Shown: positions 1 through 64,000 of the stretch, one piece after another
Numbering within the stretch: the stretch's first letter is position 1
How the letters are laid out: each line of letters begins with the position of its first letter
NCBI RefSeq assembly: GCF_000968135.1
Contig: NZ_FO538765.1
Coordinates: forward strand, 1,689,819 to 1,753,818
Direction of reading: 5' to 3'
DNA: 64,000 bases
DNA from: Magnetospira sp. QH-2
Lineage (GTDB): Bacteria > Pseudomonadota > Alphaproteobacteria > Rhodospirillales > Magnetospiraceae
Translations under genes and position numbers: made by a program
Notes under the pieces: model-generated
Databases searched by the model: none
What the model was told of the DNA's origin: nothing
Seen by the model: the letters and a program-made list of their open reading frames with translations, nothing else

Positions 1-545
1 TCCAAGGAACGTGCGGCGGCAATAAACACATGCGCATGGTCTTGGCAGACCCCGGCGCCGTTGGCCAGGGCCTCGACGGCACTGGTCGAGGATTCCGTTT
101 CGCCGGTCTGATAGTCGATGGCGTCGCGGATCGCGCCCATCAGACGGTGCAGGCAGTCCAAGGTATTCTCCGAAGCGCTCTCGGCGACCTTGGCCAGAGC
201 GCGGATTGCCCCGTCCGATTTGGTCTGTTCGGTTGTGCGCAGATAAAACAGAGGCGGGAAAGGTTCCATGGTGCCGCGGACGACTCCGTGGGTATCGGTG
301 GTATCCACCTGGCCCCGCACATGGATGCGCACTTCGTCATGGGGACGGTCGATGACCAGGGTATGGGTGACGTTGCCGAAGCTGTCGGCAAAGGCCTGCA
401 ACTGCCCGGCCCCCTGGGCTTCCACCGACCATTTGCGCAGAATCTGGCCGTCAAAGGGCTGGGGTGTCAGGCGCAGGCTCTGGATGGAATAGCTGACCGG
501 GCTGTCGTAGGAATAGACGGTCTCGTGGTCGATGGTGATATGCAT
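1..545 (-). CDS. Transglutaminase-like cysteine protease family protein (3' part cut by window edge)
   Basis: Read from the ATG at 545, the frame stays open to base 1 for 181 residues, so the C-terminal part is missing. The N-terminal ~115 residues form a beta-rich region beginning MHITIDHETVYSYDSPV, as in bacterial transglutaminase-like proteins with an N-terminal beta domain. Further on, GAGVCQDHAH carries the predicted catalytic cysteine; the catalytic His and Asp would lie beyond the edge. It starts 12 bases after the alpha-E gene ends, which suggests one operon with the alpha-E and ATP-grasp genes. Family knowledge: these three genes travel together and are thought to make or trim an amide-linked peptide or metabolite. 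The substrate is unknown. Confidence 0.85.
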   Translation of the reverse strand, partial: MHITIDHETVYSYDSPVSYSIQSLRLTPQPFDGQILRKWSVEAQGAGQLQAFADSFGNVTHTLVIDRPHDEVRIHVRGQVDTTDTHGVVRGTMEPFPPLFYLRTTEQTKSDGAIRALAKVAESASENTLDCLHRLMGAIRDAIDYQTGETESSTSAVEALANGAGVCQDHAHVFIAAARSL

Positions 546-557
546 GGCCGCCGCTCC

Positions 558-1508
558 CTATAGGTAGAAATGATAGTTGTCGGCGATTTCCATGCCGAGG
601 GCGTTGTTGCGGGCCAGGAAGTCGGTCAGGTACTCATGCAGGCCGTTTTGAAAAACATCTTCGATCCGGGAGTAGGTCAGTTGGGAATGCAGCTTACCGG
701 CCAACCGGTGGCAGTCGTAATGCCGGCCCGCTTCTCCGTCAATGGCCTCCAGATAGCGCACCACCTGAGACAGGGAGTAGACCAGCGAACGCGGCATTTC
801 CTGGCGCAAAATCAGCAGTTCGGCCACTTTCCAAGGAGTGATGGAATCCCGGTAGACCCAATGAAAGGAACCCAGGGCCGAAACAGACCGTAAGATCGTT
901 GACCATTGGTAATAGTCCGCCGAGCCGCCCACCGGGTCTCCGGCGGGTAGGAGAACATGGTATTTCACATCGAGGATTCGCGCTGTGTTGTCGGCCCGCT
1001 CCAAAAATGCCCCCAGGCTGATAAAGGAGAACGCCTGATCACGTAGCATGGTGCCGAGCATGGCCCCGCGAAACAGGGTCGAGCGAGTTTTGACCCAATC
1101 CAGGAACGGCAGCAGGTCGTCGCGCCGCAGATTTTTGCGCCAACGTCCGTCGAATTCAAGCCAGGCATCGTTGAGGCTTTCCCAAATCTCGCTGGTGAGC
1201 GCGGTGCGCACGGCGCGGGCATTGGTGCGCGCGGTCTTCAGACAGGCATGGATGGAGGAGGGATTGTCTTCGTCGAGGATGATATAGGCGATCACCGATT
1301 CCAAGGTGGCCTCGCCGTGTTTTTCAATCAGCCCTTTTTCGCAGGCTGCCGTAACCGCTGAAGAGCGCCATTCATTGCGGGTGCCGCCGCTTTCCCAGTT
1401 GGGCATCTGGCTCATGCGGTAGCCCACTTCGAGAATGCGGGCGAGGTTCTCGGCCCGCTCCATATAGCGACCCATCCAATAAAGGTTGGCTGCGGTGCGA
1501 CTAAGCAT
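558..1508 (-). CDS. Alpha-E domain protein (DUF403 family)
   Basis: A 316-residue, mostly helical protein. It begins MLSRTAANLYWMGRYMERAE, the typical N-terminus of the family. The ATG at 1508 is chosen because it matches that N-terminus and overlaps the stop of the upstream ATP-grasp gene by 8 bases, a sign of translational coupling. The frame extends further upstream, but that part lies inside the neighbouring gene. No enzymatic motif is visible. The family nearly always sits beside a circularly permuted ATP-grasp ligase and a transglutaminase-like protein, as here. A role as partner of the ligase is inferred from that association only. Confidence 0.88.
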   Translation of the reverse strand: MLSRTAANLYWMGRYMERAENLARILEVGYRMSQMPNWESGGTRNEWRSSAVTAACEKGLIEKHGEATLESVIAYIILDEDNPSSIHACLKTARTNARAVRTALTSEIWESLNDAWLEFDGRWRKNLRRDDLLPFLDWVKTRSTLFRGAMLGTMLRDQAFSFISLGAFLERADNTARILDVKYHVLLPAGDPVGGSADYYQWSTILRSVSALGSFHWVYRDSITPWKVAELLILRQEMPRSLVYSLSQVVRYLEAIDGEAGRHYDCHRLAGKLHSQLTYSRIEDVFQNGLHEYLTDFLARNNALGMEIADNYHFYL

Positions 1509-2976
1509 CGGTGGCCTCCGACGCGAAAGGGGACCGATGATCCTGCAAGATCCAGGTATCCTTGGTGCCACCGCCCTGGGAGGAATTGACCACCAGGGAT
1601 CCTGAACGCATGGCCACGCGGGTCAGTCCGCCGGGCACCAATCGCACCCTGTCGGCCCCCACCAAAACGAAGGGCCGCAAATCCACATGGCGCGGCGCAT
1701 AGCCGTCGGCGACGAAGGTCGGGCAGGTGGACAGGGCCAAGGTAGGCTGAGCGATGAACTCCGCCGGGTCGGCCTTGATCCGCTCGGCATAGGCGCTGCG
1801 CTCCTCGGGTGTCGCCTTGGGACCCACCAGCATGCCGTAGCCGCCGGATCCCGCCACTTCCTTGACCACCAGTTCGTTCAGGTTGTCCATGACGTATTTG
1901 TAGTCGTCGTCCCGGGCGCACCAGTAGGTGGGCACGTTCTTCAGCAGCGGTTCCTCGCTCAGATAAAACCGGATCATGTCGGGGACATACATATAGATCG
2001 CCTTGTCATCGGCGATGCCGCCGCCCACGGCGTTGGCCAACGTCACGCCCCCGGCCCGATAGGCGTTCATCAATCCGGGCAACCCCAAGGCACTGTCGGG
2101 GCGGAAGGCCAGCGGATCGAGAAAGGCATCGTCAATGCGGCGATAGATGACATCGACCCGCCGGGTGCCGTGGGTGGTGCGCATATAGACCCGGTTGTCC
2201 TTGACGAATAGGTCTTGGCCTTCGACCAGATCCACGCCCATTTTGTCGGCCAGGAAGCTGTGTTCGTAATAGGCTGAGTTGTAGAGCCCGGGGGACATCA
2301 CCACGACCGTGGGTTCACCGTCGCAGGCCATGGGGGCGACGGAGCGCAGGCTTTCGTGCAGGTCGTCCGGGTAGCGTTCCACCGGCGCCACCAGATGGCG
2401 GCTGAACAGGTCCGGGAACAGCCGCATCATCACTTCGCGATTTTGCAACATGTAGGAGACACCCGACGGGGTGCGGGTGTTGTCTTCGAGGACGTAGAAT
2501 TCCTCTGGGCCGGTGCGCACCAGGTCGATCCCGGCGATATGGGTGTAGATGCCACCCGGGACCGCCACACCGCGCATTTCCGGCAAGTAGGCCTTGTTAT
2601 GCAGCACCAAGCGTTCCGGGATCTTGCCGGCCTTGATGATCTCCCGGTCGTTGTAGACGTCGTGCAGGAACATATTGAGCGCCTTGACCCGCTGTTCCAG
2701 CCCGCGCGACAGGAATTCCCATTCGTTGGCCAGCAGGATCCGAGGCACGATGTCGAAAGGAATCAGCCGTTCCGGGTCGCCGCCTTCGCCATAAACCGCA
2801 AAGGTAATGCCGATGCGGCGGAACAGGGCCTCGGCTTCACTCTGGCGGACTTTCAGCATGTCCCGGGGGGCGGCGATCATCCAATCGGCCAACGGCTGCA
2901 TGCCGGGGCGGGGACTGCCGTCAGGCAGAATCATCTCGTCGAAAAAGTCGATGGGCGGTGGCTCGATGGTGGTCAT
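1501..2976 (-). CDS. Circularly permuted type 2 ATP-grasp protein
   Basis: A 491-residue protein of the size usual for this family (DUF404/DUF407). Visible hallmarks are the N-terminal DGSPRPGMQPLADW region, the LEDNTRTPSGVSYMLQNRE segment typical of the permuted ATP-grasp core, and a GSGGYGMLVGP loop likely to contact ATP. It should form an amide bond from a carboxylate and an amine using ATP, through an acyl-phosphate. It is first in a three-gene minus-strand set with the alpha-E and transglutaminase-like genes, and overlaps the alpha-E start. The promoter should lie in the gap before recO, which is transcribed the other way. The real substrate of these ligases is not established. Confidence 0.9.
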   Translation of the reverse strand: MTTIEPPPIDFFDEMILPDGSPRPGMQPLADWMIAAPRDMLKVRQSEAEALFRRIGITFAVYGEGGDPERLIPFDIVPRILLANEWEFLSRGLEQRVKALNMFLHDVYNDREIIKAGKIPERLVLHNKAYLPEMRGVAVPGGIYTHIAGIDLVRTGPEEFYVLEDNTRTPSGVSYMLQNREVMMRLFPDLFSRHLVAPVERYPDDLHESLRSVAPMACDGEPTVVVMSPGLYNSAYYEHSFLADKMGVDLVEGQDLFVKDNRVYMRTTHGTRRVDVIYRRIDDAFLDPLAFRPDSALGLPGLMNAYRAGGVTLANAVGGGIADDKAIYMYVPDMIRFYLSEEPLLKNVPTYWCARDDDYKYVMDNLNELVVKEVAGSGGYGMLVGPKATPEERSAYAERIKADPAEFIAQPTLALSTCPTFVADGYAPRHVDLRPFVLVGADRVRLVPGGLTRVAMRSGSLVVNSSQGGGTKDTWILQDHRSPFASEATDA

Positions 2977-3174
2977 GGGGGCCTATGAATCCCTGTCATT
3001 CGAGAGAACCCTTCGCAAATGCGGTGCCAGTTTTCAAAGGGCGGAAAAAAGCCTTCTCAGGAATCAATCGGCGCAATGCTGCATAAATATTAGCCTGAGT
3101 ACTGGAATGTGATTAAAAAGTGCGCATTGGCGAGAGGCGCTGTTCCTGCGCCGGGGTTCCGCTACAATACCGCC

Positions 3175-3885
3175 ATGGAATGGACCGACGACGGAATCGT
3201 CATCTCATTGAAGCGTCACGGGGAGTCCTCGGCCATTGTCGGGGTGCTGACCAAGGAGCATGGCCGCTGCGCAGGATTGTTGCGGGGAGCGACCGGAAAG
3301 CGTCTGCGCGGGGTGGTGCAGCCGGGCAACCGGGTGCGGGTGCGCTGGCGGGCCAGGCTGGCCGAGCACCTGGGAACTTGGAGCCTGGAACCCACCGGCA
3401 ATGCGGTGACGGCCTTTTTGTTGTCGGACCCGGTGCGGCTGGTTGCCTTGGGCAGTGCCTGCGCGCTGATCGAGGCCTGCCTTCCGGAACGGGAACCCCA
3501 TCCATCGATCCAACGGGCCTTGGACCTGTGGTTGGACCTTTTGGTGAGCGATGGGCCTTGGGCCGGGGCCTACGTGAAATGGGAACAAGGGCTGTTGGCG
3601 GAATTGGGGTTCGGTTTGGATCTGACCTCCTGCGCCGCCACGGGCGCCGTTGATGACTTAATCCATGTGTCGCCCAAATCGGGCCGGGCGGTGTCGGCGG
3701 AGGCAGGGGTCCCCTACAAGGACCGCCTGCTGCCATTGCCTAAGTTCTTATTGCAAGAGGGCGCCGCGGGGGATCCCAAACAGGTCCGGGATGGCTTGAC
3801 GTTGACCGGCTATTTTCTCGATCGCCACCTTTTCCATGGCGAAGGGTTGCCCGCTGCCCGACGGCGGTTCTTTAGCCTTTTTTAG
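3175..3885 (+). CDS. recO: DNA repair protein RecO
   Basis: A 236-residue protein. The N-terminus MEWTDDGIVISLKRHGESSA and the GLLRGATGKRLRGVVQPGNRV stretch match the RecO OB-fold domain, followed by the helical C-terminal domain. RecO loads RecA on SSB-coated DNA in the RecFOR gap-repair pathway. The ATG at 3175 gives the standard N-terminus; an in-frame extension to 3109 would add an atypical peptide. No Shine-Dalgarno is visible before 3175. Instead TACAAT lies at 3163-3168, so the transcript could start at or next to the ATG. In the family the C-terminal domain often has zinc-binding cysteines; here only scattered cysteines are present. Confidence 0.93.
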   Translation: MEWTDDGIVISLKRHGESSAIVGVLTKEHGRCAGLLRGATGKRLRGVVQPGNRVRVRWRARLAEHLGTWSLEPTGNAVTAFLLSDPVRLVALGSACALIEACLPEREPHPSIQRALDLWLDLLVSDGPWAGAYVKWEQGLLAELGFGLDLTSCAATGAVDDLIHVSPKSGRAVSAEAGVPYKDRLLPLPKFLLQEGAAGDPKQVRDGLTLTGYFLDRHLFHGEGLPAARRRFFSLF

Positions 3886-3940
3886 ATCGGTATTGATAGG
3901 GTCGCGTGGGTTTGCCGGGTTCAAACGGATCCAAAAAGCA

Positions 3941-4912
3941 TTAGCAATTGGGTTGGGCGGCGAAGCGCTGGAATAGGCTGGGTAGGGCGTCGATCCACTG
4001 TTGTATCATCACCGGATCCAGATCCCCGTCGATCAGATCCTGTTTGTCGTTGATGGGAGTGGCATAGGTTTCTTCATAGGATTCGCGGCTCAGATCATCG
4101 GCGCCGGTGAAGCGAATCAGGGCAGCATGGGCCGATGGATTGCGGGAAAACAGGTCTTCCGAGGCAAGGGTGGTGACGCGATCCTTGCCCGCGAAAGATT
4201 CCGCCAGGCCATTGAAGAGTGTCTGAAAGAAGAGTGACCAGGCGACCTGCTGGTGCTTCGGGTCGCCAACCATGGCGCATTGGACATAGGGCAGCATGTC
4301 CATGGTTAGTATGGAGCGGGGCCCCAATTGGCCGTCGTATTGGGATTTCTTCGACAGCCATGACCGGGCAACCTTGGCCGGATCCCGTTGCAAATGGAGG
4401 AAGCGAACCTCCTCGAACAGCAGCATCCAGGTGGGCCACCAAGTGCTCCAGGCATGGGCGACCATGGTCAAGGGCCGGTCCAAGGTCAGGGCGACGCGAA
4501 AGTCCGGGGCTAGAAAATGCATCAGGGTCTGGATATCCAGGGCGATGGAATCAGCATCGATGCGGCCCGTGACCAAGCGATAAAACATCTCGTGTTTTTG
4601 TTCGTGATGCCACAGGGTCCAGGCGGGCCGACTCATATAGGCGCCATTGCGATGAAGGGCATAGAGCTGATGGGACGTTTCCAGATAGGTCTGCAAGGCC
4701 AGCGTGCCGCATCGTCCGGTGGACAGGACCACGCGAGGGGCCTGTCCCTTGGCCTTGAGGTGATCGAATAGGGATGCCTGTTTTTCGAACGGGGAGAGAA
4801 TGCGTTTCAGATCGAGAGTTCGGCCCAGCGACAGGTATTGAGCGGCATGGGCAGCCAGAGTCCGGGGGGCGGGAATGGGGATACGCCCGCCTAAAAAAGG
4901 TGTGGTCAACAT
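3941..4912 (-). CDS. Sulfotransferase-like protein
   Basis: A 323-residue protein from the ATG at 4912; a GTG at 4969 would add 19 residues, and neither start has a clear ribosome site. Residues 64-70 (STGRCGT) resemble the 5'-phosphosulfate loop of PAPS-dependent sulfotransferases. The FLHLQRDPAKVARSWLSKKS segment at ~171-190 resembles the 3'-phosphate-binding motif (RDP at 176-178, then the conserved Ser). No signal peptide is seen, so it is probably cytoplasmic. It stands alone between recO and the divergent NDUFS4-like gene, so context does not reveal the acceptor. Family assignment rests on these two motifs; the substrate is unknown. Confidence 0.7.
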   Translation of the reverse strand: MLTTPFLGGRIPIPAPRTLAAHAAQYLSLGRTLDLKRILSPFEKQASLFDHLKAKGQAPRVVLSTGRCGTLALQTYLETSHQLYALHRNGAYMSRPAWTLWHHEQKHEMFYRLVTGRIDADSIALDIQTLMHFLAPDFRVALTLDRPLTMVAHAWSTWWPTWMLLFEEVRFLHLQRDPAKVARSWLSKKSQYDGQLGPRSILTMDMLPYVQCAMVGDPKHQQVAWSLFFQTLFNGLAESFAGKDRVTTLASEDLFSRNPSAHAALIRFTGADDLSRESYEETYATPINDKQDLIDGDLDPVMIQQWIDALPSLFQRFAAQPNC

Positions 4913-5028
4913 GGCGCCATAATAGGGAGGGGCGGAAGAATGGCAAATGGTCTGGCCCTGGTATCCCACGCCGGAGCATGGTATATGGCGCAGATAACAC
5001 CAACCGGATTGAGACCAGGAACAGCGCC

Positions 5029-5325
5029 ATGACAGATGTCGTGATTTACCAGCCCGCCAAGAATGCCATGCAGTCCGGTCGGGCGAACTCTCGTCAATGG
5101 GTGTTGGAGCATGAGGCCGAGGTACCCCGTTCCGCAGATCGAATGGTCGGATGGATCGGCTCCAACGATACCCAAACGCAGGTCAAACTCAAGTTTGACA
5201 GCCAGGATGCGGCCATTGCCTATGCCGAGCGTAATGGGCTTGGCTACCGTTGCATCACGCCGCAGCCGCGCAAGGTGATTGTCAAGAATTATGCGGACAA
5301 GTTCGCCTATAACCGGGTTCGTTGA
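5029..5325 (+). CDS. NADH dehydrogenase accessory subunit, NDUFS4-like (ETC complex I subunit)
   Basis: A 98-residue protein. The ATG at 5029 gives MTDVVIYQPAKNAMQSGRAN, followed by the family core (WVLEHEAEVPRSADRMVGWIG, QVKLKFDSQDAAIAYAERNG) and the C-terminal KNYADKFAYNRVR. The family is the alphaproteobacterial counterpart of the mitochondrial 18-kDa complex I subunit and helps assemble or stabilise the N-module of NADH:ubiquinone oxidoreductase. It is often encoded away from the nuo operon and next to a tRNA, as here (tRNA-Arg starts 27 bases downstream). This gene is one of the best lineage markers in the window. Confidence 0.92.
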   Translation: MTDVVIYQPAKNAMQSGRANSRQWVLEHEAEVPRSADRMVGWIGSNDTQTQVKLKFDSQDAAIAYAERNGLGYRCITPQPRKVIVKNYADKFAYNRVR

Positions 5326-5352
5326 CCCTCCCGTATTCACGGCAATCAAAGT

Positions 5353-5429
5353 GGCCCCGTAGCTCAGCTGGATAGAGCAGCGGACTTCTAATCCGCAGGT
5401 CAGAGGTTCGAATCCTCTCGGGGTCGCCA
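5353..5429 (+). tRNA. tRNA-Arg (anticodon TCT)
   Basis: A complete 77-nt cloverleaf. The acceptor stem GGCCCCG pairs with CGGGGTC, the D arm holds TAGCTCAGCTGGATAGAGCA, the anticodon loop CTTCTAA gives TCT, the T arm is AGAGGTTCGAATCCTCT, and CCA is encoded. It reads AGA codons. Confidence 0.97.
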
Positions 5430-5724
5430 TTACTTTACCCATTGTAACAATTGAGTTTAGAGGCGGATTGCTGTGTTCAATTCAGGCGGTGCCGCGGGTT
5501 TTAATTCTGAAGCCGGTTGATCGGCATGAGCCGGGCTCGCTTGGGTGAAAAGTACGGACGAAAGTCCGCCATGATCAAGCATTGTTCACGCTTGATCTTT
5601 GCGTAACGGCATATTTTCTTTCTCAATGTATGCTGATACCCTGCACTTCCGTTGACGATCTCCAGCATAGGATTCCCTAGAATTGATCCCAATACCTTCC
5701 CGCGTGGATCTATCGGCTTTCGCG
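5430..5724. other. Intergenic region between tRNA-Arg and the sugar amidotransferase cassette
   Basis: No convincing gene is seen in these 295 bases. They contain a small GGAC-GAAA-GTCC hairpin near 5556-5568 and a longer one, GATCAAGC (5573-5580) with GCTTGATC (5590-5597), followed by TTT, which could end the tRNA transcript. The promoter of the downstream cassette should lie after it. A TTG at 5683, in frame with the amidotransferase, is an alternative start. Confidence 0.4.
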
Positions 5725-6996
5725 ATGGACAGCGGAGATCTGGAAATCAAGTACGGCCTGCCCGGCAATATAAACTTTTGTAATTCATGCGTGATTTCCA
5801 ATCAGAAGCCGACGTCGGAAATCGAATTTGAGCATACACGTAAAAAACGAAAGTCTACGGTCGCCTTTGATGACCAGATGGTCTGCGATGCTTGCCATAC
5901 GGTGGCGAAAAAGGAGAAAACTGACTGGGAATCGAGAGAGCGGGAGCTTGTTGATCTTTGTAATCGCTATCGTAGAACAGATGGGCGATATGACTGCCTT
6001 GTACCTGGTTCGGGAGGCAAGGACAGTTTCTATGCGGCACATCTGCTTAAATACAAATACGGCATGCACCCATTGACGGTTACCTGGGCGCCGCACCTCT
6101 ATACCGATTGGGGTTTTCAGAACTTTCAGGCCTGGATTCACGCTGGATTTGATAATTTCAAGATGACCCCTGACGGGCGGACTCATCGATTGCTGACCCG
6201 CCTGGCATTGGAGAACTTGTTCCATCCCTTTCAGCCTTTCGTTATCGGGCAGAAGGTCTTGGCACCCAAAATGTCAGTGTTGATGGATATCCCACTGGTT
6301 TTCTTTGGTGAAAATGAGGCGGAATACGGAAATCCAAGATCCGACAATAGCTTCAGCCAACGGGATCTGTCCTACTTTACTTCTGATCGTCAATCCGAGG
6401 TCGTTCTCGGGGGGGTGCCCGTCCGGCAGCTTATCGAGGACTACGGTATTCAAGCTTGTGAACTTGAACCCTACAAGCCGAGTGACCCGGAAGCGATCCG
6501 CAAGACAAAAACGGAAGTTCATTATCTGGGCTACTATGTGAAGTGGCACCCTCAATCAGCCTATTACTACGCTGTGGAACATGGTGATTTCGTTCCCAGC
6601 CCGGAGAGGACACCGGGGACCTATTCGAAATACAATTCGATCGACGACCGTATCGATGACTTCCACTACTATACGACATACATCAAATTCGGCATCGGTC
6701 GTGCCACGTACGACGCCGCCCAGGAGTGCCGGTCCGGGGACATTTCGCGCGACGAGGCTATGGCACTGGTTCGCAAATACGATGGTGAGTTTCCCGAGCG
6801 CTTCGCCGATGAGATCTTTCGCTATCTCTCCATCCCTGAGAAACAGTTTCCGCGTGCCCACAAGATGTTTGAGCAGCCGGTCATCGATCGCCAATATTTC
6901 GACCTTCTTGCCGACAGTTTCAGATCCCCGCATATCTGGGCCCATGCGGACGGCCAATGGAAACTGCGTAAAACCGTCTATGGGCATCTGGCCTGA
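5725..6996 (+). CDS. N-acetyl sugar amidotransferase (WbpG/PseA/LegG-type)
   Basis: A 423-residue protein. It has two CxxC pairs (C19/C22 and C54/C57), likely a metal site, and then an ATP PP-loop PGSGGKDS at 94-101, as in N-type ATP pyrophosphatases. With a HisH/HisF pair feeding ammonia, such enzymes convert an N-acetyl group on a nucleotide-linked sugar or nonulosonic acid to an acetamidino group (WbpG in Pseudomonas LPS; the Campylobacter flagellin sugar enzymes). The ATG at 5725 gives the usual MDSGDLEIKYGLP...FCNSC start; TTG 5683 is possible. Its stop overlaps the HisF-like start by one base. The final glycan cannot be told from this window. Confidence 0.88.
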   Translation: MDSGDLEIKYGLPGNINFCNSCVISNQKPTSEIEFEHTRKKRKSTVAFDDQMVCDACHTVAKKEKTDWESRERELVDLCNRYRRTDGRYDCLVPGSGGKDSFYAAHLLKYKYGMHPLTVTWAPHLYTDWGFQNFQAWIHAGFDNFKMTPDGRTHRLLTRLALENLFHPFQPFVIGQKVLAPKMSVLMDIPLVFFGENEAEYGNPRSDNSFSQRDLSYFTSDRQSEVVLGGVPVRQLIEDYGIQACELEPYKPSDPEAIRKTKTEVHYLGYYVKWHPQSAYYYAVEHGDFVPSPERTPGTYSKYNSIDDRIDDFHYYTTYIKFGIGRATYDAAQECRSGDISRDEAMALVRKYDGEFPERFADEIFRYLSIPEKQFPRAHKMFEQPVIDRQYFDLLADSFRSPHIWAHADGQWKLRKTVYGHLA

Positions 6997-7766
6997 TGTC
7001 GCTGGCGCTGCGTCTCATTGCCCGCCTCGATGTGAAAGGCCCCAATCTGATCAAGCCCGTTCAGTTGGAGGGGGTGCGCAAAGTCGGCGACCCAAAGGCT
7101 TTTGCCGGTCGCTACTATGAGCAAGGGATCGATGAAATCCTCTACATGGACGCCGTGGCGAGCCTCTATGACCGGGAGACGCTGGTGGAGATCGTTCGGC
7201 ATACGGCAGAGCGTGTCTTCGTCCCGATCACGGTGGGTGGCGGCTTGCGGACGATCGATGATGTTCGGGAAATTCTGCGCGCTGGCGCAGACAAGGTTGC
7301 GATCAATTCCGAAGCGACCCGCCGCCCGCAGTTCATTACCGAAGTCGCGCAGACATTTGGGTCTCAATGCATGGTCCTGCAAATCGATGCCAAAGCCGAT
7401 GGGAAAGGCAAATGGGAGGCCTACAGGGACGGGGGCCGCGAACATACCGGGCTTGATGCCGTGGCCTGGGCGATACGGGGCTGCGAGTTAGGCGCCGGTG
7501 AAATTCTCGCAACGGGAATTGACCATGAAGGGATGCGTCGCGGCTTTGATATTGACCTCACCCGACAGGTTTCCGAGGCGGTACCAGTGCCCGTTATCGC
7601 TTCCGGCGGAATGGGGGCCTTAGCGCATCTCGTCGAGGTCGCGGAAAAAGCCAAACCGAATGCCGTCGCCATGGCCCATGTTCTTCACTACGGGGAGATG
7701 TCTTTGGGCGACGTTCGCTCTGGTGCTCTGGATGCCGGATTGCCTGTTAGGAGAGCTTTTAGTTGA
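6996..7766 (+). CDS. hisF: HisF-like cyclase subunit of the sugar amidotransferase cassette
   Basis: A 256-residue TIM barrel. The HisF catalytic-type aspartates are kept (D12 in ARLDVKG and D131 in LQIDAKADG), as are PITVGGGLRT and VIASGGMG, which bind phosphate. The first loop (GPNLIKPVQLEGVRKVGDP) differs from the histidine-biosynthesis form and resembles HisF copies found beside wbpG-type genes. It starts one base inside the amidotransferase stop and overlaps the HisH-like start by four bases, so all three are translationally coupled. I infer that it works with HisH as an ammonia channel for the amidotransferase rather than in histidine synthesis; no other his gene is nearby. Confidence 0.88.
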   Translation: MSLALRLIARLDVKGPNLIKPVQLEGVRKVGDPKAFAGRYYEQGIDEILYMDAVASLYDRETLVEIVRHTAERVFVPITVGGGLRTIDDVREILRAGADKVAINSEATRRPQFITEVAQTFGSQCMVLQIDAKADGKGKWEAYRDGGREHTGLDAVAWAIRGCELGAGEILATGIDHEGMRRGFDIDLTRQVSEAVPVPVIASGGMGALAHLVEVAEKAKPNAVAMAHVLHYGEMSLGDVRSGALDAGLPVRRAFS

Positions 7767-8410
7767 CCGAGGTGACCATCGCTGACTACGGCGCGAGCAA
7801 TATACTAAGCATAATGAGGGCTTTTCAGCACCTTGACGTGGATGTGTCCTGTGCGGATCAGCCCGCGGACATTCTCGCGGCAAAGCGCCTCGTGGTTCCC
7901 GGCGTCGGCGCCTTTGGTGATTCCATGAGAGCCCTTCATCGTCAGGGGATGGCCGCCGCCATTGTCGAGTTCGCCCAGTCAGGAAGACCGCTCCTCGGCA
8001 TCTGCCTTGGCATGCAGTTGTTGTTCGACTCATCCAGTGAGTTCGAAGAAATGCCGGGATTGGGCCTGATTGCCGGCCGGGTTGACCCGATCCACGCCAC
8101 GGGAATCAATGGTTTGCCCCATAAAATACCCCATGTGGGTTGGAATAGATTGCGCGGCGCGCCATGGAGCGGGTCCATCCTGAGGGACCTTCCTCCGAAG
8201 CCTTATGTTTACTTTGTGCATTCCTTCGCTGCCCGTCCGGCAAAGGCGTCCGAAATATTGGCCACCACCGCCTATGATGGCCGGGAAATCGTTGCTGCGG
8301 TGCAAAGCGACAATCTTATCGGCACCCAGTTTCATCCCGAGAAAAGCGGGGAGCAAGGGCTAACGATTCTCGCTAATTTCATGACGGAATGTGGTGGCTT
8401 GAAAAGATAA
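7763..8410 (+). CDS. hisH: HisH-like glutamine amidotransferase of the same cassette
   Basis: A 215-residue class I glutamine amidotransferase. The triad is visible: C81 in LLGICLGMQLLF, and H191 and E193 in GTQFHPEKSG. It should hydrolyse glutamine and pass ammonia through the HisF-like barrel. The start is the TTG at 7763, inside the stop of the HisF-like gene (4-base overlap). This is the last gene of the three; it is followed by about 140 bases without genes and then the tRNA-Lys terminator. See the two preceding genes for the proposed joint role in acetamidino-sugar synthesis. Confidence 0.9.
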   Translation: MTEVTIADYGASNILSIMRAFQHLDVDVSCADQPADILAAKRLVVPGVGAFGDSMRALHRQGMAAAIVEFAQSGRPLLGICLGMQLLFDSSSEFEEMPGLGLIAGRVDPIHATGINGLPHKIPHVGWNRLRGAPWSGSILRDLPPKPYVYFVHSFAARPAKASEILATTAYDGREIVAAVQSDNLIGTQFHPEKSGEQGLTILANFMTECGGLKR

Positions 8411-8547
8411 GATCAGCCAAGCGCGGTTCATGTTTAATAGAACCCTGCACAAAGGCGCACCCCTTTGATTGCGTTTGGATCTACCGAAACTCCGGCGGAT
8501 CCTCCTTCTGCTTAATACATAATTGGGCTGTCCCATGCTTGCCCGCA

Positions 8548-8593
8548 TAAAAAAACGGCTTAGAAATCAGCAACAGTTGATCTCTAAGCCGTT
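8548..8593 (-). terminator. Rho-independent terminator of tRNA-Lys
   Basis: On the minus strand an 11-bp stem AACGGCTTAGA (8583-8593 with 8554-8564) is followed by a run of T. It lies just after the 3' end of tRNA-Lys. Confidence 0.8.
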
Positions 8594-8601
8594 GATTTAA
8601 A

Positions 8602-8677
8602 TGGTGAGCGCGACAGGATTCGAACCTGTGGCCGTCTGATTAAAAGTCAGATGCTCTACCAACTGAGCTACGCGCCC
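8602..8677 (-). tRNA. tRNA-Lys (anticodon TTT)
   Basis: A complete 76-nt cloverleaf on the minus strand. The acceptor GGGCGCG pairs with CGCGCTC, the D arm is TAGCTCAGTTGGTAGAGCA, the loop CTTTTAA gives anticodon TTT, the T arm is ACAGGTTCGAATCCTGT, and CCA is encoded. Confidence 0.97.
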
Positions 8678-8843
8678 CCAATATGAGGAGGCGGAAACCT
8701 AGCGAAGCGCGGCTCGGATAGCAATATGAATCCGTACGATTTCTATGCAACAAAACGCTGCTGGTAATTCCGGTATGAATTGCCATATCATGCATGGCTT
8801 TTATGAACATCTGAGAATGGCAGTCACGGGAAGGGGAGACAGT

Positions 8844-9278
8844 ATGAACGTCGGCGATATTCTGAGCAGCAAAACCAAAGCTGTGATCACGGTGCGGGAA
8901 GAAGATACTTTGGAAACCGTCGCCACGCTTTTGGCTTCCAACCGCATCGGTGCGGTTCCCGTGCGCGATGACTCCGGCGATCTGGTCGGCATTATTTCCG
9001 AGCGCGATATTGTCCGCGCCCTGTCCCAGGACGGCGCCCACGCCCATTCTGCTCGGGTCAGCGGCTATATGAGCACGAACCTGGTGACTTGTAAGCCCGG
9101 AGATTCCTGTAAGGCCATCATGGAAAGCATGACCGGTCGCCGCATTCGCCATTTGCCGGTTCTCGCCGACGGGAATCTGGTTGGTGTGGTCAGCCAGGGT
9201 GACGTGGTCAAGGTGCGTTTGGAACAATCCGAACTGGAAAAGGCCGTGTTGCAGGATATCGCCATCGCCCGTCCGTAA
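8844..9278 (+). CDS. Tandem CBS-domain protein
   Basis: A 144-residue protein made almost wholly of two CBS motifs. The first (~8-60) contains TVREEDTLETVATLLASNRIGAVPV and GIISERDIVRAL; the second (~72-128) contains MESMTGRRIRHLPV and GVVSQGDVVK. CBS pairs bind adenine nucleotides and sense energy or ionic state. With no attached catalytic domain, it is likely a stand-alone regulator. The ATG at 8844 has a strong purine-rich ribosome site (GGGAAGGGGAG, 8828-8838); an earlier ATG in frame lacks one. A clear terminator follows, so it is monocistronic. Its target protein is unknown. Confidence 0.88.
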   Translation: MNVGDILSSKTKAVITVREEDTLETVATLLASNRIGAVPVRDDSGDLVGIISERDIVRALSQDGAHAHSARVSGYMSTNLVTCKPGDSCKAIMESMTGRRIRHLPVLADGNLVGVVSQGDVVKVRLEQSELEKAVLQDIAIARP

Positions 9279-9300
9279 TCGGACAGAGACCTTTGGATCA

Positions 9301-9326
9301 AGCGGCGGGTTTACCGCCGCTTTTTC
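9301..9326 (+). terminator. Rho-independent terminator of the CBS gene
   Basis: Stem AGCGGCGG / CCGCCGCT (9301-9308 with 9314-9321), loop GTTTA, followed by TTTT. It lies 22 bases after the stop codon. Confidence 0.88.
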
Positions 9327-9433
9327 TATGCCCGGCTTCGACCCAACGCGAGAAACAAAATTGGGCGAACCGCGAGGGCACCCGGCCTACTTTGCCCGAC
9401 GGGCGTCGCCAAGCCTGGGAAACTAAAGGCTCT

Positions 9434-9775
9434 AATAGGCTGCTGAAAAAGTTCGGTTTCGAGCCTGTGGCGACACATGCTTCGACAAGCTCAGCATGAG
9501 GGCCTTTGAATTTCAACATGTTAGAGTCGGATTCAAAAGTATTCCTTTGATCTCGAGGGCGTATATTTCCGCTCTTGCGGCGTCAAGACCTCCTAACGGG
9601 GCGCCGCCCCGTGTCGTCGGCCTTTCCTGGCCAGATCAAAAATCTACTGCCTTGATATCTAAAGGATACTTTTAAATCCGCCTCTTAGCCTCACCCTGAG
9701 CTTCCTCATCCTGAGCTTGTCGAGGGACGAAGGGCGAGGCGGGCCGTAGGACAACACTTTTCAGCAACCTGTTAA
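9434..9775. repeat. MITE-like nested inverted-repeat element
   Basis: A gene-free block of ~340 bases with matching ends: left TAGGCTGCTGAAAAAGT and right (reverse complement) CAGGTTGCTGAAAAGT. A GCTTCGACAAGCTCAGCATGAGG type sequence near the left end recurs in inverted, diverged form near the right end. Inside is a second inverted repeat: GGATTCAAAAGTATTCCTTTGAT near 9537 and its imperfect complement near 9650-9690. The left ~95 bases recur, inverted, at 23188-23280. No transposase is present, so this looks like a non-autonomous element, possibly one inserted in another. Confidence 0.75.
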
Positions 9776-9853
9776 TCAGTTTTCCTGCGAGCGGACTCAT
9801 ACGCCGACGCAAAATGACGGGCGCGGAATGGATCGTTGTGTTGGGTTTACGGA

Positions 9854-10366
9854 TTAAGCCTTGGGGGTGAAGCCGAATCGTTGGTTCAAGGATTCGGTGA
9901 CCCGGGGCGAGACGAAGTGGGAAATATCCCCGCCCAAGCGTCCGATTTCCTTGACGAATCGCGACGAAATGAACTGATTGCTTTCTGAAGCCATCAAGAA
10001 CAAGGTCTCCACCTCGGGATTGAGCCGGGCATTCATCCCGGCCATCTGGAACTCATACTCGAAATCCGAAACCGCGCGCAGACCCCGGATAATCACCTTG
10101 GCCTCGCATTGAACGGCAAAGTCCATCAACAGGGTATCGAAGGGGCGCACCTCCACCTGGGCGCCGATGCAATCCCGGCAGTCTTCCAGGTCTTGCTCAA
10201 GCAGCGCCACCCGTTCTTCCAGCGTAAAAAGCGGTCCCTTGCCAGCATTCACGGCCACGGCAATGATCAGCCTGTCCAGAGCCCGCCCGGCGCGGGTGAT
10301 GATATCCATGTGGCCGTTGGTCACAGGATCGAACGTACCGGGATACAGACCGACGAGACCGCTCAT
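9854..10366 (-). CDS. coaD: Phosphopantetheine adenylyltransferase
   Basis: A 170-residue protein, the usual CoaD length. The nucleotidyltransferase signature [18 protein letters not shown] is at the N-terminus, and the C-terminal [20 protein letters not shown] segment supplies the ISSTxxR-type motif. It transfers AMP from ATP to 4'-phosphopantetheine to make dephospho-CoA, the penultimate step of CoA synthesis. It overlaps the gyrA stop by four bases and so is co-transcribed with gyrA, an arrangement seen in other alphaproteobacteria. The downstream side is the nested repeat element. Confidence 0.97.
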
Positions 10367-13140
10367 GCAGGGCCGCCTTCCTCATTGCTTGGTTCGATGG
10401 GATCGCCATCGAATTCCGTGTCATCTTCGTCCAGGTCGTCCCCTTCGTCCCGGAGGCGGGAGACTGAAACAATATGTTCGTCCTGGGCGACCCGGAACAG
10501 GGTGACGCCGCGGGTGGTGCGACCGGTAAAGCTGATGTCGCGCACCGGAACCCGGATCAACTGGCCGCCATCGGTCACCATTACCAGTTGGTCATCGCTC
10601 AGGACCGGGAAGGACGCGGCTACGGTGGTTTCCGGCCGGTCCCGACGGCTCAGGTCGATGGCGCCGATTCCCTGGCCACCACGCCCAGCCGTGCGGTACT
10701 CATAGGCGGAAGAGCGCTTGCCGAAGCCGTCAACGGTGATGGTCAGCACGAATTCCTCTTCCGAGCTCAGACGTTCGATGGTCGTTTCGTCCAGGCGGGT
10801 GGCATTTTCTTCGTCGCGGGCCTTGTCCTCGGGCCGGTCGGCGTAATCCGAGGAGGCCAAACGCCGTCGCGCCGAAACCGCCGAGAGATAGGTATCCCGG
10901 GTTTCCATGTCCATGTCCCTGTGGACCAGCGCCGACATGCCGATAACTTTGTCTCCTGGGACCAACCGGATGCCGCGAACGCCGGTGGAATCGCGCCCGG
11001 CAAAGACCCGCACGTCGGTGACGGGGAATCGGATGCATTTACCCTTGGCGGTGGTCAACAATACATCGTCTTGTTCGGTACAGGTGCGTACCCGGACGAG
11101 ATGGTCGCCGATGCCCAGCTTCATGGCGATCTTGCCGTTGGCCATGACGTTGGTGAAGTCCGATAGCCGGTTACGGCGCACGTTGCCTGACTGGGTGGCG
11201 AACATGACGAACAGATCGCTCCAGGTTTCCTCGTCCTCGGGCAGGGTCATGGTGGTGGTGATGGTCTCGCCGGCATTCAGGGGCAGTAGGTTGACCAAGG
11301 CCTTGCCGCGCGACTGAGGGGTGCCCTGGGGCAGCTTATAGACCTTCATCTTGTAGACCATGCCCTCGGATGAGAAGAACAGCACCGGGGTATGGGTGTT
11401 GGCCACGTAGACTTGGCTGACGAAATCCTCTTCGCGGGTACTCATGCCCGACCGGCCTTTGCCGCCGCGCTTTTGCGCCCGGTAGGTCGACAGGGGCACG
11501 CGCTTGATGTAGCCGGTGTTGCTGACCGTCACCACCATGTCCTCGCGTTGGATCAGGTCTTCGATATCCTGGTCCAGTTCGCCTTCTTCCAAGGTGGTTC
11601 GGCGGGGCGTGTTGAACTGTTCCTTCATGGCCACCAGTTCGTCTCGCAGCAGCTCATAGAGCTTCTCGCGAGAAGCGAGGATGGTCAGGTATTCCTTGAT
11701 CTGATCGCCGATCTTTTGCAGATCGTCGCCGATCTTGTCGCGCTCCAAACCGGTCAACCGATGCAGGCGCAGATCCAAAATGGCCTTGGCCTGGGTTTCC
11801 GACAGCTTGTAGGTGCCATCCACCACCCGGTGGCCGGGTTCGTCGATCAGCTCGATCAGCGGCGCCACGTCCAGGGCGGGCCAGGCACGATCCATCAATT
11901 GCTGCCGCGCCGTGCCGGGGTCCGGCGCCTTGCGGATCAGGGCGATGATTTCGTCGATATTAGCCACGGCGACGGCTAGACCGGCCAAGACGTGGGCTTT
12001 TTCCCGGGCCTTGTTGAGTTCGTAAATGGTCCGCCGCCGAATGACTTCCTCGCGGAAGGCGATGAAGGCGTCCAGCACCTGGCGAACGTTCAACAGTTCA
12101 GGCTTGCCACCGTTGAGCGCCAGCATGTTGACGCCGAAGCTGGTTTGCAGGGGCGAGAATTTATAGAGCTGATTGAGCACCACGTCGGCTTGATGATCGC
12201 GCTTGATCTCCACCACCACCCGCACGCCGTCGCGGTCGGATTCATCGCGCAGGTCGGCGATGCCTTCGATCTTTTTGTCGCGCACGCATTCGGCGATGAT
12301 CTCGATCATCCGTGCCTTGTTCACCTGATAAGGCACTTCGCTGATGATGATGGCTTCGCGGTCCTTGCGGATTTCCTCGATGCGGGTGCGGCCACGCATG
12401 ATCACCGAGCCGCGCCCCGTATGGAACGCCGAGCGGATGCCGCCTTGACCGAGAATCAGGCCTCCGGTGGGGAAATCCGGGCCGTGCATATGGTCGCGAA
12501 TGATATCATCGATGGTGATGTCGGGATCGTCGATAACGGCGCAACAGGCATCAATGACTTCGCCCAGGTTATGGGGCGGGATATTGGTTGCCATGCCGAC
12601 GGCGATGCCGCCCGCGCCATTGACCAGCAAATTGGGATATTGGGCGGGCAGGACCGAGGGTTCGCCGGTGGTTTCGTCATAGTTGGGGACGAAATCCACC
12701 GTGTCCTTATCGATGTCTTCCAACAGCGCGTGGGCCGCCTTGGCCATGCGGGCTTCGGTGTAACGCATGGCCGCGGCGCGGTCGCCATCCATGGACCCGA
12801 AATTGCCTTGTCCGTCGATCAACGGCAGGCGCAAGGAGAAATCCTGCGCCATGCGGACCATGGCGTCATAGATCGCCTGATCCCCATGCGGGTGGTATTT
12901 ACCCATGACATCGCCGACGATGCGCGCTGACTTGCGGAACGGTTTATTGTACTCGTAGCCGTTCTCTTTCATGGCGTAGAGAATGCGCCGGTGTACCGGT
13001 TTCAGACCGTCACGCACGTCGGGTAGGGCACGGGATACGATCACGCTCATGGCGTAATCGAGATAGGAACGCCGCATCTCCTCTTCGATGGTCACCGGGG
13101 CGATGTCGAAGGGTTCGGCAGGGGGTGTTTGATCAGTCAA
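10363..13140 (-). CDS. gyrA: DNA gyrase subunit A
   Basis: A 925-residue protein. The breakage-reunion domain has the catalytic tyrosine Y127 in [11 protein letters not shown], and RPLxxGR-type blades follow in the C-terminal beta-pinwheel ([10 protein letters not shown] is the GyrA box). It is the DNA-cutting subunit of the A2B2 gyrase that adds negative supercoils. In the quinolone-resistance region [11 protein letters not shown], the position equal to E. coli Ser83 is Gln (Q88), while the Asp87 equivalent (D92) is kept. There is an acidic insert in the C-terminal domain (~750-790) and a strongly acidic tail, as in other alphaproteobacterial GyrA proteins. It leads the gyrA-coaD pair. Confidence 0.98.
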
Positions 13141-13310
13141 CGAATGTCGCTTAAGTTATTGAAGAAAAAGGTATCTATGGGGTATCTTTCAACCCCTTGT
13201 GTTCCATTCCGGACAATAGCAGGTTTCCCGTCGTGGAACAACAGCATGTCGGTTTCATGACCATGGGTTTTCGGGGGCAATTTGCGCCCATCGGGTTGAG
13301 AGGAGCGGGA

Positions 13311-14264
13311 ATGGATTTATACATAGACGGTCAGGCGATTCCCTTGCTGGAATCGGAGGGCGATACCCTGCTGCGACTTTCCCTGGCGGCAGGCATTCCG
13401 CATCAGCATGCCTGTGGCGGAGAAGCCCGTTGTTCCACTTGCCGGGTGCGGGTCTTGGAAGGCGCGGACCTCCTCGCACCACCCACGGCCGCCGAACGAA
13501 AACTGGCCAAGTCCCTTGCCTTTCCGCCGGAGATTCGATTGGCCTGTCAGTGTCGCCCACGGGTGAAAGGGAAGGGGCGCGTCTCTGTCCAGCGCCTGAT
13601 CCGCGACACCCTGGATGCGGAAAACCTGTTGGCCATCGACGAGGCCGGGGTGCGAGAGATGAACCTGGTGATCCTGTTTTCCGACCTGCGTGGCTTTACC
13701 TCTTTTGCCGAGCCGTTGCTACCCTATGACACGGTGCATATCCTCAACCGCTATTTCCGGGTTATGGGCGATGCGGTATTGAACCATCACGGGGTGATCG
13801 ACAAATACATGGGGGACGGCCTCATGGCTCTGTTCGGAGTCGAGGGAGAAGCTTGTGAACAGGCCGCCGAAAACGGTTTGCGGGCTGGTCTGGCCATGCT
13901 GGAAGCCTTGGAGTCCTTCAACGGCTACCTAGTCGACAACGGCTATCGGGGCGAGCCCCTGGCCATGGGGGTGGGCATTCATGCGGGCACGGTGGTCTAT
14001 GGGGATATGGGCCATCCGGGTCAGGTGAGCCGCACCGCCATCGGTGACCCGGTCAACGTGGCCAGCCGCCTGGAAAGCGCCACCAAAGAGGCCGGACACC
14101 CCATATTGGTGTCGGAAGACTTCAAACGACTATTGAACGGGCGGCTGCACAGCGCAGGCGAACTGGAGGTGGCGCTGAAGGGCAAATCCGAGCCGACCCT
14201 GGCTTCCAAAGCGATCGGGTTGGCTGGTTCTCCCAGATGCCAACCCGATCAAGTTAGTTCCTAA
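13311..14264 (+). CDS. Ferredoxin - adenylate/guanylate cyclase fusion
   Basis: A 317-residue protein. Residues 1-~95 form a plant-type 2Fe-2S ferredoxin domain: C35 and the C41-x-x-C44 pair in HACGGEARCSTCRV, with C79/C81 in RLACQCRP. Residues ~115-300 form a class III nucleotide cyclase domain, with metal-site aspartates in ILFSDLRGFTSF and DKYMGDGLMALFG, and the GDPVNVASRLE segment. It should make cAMP (or cGMP), with a redox-sensitive cluster as the likely input. The ATG at 13311 follows a strong AGAGGAGCGGGA site; upstream in-frame codons do not. It is divergent from gyrA, and a cNMP-binding protein lies 8 kb away, though a link is only a guess. Confidence 0.9.
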   Translation: MDLYIDGQAIPLLESEGDTLLRLSLAAGIPHQHACGGEARCSTCRVRVLEGADLLAPPTAAERKLAKSLAFPPEIRLACQCRPRVKGKGRVSVQRLIRDTLDAENLLAIDEAGVREMNLVILFSDLRGFTSFAEPLLPYDTVHILNRYFRVMGDAVLNHHGVIDKYMGDGLMALFGVEGEACEQAAENGLRAGLAMLEALESFNGYLVDNGYRGEPLAMGVGIHAGTVVYGDMGHPGQVSRTAIGDPVNVASRLESATKEAGHPILVSEDFKRLLNGRLHSAGELEVALKGKSEPTLASKAIGLAGSPRCQPDQVSS

Positions 14265-14280
14265 GCTTTCGGGGCCGTTT

Positions 14281-14305
14281 GCGGGGACCCCATTTCGGTC
14301 CCCGC
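14281..14305. terminator. Hairpin between convergent genes
   Basis: A 9-bp perfect stem GCGGGGACC / GGTCCCCGC with a 7-base loop between the cyclase gene (plus) and the cytochrome module (minus). There is no long T-run on either side, so termination strength is uncertain. Confidence 0.55.
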
Positions 14306-14320
14306 GTTCAGCTTCCGCTA

Positions 14321-15364
14321 TTATTTGAACTTGAGCATCAGGGGCTTTTCTTCGAAAGCGTGACGGACCTGGGCATTGTCAAACGCGGCAACGCCGAAGC
14401 CATAGGTCTTGGATAGATCGTCGAACTGGACGTCGTGCTTGCTGCCCGTCACCATCTTGCGGGCGACTTCAACGGTCCATACGCCATCTTTCCAGTTGAG
14501 ACCCAGCATGATGTCACCACGATCTCCGACTGGCTTTTGGATCTTGATGGAGGCGACTTCGTCTCCGGTCATAAACTTGCTGTCGTCGAATGGCACGGCG
14601 TTTTCGGCTTTCAGCCAGTAAGTGCCACCCTTATTGGCGGGCTTCCCGGATTTATCCATGAATTCAGGCATGCCGTTCTTCAAGCCGATGTTTTTGTAGC
14701 CACCGCTTGTTTTGGGGTCGCTGTGCCGACCGGCACCCTTGGCTGTTTTCGGGTCATAGCGCATATGGTCGAGATACTGGTCGTCCACATAGCCCAATGG
14801 TCCGCTGCGCACTGATTTCACATGCCAGATGTCACCCATTTCCGATTCATCTTCGGTGTACTTGTTGCCATAAGGCTTGCCCGGTTCACCGGAGTGGCAG
14901 TTCATCTGACAGCCCCGTTTTGCAAAACCGAAGATGGACTCATCAATATCCCAGATAAAGGCCGCCTTATCTTCGTAGTAGACGTTGTTGTCGCCGCCTT
15001 TGTCATTGGGGTCTTTGAGCTTTTTCCAACTTCCGTCCGCCTGTTTTTGGTACGGAGCGCGTTGGTAGTTCAAGGTCGCATCCTTGTACTGCATCAAGAA
15101 GTAAACCATGTCGCCGGCATAGGCGGCTTGGATGGTTCCGGTGGTTTCGCCCTTGCCACCAAAGTTCCCACCCTTGACGAACTTGAGATCGGTTTTGGGG
15201 GCGGCGGCCCAAACCGCATCGTTTGCCATACCGTCCAAAGTCGGAGCGGCGGCGGCCTTGACGGCGTTGACGGTCAAGCTTTTGTCCTTGGCCTGTCCGT
15301 CGGATGCAACGGTTATCAGGCCCATGGCTAACGCGGCACAGGCTATCGGTGTGATGTACTTCAT
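14321..15364 (-). CDS. Ethylbenzene dehydrogenase-type heme-binding periplasmic protein
   Basis: A 347-residue protein with a signal peptide (MKYITPIACAALAMGLITVA, processing near SDGQA). The remainder resembles the EB_dh / cytochrome c-552 heme domain: APTLDGMANDAVWAAAP at the start, and DIDESIFGFAKRGCQMNCHS in the middle. C152 and C156-H157 form a CX3CH motif rather than CX2CH. The domain in known enzymes is the gamma subunit that carries electrons from a molybdenum enzyme. Here it is last of three minus-strand genes with a cytochrome b and a heptaheme cytochrome c, and no molybdoenzyme is present. I infer a periplasmic electron-transfer role in that complex. Confidence 0.82.
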   Translation of the reverse strand: MKYITPIACAALAMGLITVASDGQAKDKSLTVNAVKAAAAPTLDGMANDAVWAAAPKTDLKFVKGGNFGGKGETTGTIQAAYAGDMVYFLMQYKDATLNYQRAPYQKQADGSWKKLKDPNDKGGDNNVYYEDKAAFIWDIDESIFGFAKRGCQMNCHSGEPGKPYGNKYTEDESEMGDIWHVKSVRSGPLGYVDDQYLDHMRYDPKTAKGAGRHSDPKTSGGYKNIGLKNGMPEFMDKSGKPANKGGTYWLKAENAVPFDDSKFMTGDEVASIKIQKPVGDRGDIMLGLNWKDGVWTVEVARKMVTGSKHDVQFDDLSKTYGFGVAAFDNAQVRHAFEEKPLMLKFK

Positions 15365-15465
15365 CGCTCTCTCCTGTTGTAAGCTTCCTGTTGTAAGCTC
15401 TTGTGGTTTCTGTGGTCTTTTGGCTATTCGTCGACCGTTCGGCTCAACCCGTCCGGACGGCGGTC

Positions 15466-16107
15466 TTACTTATCTTTGTTAAGAGGGTGGGGCGGATGTT
15501 CGTGCCATCCGGTGATCATCATTTTGAACCCGGCACTGGCGGTGATCCCCATGGTGCCCATGTAAATGTGCCCCAGCATGAACATGGAAAGCAGGAACCC
15601 AATCACGTAGTGGCCGACGGCGATGGGAACCAAACCGTAAAAACCGAACAGCGTTTCAGGCACCAGTTCAGGGAAGAAAAAGGCGATCCCGGTGATCGTC
15701 AGAATTGGCATGGCGCCGTACATCACCAGCAGATAGGTGATCTGTTGCAAGGCGTTGTACTTCAGTTCCGGAGTCGGCAGCACGGGAGGCTGTTCGCCCT
15801 TGAAGATGCCGCTGGCCACGAAGGCGTTCTGGCGGTTGATGTTGTCGGCCAGGTTTCCGAGATCCGGCAGGTACTGCCGCCAGTTGCCGGTCTGAGCATT
15901 CCACAGCAGGAACAAGGCATAGAGCACTGCCAGCACAATACCGGCCACGTTGTGCACGGTGCGCGCCAATTCAAACGGCAGGATCGGAACCGGAGAGTCC
16001 GTGAAGTGCAGCGCCGCTCCGGAAATCATGAGCAGAAGCATCAAGAGCGCATTCGACCAATGCCACAAACGCAGCCACAAGGGCAGAATGTAGGTACGAT
16101 CAGTCAT
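15466..16107 (-). CDS. Di-heme cytochrome b (b561 / Ni-hydrogenase cytochrome b type)
   Basis: A 213-residue integral membrane protein with four or five hydrophobic helices. Likely heme b ligands are H16 (LRLWHWSNALL), H52 (ARTVHNVAGI), H166 (AVGHYVIGF) and H180 (MLGHIYMG), the pattern of the FdnI/PhsC/HydC cytochrome b family. Such proteins link the quinone pool to periplasmic redox partners. The ATG at 16107 overlaps the end of the heptaheme gene by 8 bases; a longer frame to 16236 would run inside that gene. Its neighbours make it the membrane quinone module of a three-subunit cytochrome complex. Confidence 0.88.
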   Translation of the reverse strand: MTDRTYILPLWLRLWHWSNALLMLLLMISGAALHFTDSPVPILPFELARTVHNVAGIVLAVLYALFLLWNAQTGNWRQYLPDLGNLADNINRQNAFVASGIFKGEQPPVLPTPELKYNALQQITYLLVMYGAMPILTITGIAFFFPELVPETLFGFYGLVPIAVGHYVIGFLLSMFMLGHIYMGTMGITASAGFKMMITGWHEHPPHPLNKDK

Positions 16108-17068
16108 GGCGGCGGCTCCTTCGACGGTAGGCGATGATCCGGGCCAGGGTGTGCACTCCGATCCCCGCGACAACCAAAAGGGTGATTCCGCCAAAAGCGA
16201 GGTCCAGGTAGCGATTGCGGGTCGCGCCGACCACATAGGCCTCGTTGAGGATGACGCTATTGATGAATCCTAACTTCTCCCGTTCCTGCCCCACCAGGTG
16301 CGCGTACTGACGCAACCGCAGCGCCGAGTCCACGGTGTGGCAGGCGACACAGTCCCGCAAGGCCCCTTTGGCGCCCATGATGTTGTGAGACAACAGCTGT
16401 TTTTTCCAGGGTGCCGTGTGGCAGTCAACGCAGCGGACTTTTGTCCAGTGGGCCTTGAGGTTGGGCAGCCATTCGTGGTTTTTCTCCAAGTCTTCCTGGC
16501 GTCCGCGCCCCAACGTGGCGAGGCTTGAGGTAATGCCATGGCACTGTGCGCACATGGCGTTGTCCTGTGCCACCGCTTCACCCACTGTCTTGAATTTGCT
16601 GGCTTTGAGAAATACATGCGGATCGTGACAGGAATCGCACGCGATCTTCGTCGTCATTTGCTTGTGATGAACACTCTCCATGTATTGTTCCTCAATGTAG
16701 AGGAACTCCCGGGTGTGGCATTCATCGCAATTATTGATAATCGATTTGCCTTGTTCGAAGTGAGGGTACTCTTTGTATCCCGTCACATGGCAAGCCAGGC
16801 AATCGACCAGACCATGGCTCGATGCCTCATAGACTGTCTGATCGACAAAGAGACCCTGCATCTGCTCGTACTCGAACTCTTTTTTTTCGAGCTTGGCGAT
16901 CCCTGTTTCCGAATGGCATTTCAGGCACGCCGACTGGATACTTCGGATGTTTTGCAGCTCTTCCGGGGTGAGAGGCTTGGCCTCTTTCGCCAAAGCGCTG
17001 GAAAATCCTGCAAAAAGCGCAATTGCCACCCCCCACGCCACAAGGTGACGCGCCGAAGCACCCATCAT
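16100..17068 (-). CDS. Membrane-anchored heptaheme cytochrome c
   Basis: A 322-residue protein with an N-terminal signal sequence and a C-terminal membrane helix (~290-312) followed by a basic tail (YRRRSRRHD), so the heme domain faces the periplasm. Seven CxxCH motifs are visible: C48-H52, C90-H94, C114-H118, C144-H148, C173-H177, C213-H217 and C240-H244. The ladder resembles multiheme electron-transfer proteins rather than a named enzyme; no extra catalytic motif (such as the CxxCK of nitrite reductase) is seen. It is the first gene of the module and overlaps the cytochrome b gene. The AT-rich gap upstream should hold its promoter. Donor and acceptor are unknown. Confidence 0.9.
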   Translation of the reverse strand: MMGASARHLVAWGVAIALFAGFSSALAKEAKPLTPEELQNIRSIQSACLKCHSETGIAKLEKKEFEYEQMQGLFVDQTVYEASSHGLVDCLACHVTGYKEYPHFEQGKSIINNCDECHTREFLYIEEQYMESVHHKQMTTKIACDSCHDPHVFLKASKFKTVGEAVAQDNAMCAQCHGITSSLATLGRGRQEDLEKNHEWLPNLKAHWTKVRCVDCHTAPWKKQLLSHNIMGAKGALRDCVACHTVDSALRLRQYAHLVGQEREKLGFINSVILNEAYVVGATRNRYLDLAFGGITLLVVAGIGVHTLARIIAYRRRSRRHD

Positions 17069-17665
17069 CTGATGGCCCCCTTCCTCAAAATAATTCGAGA
17101 AATTACTGTATAAATGTACACTAAAAAAATAGATTGAATCAATTGATATTTGTCATTTTATAATCAATACTAAATTAGTCGGGTTTTATTTTCCCATTGT
17201 TTACAATGAAATGTAAGGAAAAATGGGTTGTTATGCAAAAAATGACTACCCCTATGCGTAGGAAAAAATTTAAATCCATTGATCAAAATAAAATAACATA
17301 CAAAACTAAATATTACATAAATCGAATACATTAATAATTACATTTAATGTGATTTTGTGTATGGTGTTATGTTGTTTCCTTGCGGAATATATTAAAATAT
17401 AGGTGAGTGTTATGTTGTTGTAAATTATATTATTAGAATGTATTTATTCATAAATAGTTTTGAATGCAGATATTTTATACTTATTGGATGCTTGTGGGTT
17501 GTTTGTGATTTGGGTAGTCCTCTTTCACACATCATCACAGTGTGAGATTTTATTGCGGATATTATTGAATGGTCTTGCAAAAATCGATGAGGGTCTACCG
17601 CATCCGCCCACCTCAACAGGCGGCGCGCCGCACGCTTTGTTCGGAGGAGCGGGGTGGGCAGAGGG
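17069..17665. other. AT-rich non-coding gap upstream of the cytochrome module
   Basis: About 600 bases, strikingly AT-rich until about 17580, with no convincing gene. Near the cytochrome start are two overlapping palindromes, ATTGAATCAAT (17133-17143) and ATCAATTGAT (17138-17147), possible operators. TTGATCAA at 17279-17286 is another. Base composition changes sharply near 17600, where the small LysR-linked gene ends. Open frames here are short, lack ribosome sites and have unlikely composition. Confidence 0.5.
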
Positions 17666-17839
17666 TCATCGGGGGTCCACCAGGTCGAGGTGGCATGCGC
17701 GCGCCGACCTGATAAGATTCAAGCGAGCTTTGATCAACTTGAACGCTTGCATGAAGGCTGTCTTGCGCGCCCTGTGGGCACGTGCAAGACCCTGATCATA
17801 GTCGGGGCGGGCGGTTTTCCAGATCATGGCTTGGGTCAT
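17666..17839 (-). CDS. Small basic hypothetical protein divergent from the LysR gene
   Basis: A 57-residue protein starting MTQAMIWKTARPDYDQGLAR and ending HLDLVDPR. It is Arg/Lys-rich, with a likely amphipathic helix in the middle (RARKTAFMQAFKLIKARLNL). It is real by signal rather than by family: a strong GGAGG lies five bases before the ATG at 17839. It is divergent from the GcvA-like regulator, with CTAAT-type sites between the two starts, so it is a good candidate target of that regulator. No known domain is recognised, no transmembrane segment is present, and the function is unknown. Confidence 0.6.
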   Translation of the reverse strand: MTQAMIWKTARPDYDQGLARAHRARKTAFMQAFKLIKARLNLIRSARACHLDLVDPR

Positions 17840-17870
17840 CGGGTCCTCCGATCTTAGCAGAGATGTATGA

Positions 17871-17995
17871 ATTAGTTTGATTTGTTCATTTAGCCACTCA
17901 TATTCCGGCTGAATTGGTCAATTTTCACGATTTTGCTCGCATTTTTGAGGCTTCACAAACTACAATTCCTGATCATATGGATTAGAAAAACTAAT
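17871..17995. promoter_or_regulatory. Probable GcvA-type operator region
   Basis: ATTAGAAAAACTAAT at 17981-17995 is a perfect inverted repeat of CTAAT, 12 bases before the LysR start. A single ATTAG lies at 17871-17875, close to the small divergent gene. E. coli GcvA sites contain CTAAT cores, and this regulator is GcvA-like, so auto-regulation and control of the divergent gene are likely but untested. Confidence 0.5.
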
Positions 17996-18007
17996 TTGGA
18001 AATCGAC

Positions 18008-18946
18008 GTGGCCGACGATCAGTTGCCGCCTTTGAACAGTTTGCGGGCCTTCGAGGCCGCCGCTCGCCATTTGAGTTTCAAGAATGCGGCGGAAGAGCTG
18101 CATGTAACACCGGCGGCGATCAGTCAGCAGATTAAGAATCTTGAATTGCTGGTGGGCGCGCCCCTGTTTCGCCGTCAGCCTCGTGGGCTGCTGTTGACCG
18201 ACGAGGCTCAACAGGCCTTGCCGCTGATCCGGTACGGATTTCAATCCTTGGCGGCGGGTTTCGGTAAGATGTCCCGCCGCACGGCGGAGGGGCGCTTGAC
18301 CATTGCCGTGCCGTCTGGTTTCGGGGCCCGTTGGCTGGTGCCCCGACTGGCCGAGTTCCAGCAGAGAAACCCGAAAATCACGGTGCATCTGGACGCTTCG
18401 GACCGATTGGTGGATTTTGCCCGCGACCATATCCACATGGCCATTCGCTATGGTCAGGGCGACTACGCCGGTCTGCATGAGGAACTGGTTCTGGCCGAGA
18501 CTGCCTATCCGGTTTGCAGTCCGGCATTGTTGCGTGGGGAAAGACCGCTCGACGAACCAGGCGATCTCGTTCATCACACCTTGCTGCACCATGGCCGGGA
18601 AACGGGCCTGGAGCGACGCCCCTGGTGGTCGAAATGGATGAAAGCGGCGGGGGTGGCGCCGACAAATACCGAGGAGGGGATGACGTTCAATCTGATCAGC
18701 CTGGTGATCGCCGCTGCCGTGGCCGGGCAGGGAATCGCGCTGATCAGCAAGGTCCTGGTAGAGGAGGATCTGGCCGCAGGGCGCCTGGTTTTGCCCTTTG
18801 GTGGCTATTGTCCGCCGGACTGGCGCTACGGCTATTACGTTCTCTGCCGTCCGGATGCGGTTTCAGATCCGAAAATCGAGTTGTTCAAGGCCTGGCTGCA
18901 TGAAAGCGCCGAGGCCTATCGCCTGGGTGGCAGTTCGTCGAAGTGA
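18008..18946 (+). CDS. LysR-family regulator, GcvA-like
   Basis: A 312-residue protein. The N-terminal winged helix-turn-helix reads LPPLNSLRAFEAAARHLSF, FKNAAEELHVTPAAISQQIK; the substrate-binding domain follows from ~95. The N-terminus is the hallmark of the GcvA subgroup. The GTG at 18008 is chosen because it gives MADDQLPPLNSLRAF; the longer frame to 17933 adds a hydrophobic peptide not seen in the family and covers the operator-like inverted repeat. The gene overlaps the end of the convergent GFA gene by 31 bases. The effector is unknown; the small divergent gene is the most likely target. Confidence 0.9.
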   Translation: MADDQLPPLNSLRAFEAAARHLSFKNAAEELHVTPAAISQQIKNLELLVGAPLFRRQPRGLLLTDEAQQALPLIRYGFQSLAAGFGKMSRRTAEGRLTIAVPSGFGARWLVPRLAEFQQRNPKITVHLDASDRLVDFARDHIHMAIRYGQGDYAGLHEELVLAETAYPVCSPALLRGERPLDEPGDLVHHTLLHHGRETGLERRPWWSKWMKAAGVAPTNTEEGMTFNLISLVIAAAVAGQGIALISKVLVEEDLAAGRLVLPFGGYCPPDWRYGYYVLCRPDAVSDPKIELFKAWLHESAEAYRLGGSSSK

Positions 18947-19341
18947 GGTAGCGTGCCGGGATCGGTATGCCAATCGGCGCGTGAGGCGCAGAAAATATTC
19001 TGCGTGGGCCGCAGGCCCGGATCCTTGTCCATGGTGCCCGCTGGAACGACCACCGCTTTTCCGGATTTGCCCAGCCAGGGCATCGATGAACCGCAGACCC
19101 TGCAAAAGGCGGTGGCGAAATGTTTGGATTCTTCGGGTTCATAGCGCCCGACAAGATCGGCTCCGGCCAGCCACCGGAAGCCATCGGGCGGTACCAGCAG
19201 ATTTGAGGCGAACATGGCGCCGCTGACCTTGCGGCAGCGTGAACAATGACAGTTTTGAAAGACTCCGAAGGTCTTGGTGACGGCATAGCGCACCGCCCCG
19301 CAGAGGCAACTGCCGAATACGCTGATCGGTTGCGCGATCAA
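18916..19341 (-). CDS. GFA family protein (CENP-V/GFA fold)
   Basis: A 141-residue protein with the zinc-binding cysteines of the glutathione-dependent formaldehyde-activating (GFA) family: GSCLCGAVRY, NCHCSRCRKVSG and FCRVCGSSMPW. The family binds zinc; only some members act on S-hydroxymethylglutathione, so the reaction here is not certain. It runs convergently into the LysR gene (31-base overlap) and starts 12 bases after the ssb stop, so it is likely read with ssb. A second, different GFA protein is encoded at 29726-30214. Confidence 0.88.
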   Translation of the reverse strand: MIAQPISVFGSCLCGAVRYAVTKTFGVFQNCHCSRCRKVSGAMFASNLLVPPDGFRWLAGADLVGRYEPEESKHFATAFCRVCGSSMPWLGKSGKAVVVPAGTMDKDPGLRPTQNIFCASRADWHTDPGTLPHFDELPPRR

Positions 19342-19353
19342 ACCCTATAGCCT

Positions 19354-19878
19354 TTAAAACGGAATTTCGTCGTCCAGGTCGGAGCCTGGTGCGCCGCCGC
19401 TGCCCGCCGAGGGACCCCAGTCCGGACCGCCGCCGCCTTGTTGGCCGCCGCCACCGCCTTGTTGGCCGCCACCGCCATAGCCGCCACCGTTCTGATTGCC
19501 ATAGTCGCCACCGCCACCGCCTTCGGAGCGCCCGTCAAGCATGGTCAGTTCGCCCCGGAAGCGGTCCAGAACCACTTCGGTGGTATATTTCTCGATGCCG
19601 TCCTGACCGGTCCATTTGCGGGTTTGCAGCGCGCCTTCCAGATAGACTTTCGAGCCCTTGCGCAGGAACCGTTCGGCCACATCGGCGAGGCGCTCATTGA
19701 AGATGACGATCCGGTGCCACTCGGTCTTTTCCTTGCGCTCGCCGGTCTGCTTGTCTTTCCATGATTCGCTGGTGGCGATGGACATATTGACAATCTTGCT
19801 GCCGCTCTGTGCGAAGCGAATCTCAGGATCGCGGCCCAGATTGCCGACGAGAATTACCTTATTGACGGAACCGGCCAT
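19354..19878 (-). CDS. ssb: Single-stranded DNA-binding protein
   Basis: A 174-residue protein. The OB-fold (1-~110) starts [20 protein letters not shown] and contains [20 protein letters not shown] Gly/Gln-rich linker follows (~118-160), and the acidic tip DLDDEIPF recruits repair and replication proteins. The ATG at 19878 gives the standard start; a longer frame to 19920 adds a non-homologous peptide. It often sits near uvrA in proteobacteria; uvrA here is 6.4 kb away and divergent. The repetitive linker codons create many false open frames on the other strand. Confidence 0.96.
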
Positions 19879-20028
19879 ACTATCCCCCGCGTTTTGCCCA
19901 TGGCTTGAAAACCGCCGCACTCTACACCGTCAGGCCAGGGAGGCAAACCCCCATGGCGTGATATTGAGGCCAAAATAGGGTATAATGAATCTCTGAATGG
20001 TTCATACCCCGACGTCGGGAGGTCTGAG

Positions 20029-20280
20029 ATGAAAACAGTTCTTTCCGCCATGGCGATCCTGGTCTTGCTGGCCGGTTGCTCGGGCATTCCGCGATTGCAT
20101 TCCGAGGAAATCATTGGGATTGGTGCCGGAACGGCGTTGGGCGCCTATTCGGGGCAGAAGTTGTTCGGCACCTACGGCGCGGCCGGAGGCGCCGTGATGG
20201 GAGCCGCCTTCGGCATGTATTACGGCGATGCCTGGGCCGATCAGGATCCGGACCGCTACGACCCGGCTCTTTGGCCCTGA
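20029..20280 (+). CDS. Small glycine-zipper lipoprotein
   Basis: An 83-residue protein with a lipoprotein signal, MKTVLSAMAILVLLAGCSG, where the lipobox LAGC places the lipidated cysteine at 17. The mature part has a glycine-zipper helix (GIGAGTALGAYSGQKLFGTYG, AAGGAVMGAAFGMYYG), as in small outer-membrane lipoproteins of the Rick_17kDa/SlyB kind. It ends with an acidic tail, DQDPDRYDPALWP. It precedes the flagellar stator genes by about 130 bases, but no functional link is clear. Its likely place is the outer membrane. Confidence 0.8.
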   Translation: MKTVLSAMAILVLLAGCSGIPRLHSEEIIGIGAGTALGAYSGQKLFGTYGAAGGAVMGAAFGMYYGDAWADQDPDRYDPALWP

Positions 20281-20409
20281 TTGAAGACGTTTCCCATCCA
20301 ACCATCGCCGCAATTTCATTCAGCCAGTCATTGCGCGCGCCGGTCAACCCTGATCTACTGACCGTCGGCCATTTTGGCTTGATTGCTGGGCATGCAAGGA
20401 GAGGCGGGT

Positions 20410-21210
20410 TTGGGGCGCATTGATATTGCAACATTGACCGGTATGTTGGTCGGCGTTGCCGTGGTTGGGCTGGCCATCTATACCGGGTCCAATTTTGGCA
20501 TATTCGTGAACGTGCCTGGCCTGCTGATCGTGTTCGGCGGTACTTTTGCCGCGACCTTGGTCAAGTTTCCCTTGGCCGGTGTGTTCGTCGCCTTGCCGGT
20601 GGGCGCCAAGGCCGCTTTCACCAACGAAAAAATCAAGCCACGCGCCTATATCAAAGAATCCCTGCGCCTGGTCAAAAAGGCCCGTCAGGACGGCCTGCAT
20701 ACGGTCGAGGACAACAAGATCGCCAACCCGTTTTTTAAAAAGGGCGTGCAACTGGTGGCCGACGGGCGCGATCTGCCCTATATCCGTAAAATCTTGACCC
20801 AGGACATGGCCCATTCCATCGCTCAGCATGAGCAGGGCGCCAAGATCTTCCTGGCCATCGGCGAGGCGGCCCCGGCTTTCGGTATGTTCGGGACCCTGGT
20901 GGGGTTGGTGCAGATGCTCTCGACCATGGATGATCCCACCAAGATCGGCCCGGCCATGGCCATTGCCCTATTGACCACATTGTATGGCGTTTTGATCGCC
21001 AATCTGGTGGCCTTGCCCATCGCCGACAAATTGGAGAGCAAAAGCCGCGAGGAACGGGATTTGCGCTATTTGGTGATCGAATGCGTGTTCCAGATTCAGC
21101 AACGCACCAATCCAACGGAGATGATCGAGATCCTGGAAACCTTCCTGCCGGAAAAACAACGCCGGATCGGCGCTCCCAACGCCTATACCGACAGCAAACG
21201 CAAAGGGTAG
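20410..21210 (+). CDS. motA: Flagellar motor stator protein MotA/PomA
   Basis: A 266-residue membrane protein with four helices, PomA-like: GRIDIATLTGMLVGVAVVGLA, the GLLIVFGGTFAATLVKFPL helix, and the pair beginning GEAAPAFGMFGTLVGLVQML, which holds the conserved proline-glycine region of helix 3. With MotB it forms the ion-driven stator. The start is uncertain: TTG 20410 sits five bases after AAGGAGAGG; ATG 20392 would put that site inside the gene. It is followed four bases later by the MotB gene. An ExbB/TolQ role is unlikely, since the cytoplasmic loop is long and MotB has an OmpA domain. Confidence 0.88.
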   Translation: MGRIDIATLTGMLVGVAVVGLAIYTGSNFGIFVNVPGLLIVFGGTFAATLVKFPLAGVFVALPVGAKAAFTNEKIKPRAYIKESLRLVKKARQDGLHTVEDNKIANPFFKKGVQLVADGRDLPYIRKILTQDMAHSIAQHEQGAKIFLAIGEAAPAFGMFGTLVGLVQMLSTMDDPTKIGPAMAIALLTTLYGVLIANLVALPIADKLESKSREERDLRYLVIECVFQIQQRTNPTEMIEILETFLPEKQRRIGAPNAYTDSKRKG

Positions 21211-21213
21211 GGC

Positions 21214-21981
21214 ATGGAATACACCCGTGCGGAACCACAGCAAGAGGTCGAGACAAAGCGCAAGGGTGCGCCGCGCTGGATGTGGACTTTTGCCGATTTG
21301 ATGTCCTTGCTGTTCGCGCTGTTCGTGCTGCTGCTGACCTTTGCCGAATTCGATCCCCAGCGGTTTTCCAGCACCGCTGATTCCGTGCGTGCCACCTTCG
21401 ATGCGGATCAGGGGCGGCGCATTGTCCGCTCCATCGCGCCGGGTATCTTGCCGTTCAATGACGGCGATACGATTCAGGAAACCACCCTCGACGACGAGGA
21501 ACTGCGCAAGGCCGAGGAACTGAAGCAGCGCAAGGAAGACACCCTGCACGACCTGCGGCGGAGCCTAGGGGGCGAAATCGACCGGAACGTGGTGCAATTG
21601 GAAGAGACGGAGCAGGGGATTTTGTTGCGTTTCCCCAGTGCCTCGGCCTTTCCCTCCGGCGGCAGTGACTTGAAGGGCGAGATCTTGCCTGCCATTGCCG
21701 AGACCGTTGAAGTGCTCGCCCGCACGCCGGGCCACATCGAGGTCTCCGGCCATACGGATGATGTGCCGATCTCCACCGCCCAGTACCGGTCCAACTGGGA
21801 CCTATCCACAGCCCGCGCGGTGTCGGTGGTGCACGAAATGCTCGAATTGGGGCTGGAACAGGGGCGCCTGTCGGCCACCGGGTTTGCGGAATCCCGACCA
21901 CTCAATGCCAATGACACACCCGGCAACCGGGCCAACAACCGACGGGTGGAAATCGAGCTGATCCTGGGGACGGAGGAATAG
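21214..21981 (+). CDS. motB: Flagellar motor protein MotB (OmpA-domain)
   Basis: A 255-residue protein. A short basic N-terminus precedes one helix, WMWTFADLMSLLFALFVLLL, containing the ion-carrying aspartate D28. A linker follows (~50-130), and then an OmpA-type peptidoglycan-binding domain (IEVSGHTDDVPI, NWDLSTARAVSV, GFAESRPL, NRRVEIELIL). It anchors the stator to the cell wall. The gene begins four bases after the motA stop. No other flagellar genes are in the window. Confidence 0.92.
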   Translation: MEYTRAEPQQEVETKRKGAPRWMWTFADLMSLLFALFVLLLTFAEFDPQRFSSTADSVRATFDADQGRRIVRSIAPGILPFNDGDTIQETTLDDEELRKAEELKQRKEDTLHDLRRSLGGEIDRNVVQLEETEQGILLRFPSASAFPSGGSDLKGEILPAIAETVEVLARTPGHIEVSGHTDDVPISTAQYRSNWDLSTARAVSVVHEMLELGLEQGRLSATGFAESRPLNANDTPGNRANNRRVEIELILGTEE

Positions 21982-22209
21982 GGAGAGCGATCCCTGACGG
22001 CGCCCCTAAACCGCTTTCAAAACGGCCGCGTCAACGTGATTGAGAGATTGGGCCACGACATAATAGGTTCCACCCGGTTGCAGGGGCCGATGGCTCGTCG
22101 CTATTGATCGGAATAGGATGCTCGCCCGACAATCACGAAATTTTTAATTTAATTATAAGACGCATTCTCATATACTGAGGCAGCTTGGGGAAGCGGCAAT
22201 AGAAGGGGT

Positions 22210-22998
22210 ATGCAAATGCTCGAATCATATGTCGACCCTACGAAATTCTTGGAAACCGCATTGCAGGGCCGGGCTGTCTCCCTCGAACGGTATGTGTTCG
22301 CCGACGGCGACGTCATCTTTGAAGAAGGGGAGGAAGGGTCTCAGGCCTATTACTTGTTGTCTGGCGCGGTGGAAATCCGCAAGACCTGCCAACAGGCTTT
22401 CGCCATTCGCCTGAATAGGATCTGCACGGGGCAGGTGTTCGGTGAAATGGCGTTGATCGACGGCCAACCGCGCATGGCGACAGCCAAGGCAATCGGATTG
22501 ACGGAATGCATTGCCTTGCCGCGAGATCTGTTTTTAGGTGAATTGTCCAAAGCCGATCCCTTTACCCGTTTTATGATGAACACGTTGCTCATCCATGTGC
22601 GCACCATGGGGGTCCGAATGGCCGCTCAGGCAGATCTGGCCCGGGTACCGTTTACCGAGCGGTTCGCCAACGCCTATGTGGCCCATGGCCGGGGGGTGAG
22701 CGATATTGACTACTTTTTCTGCGATGGCGACGGCGACAGGGTGGAAATCGCCGCCGACATTATTTACGAGGACCCGGTCTGCCGGACTTGGAATTCCATT
22801 TGCTCCAAGCTCAGCTATGTGGATGACCTGAATGTGCTCGACGGCATGGAACTGCGCAGCCTGCACAAGCTGATCGGTTCGGAAATTCTCAGTGGACGGG
22901 AGTCGGAGTTCATGGATCTGATTTACCAATCCGATGATCTGCGGGACCTTCTGACCGAGCGGGCGCGAGGGATCTGTGCCCAGCGCTGCGGATCCTAA
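22210..22998 (+). CDS. Cyclic nucleotide-binding domain protein
   Basis: A 262-residue protein. Residues ~25-140 form a cNMP-binding domain (FADGDVIFEEGEEGSQAYYLLSG, GQVFGEMALIDGQPRMATAKA), which keeps the phosphate-binding FGEMALxxxxxRxA motif. The C-terminal half (~145-262) has no recognisable DNA-binding helix-turn-helix, so it is not a plain CRP/FNR regulator. Part of it (DYFFCDGDGDRVEIAADI) is unassigned. It stands alone. A cAMP source may be the ferredoxin-cyclase at 13311-14264, but that link is conjecture. Confidence 0.82.
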   Translation: MQMLESYVDPTKFLETALQGRAVSLERYVFADGDVIFEEGEEGSQAYYLLSGAVEIRKTCQQAFAIRLNRICTGQVFGEMALIDGQPRMATAKAIGLTECIALPRDLFLGELSKADPFTRFMMNTLLIHVRTMGVRMAAQADLARVPFTERFANAYVAHGRGVSDIDYFFCDGDGDRVEIAADIIYEDPVCRTWNSICSKLSYVDDLNVLDGMELRSLHKLIGSEILSGRESEFMDLIYQSDDLRDLLTERARGICAQRCGS

Positions 22999-23007
22999 TG
23001 CCTTACG

Positions 23008-23123
23008 CGTTTCATATGATCCCCCGCGGCGTCAAGCTCCCTCACCGATGCGCCACATCGCTTTCAGGACCTTTCCCGGCGGTTTGATTCACCGGAGACC
23101 ATCAAAATGGGTCAAATGAAACG
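23008..23123. repeat. Imperfect inverted repeat in a gene-free gap
   Basis: CGTTTCATATGATCCC near 23008 is the imperfect complement of GGGTCAAATGAAACG near 23109-23123, with ~85 bases between. No gene is visible from 22999 to 23276. Confidence 0.4.
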
Positions 23124-23187
23124 CCAGGGGCTTGTCTTATGAAGAAGGTGTCCAAGGGCTGTAAGCTCAAGGATGCCAGGGTGTGGC

Positions 23188-23280
23188 TAACATGTTGAAA
23201 GCTCAAAGGCCCTCATGCTGAGCTTGTCGAAGCATGTGTCGCCACGCTCGCGAAATCGGACTTTTTCGGCAGCCTGTTAA
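23188..23280. repeat. Partial inverted copy of the 9.4-kb repeat element
   Basis: This is the inverse of 9434-9529: GCTGAGCTTGTCGAAGCATG and the end CTTTTTCGGCAGCCTGTTAA match, with a few changes, GCTTCGACAAGCTCAGCATG and the TAGGCTGCTGAAAAAG end. Its right end reaches the last codons of the PP2C gene and provides that gene's stop codon (TAA, 23277-23279 on the minus strand). Confidence 0.8.
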
Positions 23281-25337
23281 ACCTTGAATCCAATGATCGA
23301 GATATCATCCCGCCGAGGTTCCCGCCCTTGATAGTGTTTCAGGGCTTCGAGAATGGCCTGCTTCTGATCCGGCATGGGGTTTCCCGCAATGGATCGGAGC
23401 AAGGTCTTGAAGCGTTTCTTGCCAAACATGCGGCGGCGCTCACCGCCGATCTGATCGGTCAAACCGTCGGTGCTCAGGTAAAAGGCGCATCCTTCGGTGG
23501 ACCCCACATCGATTGTATCGAAGGTCTGATCCAAAGGGATATTCCGATAACCAATCCCGCATCGGTCTCCTTTGATGGACTCGATGGTGTCCGCGGACGC
23601 CACGAACAGGTCGAACTTGGCCCCCGCGAAGCTGAGGCGCCTCGTGCCGCGATGAATGCGGCAGATCCCCATATCCAGACCATCATCGGATTCGCCGTCC
23701 GTGCGATGCTGACGCAGCGATTTCTGTACGCTTTTGTTGATGATGGACAACATGCGGCCCGGGTCACCATCGGGTTCCTCGCGGCTGGCCCGGTCCATGG
23801 CCCCCGTGGCGATCATGGTGAGGAAGGCACCGGGAATGCCATGGCCGGTGCAATCGGCCAGGGCGATCAAAAAGCCGTCCGGTAACCGGCGGTACCAATA
23901 CAGATCACCGCCGACCCGATCCCGTGGTTCCCAAATGACAAAATGTTCCGACAGGTCTTCGTCCAGAAAGGAGGCCGGTGGTAGAATCGAGCGCTGGATC
24001 CGCGAGGCGTAGTCAATGGAGCCACTGATGATCCCATGGGCCTTGGACAGATTCGCCTCGGCCCGTTGCCGCTCCTTGATATAAGCGCCGACCTCATGGC
24101 TGACCTGATCGAAGGTGCGTGCCATCTCGCCGATTTCGTCCTGGCGGTCCGTATGGGGAATATCCGCCGCCTGATGGGTCTGGCCAAATGTGGCAAAGGC
24201 CTCGCTGATTTGGGCCAAGGGGCGGATGGTCACCGAGGACAGGAAGTAGCCACCCAAGGCCAGCGCAAGGGTGACCGCGAGACCGATCGCCGTCATGTCC
24301 CGGCGCAGATCCACGATGGATTGTTCGATCTCCTTGCGGTCCATTTCGGCAATCAAGGCCCAACGGGTGCCGAGGAAATCCAGCGGCTGATAAGAGGAGA
24401 GGGCCTCGTAGCCACGGTAGTTGATGGTGATTCCGATGCCGGTCTCGCCTTCGAGGGCACGGGCAACGGCCTGGGTATTGACCGCGCTTTTCAAAATCGT
24501 TGACGGGTCCGAGAAGCGGGAATCACTGCGCATCAGCTGATCGTTACCGACCAGATAGGTTTCGCCAGTTTCCCCCATGCCGTCGGTTACCTGAAGGATC
24601 TTGTTGATCCGCGCGGTGGGCATCTGAATGGCCATAACGCCGACGGGATCGCCGCTGTCCAGGACCGGCATGGCCAGGAAGGCGGCGGGGCGGCCTTCAA
24701 GGGGCCCATAGGGAGAGAAATCGATGAAGATCGCCCGGTCTTGATCGTCTGCCGGGTCGTCGACGGCGTCTAGGACCCGGCGGAAGGCCCGGCCGATTCC
24801 CTCGTCTTTCCAGGCGCCATCCATGACGTTCGTGGCAAATTCCCGGCCTTTGTCGGCGGAATAAATGAGATCGCCGTCCAGGGTCATCAGGGAGATATCG
24901 AAGTATCCCAACTGCTCGCGGACCAACTGGAACCAGTCGTTCAGCCTGAAGTGGGTGCGGGCATAGTTCTGCAGTCCGTCAATTTTCAAGGTCTTGAGCG
25001 TTTTTAGGTCACCGGTGGGGGTGACCGCATTGTACAGGCGTTGCAGGACCTCGGTTTTTCGGTCCGGGGGAAGATCGATTCCCTCCCAGGCCGCCTCCGT
25101 TTCGAACAAGGTGTTTTTCACCGCCGAACTGGACGCCAGAACCGCCAGGGTCTGCTCCGTTTGCTTGAGGTAGGAGACCAGGGCCGTGTGGCGGATGGTG
25201 CGCAGGGTCTGGAGTTGTTCCTCCGCCTCGTCGAGCAGGGATCCTGACAGATTGACATAGCTGATCACCCCAAACGTGATGGCGGTGATCACGGCGCTGA
25301 AGGCGACAAACAGCGGAAATTTCAGTCGGAAGGTCAT
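23277..25337 (-). CDS. Cache-HAMP-PP2C (SpoIIE) sensor phosphatase
   Basis: A 686-residue protein with membrane helices at ~7-29 and ~347-369 flanking a large periplasmic sensor region of the Cache type (~30-340). HAMP follows (~370-420), then a short coiled coil, and a PP2C/SpoIIE phosphatase domain (~450-686) with metal-site motifs GGDLYW, IALADCTGHGIPGAFLTM, STDGLTDQ and RRDDISIIGF. It should dephosphorylate an anti-sigma-factor antagonist or similar protein on receipt of an outside signal. It lies 17 bases after a periplasmic binding protein gene, likely its ligand receptor. Its stop codon comes from a repeat element. A homologous phosphatase domain is at 42654-43589. Confidence 0.9.
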   Translation of the reverse strand: MTFRLKFPLFVAFSAVITAITFGVISYVNLSGSLLDEAEEQLQTLRTIRHTALVSYLKQTEQTLAVLASSSAVKNTLFETEAAWEGIDLPPDRKTEVLQRLYNAVTPTGDLKTLKTLKIDGLQNYARTHFRLNDWFQLVREQLGYFDISLMTLDGDLIYSADKGREFATNVMDGAWKDEGIGRAFRRVLDAVDDPADDQDRAIFIDFSPYGPLEGRPAAFLAMPVLDSGDPVGVMAIQMPTARINKILQVTDGMGETGETYLVGNDQLMRSDSRFSDPSTILKSAVNTQAVARALEGETGIGITINYRGYEALSSYQPLDFLGTRWALIAEMDRKEIEQSIVDLRRDMTAIGLAVTLALALGGYFLSSVTIRPLAQISEAFATFGQTHQAADIPHTDRQDEIGEMARTFDQVSHEVGAYIKERQRAEANLSKAHGIISGSIDYASRIQRSILPPASFLDEDLSEHFVIWEPRDRVGGDLYWYRRLPDGFLIALADCTGHGIPGAFLTMIATGAMDRASREEPDGDPGRMLSIINKSVQKSLRQHRTDGESDDGLDMGICRIHRGTRRLSFAGAKFDLFVASADTIESIKGDRCGIGYRNIPLDQTFDTIDVGSTEGCAFYLSTDGLTDQIGGERRRMFGKKRFKTLLRSIAGNPMPDQKQAILEALKHYQGREPRRDDISIIGFKV

Positions 25338-25354
25338 CGGTCCGTTCCGCGGTT

Positions 25355-26095
25355 TCAGCGCCTTTTCGCAAGAGCTGCGTTCAAACGGCGGATGTGATCG
25401 TCATCCGTGGCTTTGGAGCAGATCAGATAGCGTTTGCCGCCCGGCGGCATGTCTTCCAGTTGCAAGAGGGCGATGTCGTTGCCCGCCACGCCCAGCATAT
25501 GGATCAGTTCCTCGGCTTCTTCCGCCGAGACAATCATATAGTCGAAGCGCTGCCCCAACAGCATGCGGATCATGCCCACGTTGTCCTGGGACGAGGTCAC
25601 GGCGGCCAGATCGTATTTTTTCAACAGCGGATCCACGTACGGACCATAGGAAAAGCCCAGCTTGCGGCCCATGGTCAGGGCTTTGTTGGACAGCAGCGCC
25701 TCCACCGACTTCATTTTCAGGGCGGTGACGTTGTCCGCCCTCACCAGCGCCACTTGAGGGGCATCCTGATAGACGGCCTCGGTATATTTGCCGAAGGCCT
25801 CCCGCTCGGGGTTCTTGAACCAGCCGGCGGCACAGACCGGCTCGCGATTCTTCTGGATGGTCTTGAGATGCCGGTTGGCGGCCATGATTTTCCATTTGAA
25901 CGGTAGGGCGGCTTTTTCGAAGGCCTCGGCGATGGGGGTCGCGACCTTGCCGGTAAAGCCGCCGTCGAGTTCCTGCACGTAATAGGGCGCGCGCTCGAAA
26001 ATGAGTACCTTGAGCGGCTTGTCCGCCGCCCATACGGAAGCCGAAAGACTGGCCGCAACCAAGACCAAGAGAACAAGAGCAAAGGGCCGTTTCAT
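25355..26095 (-). CDS. Periplasmic solute-binding protein (SBP_bac_3 type)
   Basis: A 246-residue protein with a signal peptide, MKRPFALVLLVLVAASLSAS, cleaved near VWA-AD. The mature domain (KPLKVLIFERAPYYVQELDG, FKWKIMAANRHLKTIQKN, KLGFSYGPYVDPLL) resembles amino-acid type binding proteins. No ABC permease or ATPase is nearby; instead the gene is 17 bases upstream of the Cache-HAMP-PP2C phosphatase. That pairing suggests a receptor that delivers a small molecule to the sensor. The ligand is unknown. Confidence 0.85.
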   Translation of the reverse strand: MKRPFALVLLVLVAASLSASVWAADKPLKVLIFERAPYYVQELDGGFTGKVATPIAEAFEKAALPFKWKIMAANRHLKTIQKNREPVCAAGWFKNPEREAFGKYTEAVYQDAPQVALVRADNVTALKMKSVEALLSNKALTMGRKLGFSYGPYVDPLLKKYDLAAVTSSQDNVGMIRMLLGQRFDYMIVSAEEAEELIHMLGVAGNDIALLQLEDMPPGGKRYLICSKATDDDHIRRLNAALAKRR

Positions 26096-26262
26096 AGGTC
26101 AATCCTGACGGGTTGCCGATCAAAGGGGAAAATATCGGCATAGCTTAGCCGACCCGCTTTCGCCGGGATACGTCTTTTTGCTTGTTGTCCTGGCGGGAAT
26201 GGAGACAAAGGGCGTAGAGAACGGACTCGATTTCCGCCGCCATCCGGGCCATATAAGCGGCC

Positions 26263-29112
<2,850 letters not shown>

Positions 29113-29131
29113 ACCATGCGATCGGATATTT

Positions 29132-29156
29132 TAGGATAATATCGTGTGCTATCCTA
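29132..29156. promoter_or_regulatory. Probable ParD operator
   Basis: A perfect inverted repeat, TAGGATA (29132-29138) and TATCCTA (29150-29156) separated by 11 bases, 22 bases before the antitoxin start. ParD-type antitoxins bind such sites to repress their own operon. Confidence 0.55.
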
Positions 29157-29178
29157 TTTATACGACCGGTAGGGTGTC

Positions 29179-29427
29179 ATGACGAGATTTTCGATTGCCA
29201 TGTCTGACGACCTAGGTGGCTACGTCCGGAACACCATTGCCGAAAGGCACTTTGACAATGTGAGCGAGTATTTCCAGCACTTGGTCCGGAGCGAGATGGA
29301 ATCCCGCAAGAGTGATGCCCAATTGCGCGAACTCATTGACGAAGGACTGGCCAGCGGAGTTTCCGAACTCAGTCTAGACGAGATATGGGCTGGGGCGGCT
29401 GAAGATGGCGCGAACAAGAGTCCCTGA
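29179..29427 (+). CDS. ParD-like type II antitoxin
   Basis: An 82-residue protein with a ribbon-helix-helix N-terminus (TRFSIAMSDDLGGYVRNTIAERHFDNVSEYFQHLVRSE; given as a description of residues 2-39 in short segments: TRFSIAMSDD, YVRNTIAERH, NVSEYFQHLV). The C-terminal tail is acidic (DEGLASGVSELSLDEI), as in ParD/CC2985 antitoxins that wrap around the toxin. The ATG at 29179 follows GTAGGGTGTC. It overlaps the start of a decayed ParE gene, so it is probably an orphan antitoxin, which may still repress its own promoter through the inverted repeat at 29132-29156. Confidence 0.85.
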   Translation: MTRFSIAMSDDLGGYVRNTIAERHFDNVSEYFQHLVRSEMESRKSDAQLRELIDEGLASGVSELSLDEIWAGAAEDGANKSP

Positions 29428-29729
29428 CTATCTCCTGAGCCGGGCGGCCGCGGCCGATCTGAGGGAGATTGCCCAGTAAACCATTGAGCGGTTTGGGGTG
29501 GATCAGGCGGATACGTATCGGCAGGATTGCAGTGACTGTTTCGCGCTCATCGCGGCCAATCCTGAAATGGGCACCAAGCTCGACCATATTAAACGCGAAA
29601 GGCTTTTGACTCGGGATACGGCGTCACAATCATCGCAGCCACGCCAATTACTATATGGTGACCGACCAACGGCTTGTGGTCGTTCGGGTGCTTCATGCGA
29701 GCCGGTTGTTCCCTGGATCGGATTCCTAA
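29405..29729 (+). pseudogene. ParE-like toxin pseudogene
   Basis: The frame opens at the ATG at 29405, overlapping the ParD stop. It gives a ParE N-terminus (SRAAAADLREIAQ), then an in-frame TAA at 29477-29479 where a tyrosine is expected, followed by TIERFGVDQADTYRQD and FALIAANPEMG. A frameshift between about 29600 and 29625 is then needed to reach the ParE C-terminus, RRHNHRSHANYYMVTDQ and LVVVRVLHAS, ending with TAA at 29727-29729. Two independent lesions make the toxin dead. It is not expected to make a working protein. Confidence 0.82.
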
Positions 29730-30214
29730 CCTTCCACCCCCAGCCTTTGATGCCATGCCGCGATACTCTCATCGGGATATTCTTCGAAGGTCTTGTCGCG
29801 CGGCCCGGCATGGACCGGCACCCAATCAGCCTTGGAGCCGAGCATTAAGTGAGTGCGTTCCGGCGGCACCGGTAGCGGCGTGTCGATGGCCGAGGCGAAG
29901 GGGTGGACCAATTCCGGCCAGCGCGGGTCCCAGGCCCACAGACCCGAGCCGCAGATTTTGCAGAAATGGCGCTTCATGGGGCTTGGGCGGGTTTCGCCCG
30001 TGTCCGGATCGGTAAGGATCACCTGATAAACGCTGAGGTTTTGCTCGCCTTGGATTTCGAGGGTTTCCGCCTCGCCTGACAGGTTGATCGCGTAGCCGCC
30101 GCCGCCCTGGGTCTTGCGGCAGATGGAGCAGTAACAACGATTATAGGGATAGGGGTGCGGCGAATGCAGGCGGAATGTCACCCCCTTGCAGTGGCAGGAA
30201 CCTTCGAGCAGCAT
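29726..30214 (-). CDS. GFA family protein
   Basis: A 162-residue protein with zinc-type cysteines of the GFA fold: GSCHCKGVTF, NRCYCSICRKTQGGGGY and HFCKICGSGLWAW. It has a longer middle region than the GFA protein at 18916-19341 and a distinct C-terminus (EEYPDESIAAWHQRLG, typical of the family). The ATG at 30214 gives MLLEGSCHCKG; an in-frame upstream start at 30253 runs into the divergent cupin start. Enzymatic action is unproven for this subgroup. Its 3' end meets the ParE remnant. Confidence 0.88.
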   Translation of the reverse strand: MLLEGSCHCKGVTFRLHSPHPYPYNRCYCSICRKTQGGGGYAINLSGEAETLEIQGEQNLSVYQVILTDPDTGETRPSPMKRHFCKICGSGLWAWDPRWPELVHPFASAIDTPLPVPPERTHLMLGSKADWVPVHAGPRDKTFEEYPDESIAAWHQRLGVEG

Positions 30215-30251
30215 GAGCCTGTCTCTCTCTCCATCAATCCATGAGGCCATC

Positions 30252-30515
30252 ATGACCGAAAGCGAGATCGTTCGGCAACTGCAAGCGGAAGGCTACGGCC
30301 AAGTATTCGTCTGGGAAGATGCTTCCGGCGCCCGTTATCCCCATCATAGCCACCCGGGCCAGACCGCCCATGTGGTGCTGGCCGGTGCCATCACCATAGC
30401 CACCGCCACTGGTTCCAGGACATACCGGGCCGGAGACCGCTTCGATGTTCCGGCGGGGGAAAGCCATGCCGCGGAAGTAGGGCCCGAGGGCTGTCGCTAT
30501 GTGGTGGCGGAATAG
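30252..30515 (+). CDS. Small cupin-domain protein
   Basis: An 87-residue single cupin. Motif 1 is HHSHPGQTAHVVLAGAITI and motif 2 is YRAGDRFDVPAGESHAAEVG, which offer His ligands for a metal. The start is the ATG at 30252, with only 37 bases between it and the divergent GFA gene. Small cupins may be isomerases, dioxygenases or sugar- or metal-binding proteins; the sequence does not tell which. Confidence 0.82.
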   Translation: MTESEIVRQLQAEGYGQVFVWEDASGARYPHHSHPGQTAHVVLAGAITIATATGSRTYRAGDRFDVPAGESHAAEVGPEGCRYVVAE

Positions 30516-30581
30516 TGTCGGTCATCACAGCCAGGAAGTCGGATATTGGTTATGATAAGGGTGAAAGCTTAGGAGGCGATC

Positions 30582-30770
30582 ATGACCCGGACCGTTATGC
30601 CGACCATCCCAACCCCCATGGACCTTTGGGAACCGGAAGAGGACCTGACCGATCTGATCGCTGCCGCCATGCAGGCTGATGAAGAACTGCGTCGCCAGCG
30701 TGAACTGGAACGGGCCCCAATTCAAATTGAAAGGCCCTCCGAGGAGTGGCTCTATCCGCCCAAGGATTGA
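30582..30770 (+). CDS. Small acidic hypothetical protein
   Basis: A 62-residue, acidic protein (MTRTVMPTIPTPMDLWEPEE at the start, ERPSEEWLYPPKD at the end) with a likely helix, DLIAAAMQADEELRRQRELE. A strong AGGAGG site six bases before the ATG at 30582 supports translation. No domain, signal peptide or membrane segment is recognised. It lies between the cupin and rhodanese genes. Confidence 0.6.
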   Translation: MTRTVMPTIPTPMDLWEPEEDLTDLIAAAMQADEELRRQRELERAPIQIERPSEEWLYPPKD

Positions 30771-30877
30771 GGCAGCCATTGCCATCCGGTTGCCGGCATT
30801 ATGGGTGAACGGGGACCCGAACAGGGTCGGGTCAACAAGGGGCATTGCTGTGCCGCACCCTCTGCTATACTGGCATC

Positions 30878-31243
30878 ATGGCTGATGACATTACCGAATC
30901 ACCTCTGCCGGAAATAGATCCGGCCACCGCCCTGGATTGGCAAATGCGGGGCGATGCGGTGATTCTGGACGTCCGCGAGGCGTCGGAATACGATTTCGAA
31001 AACATCCCGGGATCGGTGCTGCTGCCCTTATCGTTTCTCGACCCCAAACGGGCCCCGGCCATCTTCCACAACAAGGTCGTGGTGATCTGTGCCATGGGCA
31101 AAAGGGGCGCGGCGGCTCAGAAACAGCTCACCGAATACGGCATGCTGGAAATCTATAACCTCACCGGCGGCATCGCCGCGTGGAAAAAGGCCGGATTGGA
31201 AGTCCAGGGCGGCAAGTACGAGGCCATGGACTATTCCATTTAA
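30878..31243 (+). CDS. Rhodanese-domain protein
   Basis: A 121-residue single-domain rhodanese. CH2A-like ILDVREASEYDFENIPGSV is at ~29-47, and the active-site loop CAMGKRGAA has the sulfur-carrying cysteine C71. It should accept or transfer sulfane sulfur in the cytoplasm; the physiological partner is unknown. The ATG at 30878 has no Shine-Dalgarno, but TATACT lies at 30866-30871, so a leaderless mRNA is possible. The last bases overlap the convergent SGNH gene by four bases. Confidence 0.87.
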   Translation: MADDITESPLPEIDPATALDWQMRGDAVILDVREASEYDFENIPGSVLLPLSFLDPKRAPAIFHNKVVVICAMGKRGAAAQKQLTEYGMLEIYNLTGGIAAWKKAGLEVQGGKYEAMDYSI

Positions 31244-32376
31244 GGCGAGCCTTCCAGGCACCCGCCGCCGCGTTGCGCAATCAAATCTCGGACCTGCGCC
31301 GATTCGGCCATCTGGCGCGCCACCAGTTCGCCGAACAGGCGATTTCCCTCCTTTGTCATATGGATGCTGTCCGTATAGTAGCGATGATCGCTCCGTATGA
31401 GGTCCAAGGTAGCGATCCTGGGAACGGCCTGTGCCTTCGAAGTTTGGTCGATTGCCTGATTGTAGACATAGGGCCCTTCGACAATATCCGAACGAGGGAC
31501 ACCCGGCAGGTAAAGCAGCCGGGAGTGAATGATCGCCATCTGTGCGGAGACAGACTGTTCCCGCCGTGCCCGGGGGGCCTGTTCCACGAAAACCGGCAGG
31601 GCGTCAACGGAGCGGGCCGTCTCGACAAATTGCTTCAGGTCGGTCTCCATATCGCCAAGAAGAGACCGGAAATCCATTTGAAATGCGCCCCTCTCGCGGG
31701 TGGCCTGACGTTGCAGGTAGAGGGCCGTGGCATTCTTTTCCAGCTTTAGCCAAAGCAGGGAGGCGCGGGCAAAGGCACTGGGTTGATACCCCTTGAAGGG
31801 GAAGCCCGCCTTCCGGGCCTGTTCCCGGGCCCGAAACACCAGATCAGAAGGCAGAAGGACCGCCAAGTCGGGGGAAAATCGCGCCGCGTCCTCTAGCAAG
31901 CGCCTGGTGAAGAACGAAATACGGTCACCGGATATGCCGGCATTGAAAAAGTCAAACCGGCATCGGGGAAAGCTCTTTTGGAGCAGATCCACCACCACAT
32001 GCGGCCAGGTGTCTCCGTCGTTCCTTATATGCCGGTTCAAGGTGGTCGAACTGCCAAAAAAACCAAGGCGAATTACCCCTTCGGGTTTCGGTTTCCGGAG
32101 GGCGAGGCCGCGAAATCCATCTTCTGAAAAGACCAAGCTTCCCCATCGGCTGCCTGGGCGAGGGCGTTGACGTCCATCTATCGATTCCCAGATTTCCGCT
32201 ACGCGACGGATTTCAATCGCCGGAATTGCGCCATAGGTCTTCCATTGCGCCCCCCGAAGCAAGACTTCACCGGCCAACAGCAAGAGCAATAGAAACGCGG
32301 GAATGGCGAGCGCGACGAGGATCTCCTTGGTCCTCGGAGAGCATTCTTCCCATTTGAATAGCAGCGCCGAAATCAT
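31240..32376 (-). CDS. Membrane-anchored SGNH/GDSL hydrolase-like protein
   Basis: A 378-residue protein with one N-terminal helix (IPAFLLLLLLAGEVLL, ~25-40), so the rest is predicted outside the membrane. SGNH blocks: LGFFGSSTTL with nucleophile Ser110, NAGISGD with G147, and YTDSIHMTKEGN with D336 and H339. The Asn of block III is not obvious (LLPSDLV). It is the last gene of the operon with the ligase-carrier, MBOAT and one-helix genes, as DltD is in dlt operons. I infer that it carries out or assists the final acyl transfer, or removes the acyl group. The stop overlaps the rhodanese gene by four bases. Confidence 0.75.
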   Translation of the reverse strand: MISALLFKWEECSPRTKEILVALAIPAFLLLLLLAGEVLLRGAQWKTYGAIPAIEIRRVAEIWESIDGRQRPRPGSRWGSLVFSEDGFRGLALRKPKPEGVIRLGFFGSSTTLNRHIRNDGDTWPHVVVDLLQKSFPRCRFDFFNAGISGDRISFFTRRLLEDAARFSPDLAVLLPSDLVFRAREQARKAGFPFKGYQPSAFARASLLWLKLEKNATALYLQRQATRERGAFQMDFRSLLGDMETDLKQFVETARSVDALPVFVEQAPRARREQSVSAQMAIIHSRLLYLPGVPRSDIVEGPYVYNQAIDQTSKAQAVPRIATLDLIRSDHRYYTDSIHMTKEGNRLFGELVARQMAESAQVRDLIAQRGGGCLEGSP

Positions 32377-32382
32377 CAGACC

Positions 32383-32571
32383 CTACATGGCCAAATAGTG
32401 AAAGTCGGCGCGTGGCTCGAACATTCCGAAGAGCGCCAGTCCCAGCATGGCCAACAACCATATAGCTGAAAGGGCGGAAATCTTGGCGGCGGAAAGGTCG
32501 GGAAACCGATGGCTTAGGAACCCGAAAACGCCTTGCTTCACATCAGGAAGCCGATGGTTGCTGTCTTCCAT
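32383..32571 (-). CDS. Small one-helix membrane protein between the MBOAT and SGNH genes
   Basis: A 62-residue protein. The soluble N-terminus (MEDSNHRLPDVKQGVFGFLS) is followed by a helix, ISALSAIWLLAMLGLALFGM, and a short tail. It overlaps the MBOAT gene by 34 bases and sits seven bases before the SGNH gene, so it is translated within the operon. Its position and topology recall DltX, the small membrane peptide of dlt operons, but the sequence shows no DltX motif that I can confirm. Confidence 0.65.
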   Translation of the reverse strand: MEDSNHRLPDVKQGVFGFLSHRFPDLSAAKISALSAIWLLAMLGLALFGMFEPRADFHYLAM

Positions 32572-33692
32572 ATGTCAAAAACCTCCGACAGGTTGGCCTT
32601 ACGCACGATGGCAAAGCCGAACCAGACATAGTGAACGGTAAAGAGGATGGAAAGGCCGGTCAACGCGGCCCTTAGCCAGGGGGAGTGGATCGCTGGCAAA
32701 GAGGGTTTCAGGCTTTGGAACCGTTGCCAGATGACCAGGCCGATGCCGTGGTACAGGCCCCAACAGATATAGCGCAGGGACAATTCATGCCACAGGCCGA
32801 GAACAAGCAAGGTGGCAATGGCGCCCAAGGCCGGACTGCGGGTCACGGAAACCACCGAGGTATATATGTAATCCCGGCACCACCCGGTCAGGGAGATGTG
32901 CCAGCACTGCCAATACTCAGAGAGGTTCCGGCGGAAGAACGGCCAATTGAAGTTCTCCATGACCCGAAAACCGAGTAACCGGGAAAAGCCGATGGCAATG
33001 TCGGCGAACCCGGAAAACTGGAAATACAGGTTCAATCCACCCAGGACAATCCACAAATAAGCCGCCAGGGCGGTCTGTTCGGGCGGTAGCTGATCCACAT
33101 AGTCGCCAAGCAATCCGTTGATCAGGTAGTTGCCCAGAAAGCCAATTTTCACATAGCCGTAGAGGATGCGCTCGATCCCCTCGGGCAGCATGTCCCGCTC
33201 CATGCGGGTCCGATACAGGTCTCGCTGGTAGGCGTCGAAGCGGTGAATGGGACCGACAAGAATGGTCGGCAGAAAGAACAGATAGCCGACAATTTCCATG
33301 GGGGTGGTCTCTTGAAATCGGCCCCGATATCGTTCGAACAACAAATGCAGACAGCGGAAGGTGTAATAGGACAGGCCCAGGGGAATGATGGCGTCGGAGA
33401 TGATGGACTCGATAGACTGTCCGGCGGCATTCAGTTTGAAATAAACCAAAACCGAGATGAAGAGCAGGCCTGTTGCCGCAATGGTGGGGCCGTTGGGATC
33501 ACGCCGCCCCGCCACATAGGTTGTCACCAAGGTGAAAAATGTCAGAATACCCGCCGACAAGGGGGATGTGCGGAGCAAAAATGCCAGGGTTAAAACAATC
33601 AACACCCGCGCACGCCAGCGGGCTGGGGCGAGCCAAAAGAGACTGAAGGTCCCAATCATCCACAGCAGATATTCCAAGGAAAGGTAATGCAT
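32538..33692 (-). CDS. MBOAT family O-acyltransferase (DltB/AlgI-like)
   Basis: A 384-residue polytopic membrane protein with about ten helices. Family motifs are the LSYYTFRCLHLLFERYRG loop (~107-124), FLPTILVGPIHRFDAY, EYWQCWHISLTGWCRDYIYT (H265) and LGLWHELSLRYICWGLYHGI with H302 and H315. It should move an acyl group across or out of the membrane onto an extracytoplasmic acceptor, as DltB and AlgI do. The gene begins six bases after the ligase-carrier gene and overlaps the one-helix gene. The acyl donor is predicted to be the carrier domain encoded upstream. Confidence 0.87.
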   Translation of the reverse strand: MHYLSLEYLLWMIGTFSLFWLAPARWRARVLIVLTLAFLLRTSPLSAGILTFFTLVTTYVAGRRDPNGPTIAATGLLFISVLVYFKLNAAGQSIESIISDAIIPLGLSYYTFRCLHLLFERYRGRFQETTPMEIVGYLFFLPTILVGPIHRFDAYQRDLYRTRMERDMLPEGIERILYGYVKIGFLGNYLINGLLGDYVDQLPPEQTALAAYLWIVLGGLNLYFQFSGFADIAIGFSRLLGFRVMENFNWPFFRRNLSEYWQCWHISLTGWCRDYIYTSVVSVTRSPALGAIATLLVLGLWHELSLRYICWGLYHGIGLVIWQRFQSLKPSLPAIHSPWLRAALTGLSILFTVHYVWFGFAIVRKANLSEVFDIWKTATIGFLM

Positions 33693-33698
33693 GGGGGC

Positions 33699-36083
33699 TC
33701 AGTCCTCCCCATCCGAAGGCCGGGATAGGCGGTCTTCAAGAAGCCTTTGGAGATCCCCCAGGCATTCAATAATCATGATTTCCCGGTGACTTAACGAAAG
33801 GCCGAATTGGATTTCCGTCTCCGTCAAGAGCGTGACGAAAGCCAGAGAATCCCATCCCGTCGTGTTGCCTGGTGTCGAGCGGCGCGACAGCTGATCCGGC
33901 TCGACATTGAAGACGGATGCGGCAATGCCCCGCAATCGTTCCCATACCGAAGGCCCCTCGCCGACGGTCGAGGGGTCCGAGGTCGGCAGGGGAGACAAAC
34001 GCCATTGACCGCCGAGCTTGGTCAGCAAAAAGGGGGGCAATCCAAGAGCTTCAAAGAACCGGGCGGTGATTTCAGGCGGTGGTGACGGACTCACGATCGC
34101 CAGTCGTTGGAAGCCCTCGTGGGGGCGACCATCGCTCAAATGGCGGTCCGCCTCGGCCCACCGGACGGCCCGGTTTGAATCAAGAAGGATATGGCGGGCC
34201 CGGGTCCGGTAGAGCGCGCCCAAATCGGCGGCGACCGAGCAACGACCGCGGTCGAGAAAGAGCACTCGGGACTGGTGTTTCAAAGTATGCAGGATGAGCG
34301 AAGCGGTGAGGGGGGCCGTTTCGGAATCATCAACGATGGCCAGGGTCCGTTCCGGCTCCAGGGGAAACAGCTCACGCCATTGGACTGCCTCCCGGGCCAG
34401 AGCGTTGTCACCGGTGGTCCGTTCCCGCATCAACAAGTCGAGCGCGGGCGAACCGGTCGGCGCCTGCTTTATCAATTTTGCCGCCAAGCGTCGCCGGGAG
34501 AGATTCATTCCGCCTTCCACCGCGGGCCATCTGGGACGAATTTCCATCAGGTCGGTGATGAGGGTTTCGACGGTGTACAGTGCGGTTTCTTGCATAGCCC
34601 GCGCGGTTTCGGCCAGGGCAGCGCGGCGAATTTTGGCGGTGCCGGTGGTGCGCGGCAATTCATCGACGGCCACCAGCTGGCGGGGAATCTTGAAGTTGGG
34701 TAGCCGGTCGCGCAGGTGATCGCGCACCACTTCGAGATTGAGATCAAGATCAGCGCCGTTGGTTTCAATGAACAATGCAGGCACAAACCCCTCGATTTCC
34801 GCCGGATCCGCCATGGCGGCCACGGCATAGGCCCGGGGCTGCATCAGGTCGGCGAGAGCTTCTTCCACCTCTTGCGGGGCGACCTTGAGGCCGCCCACAT
34901 TGATCATGTCGTCCGTGCGGCCCACGTAGGTCAGGTAACCCTCCGGGTCCAAGGTGCCAATGTCCCCGGTGATCAGCCAGTCGCCGTCCCTTTTGGTGGT
35001 CCAGGCCTCCGGCTGGTCAAAATAGCCGCTGGCCATGTTGGGCCCCGAGACCTGGATCTGACCTTCTTCGCCACCGTCGATCGGTTGACCGGCGGAATCG
35101 GTCAGGCGCAAGGCAATACCGGGGGAAGGGCGTCCGACCGTATCGATTTTGTCCCGCTCGGCGTTCAATTCGAGAATGGTGCAGCGAATGGCCTCGGTCA
35201 GGCCGTAGCTGATGAAGCAGCGGGTCGTTGGGAAGGTCTCAAGCAGCGTTTCGCGATGGTGGTGGGGCAGGTGGCCGGATCCCAATTCGATCCATTTCAG
35301 GTTAGCGGCCGATTGTCGCAGGGCGGGCAGATAGCCCTCGATCAGGATGGTCATGGCGGAAACAGCCGCTGACAGCATGGTGCATTGCTTGTCGACAAGA
35401 TCCTCGGCCACGGCAGCCGACGAAAACAGACCCGACCGTAAGACTGCCGTGCCGCCAAGGTGCAGGGCGCAACGGACACGGCCCAAGCCGAACCCATGTT
35501 CCAAAGGGGCGCTGACCAGATCGCGTACTGTGTCGTCCAGTCCCATGCGTTGGTTCATATAGGCAGCCGTACGGCACAGGGAACGATGGGAAAGCTGGGC
35601 ACCCCGGCGGACACCCTGAGTGGTCCCGGAGGTCAGGATCAACAAGCCGATGGATTCCGGGTCCAGGTCGGGCAGGGTACCTGGTGCCTGGCTATCGAAT
35701 GCGCTGACGTCGAAGCGATGCTTGGCGGATGCAAATGCCTCGGCGCGAAAGCTATTGCGATCCAGCAGGATGGCATGGGGACGAAAATAGCTTTCGGCGG
35801 CGCCCAGGTCTTCCTCGGCAGCGGAAACCGGTAAGACTGCGGCGCCTGTTCCCATGCCCGCCAAGACAGCGATCATCAGATCGATCTTGTTTTGTGCGAC
35901 CACCATGACCCGCGCTCCAGGGCCGATGTTCCTGGCTGAAAGAAAGGCAACGCCTTGTCGCACGCGTCGATCAAGCGCGGCATAGGAAAGGACATCGTCG
36001 CCGTCAACGAGAGCGGGACGGTCAGGCACAGACGATGCATGGATCGCGATATGCCGGGGTAGAGGTGGATAGATCGAATGCAT
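33699..36083 (-). CDS. Adenylate-forming ligase fused to an acyl carrier domain
   Basis: A 794-residue protein. The ANL ligase (1-~500) shows A3 LILTSGTTQGVRRG (148-160, altered from the usual TGxPKG), A5 YGLTE (293-297), the ITGD/VGRTDD A7-A8 region, and the A10 lysine K484 in PRTTGTAKIRR. Residues ~500-715 are an unassigned insert. The C-terminus (~716-794) is a phosphopantetheine carrier with TTGWDSLAFV, Ser746 being the attachment site. It activates a carboxylic or amino acid and loads it on its own carrier. It is first in the operon with MBOAT, one-helix and SGNH genes. The A-domain specificity cannot be read here. Confidence 0.85.
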   Translation of the reverse strand: MHSIYPPLPRHIAIHASSVPDRPALVDGDDVLSYAALDRRVRQGVAFLSARNIGPGARVMVVAQNKIDLMIAVLAGMGTGAAVLPVSAAEEDLGAAESYFRPHAILLDRNSFRAEAFASAKHRFDVSAFDSQAPGTLPDLDPESIGLLILTSGTTQGVRRGAQLSHRSLCRTAAYMNQRMGLDDTVRDLVSAPLEHGFGLGRVRCALHLGGTAVLRSGLFSSAAVAEDLVDKQCTMLSAAVSAMTILIEGYLPALRQSAANLKWIELGSGHLPHHHRETLLETFPTTRCFISYGLTEAIRCTILELNAERDKIDTVGRPSPGIALRLTDSAGQPIDGGEEGQIQVSGPNMASGYFDQPEAWTTKRDGDWLITGDIGTLDPEGYLTYVGRTDDMINVGGLKVAPQEVEEALADLMQPRAYAVAAMADPAEIEGFVPALFIETNGADLDLNLEVVRDHLRDRLPNFKIPRQLVAVDELPRTTGTAKIRRAALAETARAMQETALYTVETLITDLMEIRPRWPAVEGGMNLSRRRLAAKLIKQAPTGSPALDLLMRERTTGDNALAREAVQWRELFPLEPERTLAIVDDSETAPLTASLILHTLKHQSRVLFLDRGRCSVAADLGALYRTRARHILLDSNRAVRWAEADRHLSDGRPHEGFQRLAIVSPSPPPEITARFFEALGLPPFLLTKLGGQWRLSPLPTSDPSTVGEGPSVWERLRGIAASVFNVEPDQLSRRSTPGNTTGWDSLAFVTLLTETEIQFGLSLSHREIMIIECLGDLQRLLEDRLSRPSDGED

Positions 36084-36169
36084 ATTATGCGTGAAGTGGG
36101 GGTTGTATGCCGATATTACGTGCGGCCATGGTAGCGCGTTTAGGAACGATTGGAAAAGAAATTGCCGTC

Positions 36170-39100
36170 TCAGGGGGAGCCATACCCGCCGCCGCCCGGG
36201 GTTTCGATGACGAAAAGGTCACCGGCCGCCATGGCCACTTGGTCGTTTCCTTTCAAAGTATCGACCGCGCCATCGGCCTTTATGAGCCGATTGCGTCCCC
36301 GAGCCCCTGCCTGGCCACCCTTCAGGCCGTATGGATCGGTTTCCCGATGGGACGACAGGATGGTCGCGGTCATGGGCTCGAGTACCCGCATTTGACGGAT
36401 GACACCATCGCCGCCGGGGTATTGTCCCGTCCCGCCGGAGCCGCGGCGGATGGAAAACGCCTCGATCCGGATGGGGTAACGCCATTCCAACACTTCCGGA
36501 TCGGTCATGCGGGTGTTGGTCATGTGGCTATGCACGGCACTGGTGCCCGGATGATCGGGACCGGCGCCAGTGCCGCCGCAGATGGTTTCGTAGTTTTGAT
36601 GGGTTTCGTTGCCATAGACAAAGTTGTTCATGGTGCCCTGGGATGATGCCAAGATTCCGAGGGCTCCGAACAAAGCATCGGTGATGGCTTGAGAGACCTC
36701 GGTATTCCCGGCGATCACCGCCGCCGGGTAGCGGGGATGGATCAGGCTGCCCTCCGGTACGATCAGATCGAGCGGCTTCAGACAGCCCTCGTTGAGGGGA
36801 ATGCGGTCATCCACCAGACAGCGGAACACATAGAGCACCGCCGCCTTGCAGACCGCCAAGGGGGCATTGTAGTTGCCCGGGTCCTGGGGCGAGGTGCCGG
36901 TGAAGTCGATGGTCGCTTGACGGTTCATTTTATCAACCGAGATGCGCACGCGGATCTCCGCACCGCTATCCAATGGATAGGTGAACGAGCCGTCCGTCAG
37001 CACATCAAGCACCCGGCGCACGGATTCCTCTGCGTTGTCCTGCACATGGCCCATATAGGCGCGCACCACATCCAGACCAAAATGGGTGATTATTTCGCGC
37101 AGCTCGCGCAGGCCGGTCTCGTTGGCCGCCACCTGGGCGGTCAAATCCTGAATATTCTGATCCGGATTGCGGCAGGGATAGCGGCCCGACGCCAGCAGGG
37201 CGCGGGTCTCGGACTCGCGGAAACGGCCTTGCTCGACCAACAGGAAATTGTCGATCAGCACGCCTTCCTCGTCGATATGTCGGCTGTCCGGCGGCGAAGA
37301 ACCGGGGGTGCGCCCTCCGATGTCCGCATGATGGCCTCGCGATCCCACATAGAACAGCACCTGGTCGCCTGATTCGTCGAACAGTGGCGAGATGACGGTC
37401 ACGTCGGGCAAGTGAGTGCCGCCATTGTAGGGCGCGTTGAGGGCGAAGTGGTCACCGGGTTTCATGGTCGCATGGTTGTCACGGATGACCGTGCGTACCG
37501 TCTCGCCCATGGAGCCCAGATGCACCGGCACATGCGGCGCATTGGCTACCAGGTTGCCTTCGCCATCGAACAGGGCGCAGGAGAAATCCAGCCGTTCCTT
37601 GATATTCACCGACGACGCCGTATTGGCCAGGGTGCCCCCCATCTGCTCGGCGATGGACATGAACAAGTTGTTGAACACCTCCAGCATCACCGGATCGGCG
37701 CGGGTACCGATTGCCTCGGTGACCGGACGGGCTTCATGGCGTTCCAGGATCAGGTGTTCGAAGCCGTTGACCTGGGCCTGCCAACCGTTTTCCAGTACTA
37801 CCGTGCCGGTGGCTTCGACAATAATCGCCGGACCGGTGAAAGTCTGCCCCGGGCACAGGTCGTCGCGATGATATAGCGGCACGGTTTGCCAACGGTCTTG
37901 TCCATGCAGGCGCACTTGGTCGCGGGGCGCGGGCGGGGCGGCGGTGCCTATGGGATGGTTTACTTCGTCGGCGGTTTCCGTGGTTGCCATGGCTTCCACC
38001 GTTACCGCCTCGATGACCATATCCCGATCGGCATTGATGAAGCCGAAGCGTTGCCGGTGAGCCTGCTCGAAATGCGCGCGCATGGCAGTGGTTGACCCGG
38101 CCGGGACGGGCAGGGCGGTATCGGTTCCGGCATAGCGCAGCAGAGCTGTATGCGCCACGGTGATGAGGTCGGCGGTAACGCCTTGTTTCGACAGCTCAGC
38201 GCGCGCCTCTTGTTCGGGCTTCGTGCAAGCATCGGCCACCGATGTTCCGGCGTCGGGTCCGAACACTCTTTCCACTTGCGCTTCCCGCATCGCCCGCACA
38301 TCCGCCAGTCCCATGCCATAGGCCGATAGAACGCCCGCGAAAGGATGCAGAAACACCCGGGTCATGCCCAAGGCATCGGCCACCCGGCAGGCATGCTGCC
38401 CTCCGGCGCCGCCGAAGCATTGCAGGGTATATCGGGTGACGTCATAGCCCCGTTGTACCGATATTTTCTTGATGGCATTGGCCATGTTTTCAACGGCAAT
38501 ACGCAAGAATCCCTCGGCCACTTGTTCGGCGGTCGGGCGGTCGGGCAAATCGGCGGCCCGGGCTTCGAATTTGTGTCGTACGATTTCGGCGTCCAGCGGT
38601 TGATCGGCCTGGGGGCCGAAGACCTTGGGGAAGTGGTCGGGCTGAATGCGGCCCAGCATGACATTGCAGTCGGTCACCGCCAAAGGACCGCCGCGCCGGT
38701 AGCAGGCCGGACCGGGATCGGCCCCCGCGGAGTCTGGCCCGACCCGGAAGCGGCTGCCGTCGAAGCGCAGGATGGAGCCGCCTCCGGCGGCCACCGTGTG
38801 GATATGCATCATCGGCGCGCGCATGCGCACCCCGGCTACCTGGGTCTCGAAGCTGCGCTCGAACTGGCCATCATAGTGGGTGACATCGGTGGACGTGCCG
38901 CCCATGTCAAAGCCGATCAGCTTGGTGAACCCGGCCTGCGCCGCCGTCCGTACCATGCCCACCACGCCTCCGGCGGGTCCGGAAAGGATGGCGTCCTTGC
39001 CCTGAAACAGGCGGGCGTCGGTCAGACCGCCACTGGACTGCATGAACAGCAGGCGAGCCTCGCCCAAGGGCGCCGCCACCTGATCCACGTAGCGACGCAG

Positions 39101-39751
39101 GATCGGCGACAGATAGGCATCCACCACCGTGGTATCGCCGCGCGGCACCAGTTTCATCAACGGGCTGACCCGGTGGCTGATCGAGATTTGGGTAAAGCCC
39201 ACTTGCCGGGCGATTTCAGCCGCGCGTTGTTCGTGAGCGGGGTAGCCATAGCCATGCATGAAAAGAATGGCTAAGGCGCGGATGCCCTCGTCATGGGCGG
39301 CTTGCAGGGCTGCACGAAGGCTGGGTTCATCCAAGGGGCACAAGATGGTGCCGTCGGCGGCGATCCGTTCGTCGGCTTCTATGACACGTTCATGCAATAG
39401 ATCAGGCAGCACCACATGGCGGGCAAACAGGTCCGGACGGGCCTGGGTGCCAATGCGCAAGGCATCGCCGAATCCCCGCGTAGTGACCAGCACGGTGCGA
39501 TCTCCACGGCGTTCCAGCAGCGCATTGGTGGCCACCGTGGTGCCCATCTTCACTGCGTCAATGGCCTCGGTTGGAAGGGCCTTGTCCGAATCCAGTCCAA
39601 GCAGGTTGCGGATTCCCTGCAAGGCGGCATCTTGGTAATGCTCCGGATTTTCCGACAGCAGCTTTTGAGAGAGCAGCGCTCCGTCGGGGCGTCGGGCGAC
39701 GATATCGGTGAAAGTGCCGCCCCGATCAATCCAGAATTGCCATTTATCCAT
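36170..39751 (-). CDS. Fused HyuA-HyuB hydantoinase/oxoprolinase
   Basis: A 1193-residue single chain. Residues ~1-700 are HyuA-like ([19 protein letters not shown] at the start; [16 protein letters not shown] ATPase motif), and ~700-1193 are HyuB-like ([22 protein letters not shown]; a C-terminal GGGGYG). The family opens 5-oxoproline or hydantoin-type rings with ATP; the fused form resembles eukaryotic 5-oxoprolinase. The ATG at 39751 overlaps the GDPD stop; a longer frame to 39835 lies inside that gene. The exact substrate cannot be set from sequence alone, and 5-oxoproline is the most likely. Confidence 0.9.
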
Positions 39752-40508
39752 GCAAAGCCAACATGCTGTCCGGTTGGTCCGTAAAGATCGCGTCCACGCC
39801 CATGGCAAACAGAGCCTTGGCCCGCACTGGATCATTTACCGTATAGGGATGGACGAGATAACCCGCTGCGTGAATATCGGCAACCAGCCGTTTGTGCAGA
39901 AAGGCCTGATGGCAATGCAGACTGATGCAATGATGCCGTTTCAAGACCGTCCGCCAACGCAGGGGCACGGCGGTGGTGATCAGTCCCAGAGGAATCTCCG
40001 GCAAGGAGGCCCGGAACAGGTCCAAAGAGTCCGGGCTCGCGGAGGAAACCAGCAGCCATTCCCCGGAAACAACGTGGCGTTCGAGGGTTTTGACGACGGC
40101 CTGCACCGTCGGCTCTTCCCATCCCGTGGTCGGTTTGAGCTCCAAGTTGAGGGTCATATCCCGCTGGCGAATCAGCTTCAGCGCTTCGTCCAGGGTCGGG
40201 ATGCGTTGTCCGGCAAAGCCCGGGTCGAACCAGGAGCCCGCATCCAGGGATTTCAGCTCTTCCAGCGTCTTGAGAACCACGGGGCCGCTGCCGTCGGTGC
40301 AGCGGTCCAGGGTTTCATCATGCAGGATCACCGGGATGCCATCGGCGCTGACGGTCACATCCAATTCGACGGCCTGGGCGCCCAGATCGGCGGCGAGCGT
40401 GATGGCCGCCAAAGTGTTCTCCGGCGCGCGCGCGCTGGCACCGCGATGGGCGATAATGGGGGCAATAATGGGGGCAATAATGGGAGGGGAAGAACCGTCG
40501 GGCCCCAT
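39744..40508 (-). CDS. Glycerophosphodiester phosphodiesterase
   Basis: A 254-residue GDPD TIM barrel with the catalytic [15 protein letters not shown] (H21-R22), [12 protein letters not shown], and [14 protein letters not shown] motifs. It should release glycerol-3-phosphate from glycerophosphodiesters; no signal peptide is seen, so it is cytoplasmic. The stop overlaps the fused oxoprolinase start by eight bases, so the two are co-transcribed, an odd pairing of phospholipid and cyclic-amide metabolism. The N-terminus holds an APII repeat coded by a 12-base direct repeat (40453-40480), so the true start could lie inside it. Confidence 0.88.
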
Positions 40509-40585
40509 GGGTGCTATCCTTTACCGGACGTGTCAGTCCTTGGAGCATGCCCAATCAAGAGCCCGTCGGCAACGGGAGAACGGGT

Positions 40586-40738
40586 TTAGTCCTGGGTGGT
40601 AAGCGACGCGGTGATATCCGGCCGTTCAGTAAGCACTTTCAACACTTCGGGGCGCGTAGCGGGGCGTTCGGAACCGTCCACATAGCGGAGGTAAATGGTT
40701 CCCATGCGGTCCATGCGATATCCGGTGTGAATGCTCAT
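40586..40738 (-). CDS. Small hypothetical protein (50 aa)
   Basis: A 50-residue open frame, too short for normal calling: MSIHTGYRMDRMGTIYLRYV at the start and KVLTERPDITASLTTQD at the end. A GGAG lies seven bases before the ATG at 40738. It is soluble, with regular charge and no domain that I recognise. The region upstream (40739-41018) is AT-rich and could hold its promoter. Support comes from the ribosome site and the protein-like composition only. Confidence 0.5.
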   Translation of the reverse strand: MSIHTGYRMDRMGTIYLRYVDGSERPATRPEVLKVLTERPDITASLTTQD

Positions 40739-41018
40739 GCGTAACTCCGTCCTTGTTGATACCAGAGTATTTTGGTGAGTAATGACATGCTGTCAATATT
40801 AGAATCGATATAAAACTATACATGTTGGAAAAGTCGTTGAAAAACAAAGAGTAAAGAGGGAATTTAATTTCGTTTTGAGATCGTAATGGGTAGGGGTTGG
40901 GGCGAATTGTCTAATCCCTGAGCGAACATTTTTTGAAACCAGTACAATTCAGTCAGCTAATTGATTGCGAGCGATCACCTGGGCGTAGGCACCTTGTTGC
41001 GGAATTTCGAAAGGCTTG

Positions 41019-41714
41019 TCATTCAGGTTTTTTGCGGAAAACACAGCTTAGTACCGCCTTGGTCGGTAAGGCGTTCGCGGCTTCCAGGGCCTTGTAGTCA
41101 TCCAGGCTGGTAAACGGGACATAGGCGCCCCGAGGGGTAAAGGCCGCGCAAGCCAATTCGAGAATCTCGTAATCGTTGACCCGGGCCAGATCGAGAAAGA
41201 GGGTCGGGCTGACGGAGTAGAATCCATGATTTACTTGGCCGGTCATGGGCTGGGTATGGATCATCAGTCCATTGGGGTGACAGTGGTCGTGGACTGTGCG
41301 GTAAACCTGGGCGGTATCGAACACATGCTCCGCTGTTCCTATATTGGTAACCACGTCGAATAGGTCCTTGAAAGGCAGGGGGTGGTTGAGGTCATGCCGC
41401 AGGCCGTTGGGGCTGACGAAATCGATGGCGCGATAGTCCCGGTGGTTGAGCACCACGCCATAGAAAGCTTTGACCAGATCGAAGGCGGCGCGAGGGCCGA
41501 AAGATTGATTCACCGCTGCCATGTCCTCGGCAAATCTGCGCAGGGTTTCCGGCCGATCCTCGGCGGCGGCCATGCAACGGGCGACCAGGTCCGGGACCGG
41601 GACATCGCCCAGCCAGTGCTGTTCCCCCAATTCAAGCAGGCGCGGCGCGCGGGGGAAGTGGCCCAGGTCGCTCAAACGCCAGAAAAGATCAAATTCAACC
41701 CGAGTGATGGCCAT
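41019..41714 (-). CDS. SAM-dependent methyltransferase-like protein
   Basis: A 231-residue protein. The stretch DFVSPNGLRHDLNHPLPFKD, then LFDVVTNIGTAEHVFD and the NGLMIHTQP strand resemble the central part of class I methyltransferase folds that follow the SAM-binding loop; the usual GxGxG is not evident, although YRAIDFV could be the end of that strand. Possible targets are small metabolites or lipids. It starts 12 bases after the xthA stop on the same strand and may be read with it. Its function is uncertain. Confidence 0.55.
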   Translation of the reverse strand: MAITRVEFDLFWRLSDLGHFPRAPRLLELGEQHWLGDVPVPDLVARCMAAAEDRPETLRRFAEDMAAVNQSFGPRAAFDLVKAFYGVVLNHRDYRAIDFVSPNGLRHDLNHPLPFKDLFDVVTNIGTAEHVFDTAQVYRTVHDHCHPNGLMIHTQPMTGQVNHGFYSVSPTLFLDLARVNDYEILELACAAFTPRGAYVPFTSLDDYKALEAANALPTKAVLSCVFRKKPE

Positions 41715-41726
41715 GGTTGGTTCCGT

Positions 41727-42503
41727 CTAAACCTGGTCCGTGATCCGGCACCACACCGGTGTATGATCGCTGGGCTTTTCCCATCCGCGCGGGATGCGGT
41801 CGATGTCGGCGGCGTCCAATCGGTCGGCGGCCTGGGGGGAGAGGAGCAGGTGGTCGATGCGGACGCCGAGGTCCTTTTGCCAACCGCCGCCGCGATAGTC
41901 CCACCAACTGTAGCGGCCCGGCTCCGGATTCAGGGTCTTGTAGGCATCGGTATAGCCCAGCCAGAGCAGCTTGCGGAAGGCGGCGCGGCTGGCCGGGCGG
42001 CACAGGGCATCGTCGGCCCAGCCTTGCGGGTCGTGGCAGTCTTCGTCTTCCGGCGCGACGTTGTAATCGCCGCCGAGAATGACAGCCTCTTCGGTTGCCA
42101 GCAGCCCCCGGGCATGGGCGCAAAGGCGTTCCATCCAGGCCAGTTTGTAGGCGTATTTCTCGTCGCCGCCGTTGCCGTTGGGTAAATAGATCGACGCCAC
42201 TCGTATCCCGGCGGTGCGGGCTTCCAAGTATCGGGCCTGGGGATCGTCGGCATCACCGGGTAGGGCGGTTTGCAGCACCTCGATGGGAGTCTTGGAAAGG
42301 ATTGCCACGCCGTTGTAGGTCTTTTGGCCCGAAGTCGCGATCTGATAGCCCAAGCCTCCCACTTCCAACGTCGGGAACCCTTCATCGACGCATTTGATTT
42401 CTTGCAGCAAGACAACGTCGGGAGAGGCCTCTTCCAGCCATTTGAGCAAATGGGGCAGGCGGGCCTTGACCGAATTGACGTTCCAGGTGGCGATGGTGGG
42501 CAT
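41727..42503 (-). CDS. xthA: Exodeoxyribonuclease III (AP endonuclease)
   Basis: A 258-residue protein of the ExoIII family. Motifs: IATWNVNSVKARLPHLLKWL, VVLLQEIKC, the GGDYNVAPEDEDCHD strand, and the C-terminal KPSDHTPVWC, which holds the catalytic Asp-His. It cuts at abasic sites and degrades DNA 3' to 5' in base excision repair. The ATG at 42503 gives the standard MPTIATWNVN start; the in-frame upstream extension to 42569 is not homologous. Confidence 0.95.
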   Translation of the reverse strand: MPTIATWNVNSVKARLPHLLKWLEEASPDVVLLQEIKCVDEGFPTLEVGGLGYQIATSGQKTYNGVAILSKTPIEVLQTALPGDADDPQARYLEARTAGIRVASIYLPNGNGGDEKYAYKLAWMERLCAHARGLLATEEAVILGGDYNVAPEDEDCHDPQGWADDALCRPASRAAFRKLLWLGYTDAYKTLNPEPGRYSWWDYRGGGWQKDLGVRIDHLLLSPQAADRLDAADIDRIPRGWEKPSDHTPVWCRITDQV

Positions 42504-42653
42504 GGGAGACTCCGAATTCCGACGGTTTATCCCTTCATAGCCGGTTTTCTTGCTCAGGTGCAGGCTCATCGGGCCTGATGTCCGATGCCGCTGATCGCCA
42601 GGCAGGGGTTCCAGGCGCCGCCATAGACTCGGACCGATGAGGGCGCCACGATG

Positions 42654-43589
42654 TCAGAAGACCTTGAAGCCGATGACCGAGACATCGTCCCGCCGCTTTT
42701 CGGCGCCTTGAAAGTCGGCGAGAGCCTGAAGAATTCTATGGCTCTGCTCGCTCATGGGGGATTGGGCGACGGATCGTAGCAGGGCACGGAAACGCTTCTT
42801 GCCGAACGACCGCCGTCGCTCCCCACCAATCTGGTCGATCAGTCCGTCCGAGGTGAGGTAGTAGCGGCAGTCGTCGCGTATCTGGAGGTTATGCAGGTCG
42901 TAGCGCTGAGCGTAATCGATACCGCGATAGCCGATGCCTTTTTTCGTGCCCTTGATTTCCAAGACCTCGTCCCTGTCGACCACGAACAGATCGAAACGGG
43001 CACCCGAGTAGGTCAAGGTGCGCGCGGCGGTATTGACGAAACAGGCACCCAGTTCCAATCCGTCGTCGGATTCTCCCCGGTGACTGTCCTGCCCGAGGGT
43101 GGTCTGGACATATTGATTAACCCGCTGAATCAAGGTCGACACATCGCCTGCCGCCAGATCGGGTTTAGCCCGTTCGATGGCGCCAATGGCGATCAGGGTC
43201 ATGAAGGCACCCGGCACGCCGTGACCGGTGCAATCTCCCAACAGGATCAGGACGCCGTCGCCCCAGCGGCCACACCAATAGATATCGCCCCCCACCACGT
43301 CCCTCGGCTCCCACAACACAAAGTGATCGGCAAAAGCTCGAGCCATGACTTCCGTGGTTGGCAGCACCGAGCGCTGAATGCGACTGGCGTAGTGGATGGA
43401 TTCGGAAATGGTATCGAAGGCATCTGTGAGCGAGTTCTTGGTGGCCTGGAGATCCTCGATCACCGACTGATAGAGGACATCCATCTGATCTTTCATCCCT
43501 TCTCCGATAGCCCGGTTGGACTCGGAGCGGGCCAGTTGTTTGCGCAGGATGCGGTTTTCCTTTTCCAGCGCGGTGAGGCTGTCGTTCAT
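42654..43589 (-). CDS. PP2C (SpoIIE) phosphatase with N-terminal coiled coil
   Basis: A 311-residue soluble protein. An N-terminal coiled coil (~1-55, ALEKENRILRKQLARSESNR) precedes a SpoIIE-type PP2C domain (~60-311) with GGDIYW, LLGDCTGHGVPGAFMTL, LTSDGLIDQIGGERRRSFG and RRDDVSVIGF. This domain is closely similar to that of the Cache-HAMP phosphatase at 23277-25337. The ATG at 43589 follows AGGAGG; a GTG at 43601 would overlap that site. It lies 15 bases after the FIST gene, likely its sensory partner. It should dephosphorylate a partner-switch protein. Confidence 0.88.
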   Translation of the reverse strand: MNDSLTALEKENRILRKQLARSESNRAIGEGMKDQMDVLYQSVIEDLQATKNSLTDAFDTISESIHYASRIQRSVLPTTEVMARAFADHFVLWEPRDVVGGDIYWCGRWGDGVLILLGDCTGHGVPGAFMTLIAIGAIERAKPDLAAGDVSTLIQRVNQYVQTTLGQDSHRGESDDGLELGACFVNTAARTLTYSGARFDLFVVDRDEVLEIKGTKKGIGYRGIDYAQRYDLHNLQIRDDCRYYLTSDGLIDQIGGERRRSFGKKRFRALLRSVAQSPMSEQSHRILQALADFQGAEKRRDDVSVIGFKVF

Positions 43590-43604
43590 TTGGTCCCGCA
43601 CCTC

Positions 43605-44768
43605 CTATTCCCCCAATAGCAAAGCGATGAAGGACTCATTGTGGAAACGGGCCCGCTGGTCCTCCGCCGTATAGGGGGCGATCTCCCCATACCCGTAGAA
43701 TCCGCCGTGAGGGAGGTCTTCCCCCAAGACGTCCCGGATGATCGCGCCTTCTTCCCGGACCCGGGTGCCGAGAAGCATGCGTCGACCGGCGCAGGAAAAG
43801 AATAGTGCCGCCTGAGGCTGTTTGTCGTTCGGGAAACGGTCGTGGGCCTGTTGGGTGGATGTTCGGCAGCCGTCAAGGATGGAGTCCCGATCGGCAACGG
43901 TAATCTGAACCCGCGCACCCTGGCGCACATGGGCCAGGAAAGTGATGGAGCCGGTTTCGCCATCAACAATGCCGGGAGGGGCACGAAGGGCTTCGATGCG
44001 TCCCTGGTCGTCGAGCAGAGCCAGGGGTATGCTGCCACTGGGCATGGCATGGTCCCCCAAAAACTTACGGTAGAATTCGATTGCCGGTGCGCCGTCCACC
44101 TCGTACACCACCGGTCCTTCGGAGCGGGTGACGATGCCCGGTTCGCCGATCCCCTTCCAACCACTGGCTACGGCATAGGAATAGGCGAGGGGGCCGCTGA
44201 ACAACAAAATGGGAAGGCTGTCGCTGACAACTTCCGCGCCGAAGAACTGCTTGCTGCCGGTGAACTGCCATTGGTCGGCGGTGGTGGCGCCCAGCAGCGG
44301 GACATCCTGCTCGCCCAGGATGCCGGTAAAGGTCTCCACCAGGGTCTGCCCATCCAAACCGACCGACTCGGGAACGGTAATGCAGAGAGCGGGCACTTTC
44401 TCTGTTCCGGCACGCGCCTCGTCGAGCGCCTGATGGCAGGCGGTCACCATATCTTTGCCCAGGTTTCTGCCCAGACCGGCGGTGATGTCCACCAGCTCCG
44501 AGCAAAACAGCATCAAGACAGTGGAATCCTCTGCGAAGGGCAATGCATTGGAAATCTCGCCATCGGTGGTACCGCCGATCAGGGTCAAACCGGGCCAGGC
44601 TTGGTTGATTCCCGACAACAGCTTTTGGTGGTCCATGTCAAAGGCGGCCAGCAGCAGGGCGGCGCTGGGTTGGCGATCTCCGAGGTTTCGCCTGGCATCG
44701 TCGAGAAGATCGTCGAGAGCCCCATCCACATCGGGATCTTCGCTATGGGCGGTCACCACGGAAAGCAT
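43605..44768 (-). CDS. FIST-domain sensor protein
   Basis: A 387-residue protein of FIST_N (~25-215: ALLLAAFDMDHQKLLSGIN, TLIGGTTDGEIS) and FIST_C (~220-370: PAIEFYRKFLGDH, GSITFLAHVRQGARVQIT, AALFFSCAGRRMLLG). FIST domains are thought to sense small molecules, possibly amino acids. It is upstream of, and operonic with, the coiled-coil PP2C phosphatase, so an input-output pair is likely. No membrane helix or signal peptide is seen, so it is cytoplasmic. Confidence 0.9.
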   Translation of the reverse strand: MLSVVTAHSEDPDVDGALDDLLDDARRNLGDRQPSAALLLAAFDMDHQKLLSGINQAWPGLTLIGGTTDGEISNALPFAEDSTVLMLFCSELVDITAGLGRNLGKDMVTACHQALDEARAGTEKVPALCITVPESVGLDGQTLVETFTGILGEQDVPLLGATTADQWQFTGSKQFFGAEVVSDSLPILLFSGPLAYSYAVASGWKGIGEPGIVTRSEGPVVYEVDGAPAIEFYRKFLGDHAMPSGSIPLALLDDQGRIEALRAPPGIVDGETGSITFLAHVRQGARVQITVADRDSILDGCRTSTQQAHDRFPNDKQPQAALFFSCAGRRMLLGTRVREEGAIIRDVLGEDLPHGGFYGYGEIAPYTAEDQRARFHNESFIALLLGE

Positions 44769-44897
44769 TCAAGACTCCCGATAAATGAAGAGGTTGGAAG
44801 CTTACGTGAAAAATAGTGGACCGCAAAACCGGAAAATTGGCGGCGAAATTCCTTCGCGGCCCTTGGAAGCGGATGAGCTTGGCCTTACCTTACTCCC

Positions 44898-45551
44898 ATG
44901 CGAGTCCTGCTTTCCGTTCTGGCCCTGATCCTCCTTGCCCAGCCCGCCAACGCACAACAGCGCTGCCCGGGCGGCGATACCCTGGTGGATGTGGCCCTGA
45001 CCAGCGACCGGGGCGGGGTGCGATTCTATAACACCAAGACCCTCACCGATCTCAAACGCATGACCGGGCCGGGCAACTACGGCAACGGCGAACGGGTGCT
45101 CGGCCTGACCCGGCGGGTGCTGGACTATCGCCTGCAGGCCCGGACCCGCACCACCACCACCGACGGGCGGCGCTATTGCGTCTCCCTGTCCCGGGTCGAT
45201 CTGCATCTGGGGTTCAAGGACTTCGAGGTCTATATCGCCCGCAAGTACCGCCCCGGCAGCTGCGCCTATCGGGTGACCAAGGAGCATGAACTGACCCATG
45301 TGGCCCTGTACCGCCGCGAACTGGCCGACTCCCTGGCGGCCTTCAAGGCCCGGGTGATCGATGCGGCCATGCGCGAGCCGGTAGTCTGGACCTCAGACAT
45401 CAATGCCACCACCCAAGCCATGCTGAACCGTCTTAGCCGCCGCCTGCAAGCAGACCTGCGGCGCCTGGAGGACAACATGGACCGCGCCAACAGCGCCATC
45501 GACACGCCGGAGGCCTATCGGCAGGAGCATAACAAGTGTCGGGATTGGTGA
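44898..45551 (+). CDS. Secreted HExxH metallopeptidase-like protein (DUF922-like)
   Basis: A 217-residue protein with a signal peptide, MRVLLSVLALILLAQPANAQ. The mature protein has an HELTH zinc motif (H130-E131-L-T-H134 in VTKEHELTHVALYRREL), as in the DUF922 family of probable zinc peptidases. Four or more cysteines (C23, C94, C122 and one at the C-terminus) could form disulfides. It is divergent from the FIST gene. The substrate is not known. Confidence 0.72.
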   Translation: MRVLLSVLALILLAQPANAQQRCPGGDTLVDVALTSDRGGVRFYNTKTLTDLKRMTGPGNYGNGERVLGLTRRVLDYRLQARTRTTTTDGRRYCVSLSRVDLHLGFKDFEVYIARKYRPGSCAYRVTKEHELTHVALYRRELADSLAAFKARVIDAAMREPVVWTSDINATTQAMLNRLSRRLQADLRRLEDNMDRANSAIDTPEAYRQEHNKCRDW

Positions 45552-45570
45552 GGAGGGGCCTCGCCCAAGT

Positions 45571-46221
45571 TCAGAGGCGCCCAGCCCGGGCCCGCTGTTT
45601 CATCTGCTTTCCCCAGGCCATCTCGCTGCCGCTTTCCAGCGCGTCCATGAGCATTTGATGCAGTTCCCGGTGGTCGGGCGTCTGGCGTAGATTGAGCAGG
45701 CGTGCCGTGGCGTCGGCCAGGGCGTGGCGCAGGGTGTTGGCGCGGCCCATCCGTTCTCCGTCGGCGGGCATTTTCACCGCGTGGTCGAGGGTCAGCCGGG
45801 ACAGGTGGCAGGCCTCCACGTCGAGGCTGTTGTAGCCTCGACAGGCCAGCGGGCGGGCGGCGTAGATGCCACAGGTCCCGGCGTCGGGTTCCAGGAAGGC
45901 GCAGGGGATTTGCTTGGCCCAGCGGGAGCCTGGATTCAGGTCCGCCACCTGTTGGGCCACCTGTCGGACTCGGGGAAAGAGGGCGGCGGTTTCCGCCTCC
46001 GTGCGGTTCGCTTGCAGGTATTGGAGGATGGCGAAGGCCTCCGCCGGTTCGATCCCCACATGAGAGTGACAGCAGCCACCGCAGCCCGCCCGACAGGCGA
46101 TGTCCTCAGGATCGAGGTCGGCCACGTTGGTTTCGTAAAGGGCTTGGGCCGAACGGGCGGCCTCCGCCAAGGCGTGGCGTTTGGGTGTCTTCCGGATATC
46201 GGCCAGGATGGTCTTGGCCAA
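45571..46221 (-). CDS. YkgJ-family cysteine cluster protein
   Basis: A 216-residue protein. Cysteine motifs of the family, CRAGCGGCCHSHVGIEP and CAFLEPDAGTCGIYAARPLACRGYNS, could bind zinc or an Fe-S cluster. The start is uncertain: TTG at 46221 is the first usable start after the erpA stop at 46259, but the frame is open upstream (ERLTPEEKQLVVRLAKTI), so a start inside the erpA gene is possible. Its position behind erpA suggests a link to Fe-S or metal homeostasis; this is inference. Confidence 0.78.
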   Translation of the reverse strand: MAKTILADIRKTPKRHALAEAARSAQALYETNVADLDPEDIACRAGCGGCCHSHVGIEPAEAFAILQYLQANRTEAETAALFPRVRQVAQQVADLNPGSRWAKQIPCAFLEPDAGTCGIYAARPLACRGYNSLDVEACHLSRLTLDHAVKMPADGERMGRANTLRHALADATARLLNLRQTPDHRELHQMLMDALESGSEMAWGKQMKQRARAGRL

Positions 46222-46258
46222 CCGGACGACGAGCTGTTTTTCCTCGGGTGTCAGGCGC

Positions 46259-46597
46259 TCAGATCCCGAACGAGGTGCCGCAGCCGCAGGTGGAGCTGGC
46301 GTTGGGGTTCTTGACCTGGAACGAGGCGCCCATCATGTCCTGGACAAAATCGATCTCCGAGCCGCCGAGCAGGTCCAAGGAGGTCTCGTCGATGATCACC
46401 TTTACGCCGTCATGCTCGAATTGCACGTCATCGTCGTTGGTCGCCTTGTCGAGGCTGAAGCCATAGGAGAATCCGGCGCAACCGCCGCCGGAAATAGACA
46501 GACGCAACATAAGGCTTTCGTCGCCTTCCATCTCGATGAGTTGGGCAATGCGCTTGGCGGCATTGTCGGAAATGGTCACCTGGGGAGTCTCGGACAT
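46259..46597 (-). CDS. erpA: Iron-sulfur cluster insertion protein ErpA
   Basis: A 112-residue A-type Fe-S carrier. The conserved cysteines are in SGGGCAGFSYGF and the C-terminal STCGCGTSFGI. It passes Fe-S clusters to apo-proteins. The ATG at 46597 gives MSETPQVTISD; a start at 46612 adds five residues. It is divergent from dgt, an arrangement common in alphaproteobacteria. Confidence 0.93.
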   Translation of the reverse strand: MSETPQVTISDNAAKRIAQLIEMEGDESLMLRLSISGGGCAGFSYGFSLDKATNDDDVQFEHDGVKVIIDETSLDLLGGSEIDFVQDMMGASFQVKNPNASSTCGCGTSFGI

Positions 46598-46715
46598 GGT
46601 CTGGGTCCTCAAAATGCATATAACTCTTTGCTCATATTTGGGGTCGCTTCACCAATTGTCAATTTCCAAGAGGTAGGCATTGCGGGTGGTTCCACATTCC
46701 GAGTAGGGTCCCGCC

Positions 46716-47903
46716 ATGTCACCCATGTCCAGCCTCGCCCCCTATGCCTGCCGTCCCGAGCAAAGCCGGGGCCGCCTGTATCCCGAACCGGAAAGCGAGA
46801 CGCGCTCGTGTTTCCAGCGCGATCGGGACCGTATTATCCATTCGGCGGCCTTCCGGCGTCTGGAATACAAAACCCAGGTTTTCGTCAATCACGAAGGCGA
46901 TTTTTTCCGAACCCGGCTGACCCATAGCCTGGAAGTCTCGCAAATCGCCCGTTCGGTCTGCCGCTCTCTGTCGTTGAACGAGGACATGGGCGAGGCCCTG
47001 GCCCTGGCCCATGATCTGGGTCATCCGCCGTTCGGTCATGCGGGGGAGGACGCCCTGCAGGAAATCATGACTCCCTATGGCGGCTTCGACCATAACGCCC
47101 AGTCCCTGAAGGTGGTCACCGCGCTGGAGAAGCGCTACGCCCAGTTCGATGGCTTGAACCTGACCTGGGAGACTCTCGAAGGGGTGGTTAAGCACAATGG
47201 GCCTTTGGTGGATGGGCAGGGGGCTCCCATCAAGCCGCTGCCCGGGACCATTGTCGACTACAATGCCCATCACGACCTGGAACTGAGCACCTATGCCGGG
47301 CCCGAGGCGCAGATCGCCGCGCTTTCCGACGACGTGGCCTATAACAACCACGATATCGACGACGGCCTGCGAGCCGGGCTGTTCAGCATCGCCGATCTGG
47401 CCGACGTGCCGTTGGTCGGGCCGGTATTCGCCCAGGTGGAGAAAGAGCACCCGGATATCGACTGGTCTCGCAAGGTACACGAGGCGGTGCGCAGGCTGAT
47501 CGGGCTGATGGTGCATGACCTTTTGGCCGAAACTCGGCGGCGGATCGCCGATCTGGGAGCCCAGCATCCGGACGATATCCGCAACCATGCCCAGCCGGTG
47601 GCCGGATTCTCGGAGGTCATGGCCAGCAATGACAAGGCGTTGAAGAAGTTTCTTTTCGAAAACATGTACAGGCATTACAAGGTCAACCGCATGACCAGCA
47701 AGGCCCGTCGGGTGGTGCTGCAACTGGCGACCTTGCTGCTTGAGGAGCCCAATTGTCTGCCCGATGAATGGCAGGCGGTGGCCGGGGACCCGGGCAGTCC
47801 GGAAACCGCCCTGGCGGTCATGGACTACATCGCCGGCAAGACCGACCGGGCGGCGCTGGATGAACATCAAATCCTTTTCGACGTGCAGGCAAGGACCTCA
47901 TGA
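46716..47903 (+). CDS. dgt: Deoxyguanosinetriphosphate triphosphohydrolase-like protein
   Basis: A 395-residue HD-domain enzyme. The metal motif pattern is visible: [50 protein letters not shown], and the later [14 protein letters not shown]. It cuts dNTPs to the nucleoside and triphosphate. Its stop overlaps argS by four bases, so both are in one operon with SPOR and nagZ downstream, an order seen in many Rhodospirillales. Confidence 0.93.
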
Positions 47904-49675
47904 ACCTCTTCAAGACCTTCACCGATAAACTGAATACCGTCCTCGACCAGCTGGCCGCCGAGGGGGAGCTGCCCGAAGGCTTGGATGTCAGCCGTATTTC
48001 CGTGGAACCGCCGCGTGATCCGTCGCATGGGGATATTTCCACCAATGCCGCCCTGGTGCTGTCCAAGCAGGCCAAGATGAAGCCGCGCGACCTGGCCGAA
48101 AAAATCGCCGCCAAGCTGGACGCCCTGGAGGAGGTCACCGGAACCGACGTGGCCGGGCCGGGATTCATCAATCTGCGTATCGCCGATGGCTTCTGGCTGG
48201 ATCTGCTGAAAGCGGTGCTGGTCGCCGGACCGTCCTATGGGGAGTCGGGCATGGGCGGCGGACGCAAGGTCAATGTGGAGTACGTCTCGGCCAATCCCAC
48301 CGGTCCCATGCATGTGGGCCACGGGCGCGGCGCGGTGGTCGGTGATGTGCTGGCCTCGCTGCTGGCCAAGGCGGGCTTCGATGTCACTCGCGAGTACTAC
48401 ATCAACGACGCGGGCGCCCAGGTGGATGCCCTGGCCCGGTCGCTGCATTTTCGCTACCTGATCGCCCTGGGGCGCAAGACCCCCGCTGATTTCGACGCGG
48501 CCCGCGCGGCGGGAACGGTGGAGTATGGCGGTGACTATCTAGTGCCCGCCGCCGAGGCCCTGGCCGCGCGTGACGGGGATAAGTGGGCCGACCTGGATGA
48601 AGCGCTTTGGCTGCCTGAACTGCGCCTCTATGGCGTGGACAAGATGATGGACCTGATCCGCGCCGACCTGGGGGCCTTGGGCGTGGAATTCGCTGCCTTC
48701 ACCTCCGAGCGGGAATTGGTGCAGGCCGGGGCGGTGGACGCCGCGGCCCAGTACCTGGAAGAAAAAGGACTGGCCTATACGGGCGTGCTGGAACCGCCCA
48801 AGGGCAAGAAGCCCGATGACTGGGAACCGGTGCCGCTATATCTGTTCAAGGCCTCCGAGTTCGGCGACGACGTGGATCGACCGTTGAAGAAGTCCGACGG
48901 CGGCTGGACCTATTTCGCCACCGACATGGCCTATCACAAGGACAAGGTGGCGCGTGGTTTCGCCGACATGATCGATGTCTGGGGCGCCGACCACGGCGGC
49001 TACGTCAAACGCATGCAGGCGGCGGTCAAGGCCCTGACCGGCGGCGAGGGCGAACTGGACGTCAAGCTCTGTCAGATGGTGAACCTGCTCAGCGACGGAA
49101 AACCGGTGAAAATGTCCAAGCGGGCCGGAACCTTCGTCACGCTTCGTGAGGTGATCGATCAAGTTGGCAAGGATGTGGTGCGCTTCATCATGCTGACCCG
49201 CAAGAACGACGCCCACCTGGATTTCGATCTGGTCAAGGTGACAGAGCAATCCAAAGATAATCCGGTGTTCTATGTGCAGTACGCCCATGCCCGCTGCCAT
49301 TCGGTTTTCCGCTCGGCGACGGAGATGTTCGATGGCCTGGATCTGAGCGCCGGAGCCCTGGCCGAAGCGGACCTGTCTCCCTTGAGAAGCGAGGACGAAC
49401 TGGCGCTGATCAAGACCCTGGCCGCCTGGCCGCGCCAGGTGGAAGCTGCTGCCGAGGCTCACGAGCCGCATCGGGTGGCCTATTACCTCTATGAACTGGC
49501 CGCGCAATTTCATACCCTATGGACCAAGGGCAATCGCGATGCCAGCCTGCGCTTTATCGCCGAAGAGGACCGGGACCTGACCCGCGCACGTCTGGCGCTG
49601 TTGATGGGCGTGGCCACGGTGGTGGCATCGGGCCTGGGTGTATTTGGCGTGACGCCGCTCGAGGAGATGCGCTGA
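47900..49675 (+). CDS. argS: Arginyl-tRNA synthetase
   Basis: A 591-residue class I synthetase. The N-terminal Add-1 domain is at 1-~110. The HIGH-like motif is in [20 protein letters not shown] (HVGH), and the KMSKS-like loop is KMSKRAG. The C-terminal anticodon-binding domain ends GVTPLEEMR. It charges tRNA-Arg. It overlaps dgt at its start and ends one base before the SPOR gene. Confidence 0.97.
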
Positions 49676-49676
49676 G

Positions 49677-50597
49677 ATGTTTGGCCTGGGGGGAAAGAAG
49701 GCACCGAGAGTCGAGCCGCAGTTGGAAGGCGGCTGGGAAGACGGCGCCATGCCTGAATTGCCCGACGTGGAAGCCCTGGCAGCGCGTCGCTCGCCGTGGG
49801 GACGCCGCGTTGCCGTCCTGTCTGTTTTGGCTCTGCTGGCCGGAGGCGGGGCCTGGTTGGCCCTGAGCCAGGGCGCCATCGATATCGACGGTGAGGTCGG
49901 CGTGCCACTGGTTCGCGCGCCTGACGGTCCAGCCAAGGTGCGCCCTGAATCCCCGGGCGGCATGGATGTGCCCAATCAGGACAAGCTGGTCTACAACCGG
50001 GTTGGCGACAATGGCGAGGCGCCGAAGGTGGAACATCTGTTGCCGCCGCCCGAATCCCCGCTACCGCCGCCGGCCCCGGCCCCCAAGCAAGAAGCCGCTC
50101 CGCTGCCGCCTCCGACCGCCAATGCGCCGACGCCCTTGAAGCCGGTCACGGCGCAACCTTTGACCAAGCCCGAAACAATATTGAAAGCCGCACCGAAGCC
50201 GGCGCCCGCGCCGCCTCCCGCGCCGGTGGCCAAGGCGAAGCCGGAAGCCAAGCCCGCGCCCAAGCCTGTGGTCAAGCCCAAACCGGTGGCCAAGCCCGTT
50301 CAGCGGCCTTCGGCCTTGGCGAAATCGGTAGGCAGCAAGTCATTGGGCAAGGTCTATCAGGTGCAGGTGGCGGCCTTGCGGGACCGCAACAAGGCCGTGC
50401 AGGCCTGGAGTACCTTGCAAAAGAAACACAAGGACCTGTTGGGCACCTTGTCGGTTGCCATCGTGCGGGCCGACTTGGGGGCCAAGGGGATCTATTACCG
50501 GGTTCGTGGCGGACCCTTGGCGAACAACGACAAGGCCAAGGATCTTTGTGCCAAGCTGAAGCAACGAAAAGTGGGGTGTCTGGTTGTCCGGCCTTAA
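49677..50597 (+). CDS. SPOR-domain cell-division protein
   Basis: A 306-residue protein. A cytoplasmic N-terminus (~1-40) is followed by a helix, RVAVLSVLALLAGGGAWLAL, a long Pro/Ala/Lys-rich periplasmic linker (~115-225; repeated PKPAPAP and KPVAKP), and a C-terminal SPOR domain (~230-306: KVYQVQVAALRDRNKAVQAW, GIYYRVRGGPLANNDKAKDL). SPOR domains bind denuded glycan strands at the septum. It lies between argS and nagZ, a conserved order. The nagZ start overlaps its end by 14 bases. Confidence 0.88.
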   Translation: MFGLGGKKAPRVEPQLEGGWEDGAMPELPDVEALAARRSPWGRRVAVLSVLALLAGGGAWLALSQGAIDIDGEVGVPLVRAPDGPAKVRPESPGGMDVPNQDKLVYNRVGDNGEAPKVEHLLPPPESPLPPPAPAPKQEAAPLPPPTANAPTPLKPVTAQPLTKPETILKAAPKPAPAPPPAPVAKAKPEAKPAPKPVVKPKPVAKPVQRPSALAKSVGSKSLGKVYQVQVAALRDRNKAVQAWSTLQKKHKDLLGTLSVAIVRADLGAKGIYYRVRGGPLANNDKAKDLCAKLKQRKVGCLVVRP

Positions 50598-51624
50598 TCC
50601 TTCCCGGCCGCCGCTGGCGGTGCTGTACGGTTGTGCTGGTCTTCGCCTGAGCGATGACGAGCGGGCCTTATTCCGCGAGACCGATCCGTTGGGCTTTATT
50701 CTGTTTGCCCGCAACTGCGACGCCCCCGATCAAGTCAGGGCCTTGGTTGAAGACCTGAAAGCCACCGTGGGTCGCGATGACGCGCCCGTGTTGATTGATC
50801 AAGAAGGCGGGCGGGTCGCACGCCTGAAGCCACCCCATTGGCGCCAAACACCTGCCGCCGGTCGGTTCGGCGCCTTGGCCCGGCAGGATTTGAAATCAGC
50901 CCGCGAGGCCGTGTTCCTCAATGCCAGGCTGCTCGCGGCGGAACTCAGTGACCTGGGAATTAGCGTGGATTGTGCACCGGTGTTGGATCTGCCCACCGAC
51001 GAGGCCGATCCAATCATCGGCGACCGGGCGTTCGGCAACCATATCGAATTGACGATTGATCTGGGGCGCGCCGCCTGCGAGGGCTTTTTGGCAGGAGGCG
51101 TGTTGCCGGTATTGAAGCATGTGCCGGGTCATGGCCGGGCGCCGGTGGATAGCCACCTGCGGCTGCCGGTGGTACACGACTCCCGCGCCGACCTGGAGGC
51201 CACCGACTTTGCGCCTTTCAAGGCCTTGGCCCAGATGCCCTGGATGATGTCCGCTCATGTAGTCTACACCGACCTGGATCCGGCGGCTCCGGCGTCCTGT
51301 TCTCTTCGTGTTGTGCATGAGGTAATTCGTGTATATATCGGATTTGATGGTGTTTTAGTTTCTGATGACCTGAGCATGAAGGCGCTACGAGGCAGTTTCA
51401 ATAATCGGGCGAAAGACGTGCTCTCGGCGGGCTGCGATCTGGTCCTGCATTGCAATGGCGACATGGACGAGATGGAAGCCGTGGCCAAAGGGTCGCGTGC
51501 CTTGGACAAAGACGGTCTGCGCCGGGTCGCCGCCGCGGAAGCCCGTCGGGCATCGGATGACACCTTCGATGTGGATGCGGCCCTGTTGCGACGCGACGCA
51601 CTCTTGTCGGTTCTGGAGAGCTGA
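50584..51624 (+). CDS. nagZ: Beta-N-acetylhexosaminidase NagZ
   Basis: A 346-residue GH3 enzyme. Family signature: LIDQEGGRVARLKPP, then VLPVLKHVPGHGRAPVDSHLRLP, which holds the catalytic His loop. The nucleophile Asp is in FDGVLVSDDLSMKAL. It removes GlcNAc from anhydro-muropeptides in cell-wall recycling. TTG at 50584 is the likely start, overlapping the SPOR gene by 14 bases. The next gene starts five bases later. Confidence 0.92.
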   Translation: MSGLNPSRPPLAVLYGCAGLRLSDDERALFRETDPLGFILFARNCDAPDQVRALVEDLKATVGRDDAPVLIDQEGGRVARLKPPHWRQTPAAGRFGALARQDLKSAREAVFLNARLLAAELSDLGISVDCAPVLDLPTDEADPIIGDRAFGNHIELTIDLGRAACEGFLAGGVLPVLKHVPGHGRAPVDSHLRLPVVHDSRADLEATDFAPFKALAQMPWMMSAHVVYTDLDPAAPASCSLRVVHEVIRVYIGFDGVLVSDDLSMKALRGSFNNRAKDVLSAGCDLVLHCNGDMDEMEAVAKGSRALDKDGLRRVAAAEARRASDDTFDVDAALLRRDALLSVLES

Positions 51625-51629
51625 ACGAC

Positions 51630-52316
51630 ATGGAACGTATTCTTGAACTGGCGGCCATCTGGACCGTCCCCATTCTGCTCGCCGTGACGTTACACGAGGC
51701 GGCCCATGGCTGGGTTGCTTGGAAGTTGGGCGATGATACGGCCAAGCGGCTCGGCCGGGTGACCTTCAATCCGATCAAACATATTGATCCTTTCGGGACC
51801 ATTTTGCTGCCCGCCATGATGCTTTATGCCAGCAGCGGACAGATGATGTTCGGTGCCGCCAAGCCCGTGCCGGTGCATTTCGGACGGCTGGGCAGCCCGC
51901 GCCGGGACATGATCCTGGTCGCTTTGGCCGGGCCGGTGGCCAATATTTTGATGGCCTATGCGGCCGCCCTGGCCTTGCATCTGGCCCATTTCATTCCCGG
52001 TCAGGCCGCGACCTGGGTGTTCTTGAATCTTCAGTCGGCGGTGTACATCAATCTATTGCTCTGCGTATTCAACCTTATTCCCTTGCCGCCGCTGGATGGG
52101 GGACGCGTCGCCGTGGGATTGTTGCCGGCCCCGCTCGCCTATCAATTGGCACGCTTGGAGCGGTTCGGGATTATCATTTTGTTGCTGGTGATTTTTGTCT
52201 TGCCCTGGGTTGGCAGGCAGGTGGGGCTCGACCTCAATTTCTTCTGGTGGCTTGTCATGGCCCCCATGGATATGCTCTTTGACGTGATCAAAATCCTGTC
52301 GTTCAACGGGGGCTGA
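51630..52316 (+). CDS. Site-2 protease family membrane metalloprotease
   Basis: A 228-residue polytopic protein. Zinc motif HEAAH (H22-E23, H26 in AVTLHEAAHGWVA) and the third-ligand region NLIPLPPLDGGRVAVGLLP with the conserved NPxPPLDG-like sequence. There are about five helices. The family cuts membrane-embedded anti-sigma factors or similar. Its place between nagZ and scpA is widely conserved, but the substrate is not known. Confidence 0.9.
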   Translation: MERILELAAIWTVPILLAVTLHEAAHGWVAWKLGDDTAKRLGRVTFNPIKHIDPFGTILLPAMMLYASSGQMMFGAAKPVPVHFGRLGSPRRDMILVALAGPVANILMAYAAALALHLAHFIPGQAATWVFLNLQSAVYINLLLCVFNLIPLPPLDGGRVAVGLLPAPLAYQLARLERFGIIILLLVIFVLPWVGRQVGLDLNFFWWLVMAPMDMLFDVIKILSFNGG

Positions 52317-52322
52317 CACGGC

Positions 52323-53153
52323 GTGGCAGCGGAACAAGACGATTTCGAGGACGGAGAAGTCAGGCGGGCGGTGGAAGCTCCCTCCGTGGGCGACCTTGTG
52401 CTCGACCTGGAGGGCTTCGAGGGGCCGCTGGACGTGCTTTTGTCCCTGGCCCGGGAGCAAAAAGTCGACCTGATCCATATTTCCATTCTTGCCCTGGCTG
52501 AACAGTATTTGGGCTGGATTACCGAGATGCGCCGCGCCAATTTGGAGTTGGCGGCGGACTATCTGGTCATGGCAGCCTGGCTGGCCTATTTGAAATCCCG
52601 CCTGTTGCTGCCGGCGCCGCCCGGTGAAGCCGAACCGTCGGGCGAGGAAATGGCCGCCGCCTTGCAATTTCAATTGCAGCGCTTGGAATCCATGCAGGAA
52701 GCCGGGATACGGCTAATGGCCCGGCCCCGCTTGGGCGAGGACTTTTTTGCCCGCGGCATGCCGGAAGACATCTCCAACGAGGTCACGGCGGTCTATGACC
52801 TGACTCTCTATGATATTCTCCGGGCCTATGCGGACCATAAGCGACGCGAGGAAATGGGCGGGCCGTTGCAGATCGCGCCGGTGGAGCTCTATTCGGTGGA
52901 AGCGGCATTGGAACGTCTGCGCCAATTGATGGGCGATTTGGTGCCCGACTGGCAAACCCTGGCCAAATTCCTGCCCGAGGGGCTAAAAGACCCTTTGATG
53001 CGGCGCTCGGCCATGGCCGCGACCTTTGTTGCCAGCCTGGAACTGGCCAAGGAAGGGCAATTGGAATTACGGCAGACCGAGACCTATGGCGATATCCAAC
53101 TGCGGCGCTCCCGCCGCGCGGCCATGGAAGCGGAGGAGGGGAGCGATGACTGA
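52323..53153 (+). CDS. scpA: Segregation and condensation protein A
   Basis: A 276-residue kleisin. The N-terminal LVLDLEGFEGPLDVLLSLAR and HISILALAEQYLGWI sequences match the family; the C-terminal winged helix includes ELRQTETYGDIQLRRSRRA. It links the SMC head to ScpB in chromosome condensation. The start is GTG 52323. Its end overlaps scpB by eight bases. Confidence 0.92.
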   Translation: MAAEQDDFEDGEVRRAVEAPSVGDLVLDLEGFEGPLDVLLSLAREQKVDLIHISILALAEQYLGWITEMRRANLELAADYLVMAAWLAYLKSRLLLPAPPGEAEPSGEEMAAALQFQLQRLESMQEAGIRLMARPRLGEDFFARGMPEDISNEVTAVYDLTLYDILRAYADHKRREEMGGPLQIAPVELYSVEAALERLRQLMGDLVPDWQTLAKFLPEGLKDPLMRRSAMAATFVASLELAKEGQLELRQTETYGDIQLRRSRRAAMEAEEGSDD

Positions 53154-53781
53154 ATCGCAACAGGAATATCTCCGGCTTTTGGAGGCCGTGCTTTTTGCGT
53201 CCCCCGAGCCGCTGGCCGAGAAATCCCTGGCCCAGCGCCTGCCCGAGGAAGCGGATCTCAAGACTCTCCTGGCGGATCTCAAGGACCACTATGCCGGTCG
53301 CGGCGTGCGGCTGGTACAGGCGGGCAAGACCTGGGCTTTCCGCACCGCGCCGGATTTGGCCGGACGGCTGAACATGGAAACCGAAGCCGTGCGCAAGCCA
53401 TCCCGCGCGGCGGTGGAGACTCTGGCCATCATTGCCTATCACCAGCCGGTGACCCGGGCTGAGATCGAAGAGATTCGCGGGGTATCGTTGAGCAAGGGGA
53501 CTTTGGACTTGTTGTTGGAAGCCGGTTGGATCGCGCCCAAGGGCCGTCGTCAGACGCCGGGACGACCGGTGACCTGGGGCACCACCGATGCTTTCCTGGA
53601 CCATTTCGGCATTGAGCGGGTGGGCGATTTGCCGGGTATCGAGGAACTGAAAGCCGCCGGGTTGCTCGACAGCCGCCCCTCCATCCAGGCCTATGGGGAA
53701 CGCGGTGCCTTGTCTGAAGAGGACGACACGGAGCCGGAACTGGATCTGCCGGAACCGTTGGACCCGGAGAGCCGGGACTGA
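53146..53781 (+). CDS. scpB: Segregation and condensation protein B
   Basis: A 211-residue protein with two winged-helix domains ([59 protein letters not shown]). The C-terminal tail is acidic ([21 protein letters not shown]). It forms a dimer that binds ScpA in the SMC complex. The ATG at 53146 overlaps the scpA stop. Confidence 0.93.
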
Positions 53782-53878
53782 AAAAAGATCAAGGGGAAAC
53801 AGCGCCCGTTGCGGTCCCGTCCGTTTTCGGCCATTATCCGCCGCAACGCACGATCAACAGCGAGACAGAGAACAGATT

Positions 53879-54121
53879 ATGGGTACATTCAGTATATGGC
53901 ACTGGTTGGTGGTGCTGGCCGTCGTCCTGATTCTTTTCGGCGGCAAGGGCAAGATCTCGGCGCTCATGGGCGACCTGGGTAAGGGCCTGAATTCCTTCAA
54001 AAAAGGCATGAAGGACGAGGGGGCTGCGGCGGAAGCCGACGACCCCAAGGCCATCGAGAACGAGCAAGCCGAGAAGGTCGAAACCACGACCACCACCGAC
54101 AAGGACAAGACGGGCGCCTGA
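53879..54121 (+). CDS. tatA: Twin-arginine translocase subunit TatA
   Basis: An 80-residue protein. One N-terminal helix ([20 protein letters not shown]), then the FGG hinge and an amphipathic helix ([20 protein letters not shown]), and an acidic/Thr-rich tail ([15 protein letters not shown]). TatA oligomers make the translocation pore for folded proteins. It is first of tatABC. Confidence 0.95.
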
Positions 54122-54175
54122 GACGGCTCCGTCGTTTCCCCTTCATGATTCCCATCAAGACCAGGGCCTACGAGC

Positions 54176-54610
54176 ATGTTTGATTTGGGCTGGCAGGAGA
54201 TGTTCCTGGTCGCGGTGCTGACCCTTATGGTGGTCGGACCGAAGGAAATTCCAAAGGTTCTGCGGACGGTTTCGAAGCTGGTCAAACAAGGGCGGTCGCT
54301 GGTCGGTGACTTTCGGTCTTCCGTGGGCGATGTGATTCGCGAGGCGGAACTGGACGAAATCAAAAATCAGGTGACGGCCGCGGGTCATGTGGACCTGAAA
54401 AGCAGCGTCGAGAACATCATTGATCCCGGGGGCGATGTTTCCGGGGAGTTCGAACTGGACGATAAAACCCGGCGCGCCGTGGCCGAGATGAATGGCGAGG
54501 ACGACGACGCGGAAATCGGGCCGGATGTAGATGTCGCCAAGGCACCTGAACCGGAAAAGGCCGCGCCTAAAAAGACCGAGCCCGAAAAGACCGAGGCGGA
54601 CAAGGCATGA
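54176..54610 (+). CDS. tatB: Sec-independent translocase protein TatB
   Basis: A 144-residue protein. N-terminal MFDLGWQEMFLVAVLTLMVV and the GPKE hinge are hallmarks of TatB. An amphipathic helix (VLRTVSKLVKQGRSLVGDF) and a long acidic tail with repeated EKA/KKTEPEKTE follow. It works with TatC as the receptor for twin-arginine signals. It overlaps tatC by four bases. Confidence 0.93.
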   Translation: MFDLGWQEMFLVAVLTLMVVGPKEIPKVLRTVSKLVKQGRSLVGDFRSSVGDVIREAELDEIKNQVTAAGHVDLKSSVENIIDPGGDVSGEFELDDKTRRAVAEMNGEDDDAEIGPDVDVAKAPEPEKAAPKKTEPEKTEADKA

Positions 54611-55446
54611 CCGTGGTCGAAGAAAACAAAATGCCCTTGATGGAGCATCTGATCGAACTGCGCTCTCGATTGTTGCGCAGCTTCATCGGGCTTATTTTGC
54701 TGTTTTTCGTCTGCTACTACTTCGCGCCGCAGATTTATCAGTTCCTGGTGCAGCCCCTGGCCGATATCGTCAATGCGCAGGGCGGCTCCCAGCGGTTGAT
54801 TTATACCGCCCTCCACGAGGCCTTTTTCACCTATATCAAAGTCGGCTTTTTCGCCGCCATGTTCCTAGGATTCCCGCTGTTTGCCGCCGAACTCTGGAAG
54901 TTCGTCGCGCCGGGGCTCTACAAGCACGAGCGCAAGGCGTTGCTGCCGTTTCTGGTTGCCACCCCGATCTTGTTCTTTATCGGTGGGGCCATGGCCTATT
55001 ACTTGGTCTTTCCCATGGCCTGGCAGTTCTTTCTCGGTTTTCAGATGGCCGGGGGCGACGGCGCGATGGCCATCGAACTGGAAGCCAAGGTCAACGAGTA
55101 CCTGTCTTTGGTGATGCGGCTGATTTTCGCCTTCGGGCTTTGTTTCGAGCTGCCGGTGGTGATGACCCTGTTGGCGCGGGTCGGCATGGTGACCGCCAAA
55201 GGCATGCGGGAAAAACGCAAGTACGCTATCGTCGTGGCGTTTGTCGCCGCCGCCATCCTGACGCCGCCCGACGTGATCAGCCAGATCATGTTGGCCGTGC
55301 CAACCATGATTCTCTATGAAATCTCCATCCTCTCGGCGCAGCTGATCGAAAAGAAACGGGACGAGGGGGACGACGAGAGGGCCGAGGATAATCCGGACCA
55401 CGACCCGGACGAGATGCCGCCCGAGGAAACCGACTTCAACAGTTGA
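54607..55446 (+). CDS. tatC: Sec-independent translocase protein TatC
   Basis: A 279-residue, six-helix membrane protein. N-terminal MPLMEHLIELRSRLLRSFIG is the conserved TatC motif (LxELRxR), followed by FLGFPLFAAELWKFVAPGLY. The C-terminus is very acidic (RDEGDDERAEDNPDHDPDEM). It is the docking site for Tat substrates. It closes the tatABC operon and is followed by the tandem repeat region. Confidence 0.96.
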   Translation: MTVVEENKMPLMEHLIELRSRLLRSFIGLILLFFVCYYFAPQIYQFLVQPLADIVNAQGGSQRLIYTALHEAFFTYIKVGFFAAMFLGFPLFAAELWKFVAPGLYKHERKALLPFLVATPILFFIGGAMAYYLVFPMAWQFFLGFQMAGGDGAMAIELEAKVNEYLSLVMRLIFAFGLCFELPVVMTLLARVGMVTAKGMREKRKYAIVVAFVAAAILTPPDVISQIMLAVPTMILYEISILSAQLIEKKRDEGDDERAEDNPDHDPDEMPPEETDFNS

Positions 55447-55481
55447 CGGTTCATGATCCGTCGGTCCGGGGAGATTGTCAG

Positions 55482-55507
55482 CCGATTGATTGGGCCCGAC
55501 ACGCGCC
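55482..55507. repeat. Truncated copy of the tandem repeat unit
   Basis: CCGATTGATTGGGCCCGACACGCGCC resembles the last third of the 103-bp unit (CCGATTGGACCCGACACGCGCT), about 100 bases before the full copies. Confidence 0.55.
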
Positions 55508-55607
55508 AAAGGGCGATCCCTTGATGTGCATAACCCCAAACGGAATCAGGTTGCAGAAGGGTTTTTTGCGATTCGGCATTTTGGGCGGATCGGATGGGGA
55601 AGGGTAT

Positions 55608-55813
55608 CTAGATCACGTCGTGTTTGATCGGATTCGATCAAACATGAAAAACGTGATCGATTCCAATAAGGTCGCGCGTGTCTAGCGGGTCCGATTGGAC
55701 CCGACACGCGCTAGATCACGTCGTGTTTGATCGGATTCGATCAAACACGAAAAACGTGATCGATTCCAATAAGGTCGCGCGTGTCTAGCGGGTCCGATTG
55801 GACCCGACACGCG
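55608..55813. repeat. Two tandem 103-bp palindromic repeat units
   Basis: Units at 55608-55710 and 55711-55813 differ by only one or two bases (CATGAA against CACGAA). Each holds a nested hairpin (ATCACGT...ACGTGAT enclosing TGTTTGATCG-GATT-CGATCAAACA) and a second hairpin (GCGCGTGTC...GACACGCGC enclosing GGGTCC-GATT-GGACCC). They occupy the gap after tatC; no open frame here is credible. Confidence 0.9.
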
Positions 55814-56063
55814 CTAGGTGCCTTTTTGTGTTTGAAGGAGCGGGCGGATCCTCCCGGGAGAAACGCGGAATCGGCCTCGTCCCTGCCCCTAAGGAATAAG
55901 GGAGAGGCGATTGTCTGCCTATCAAATCCCTTGAAACACACTTTTCCACGACAATCAGTTGTTTCGAATGTGTAATTCTTGAATCATTTGTTGCGCACCC
56001 CATCTATGGGGGATAGCCTTTTTCCCTCTTGGGGAAAGTGTAGAAACGGACGATGCTACAAGG
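55814..56063. other. Gap between the repeats and the RpiR-type regulator
   Basis: About 250 bases with no gene. The left part is a GC-rich remainder after the repeats. The right part is AT-richer with TTGAAACACACTTTTCC (about 55932) and several TTG/TAAT stretches, and probably holds the promoter for the regulator. I see no operator I can assign. Confidence 0.35.
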
Positions 56064-56942
56064 ATGAATTTCCAGGCCGTCTGCCAGCAGATCGAAAAGT
56101 CCTATGCCGGATTGAGCCCGCAGCTCAAACAAGCGGCACGCTATGCGCTTGACCACCCTGATGATGTTGCTCTGCAGTCCATGCGCCGATTGGCCTCCAT
56201 GGCCGGTGTGCACCCATCGACCATGGTCCGCCTGGTCCGGGAATTGGGCATGGAGGGCTATACCGAATTCCGCGAACCGTTCCGCACCCGCCTGCGCACC
56301 GCACCCGGCGCTTATTCCCGGGATGCCCGATCGTTGCAGCAAGGCACTTCGGTCGAACGTTTGATGCAAGACGTCTTTGATCAGGGACGGAGCATTCCCC
56401 GGGAACTGACCAATCAATTGTCCCACTGTGCCGACCTGTTGGGTCAGGCCCGTCATATCTATGTGGCCGGGGTGCGCAGTTGTTTTCCGGTGGCCTTCTA
56501 CTTCCAGTACGCCTGCCGCATGTTTCGCGACAATGTGGTCTTGCTGGATGGTCAGGGCGGCACCTTTGCCGATGACCTCCGCCGCATTGGGCCCGAAGAC
56601 GTGGTGCTGGCGGTCAGTTTTCAGCCCTATAGCCGGAACGTGGTGCGCGTGGTGGATTTCGCGATCAGCCGGAAGGCCCGGGTGATCGCTTTGACCGATA
56701 GCCCGTTATCACCCTTGCTGCCCGGCGACGATGTGGTGCCGCTTGTATTGCGTTCCGCCACGCCCTCGTTTTTCCATAGTGTGGTTCCGGCCATGGCGGT
56801 GATCCAGGGGCTGGTGATGATGCTGATCGCCAATGGCGGCGACGCGGCTCTCGATGGATTGGAAGATTCGGAGTCCCAGTTGGATGCTTTCGAGGCCTAT
56901 TGGCTCGATGGGGACCGACGGCGCGGAGGATTGCTGTCTTGA
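56064..56942 (+). CDS. MurR/RpiR-family transcriptional regulator
   Basis: A 292-residue protein. The N-terminal helix-turn-helix (MRRLASMAGVHPSTMVRLVR, ~45-65) and a SIS sugar-phosphate domain (~130-270: HIYVAGVRSCFPVAFYFQYA, DVVLAVSFQPYSRNVVRVVD, ALTDSPLSPLLPGDDV) are visible. It heads a five-gene plus-strand unit (aminotransferase, TAXI-TRAP, Usp) and probably controls it. The aminotransferase start overlaps its stop by four bases. Confidence 0.9.
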   Translation: MNFQAVCQQIEKSYAGLSPQLKQAARYALDHPDDVALQSMRRLASMAGVHPSTMVRLVRELGMEGYTEFREPFRTRLRTAPGAYSRDARSLQQGTSVERLMQDVFDQGRSIPRELTNQLSHCADLLGQARHIYVAGVRSCFPVAFYFQYACRMFRDNVVLLDGQGGTFADDLRRIGPEDVVLAVSFQPYSRNVVRVVDFAISRKARVIALTDSPLSPLLPGDDVVPLVLRSATPSFFHSVVPAMAVIQGLVMMLIANGGDAALDGLEDSESQLDAFEAYWLDGDRRRGGLLS

Positions 56943-58276
56943 ACCATGTGTTTCACCGCGCCCCCAGGGTCACCTTGCCCCACGCGGTCGGTGGGGACGG
57001 GGTCTATGTGATTGGCGAAGATGGGACGCGTTATCTGGATGCTTGTTGCGGGGCGGCGGTGTCCTGTCTGGGCCATAGCGATGCCACGGTGCGCCAAGCC
57101 ATGCATGCCCAGATCGATAAGCTGGCCTATGTGCATAGCGGCTTTTTCACCACCGACGTGATGGAGGAACTAGCCGACCGGTTGATCGGATTGGCACCGG
57201 ACGGGTTGGAAAGGGTCTATCTTCTGTCCGGCGGGTCGGAGGCCATGGAGGCCGCGATCAAGCTGACCCGGCAGTATTTCCTTGAAATCGACAAGCCTGA
57301 CAGGACCCGCATTATCGCCCGGGAACAAAGCTACCACGGCAATACCCTGGGCGCTTTGGCGGTGGGCGGCAACAAGCTGCGACGCTCGCCCTTTATGCCT
57401 TTGCTCATCGACAAGGTAAGCCATATTCCGGCCTGCAACCCTTATCGCCTACGCGAGGACGGGGAGAGCCTGGAAGACTATGCCTTGCGCTCGGCCAACG
57501 AATTGGAAACGGAAATCCTGCGTTTGGGACCCTCCACGGTCGCCGCCTTTGTTGCCGAGACAGTCGTCGGGGCCACGGCCGGGGCCTTGGTTCCGCCGCC
57601 GGGCTATTTCAAACGTATCCGGGAGATCTGTGACCAATATGGCGTGTTGCTGATTTTGGATGAGGTCATGTGCGGCATGGGGCGCACCGGCACCTTGTTT
57701 GCCTGTGAGCAAGAGGGCATCAGCCCCGATCTGCTGACCACGGCCAAGGGCCTGGGCGCGGGCTATCAGGCCATCGGCGCCTTGTTGGTTTCAAAAGAGA
57801 TCTTCGGCACCTTGGTGGAAGGCAGCGGTTCGTTTCAACATGGTCATACCTACATGGGGCATGCCACCGCTTGTGCCGCTGCCTGTGCGGTTCTGGATGT
57901 CATCGAGCGGGATGATCTGTTGGCCAACGTGCGCCGGCAGGGGGAAACCCTGACCCAGTTGCTGCACGAAACCTTCGACAATCATCCCAACGTCGGTGAT
58001 GTGCGCGGGCGCGGCCTGTTCCAGGCCATCGAACTGGTGGCCGACCGCAAGACCAAGGAGCCCTTCGACCCGTTGATGAAGGTTCAGGCCCGCATCAAAA
58101 CGCAAGCCATGGACCGGAATATGATGTGCTATCCCTTCGGCGGCACGGCGGACGGCAAGCGCGGCGACCATGTGCTGCTGGCGCCGCCGTTCATTGTCAC
58201 CGATGAACAGATTCATGAAATCGTCCGCCGCCTGAAAGAGGCGGTGGATGCAGCCGTTCGGGAGGTTTCCACATGA
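56939..58276 (+). CDS. Class III aminotransferase (PLP)
   Basis: A 445-residue fold-type I PLP enzyme. Motifs: AVSCLGHSDATVRQAMHAQI, SGGSEAMEAAIKLTRQY, LILDEVMCGMGRTG and LTTAKGLGAGYQ, which holds the Schiff-base lysine. It moves an amino group from a small amine or omega-amino acid to a keto acid. TTG at 56939 is the likely start, with GGAGGA about eight bases before and overlapping the regulator gene. The TAXI-TRAP transporter downstream suggests that it uses the imported compound; which compound is unknown. Confidence 0.9.
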   Translation: MNHVFHRAPRVTLPHAVGGDGVYVIGEDGTRYLDACCGAAVSCLGHSDATVRQAMHAQIDKLAYVHSGFFTTDVMEELADRLIGLAPDGLERVYLLSGGSEAMEAAIKLTRQYFLEIDKPDRTRIIAREQSYHGNTLGALAVGGNKLRRSPFMPLLIDKVSHIPACNPYRLREDGESLEDYALRSANELETEILRLGPSTVAAFVAETVVGATAGALVPPPGYFKRIREICDQYGVLLILDEVMCGMGRTGTLFACEQEGISPDLLTTAKGLGAGYQAIGALLVSKEIFGTLVEGSGSFQHGHTYMGHATACAAACAVLDVIERDDLLANVRRQGETLTQLLHETFDNHPNVGDVRGRGLFQAIELVADRKTKEPFDPLMKVQARIKTQAMDRNMMCYPFGGTADGKRGDHVLLAPPFIVTDEQIHEIVRRLKEAVDAAVREVST

Positions 58277-58426
58277 TTCCTCCCTATGGCTCGCTCGCCC
58301 ACCGGCCACATCCGGCGGACAGGGCAACCTCATCGCCGGACCCGCCTCGTCGGCTGCGCCTGGCGTCCACAACATCAAGCCGACATCAAGAGTGTGAAGA
58401 CGAACCAACTATGGGAGAAGATAGAA

Positions 58427-59413
58427 ATGAATAAGGTATTCAAGGGATCCATGCTGGCCGCGGCGGCTGTTACCGCCGTTTCCCTGACGGGAGCGCCACA
58501 AGCCTCGGCGGCTGGTCAGCAGTATATCTCTATCGGCACCGGCGGTGTGACCGGTGTGTACTATCCGACCGGCGGTGCCATCTGCCGTCTGGTGAACAAA
58601 ACCCGCAAGGAACATGGCATCCGCTGCTCGGCGGAAAGCACCGGCGGTTCGGTCTATAATATCAACACCATTCGCGCTGGCGAGTTGGAGTTCGGTGTCG
58701 CCCAGTCCGATTGGCAGTACCATGCCTATCATGGCACGTCCAAGTTCAAGGACCAGGGACCGTTCAAAGATCTGCGCGCCATGTTCTCGGTCCATGCCGA
58801 GCCCTTTACCTTGATCGTTCGTGCCGGAACCGGCATCAAGGGGTTCGCCGATCTCAAGGGTAAGCGGGTCAACATTGGTAACCCGGGCTCCGGTCAGCGG
58901 GCGACCATGGAAGTGGTGATGGATGCTTTCGGCCTCAAAGCCAGCGATTTCTCCTTGGCTTCCGAGTTGAAGGGTTCTGAAATGGCGGCGGCCCTGTGCG
59001 ATAACAAGATCGACGCCATGATCTACACGATCGGTCACCCGGCGGCGGCCATCAAGGAAGCCACCACCGCTTGTGACGCCATGTTGGTGGATGTGAGTGG
59101 CGCGCCGATCGAGAAGTTGATCGCCGACAATCCTTATTACCGCAAGGCGATCATCCCCGGCGGCATGTATCGGGGAACCGACAAGGACGTCACCACCTTT
59201 GGCGTTGGCGCTACTTTCGTGACCTCCGCCAAGGTGCCGGACAAAGTGGCCTACATCGTGGCCAAGGAATCCATGGCCAACATCGATACCTTCCGCAAGC
59301 TGCATCCGGCTTTTTCGACCTTGGATCCGAAAACCATGGTCTCCGATGGTCTTTCCGCGCCGCTGCATCCGGGCGCTATGAAAGCCTATAAGGAACTGGG
59401 TCTGCTGAAGTAA
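58427..59413 (+). CDS. TAXI-family TRAP transporter solute-binding protein
   Basis: A 328-residue periplasmic protein with a signal peptide (MNKVFKGSMLAAAAVTAVSL, cut near ASA-AG). Family hallmarks: YISIGTGGVTGVYYPTGGAI, CSAESTGGSVYNINTIRAGE, and GKRVNIGNPGSGQRATMEVV. TAXI proteins bind organic acids, glutamate and similar, for a fused TRAP permease. The ATG at 58427 follows GGGAGAAGATAGAA. A hairpin separates it from the permease gene. Confidence 0.93.
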   Translation: MNKVFKGSMLAAAAVTAVSLTGAPQASAAGQQYISIGTGGVTGVYYPTGGAICRLVNKTRKEHGIRCSAESTGGSVYNINTIRAGELEFGVAQSDWQYHAYHGTSKFKDQGPFKDLRAMFSVHAEPFTLIVRAGTGIKGFADLKGKRVNIGNPGSGQRATMEVVMDAFGLKASDFSLASELKGSEMAAALCDNKIDAMIYTIGHPAAAIKEATTACDAMLVDVSGAPIEKLIADNPYYRKAIIPGGMYRGTDKDVTTFGVGATFVTSAKVPDKVAYIVAKESMANIDTFRKLHPAFSTLDPKTMVSDGLSAPLHPGAMKAYKELGLLK

Positions 59414-59426
59414 GCCCCTAATACCA

Positions 59427-59454
59427 TCCGCCGGAACCCTAGGGTTCCGGCGGA
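59427..59454 (+). promoter_or_regulatory. Perfect 28-nt hairpin between TAXI and permease genes
   Basis: TCCGCCGGAACCCT and AGGGTTCCGGCGGA form a perfect palindrome. No T-run follows, so it is more likely an mRNA-stabilising or expression-balancing hairpin than a full terminator. Confidence 0.6.
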
Positions 59455-59497
59455 ATTCATTGGTTTATACCGATTTCTCCAGTTGAGTGAGGATACC

Positions 59498-62131
59498 ATG
59501 TCAGCAACCGATACAGACACTGTGGCACCGAATGGTGTAAATGCCGAGGATCTGGTCGCCGAGAGTGATACCGGCGCCCGTGACCCTTATGGTCTGCCCG
59601 GCAAGATGTTGATCTGGGTTCCGCTTACCTGGTCACTATTCCAACTCTATATTTCATCGACGGTTCCATTTTGGCTAACACGCATAACAGGGATCAATCT
59701 GACATTTAATTCAGATGAAGCCCGAGCCATCCATCTTGCTTTTGCGCTATTCCTCGCTGCGACAGCTTTTCCCTTGTTCAGGACATCACCGCGGCATCAC
59801 ATTCCTTGGTACGATTGGCTCCTGGCTTTCGTTGGCGTGGCTGCCTGTTTGTATATGCCCGTCTTCAAGGAAGAGATTTCACAGCGCCCCGGTCTTTGGA
59901 CCATGAACGATTTGATTATCTCGGGCACCGGTCTCGCCATTTTGTTGATTTCCACATATAGAGCCTTGGGATTGCCGTTGGTGGTCGTGGCCTCTGTATT
60001 CATGTTCTATGTGTTCTTCGGCCACTTGGAGGCCTTGCCGGATGTGCTCCGTTGGAAGGGGGCGTCCTTTACCAAGGCCCTTGGCCACTACTGGATGCAA
60101 ACCGAAGGCGTGTTTGGGGTTGCCCTAGGCGTTTCCGCCTCGATGATTTTTCTGTTCGTGCTATTCGGCTCCATTCTGGAGAAAGCCGGGGCGGGCGCCT
60201 GGTTCATCAAGACATCCGTGGCCATGCTTGGGCATTTCCGAGGAGGCCCGGCCAAGGCGGCGGTTTTGTCTTCCGCCATGACCGGCCTGATTTCCGGCTC
60301 TTCCATCGCCAACACGGTGACCACCGGTACCTTCACCATTCCGCTGATGAAGCGTACGGGCTTTCCGGCCGAGAAAGCGGGCGCCGTCGAGGTGGCATCA
60401 AGTACCAACGGTCAGTTGACTCCACCTGTGATGGGCGCTGCGGCGTTCTTGATGATTGAGTATGTGGGCGTGACCTATCTTGAGGTGGTCCGCCACGCGT
60501 TCCTGCCAGCGCTGATTTCCTATATCGCCTTGCTCTATATCGTGCATTTGGAGTCCCTGAAGCTCGGGCTCAAGGGCCTGCCTCGTGGGGGAGTCTTGAA
60601 AAGCATTCCGGCACGAATTGCCAATGTGGTGCTTGGTTTCCTGATCGTCGCCGGATTGGGCGGCGCGATATATTACGGCCTGGGCTGGACCAAGGAAGTC
60701 TTTGGCGAAGGCACCATCTATGTCGCCATGTTGATGTTCCTGGTGGCCTATGTGGCACTTGCCGCAGTGGCCGCCAGGCTGCCTGACCTGGACCCGGACG
60801 AGCTTTCCAAGCCGATGTTGGAAACGCCGGTTCTCGGCCCGACCGTCCAGACCGGTCTTTACTACCTTCTGCCCATCGTCGTGCTGGTTTGGTGTTTGAT
60901 GATTGAGCGCTTCTCGCCGGGGCTTTCCGCTTTTTGGGCCACCATGGGGATGATCTTTATCACCTTGACTCAAGACAGCCTTAAGGGCGTTCTGCGCAAA
61001 CAGAGCGATATTTTGGGCGGTCTTCGCAGCGGCCTCCAACATCTCAAGGATGGCATGGTCGCGGGCGCTCGTAACATGATCGGAATCGCTGTCGCCACCG
61101 GTGCTGCGGGGATCATTGTCGGCACCATCTCCTTGACTGGTGCCCATCAGATCATGGGCGAGTTCGTCGAATTCCTGTCCGGCGGAAACCTTATGTTGAT
61201 GTTGTTTTTGGTGGCTGTCCTCAGTCTGATCCTGGGGATGGGCCTGCCGACGACGGCCAACTATATCGTTGTTTCCAGCCTCATGGCTCCGGTGATCATT
61301 GCCGTCGGGGCGAAAAGCGGCCTGATTGTGCCGCTTATCGCCGTGCATATGTTCGTGTTCTACTTCGGTATTCTGGCCGATGATACGCCACCGGTGGGTC
61401 TGGCGGCTTTCGCGGCCTCCGCCATTTCCGGCGGCGACCCGATCCGGACCGGTATTCAAGGGTTTATGTACGATATCCGTACCGGAATTCTGCCCTTCTT
61501 GTTCATCTTCAATACGGATCTTCTGCTGATCAATGTTTCTCCCGGTCACGCGATTATCGTGTTCCTGGTTGCGCTGGTTGCCATGCTGACATTTGCTTCC
61601 GCGACCCAGGGGTATTTCTTGGTAAGGAACAGACTCTGGGAATCGGCTTTGATGCTGTTGGTCGCCTTTACCATGTTCAGACCTGGGTTCTGGCTCGATC
61701 AGGTTCACCCACCCTTTGTGGAGTATCCCGGTACGGAAATCGTTCAAGTCGCCGGGACATTGCCCGAAAATGGAGAGATCCGTTTTGTCATCGAAGGGCC
61801 GGATAGTCGCAACGGTGAGCCTGATGGCACGACCCTCGTCGCGCCACTTGGAGCATCGGGAGACGGTGAAGGTCGGTTGATGACCGCAGCGGGACTGATG
61901 CTACGCATGGAGGATGGCAAGGCGATCCTCGAAGAACCCATGCCCAATTCACCGCTTTTCCAAAAAATGTTGGCTTTCGATTTTTATGGAGATGACCCTG
62001 TCCATGTGGTTCGGGTCGAGGTGCCCGCGGAGCGCATTGCCAAGGAATATTTCTATATTCCGGCAGCTATCGTGCTGATATTGCTTGTTGTTCTGCAACG
62101 CCGCCGTCAACGTACCGAAGCCCCGGTCTAG
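59498..62131 (+). CDS. TRAP transporter fused permease (4TM-12TM, TAXI type)
   Basis: An 877-residue polytopic protein, the usual length of fused TRAP permeases. A four-helix (small-subunit) region is at ~25-220. A DctM-like large region (~230-690) contains GSISGSSIANTVTTGTF-like motifs (MTGLISGSSIANTVTTGTFT), TPPVMGAAAFLMIEYVGV and GMGLPTTANYIVVSSLMAPV. A C-terminal ~180 residues (DUF3394-like) end with a membrane helix. ATG 59498 follows GTGAGGA. It imports the TAXI ligand with an ion gradient. Confidence 0.92.
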   Translation: MSATDTDTVAPNGVNAEDLVAESDTGARDPYGLPGKMLIWVPLTWSLFQLYISSTVPFWLTRITGINLTFNSDEARAIHLAFALFLAATAFPLFRTSPRHHIPWYDWLLAFVGVAACLYMPVFKEEISQRPGLWTMNDLIISGTGLAILLISTYRALGLPLVVVASVFMFYVFFGHLEALPDVLRWKGASFTKALGHYWMQTEGVFGVALGVSASMIFLFVLFGSILEKAGAGAWFIKTSVAMLGHFRGGPAKAAVLSSAMTGLISGSSIANTVTTGTFTIPLMKRTGFPAEKAGAVEVASSTNGQLTPPVMGAAAFLMIEYVGVTYLEVVRHAFLPALISYIALLYIVHLESLKLGLKGLPRGGVLKSIPARIANVVLGFLIVAGLGGAIYYGLGWTKEVFGEGTIYVAMLMFLVAYVALAAVAARLPDLDPDELSKPMLETPVLGPTVQTGLYYLLPIVVLVWCLMIERFSPGLSAFWATMGMIFITLTQDSLKGVLRKQSDILGGLRSGLQHLKDGMVAGARNMIGIAVATGAAGIIVGTISLTGAHQIMGEFVEFLSGGNLMLMLFLVAVLSLILGMGLPTTANYIVVSSLMAPVIIAVGAKSGLIVPLIAVHMFVFYFGILADDTPPVGLAAFAASAISGGDPIRTGIQGFMYDIRTGILPFLFIFNTDLLLINVSPGHAIIVFLVALVAMLTFASATQGYFLVRNRLWESALMLLVAFTMFRPGFWLDQVHPPFVEYPGTEIVQVAGTLPENGEIRFVIEGPDSRNGEPDGTTLVAPLGASGDGEGRLMTAAGLMLRMEDGKAILEEPMPNSPLFQKMLAFDFYGDDPVHVVRVEVPAERIAKEYFYIPAAIVLILLVVLQRRRQRTEAPV

Positions 62132-62144
62132 GAGGGACCCCGCC

Positions 62145-62570
62145 ATGTATAACGATGTTCTTTTGGCCATTGACTTGGACGACGATTCCTCCTGGTCCAA
62201 AGCCCTTCCTGTCGCTCTCGAGTTTGTCCGCAATTCCGACGGAATGTTGCACGTTATGACGGTCGTGCCGAATTTCGGCATGTCTATCGTCGGCCAGTTC
62301 TTCCCGAAGGGTTACGAAGAGGAACTGGGCACCAAGATTCTGCAAACCTTGAAAGATTTTGTGGCCAATCATGTTCCCAAGGACGTCAAAGTCCAGCATA
62401 TCGTCGGGGAAGGGACGGTATACGAAGTGATTCTTAAAATTGCTGGGAAGATCAATGCCGATATGATTGTCGTGGCCTCGGGCCGGGATGACCTCAAGGA
62501 CTTCCTCCTCGGCCCCAATGCCGCGCGGGTGGTGCGCCATGCCAAGTGTTCGGTCACGGTGGTGCGTTAA
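62145..62570 (+). CDS. Universal stress protein family (UspA)
   Basis: A 141-residue Usp. The N-terminus MYNDVLLAIDLDDDSSWSKA and the ATP-binding-type C-terminus (ADMIVVASGRDDLKDFLLGP, ARVVRHAKCSVTVVR) match the family. TRAP operons often end with such a protein, as here; it is thought to regulate the transporter through ATP binding (TeaD in Halomonas is an example). GGAGGG precedes the ATG at 62145. Confidence 0.9.
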   Translation: MYNDVLLAIDLDDDSSWSKALPVALEFVRNSDGMLHVMTVVPNFGMSIVGQFFPKGYEEELGTKILQTLKDFVANHVPKDVKVQHIVGEGTVYEVILKIAGKINADMIVVASGRDDLKDFLLGPNAARVVRHAKCSVTVVR

Positions 62571-62595
62571 ACAGCCCAACGCCATTTCGCAAAAC

Positions 62596-62629
62596 CAAAG
62601 GCTTAGAGGAGGGATCCTCTAAGCCTTTG
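62596..62629. terminator. Bidirectional terminator after usp and tRNA-Pro
   Basis: Stem CAAAGGCTTAGAGGA / TCCTCTAAGCCTTTG with loop GGGA. Plus strand is followed by TTTCG, minus strand by GTTTTG. It ends both the uspA-side and the tRNA-Pro transcript. Confidence 0.75.
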
Positions 62630-62645
62630 TTTCGTGTGCCGTAAA

Positions 62646-62722
62646 TGGTCGGAGTGAGAGGATTCGAACCTCCGGCCCCCGCCTCCCGAAGACGGTGCTC
62701 TACCAGGCTGAGCTACACTCCG
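62646..62722 (-). tRNA. tRNA-Pro (anticodon CGG)
   Basis: A complete 77-nt cloverleaf. The acceptor CGGAGTG pairs with CACTCCG, the D arm is TAGCTCAGCCTGGTAGAGCA, the loop TTCGGGA gives anticodon CGG, the T arm is GGAGGTTCGAATCCTCT, and CCA is encoded. Confidence 0.96.
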
Positions 62723-62769
62723 GCATGGGTGAGGGCGCCTTATAGCCTCGATTTCGGCGCCCTGCAAGA

Positions 62770-63786
62770 TCAATGGGCGCGTTCGATGCAGAAATCGACG
62801 ATATCGATCAAGGCCTGACGTTCCGGGTTGTCGGGAAAGATCCCCAGGGCATCGCGGGCGATGGCCCCATAATGGCGGGCGCGGGCCACCGTATCCACCA
62901 GGGCCTCGCGTTTTTCCATCAACTCGATGGCACGTTCCAGGTCGCCTTCGTCCTGATTAAGGTTCTCCAGGGTGCGGCGCCAGAACTCGCGCTCTTCCTC
63001 GGTGCCGCGTCGGAAGGCCAGGATGATCGGCAAAGTAATTTTGCCCTCGCGGAAATCATCGCCGACGGTCTTGCCCAATTCCGCCTGCTTGGCCGAATAG
63101 TCAAGCATGTCGTCGATGAGTTGGAACACGATGCCTAGGTTCATGCCGTAGCTATCGAGGGCTTCTTCTTCCACGTCCGGGCGGTCGGCCACCACCGCGC
63201 CAACCCGGCAGGCGGCGGCGAACAGGGCGGCGGTCTTGCCCTTGATGACATCCAAATAGGCTGCTTCGCCGGTATCGGTGTCATTGGTGGTGATCAACTG
63301 ATGCACCTCGCCCTCGGCGATGGTGGAGGAAGCGCCGGAGAGAATCGCCAGCACCTTGAGCGAGCCATTTTCGACCATCAGCTCGAAAGCCCGGCTGAAC
63401 AAAAAATCACCAACCAGCACCGATGGCTTGTTTCCCCACAGGGCATTGGCCGAGGATTCGCCGCGCCGCAGGTCGCTTTCATCGACCACGTCGTCGTGCA
63501 ACAGAGTGGCGGTATGGATGAATTCGACGCATGTGGCGAGGCCAACATGGCGTTGTTCCTGGTGTCCGCACATGCGGGCCGAGGCGAGAGTCAGCATGGG
63601 GCGCAGTCGCTTTCCACCGGCTGCCACGATATGCCCGGCCAGCTGTGGAATCAGCGCCACCGGGCTATCCATGCGTTCGACGATCAGGCGATTGACGCCC
63701 TTCATATCGTCGGCCACCAGGGCCGTCAGAGTTTCCAGAGCCTTTTTGCGGCCCCGTTCTTCTTCTAAATTGACGACAACACCCAC
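62770..63786 (-). CDS. ispB: Polyprenyl diphosphate synthase (octaprenyl type)
   Basis: A 338-residue protein. Both Asp-rich motifs are visible: LLHDDVVDESDLRRG (first) and FQLIDDMLDYS (second), with GGKRLRPMLTLASA binding the diphosphate. It extends isopentenyl diphosphate to make the side chain of ubiquinone; the residues before the first motif, which set chain length, are bulky-poor, as in long-chain enzymes, but the exact length is a guess. GTG at 63786 follows GGAGG; a longer frame to 63930 reaches into the opposite-strand gene. Confidence 0.92.
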   Translation of the reverse strand: MGVVVNLEEERGRKKALETLTALVADDMKGVNRLIVERMDSPVALIPQLAGHIVAAGGKRLRPMLTLASARMCGHQEQRHVGLATCVEFIHTATLLHDDVVDESDLRRGESSANALWGNKPSVLVGDFLFSRAFELMVENGSLKVLAILSGASSTIAEGEVHQLITTNDTDTGEAAYLDVIKGKTAALFAAACRVGAVVADRPDVEEEALDSYGMNLGIVFQLIDDMLDYSAKQAELGKTVGDDFREGKITLPIILAFRRGTEEEREFWRRTLENLNQDEGDLERAIELMEKREALVDTVARARHYGAIARDALGIFPDNPERQALIDIVDFCIERAH

Positions 63787-63898
63787 GTTCCGTGGCCTCC
63801 GAAGTTCCCCCAAACTGCATCGTCGCCCTTGACGGGGCGGGATACAGGGCGGAGCATATGGAGCCCACCCCGTCCGGTCAAGCAACACATCTATACCA

Positions 63899-64000
63899 AT
63901 GGCTGATACCATGAAGGAATTGCTGCGCACCGATAACCCCGTTTTGCTGTCCTGGCTGACCGCCCGGCTTGAAGGCGAGGGGATCGAGGCCCTGGTCTTC
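63899..64000 (+). CDS. DUF2007-like signal-transducing protein (5' part, cut by window edge)
   Basis: The first 34 residues are visible, from ATG at 63899 (MADTMKELLRTDNPVLLSWL, then TARLEGEGIEALVF); ATG 63911 is an alternative. The text matches the start of DUF2007 proteins, small factors of unknown role. Divergent from the polyprenyl synthase gene, the usual alphaproteobacterial arrangement. Confidence 0.7.
   Translation, partial: MADTMKELLRTDNPVLLSWLTARLEGEGIEALVF

Follow-up and report, generated by a model that had tools for sequence, protein, structure and literature searches.

A Dlt-like operon of Magnetospira sp. QH-2 with a fused ligase-carrier, a free microprotein and a ligase that is not of the amino-acid type

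An operon of four genes in Magnetospira sp. QH-2 probably encodes a relay of Dlt type that passes an acyl group through the membrane, the acid being a carboxylic acid other than an alpha-amino acid. The genes lie on the minus strand of the window, by which we mean the whole 64,000-nucleotide stretch of DNA that was analyzed, and encode in order a ligase-carrier fusion of 794 amino acids (33699..36083), a DltB-like MBOAT of 384 amino acids (32538..33692), a DltX-like microprotein of 62 amino acids if read from its ATG (32383..32571), and an SGNH protein of 378 amino acids (31240..32376), with spacings in the ORF list of 6, -34 and 6 bases. An earlier sequence-only reading had described four adjacent minus-strand genes here, and all of them are present as ORFs at these coordinates with the same spacings. 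Pfam families matched by the encoded proteins are AMP-binding and AMP-binding_C in the ligase, MBOAT, and, for the SGNH protein, GDSL families only (Lipase_GDSL_2). On the same strand, 86 bases upstream of the ligase, a single 1221-aa ORF (36170-39835) fuses hydantoinase A and B of the oxoprolinase type, and past the SGNH end of the operon lies a convergent uvrA followed by ssb (19354-29112); the same uvrA/ssb order and orientation past the operon is seen in loci L070 and L073, reflecting either a common ancestral site or coincidence.

The gene set recurs in distant taxa. Close full-length homologues of the ligase are rare, being found in 2 of 60 relatives, the window genome aside, and a close orthologue of the MBOAT is present in 4 of 317 genomes for the order and 2 of 385 for the class, with 3 of 398 for the phylum at a looser level, the window genome being counted in all three. 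A single-sequence scan of genome contigs with the ligase found no relative, whereas an alignment search of GTDB genomes with the MBOAT yielded 16 further usable loci, L079 being excluded since its MBOAT frame is broken at a contig end. The carriers are Rhodospirillales-type metagenome-assembled genomes (MAGs), Roseitalea, Oceaniradius, a Phyllobacteriaceae MAG, Donghicola and Pelagibius, together with Nitrosomonas and Paraglaciecola MAGs, a Nitrospina MAG and a Waddliaceae MAG, so that the set spans Pseudomonadota, Nitrospinota and Chlamydiota MAGs or genomes at 39-64% MBOAT identity; as several of these are MAGs, individual taxon labels could be in error. When profiles made from the initial four copies were run across all ORFs of the related loci, ligase plus carrier, MBOAT and SGNH protein turned up together, with the ligase-carrier adjoining the MBOAT in 16 loci, and the set of four including the microprotein is complete wherever the locus sequence extends far enough. 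In the case of L064 the contig begins at the MBOAT, and the ligase-carrier of the same genome sits where a separate contig ends (L003). The co-occurrence in other genomes on which the sequence-only reading had staked its operon is thus borne out, as is its expectation that the carrier serine and the MBOAT histidines would be fixed rather than freely varying, no variation at these positions being seen in the aligned copies.

The ligase-carrier, delimited by the ORF list, Pfam, an alignment of 16 sequences and an AlphaFold2 model (mean pLDDT 80, pTM 0.58), begins with an ANL adenylation domain of approximately residues 1-495 (34599..36083), which contains the core motif TSGTT at residues 151-155 and an A10-type Lys484 that is invariant in the alignment. 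Its carrier domain, residues 712-787 (33723..33950), was placed by PP-binding and by alignment: the last 93 residues of the protein scanned alone match PP-binding at 23.6 bits against a cut-off of 20.8, and S746 (codon 33846-33848) sits in a GWDS motif, with D745 and S746 invariant in 16 of 16 aligned ligase-carriers. The fused phosphopantetheine carrier proposed earlier, with its Ser746, therefore stands, and the operon has the phosphopantetheine serine of a Dlt carrier, though on a domain fused to the ligase rather than on a free protein. The adenylation domain is another matter. In all 17 ligase-carriers aligned, Gly replaces the A4 Asp of amino-acid A-domains, a position that we take, guided by the alignment, to be that of the amino-group-binding Asp235 of PheA; the A4 region reads HGFGLG in the window group and FTDGILHG in the remaining members, whereas sequences of amino-acid type in the same alignment read FDVS with the Asp present, among them the internal control L060 (TFDVS). 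The Asp with which a DltA-type ligase binds the amino group of D-Ala is thus missing. The nearest folds in a structure search with the ligase model are MenE, MatB, feruloyl-CoA synthetase and EntE/aryl-acid A-domains, and both the best profile matches and the best structure matches are acyl/aryl ligases. Because the ligase lacks the amino-acid Asp and resembles ligases of acyl and aryl acids, D-Ala is an unlikely substrate and a non-amino carboxylic acid the predicted one; aminoacyl and acyl groups, which the sequence-only reading weighted equally, no longer deserve equal weight.

Between these two domains of the window protein is a third region that had previously been missed, a truncated ANL-like stretch of about 200 residues (residues 500-705; 33969..34586). 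In hhalign it aligns with the A4-A5 part of the ANL domains of other members (E 1e-7, Prob 94%), and an unrelated SGNH control gave Prob 0.1%. Since this region is ANL-like yet without ANL core motifs, it is probably the relic of a decayed second adenylation domain, one that perhaps serves as a scaffold. It is restricted to the window group (the window, L065, L003, L066 and L067), whose operons have neither a second ANL gene nor a sulfotransferase gene and carry this extra region instead. In most of the loci, by contrast, a second ANL gene lies directly upstream (L068, L069, L070, L072, L073, L074, L077, L080 and probably L148) or downstream (L076), and in four loci a sulfotransferase gene stands between the ligase-carrier and the MBOAT (L071:2987-3910; L075:7088-7990; L078:7056-7979; L145 about 7137-8010). 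Descent of the decayed region from a duplicated upstream ANL gene was considered and set aside, as it is closer to the ANL domains of ligase-carriers (E 1e-7) than to the upstream ANLs (E 1e-4), and a search of the window genome for a second ligase elsewhere that might replace the upstream ANL of relatives gave weak generic matches only. The upstream ANL proteins of L077:2425-5184 and L080:2639-5302 are extended at the N-terminus by roughly 400 residues, the extension in L077 being without a Pfam family.

The MBOAT, assigned by Pfam, alignments and a tree, has as its closest named family TIGR04091 (DltB), which it matches at 178 bits, under the curated cut-off of 375 bits for a DltB-type MBOAT, and DltB is also the sole solved structure, as well as the sole named family, that it matches. 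Residues His265 (codon 32898-32900) and His302 (codon 32787-32789) are invariant in 17 of 17 MBOATs, and His302 aligns with His336 of DltB. In a tree of 97 sequences, made by a quick search with midpoint root and SH-aLRT support only, and which does not show the order of deep branches, 15 members of the operon's MBOAT clade fall on one branch (SH-aLRT 99), and the 33 MBOATs that carry a fused shuttle motif all fall on a single separate branch, their fused tail being FIYFQF. The window MBOAT ends in SEVFDIWKTATIGFLM, so it does not bear the C-terminal FxYxxF that is fused to the MBOAT in AlgI/PatA systems, and no member of its clade has a fused motif whereas nearly all AlgI-type sequences do. 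The comparison with AlgI that had been drawn from the sequence is thus not supported for this MBOAT.

The shuttle motif is found instead on the microprotein, which was defined from the ORF list and an alignment of 17 sequences. All 17 microproteins have one hydrophobic helix and a C-terminus of the form [F/I]-x-Tyr-x-x-[M/Y/L/I], which in the window is FHYLAM (Tyr codon 32395-32397). This ending is close to the acyl-tyrosine shuttle FxYxxF of DltX: FxY is kept in the window and the Tyr in all 17, while the final residue is M, Y, L or I rather than F. As background, 3185 C-termini of ORFs of at least 40 amino acids were taken from 17 related loci, and [FI]xYxx followed by any residue at the extreme C-terminus occurred in 17 of them, 16 of which had a hydrophobic stretch; there is one such ORF for each locus with an intact downstream region, every one beside the MBOAT. 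Because the set recurs in distant taxa and the motif ending is nearly absent elsewhere among these 3185 C-termini, the operon is more than a chance association. Three loci found afterwards and checked by eye, L145, L148 and L149, have microproteins ending in FIYAGF, FIYWDN and FRYAGF, the gene lying ahead of the ligase in L145 and ahead of the MBOAT in L149. A Pfam scan of the 62-residue microprotein gave no family match, and two Bacillota control microproteins were likewise missed. The start of the gene may be either the ATG (62 aa), which is preceded by a GGAGG resembling a ribosome site, or a GTG at 32541 (52 aa), near which the microproteins of relatives begin, about 10 residues later. The 34-base overlap with the MBOAT holds for the ATG start, and may instead be a 4-base overlap, GTGA, with the MBOAT stop codon.

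The SGNH protein, identified by Pfam, alignments and AlphaFold2 (pLDDT 89.6), has an N-terminal helix at residues 14-48, and its model matches SGNH esterase/acyltransferase folds with Z up to 20.5. Its Ser110 (codon 32047-32049), Asp336 and His339 are invariant across 17 aligned copies. In L077, L078 and L080 the candidate is diverged, lies ahead of the MBOAT and lacks a Pfam match, yet it aligns at all three of these residues. The DltD family model in Pfam gave no match to the SGNH protein, and DltD is not among the structural matches listed for the model, which leaves room for kinship with DltD.

In Dlt itself, DltB takes D-Ala from DltC and places it on the Tyr of DltX in FxYxxF, from where it goes to a Ser of DltD, and PatA uses the same acyl-Tyr relay with the motif fused to the MBOAT (PMC12148441). 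By analogy with these systems we infer the chemical steps of the present relay, along with its acid and its acceptor; the sequences themselves show which genes belong together and in what order, which residues are invariant, the shuttle motif and the kind of ligase. The ligase would adenylate the acid with ATP and load it onto the phosphopantetheine arm that Ser746 bears in the carrier domain at its own C-terminus; the MBOAT would take the acyl group from the carrier, with His302 helping to place it on the Tyr of FHYLAM near the periplasmic C-terminus of the microprotein; the microprotein tail would then bring it to the membrane-anchored SGNH protein, whose Ser110 would receive it, and this protein would hand it on to a hydroxyl group on a glycan in the periplasm or at the surface, exopolysaccharide being the likeliest. 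The Dlt-like reading offered at the outset is strongly supported in its MBOAT, whose closest family is DltB, and in its DltX-like Tyr motif.

The operon shares with Dlt a ligase and carrier, a DltB-like MBOAT, a separate one-helix microprotein with a C-terminal FxYxx and an SGNH protein in a single operon, and it differs in that ligase and carrier are fused with an ANL-like relic between them, the ligase lacks the amino-acid Asp, the SGNH protein is of GDSL type, the shuttle motif ends in M, Y, L or I, and the host is a Gram-negative without teichoic acid. The Bordetella dra genes are a Gram-negative set of Dlt type reported as a D-alanine system. A true Dlt/Dra system here, one that D-alanylates LPS or some other part of the outer membrane in the way reported for the dlt genes of Dickeya and Pectobacterium, would account for the DltB-like MBOAT and the separate microprotein, and dltXABCD is on record in a few Gram-negatives (PMC5541007). 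We nevertheless regard it as quite unlikely given the Gly in place of the A4 Asp, the acyl/aryl matches of the ligase and the DltD model that does not match the SGNH protein; the Dickeya and Pectobacterium gene set is likewise Dlt-type and Gram-negative, but is reported as a D-alanine system (PMC5541007), and the present ligase is not of the amino-acid type. The operon would thus work like Dlt without, by the test of its ligase, being a member of it. Other Pseudomonadota loci that are Dlt-like (L055, L056 and L149) have separate microproteins ending in FKYQGF, FRYQGF and FRYAGF; L149, a more distant locus with ligase and carrier unfused, retains the amino-acid-type FD motif in its ligase, and L055 and L056 do not.

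O-acetylation of the AlgI/PatA type, with acetyl-CoA as donor and the ligase-carrier belonging to an unrelated pathway, finds some encouragement in that comparable pairs of MBOAT and SGNH protein occur commonly within the order, and PatA/PatB and AlgI-type systems do share such a pair and a Tyr shuttle motif with the present operon. It is very improbable, however, since the MBOATs with a fused motif form a single separate branch, the ligase-carrier adjoins the MBOAT in 16 loci, and those systems have a fused motif and an acetyl-CoA donor whereas here the microprotein is free and the carrier is encoded alongside. A different possibility leaves the relay as proposed and replaces the glycan by a lipid, a lipoprotein or a small secreted molecule, for which one can cite the sulfotransferase gene within the operon in L071, L075, L078 and L145 and the fact that the operon has no adjoining glycan genes in most loci, that of the window among them. 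This we consider unlikely, as four loci do adjoin polysaccharide genes and polymers are the targets of the known MBOAT-SGNH relays (PMC12148441).

Those four loci also shape our view of the acceptor in the relay to a glycan. L066 has as neighbors an amidotransferase, a ligase and a decarboxylase of XrtA/PEP-CTERM type, each under its cut-off, L075 has hydr1_PEP above cut-off, L074 has a Wzz-type kinase and a flippase, and L076 has a GT2. The ligase_PEP_1 family (TIGR03098) and the XrtA/PEP-CTERM genes of exopolysaccharide clusters are thus akin to the operon in their related ANL ligases and as its neighbors in L066 and L075, but the window ligase reaches 171 bits where the TIGR03098 cut-off is 592 and lies outside the exopolysaccharide cluster of its own genome. 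That cluster, of XrtA/exosortase type (L164:2028-13816; G000:C1:1022928-1034716), holds exosortase and Wzz above cut-off and, by eye, an amidotransferase, an 87-aa carrier and two hydrolases, and is unlinked to the operon. Exosortase above cut-off occurs in about 4 carrier genomes and in 4 of 21 non-carriers examined, so that an acceptor tied to exosortase as a rule was rejected. Because some loci adjoin exopolysaccharide genes, yet exosortase is not clearly enriched, exopolysaccharide is put forward as no more than the leading guess for the acceptor.

On balance we lean, with modest confidence, toward a distinct class of carrier-fed relays of MBOAT, microprotein and SGNH protein, spread horizontally over several Gram-negative phyla and forming esters of exopolysaccharide with a carboxylic acid other than an amino acid; this would be a third kind beside Dlt (amino acid, teichoic acid) and PatAB/AlgI (acetyl-CoA, fused motif). 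A literature search, mostly outside subscription journals, found no report of a system that is fed by a carrier, handles a non-amino acid and has its microprotein free. According to a 2025 paper, Dlt alone among MBOAT-SGNH pathways has a carrier protein or a DltX-like microprotein (PMC12148441), and contrary to that statement these Gram-negative loci appear to have both, together with a ligase that is not of the amino-acid type. If this is true, the acyl-Tyr relay would extend beyond acetate and D-Ala to further acids, and the loci point to a small number of residues and genomes with which such a relay may be tested.
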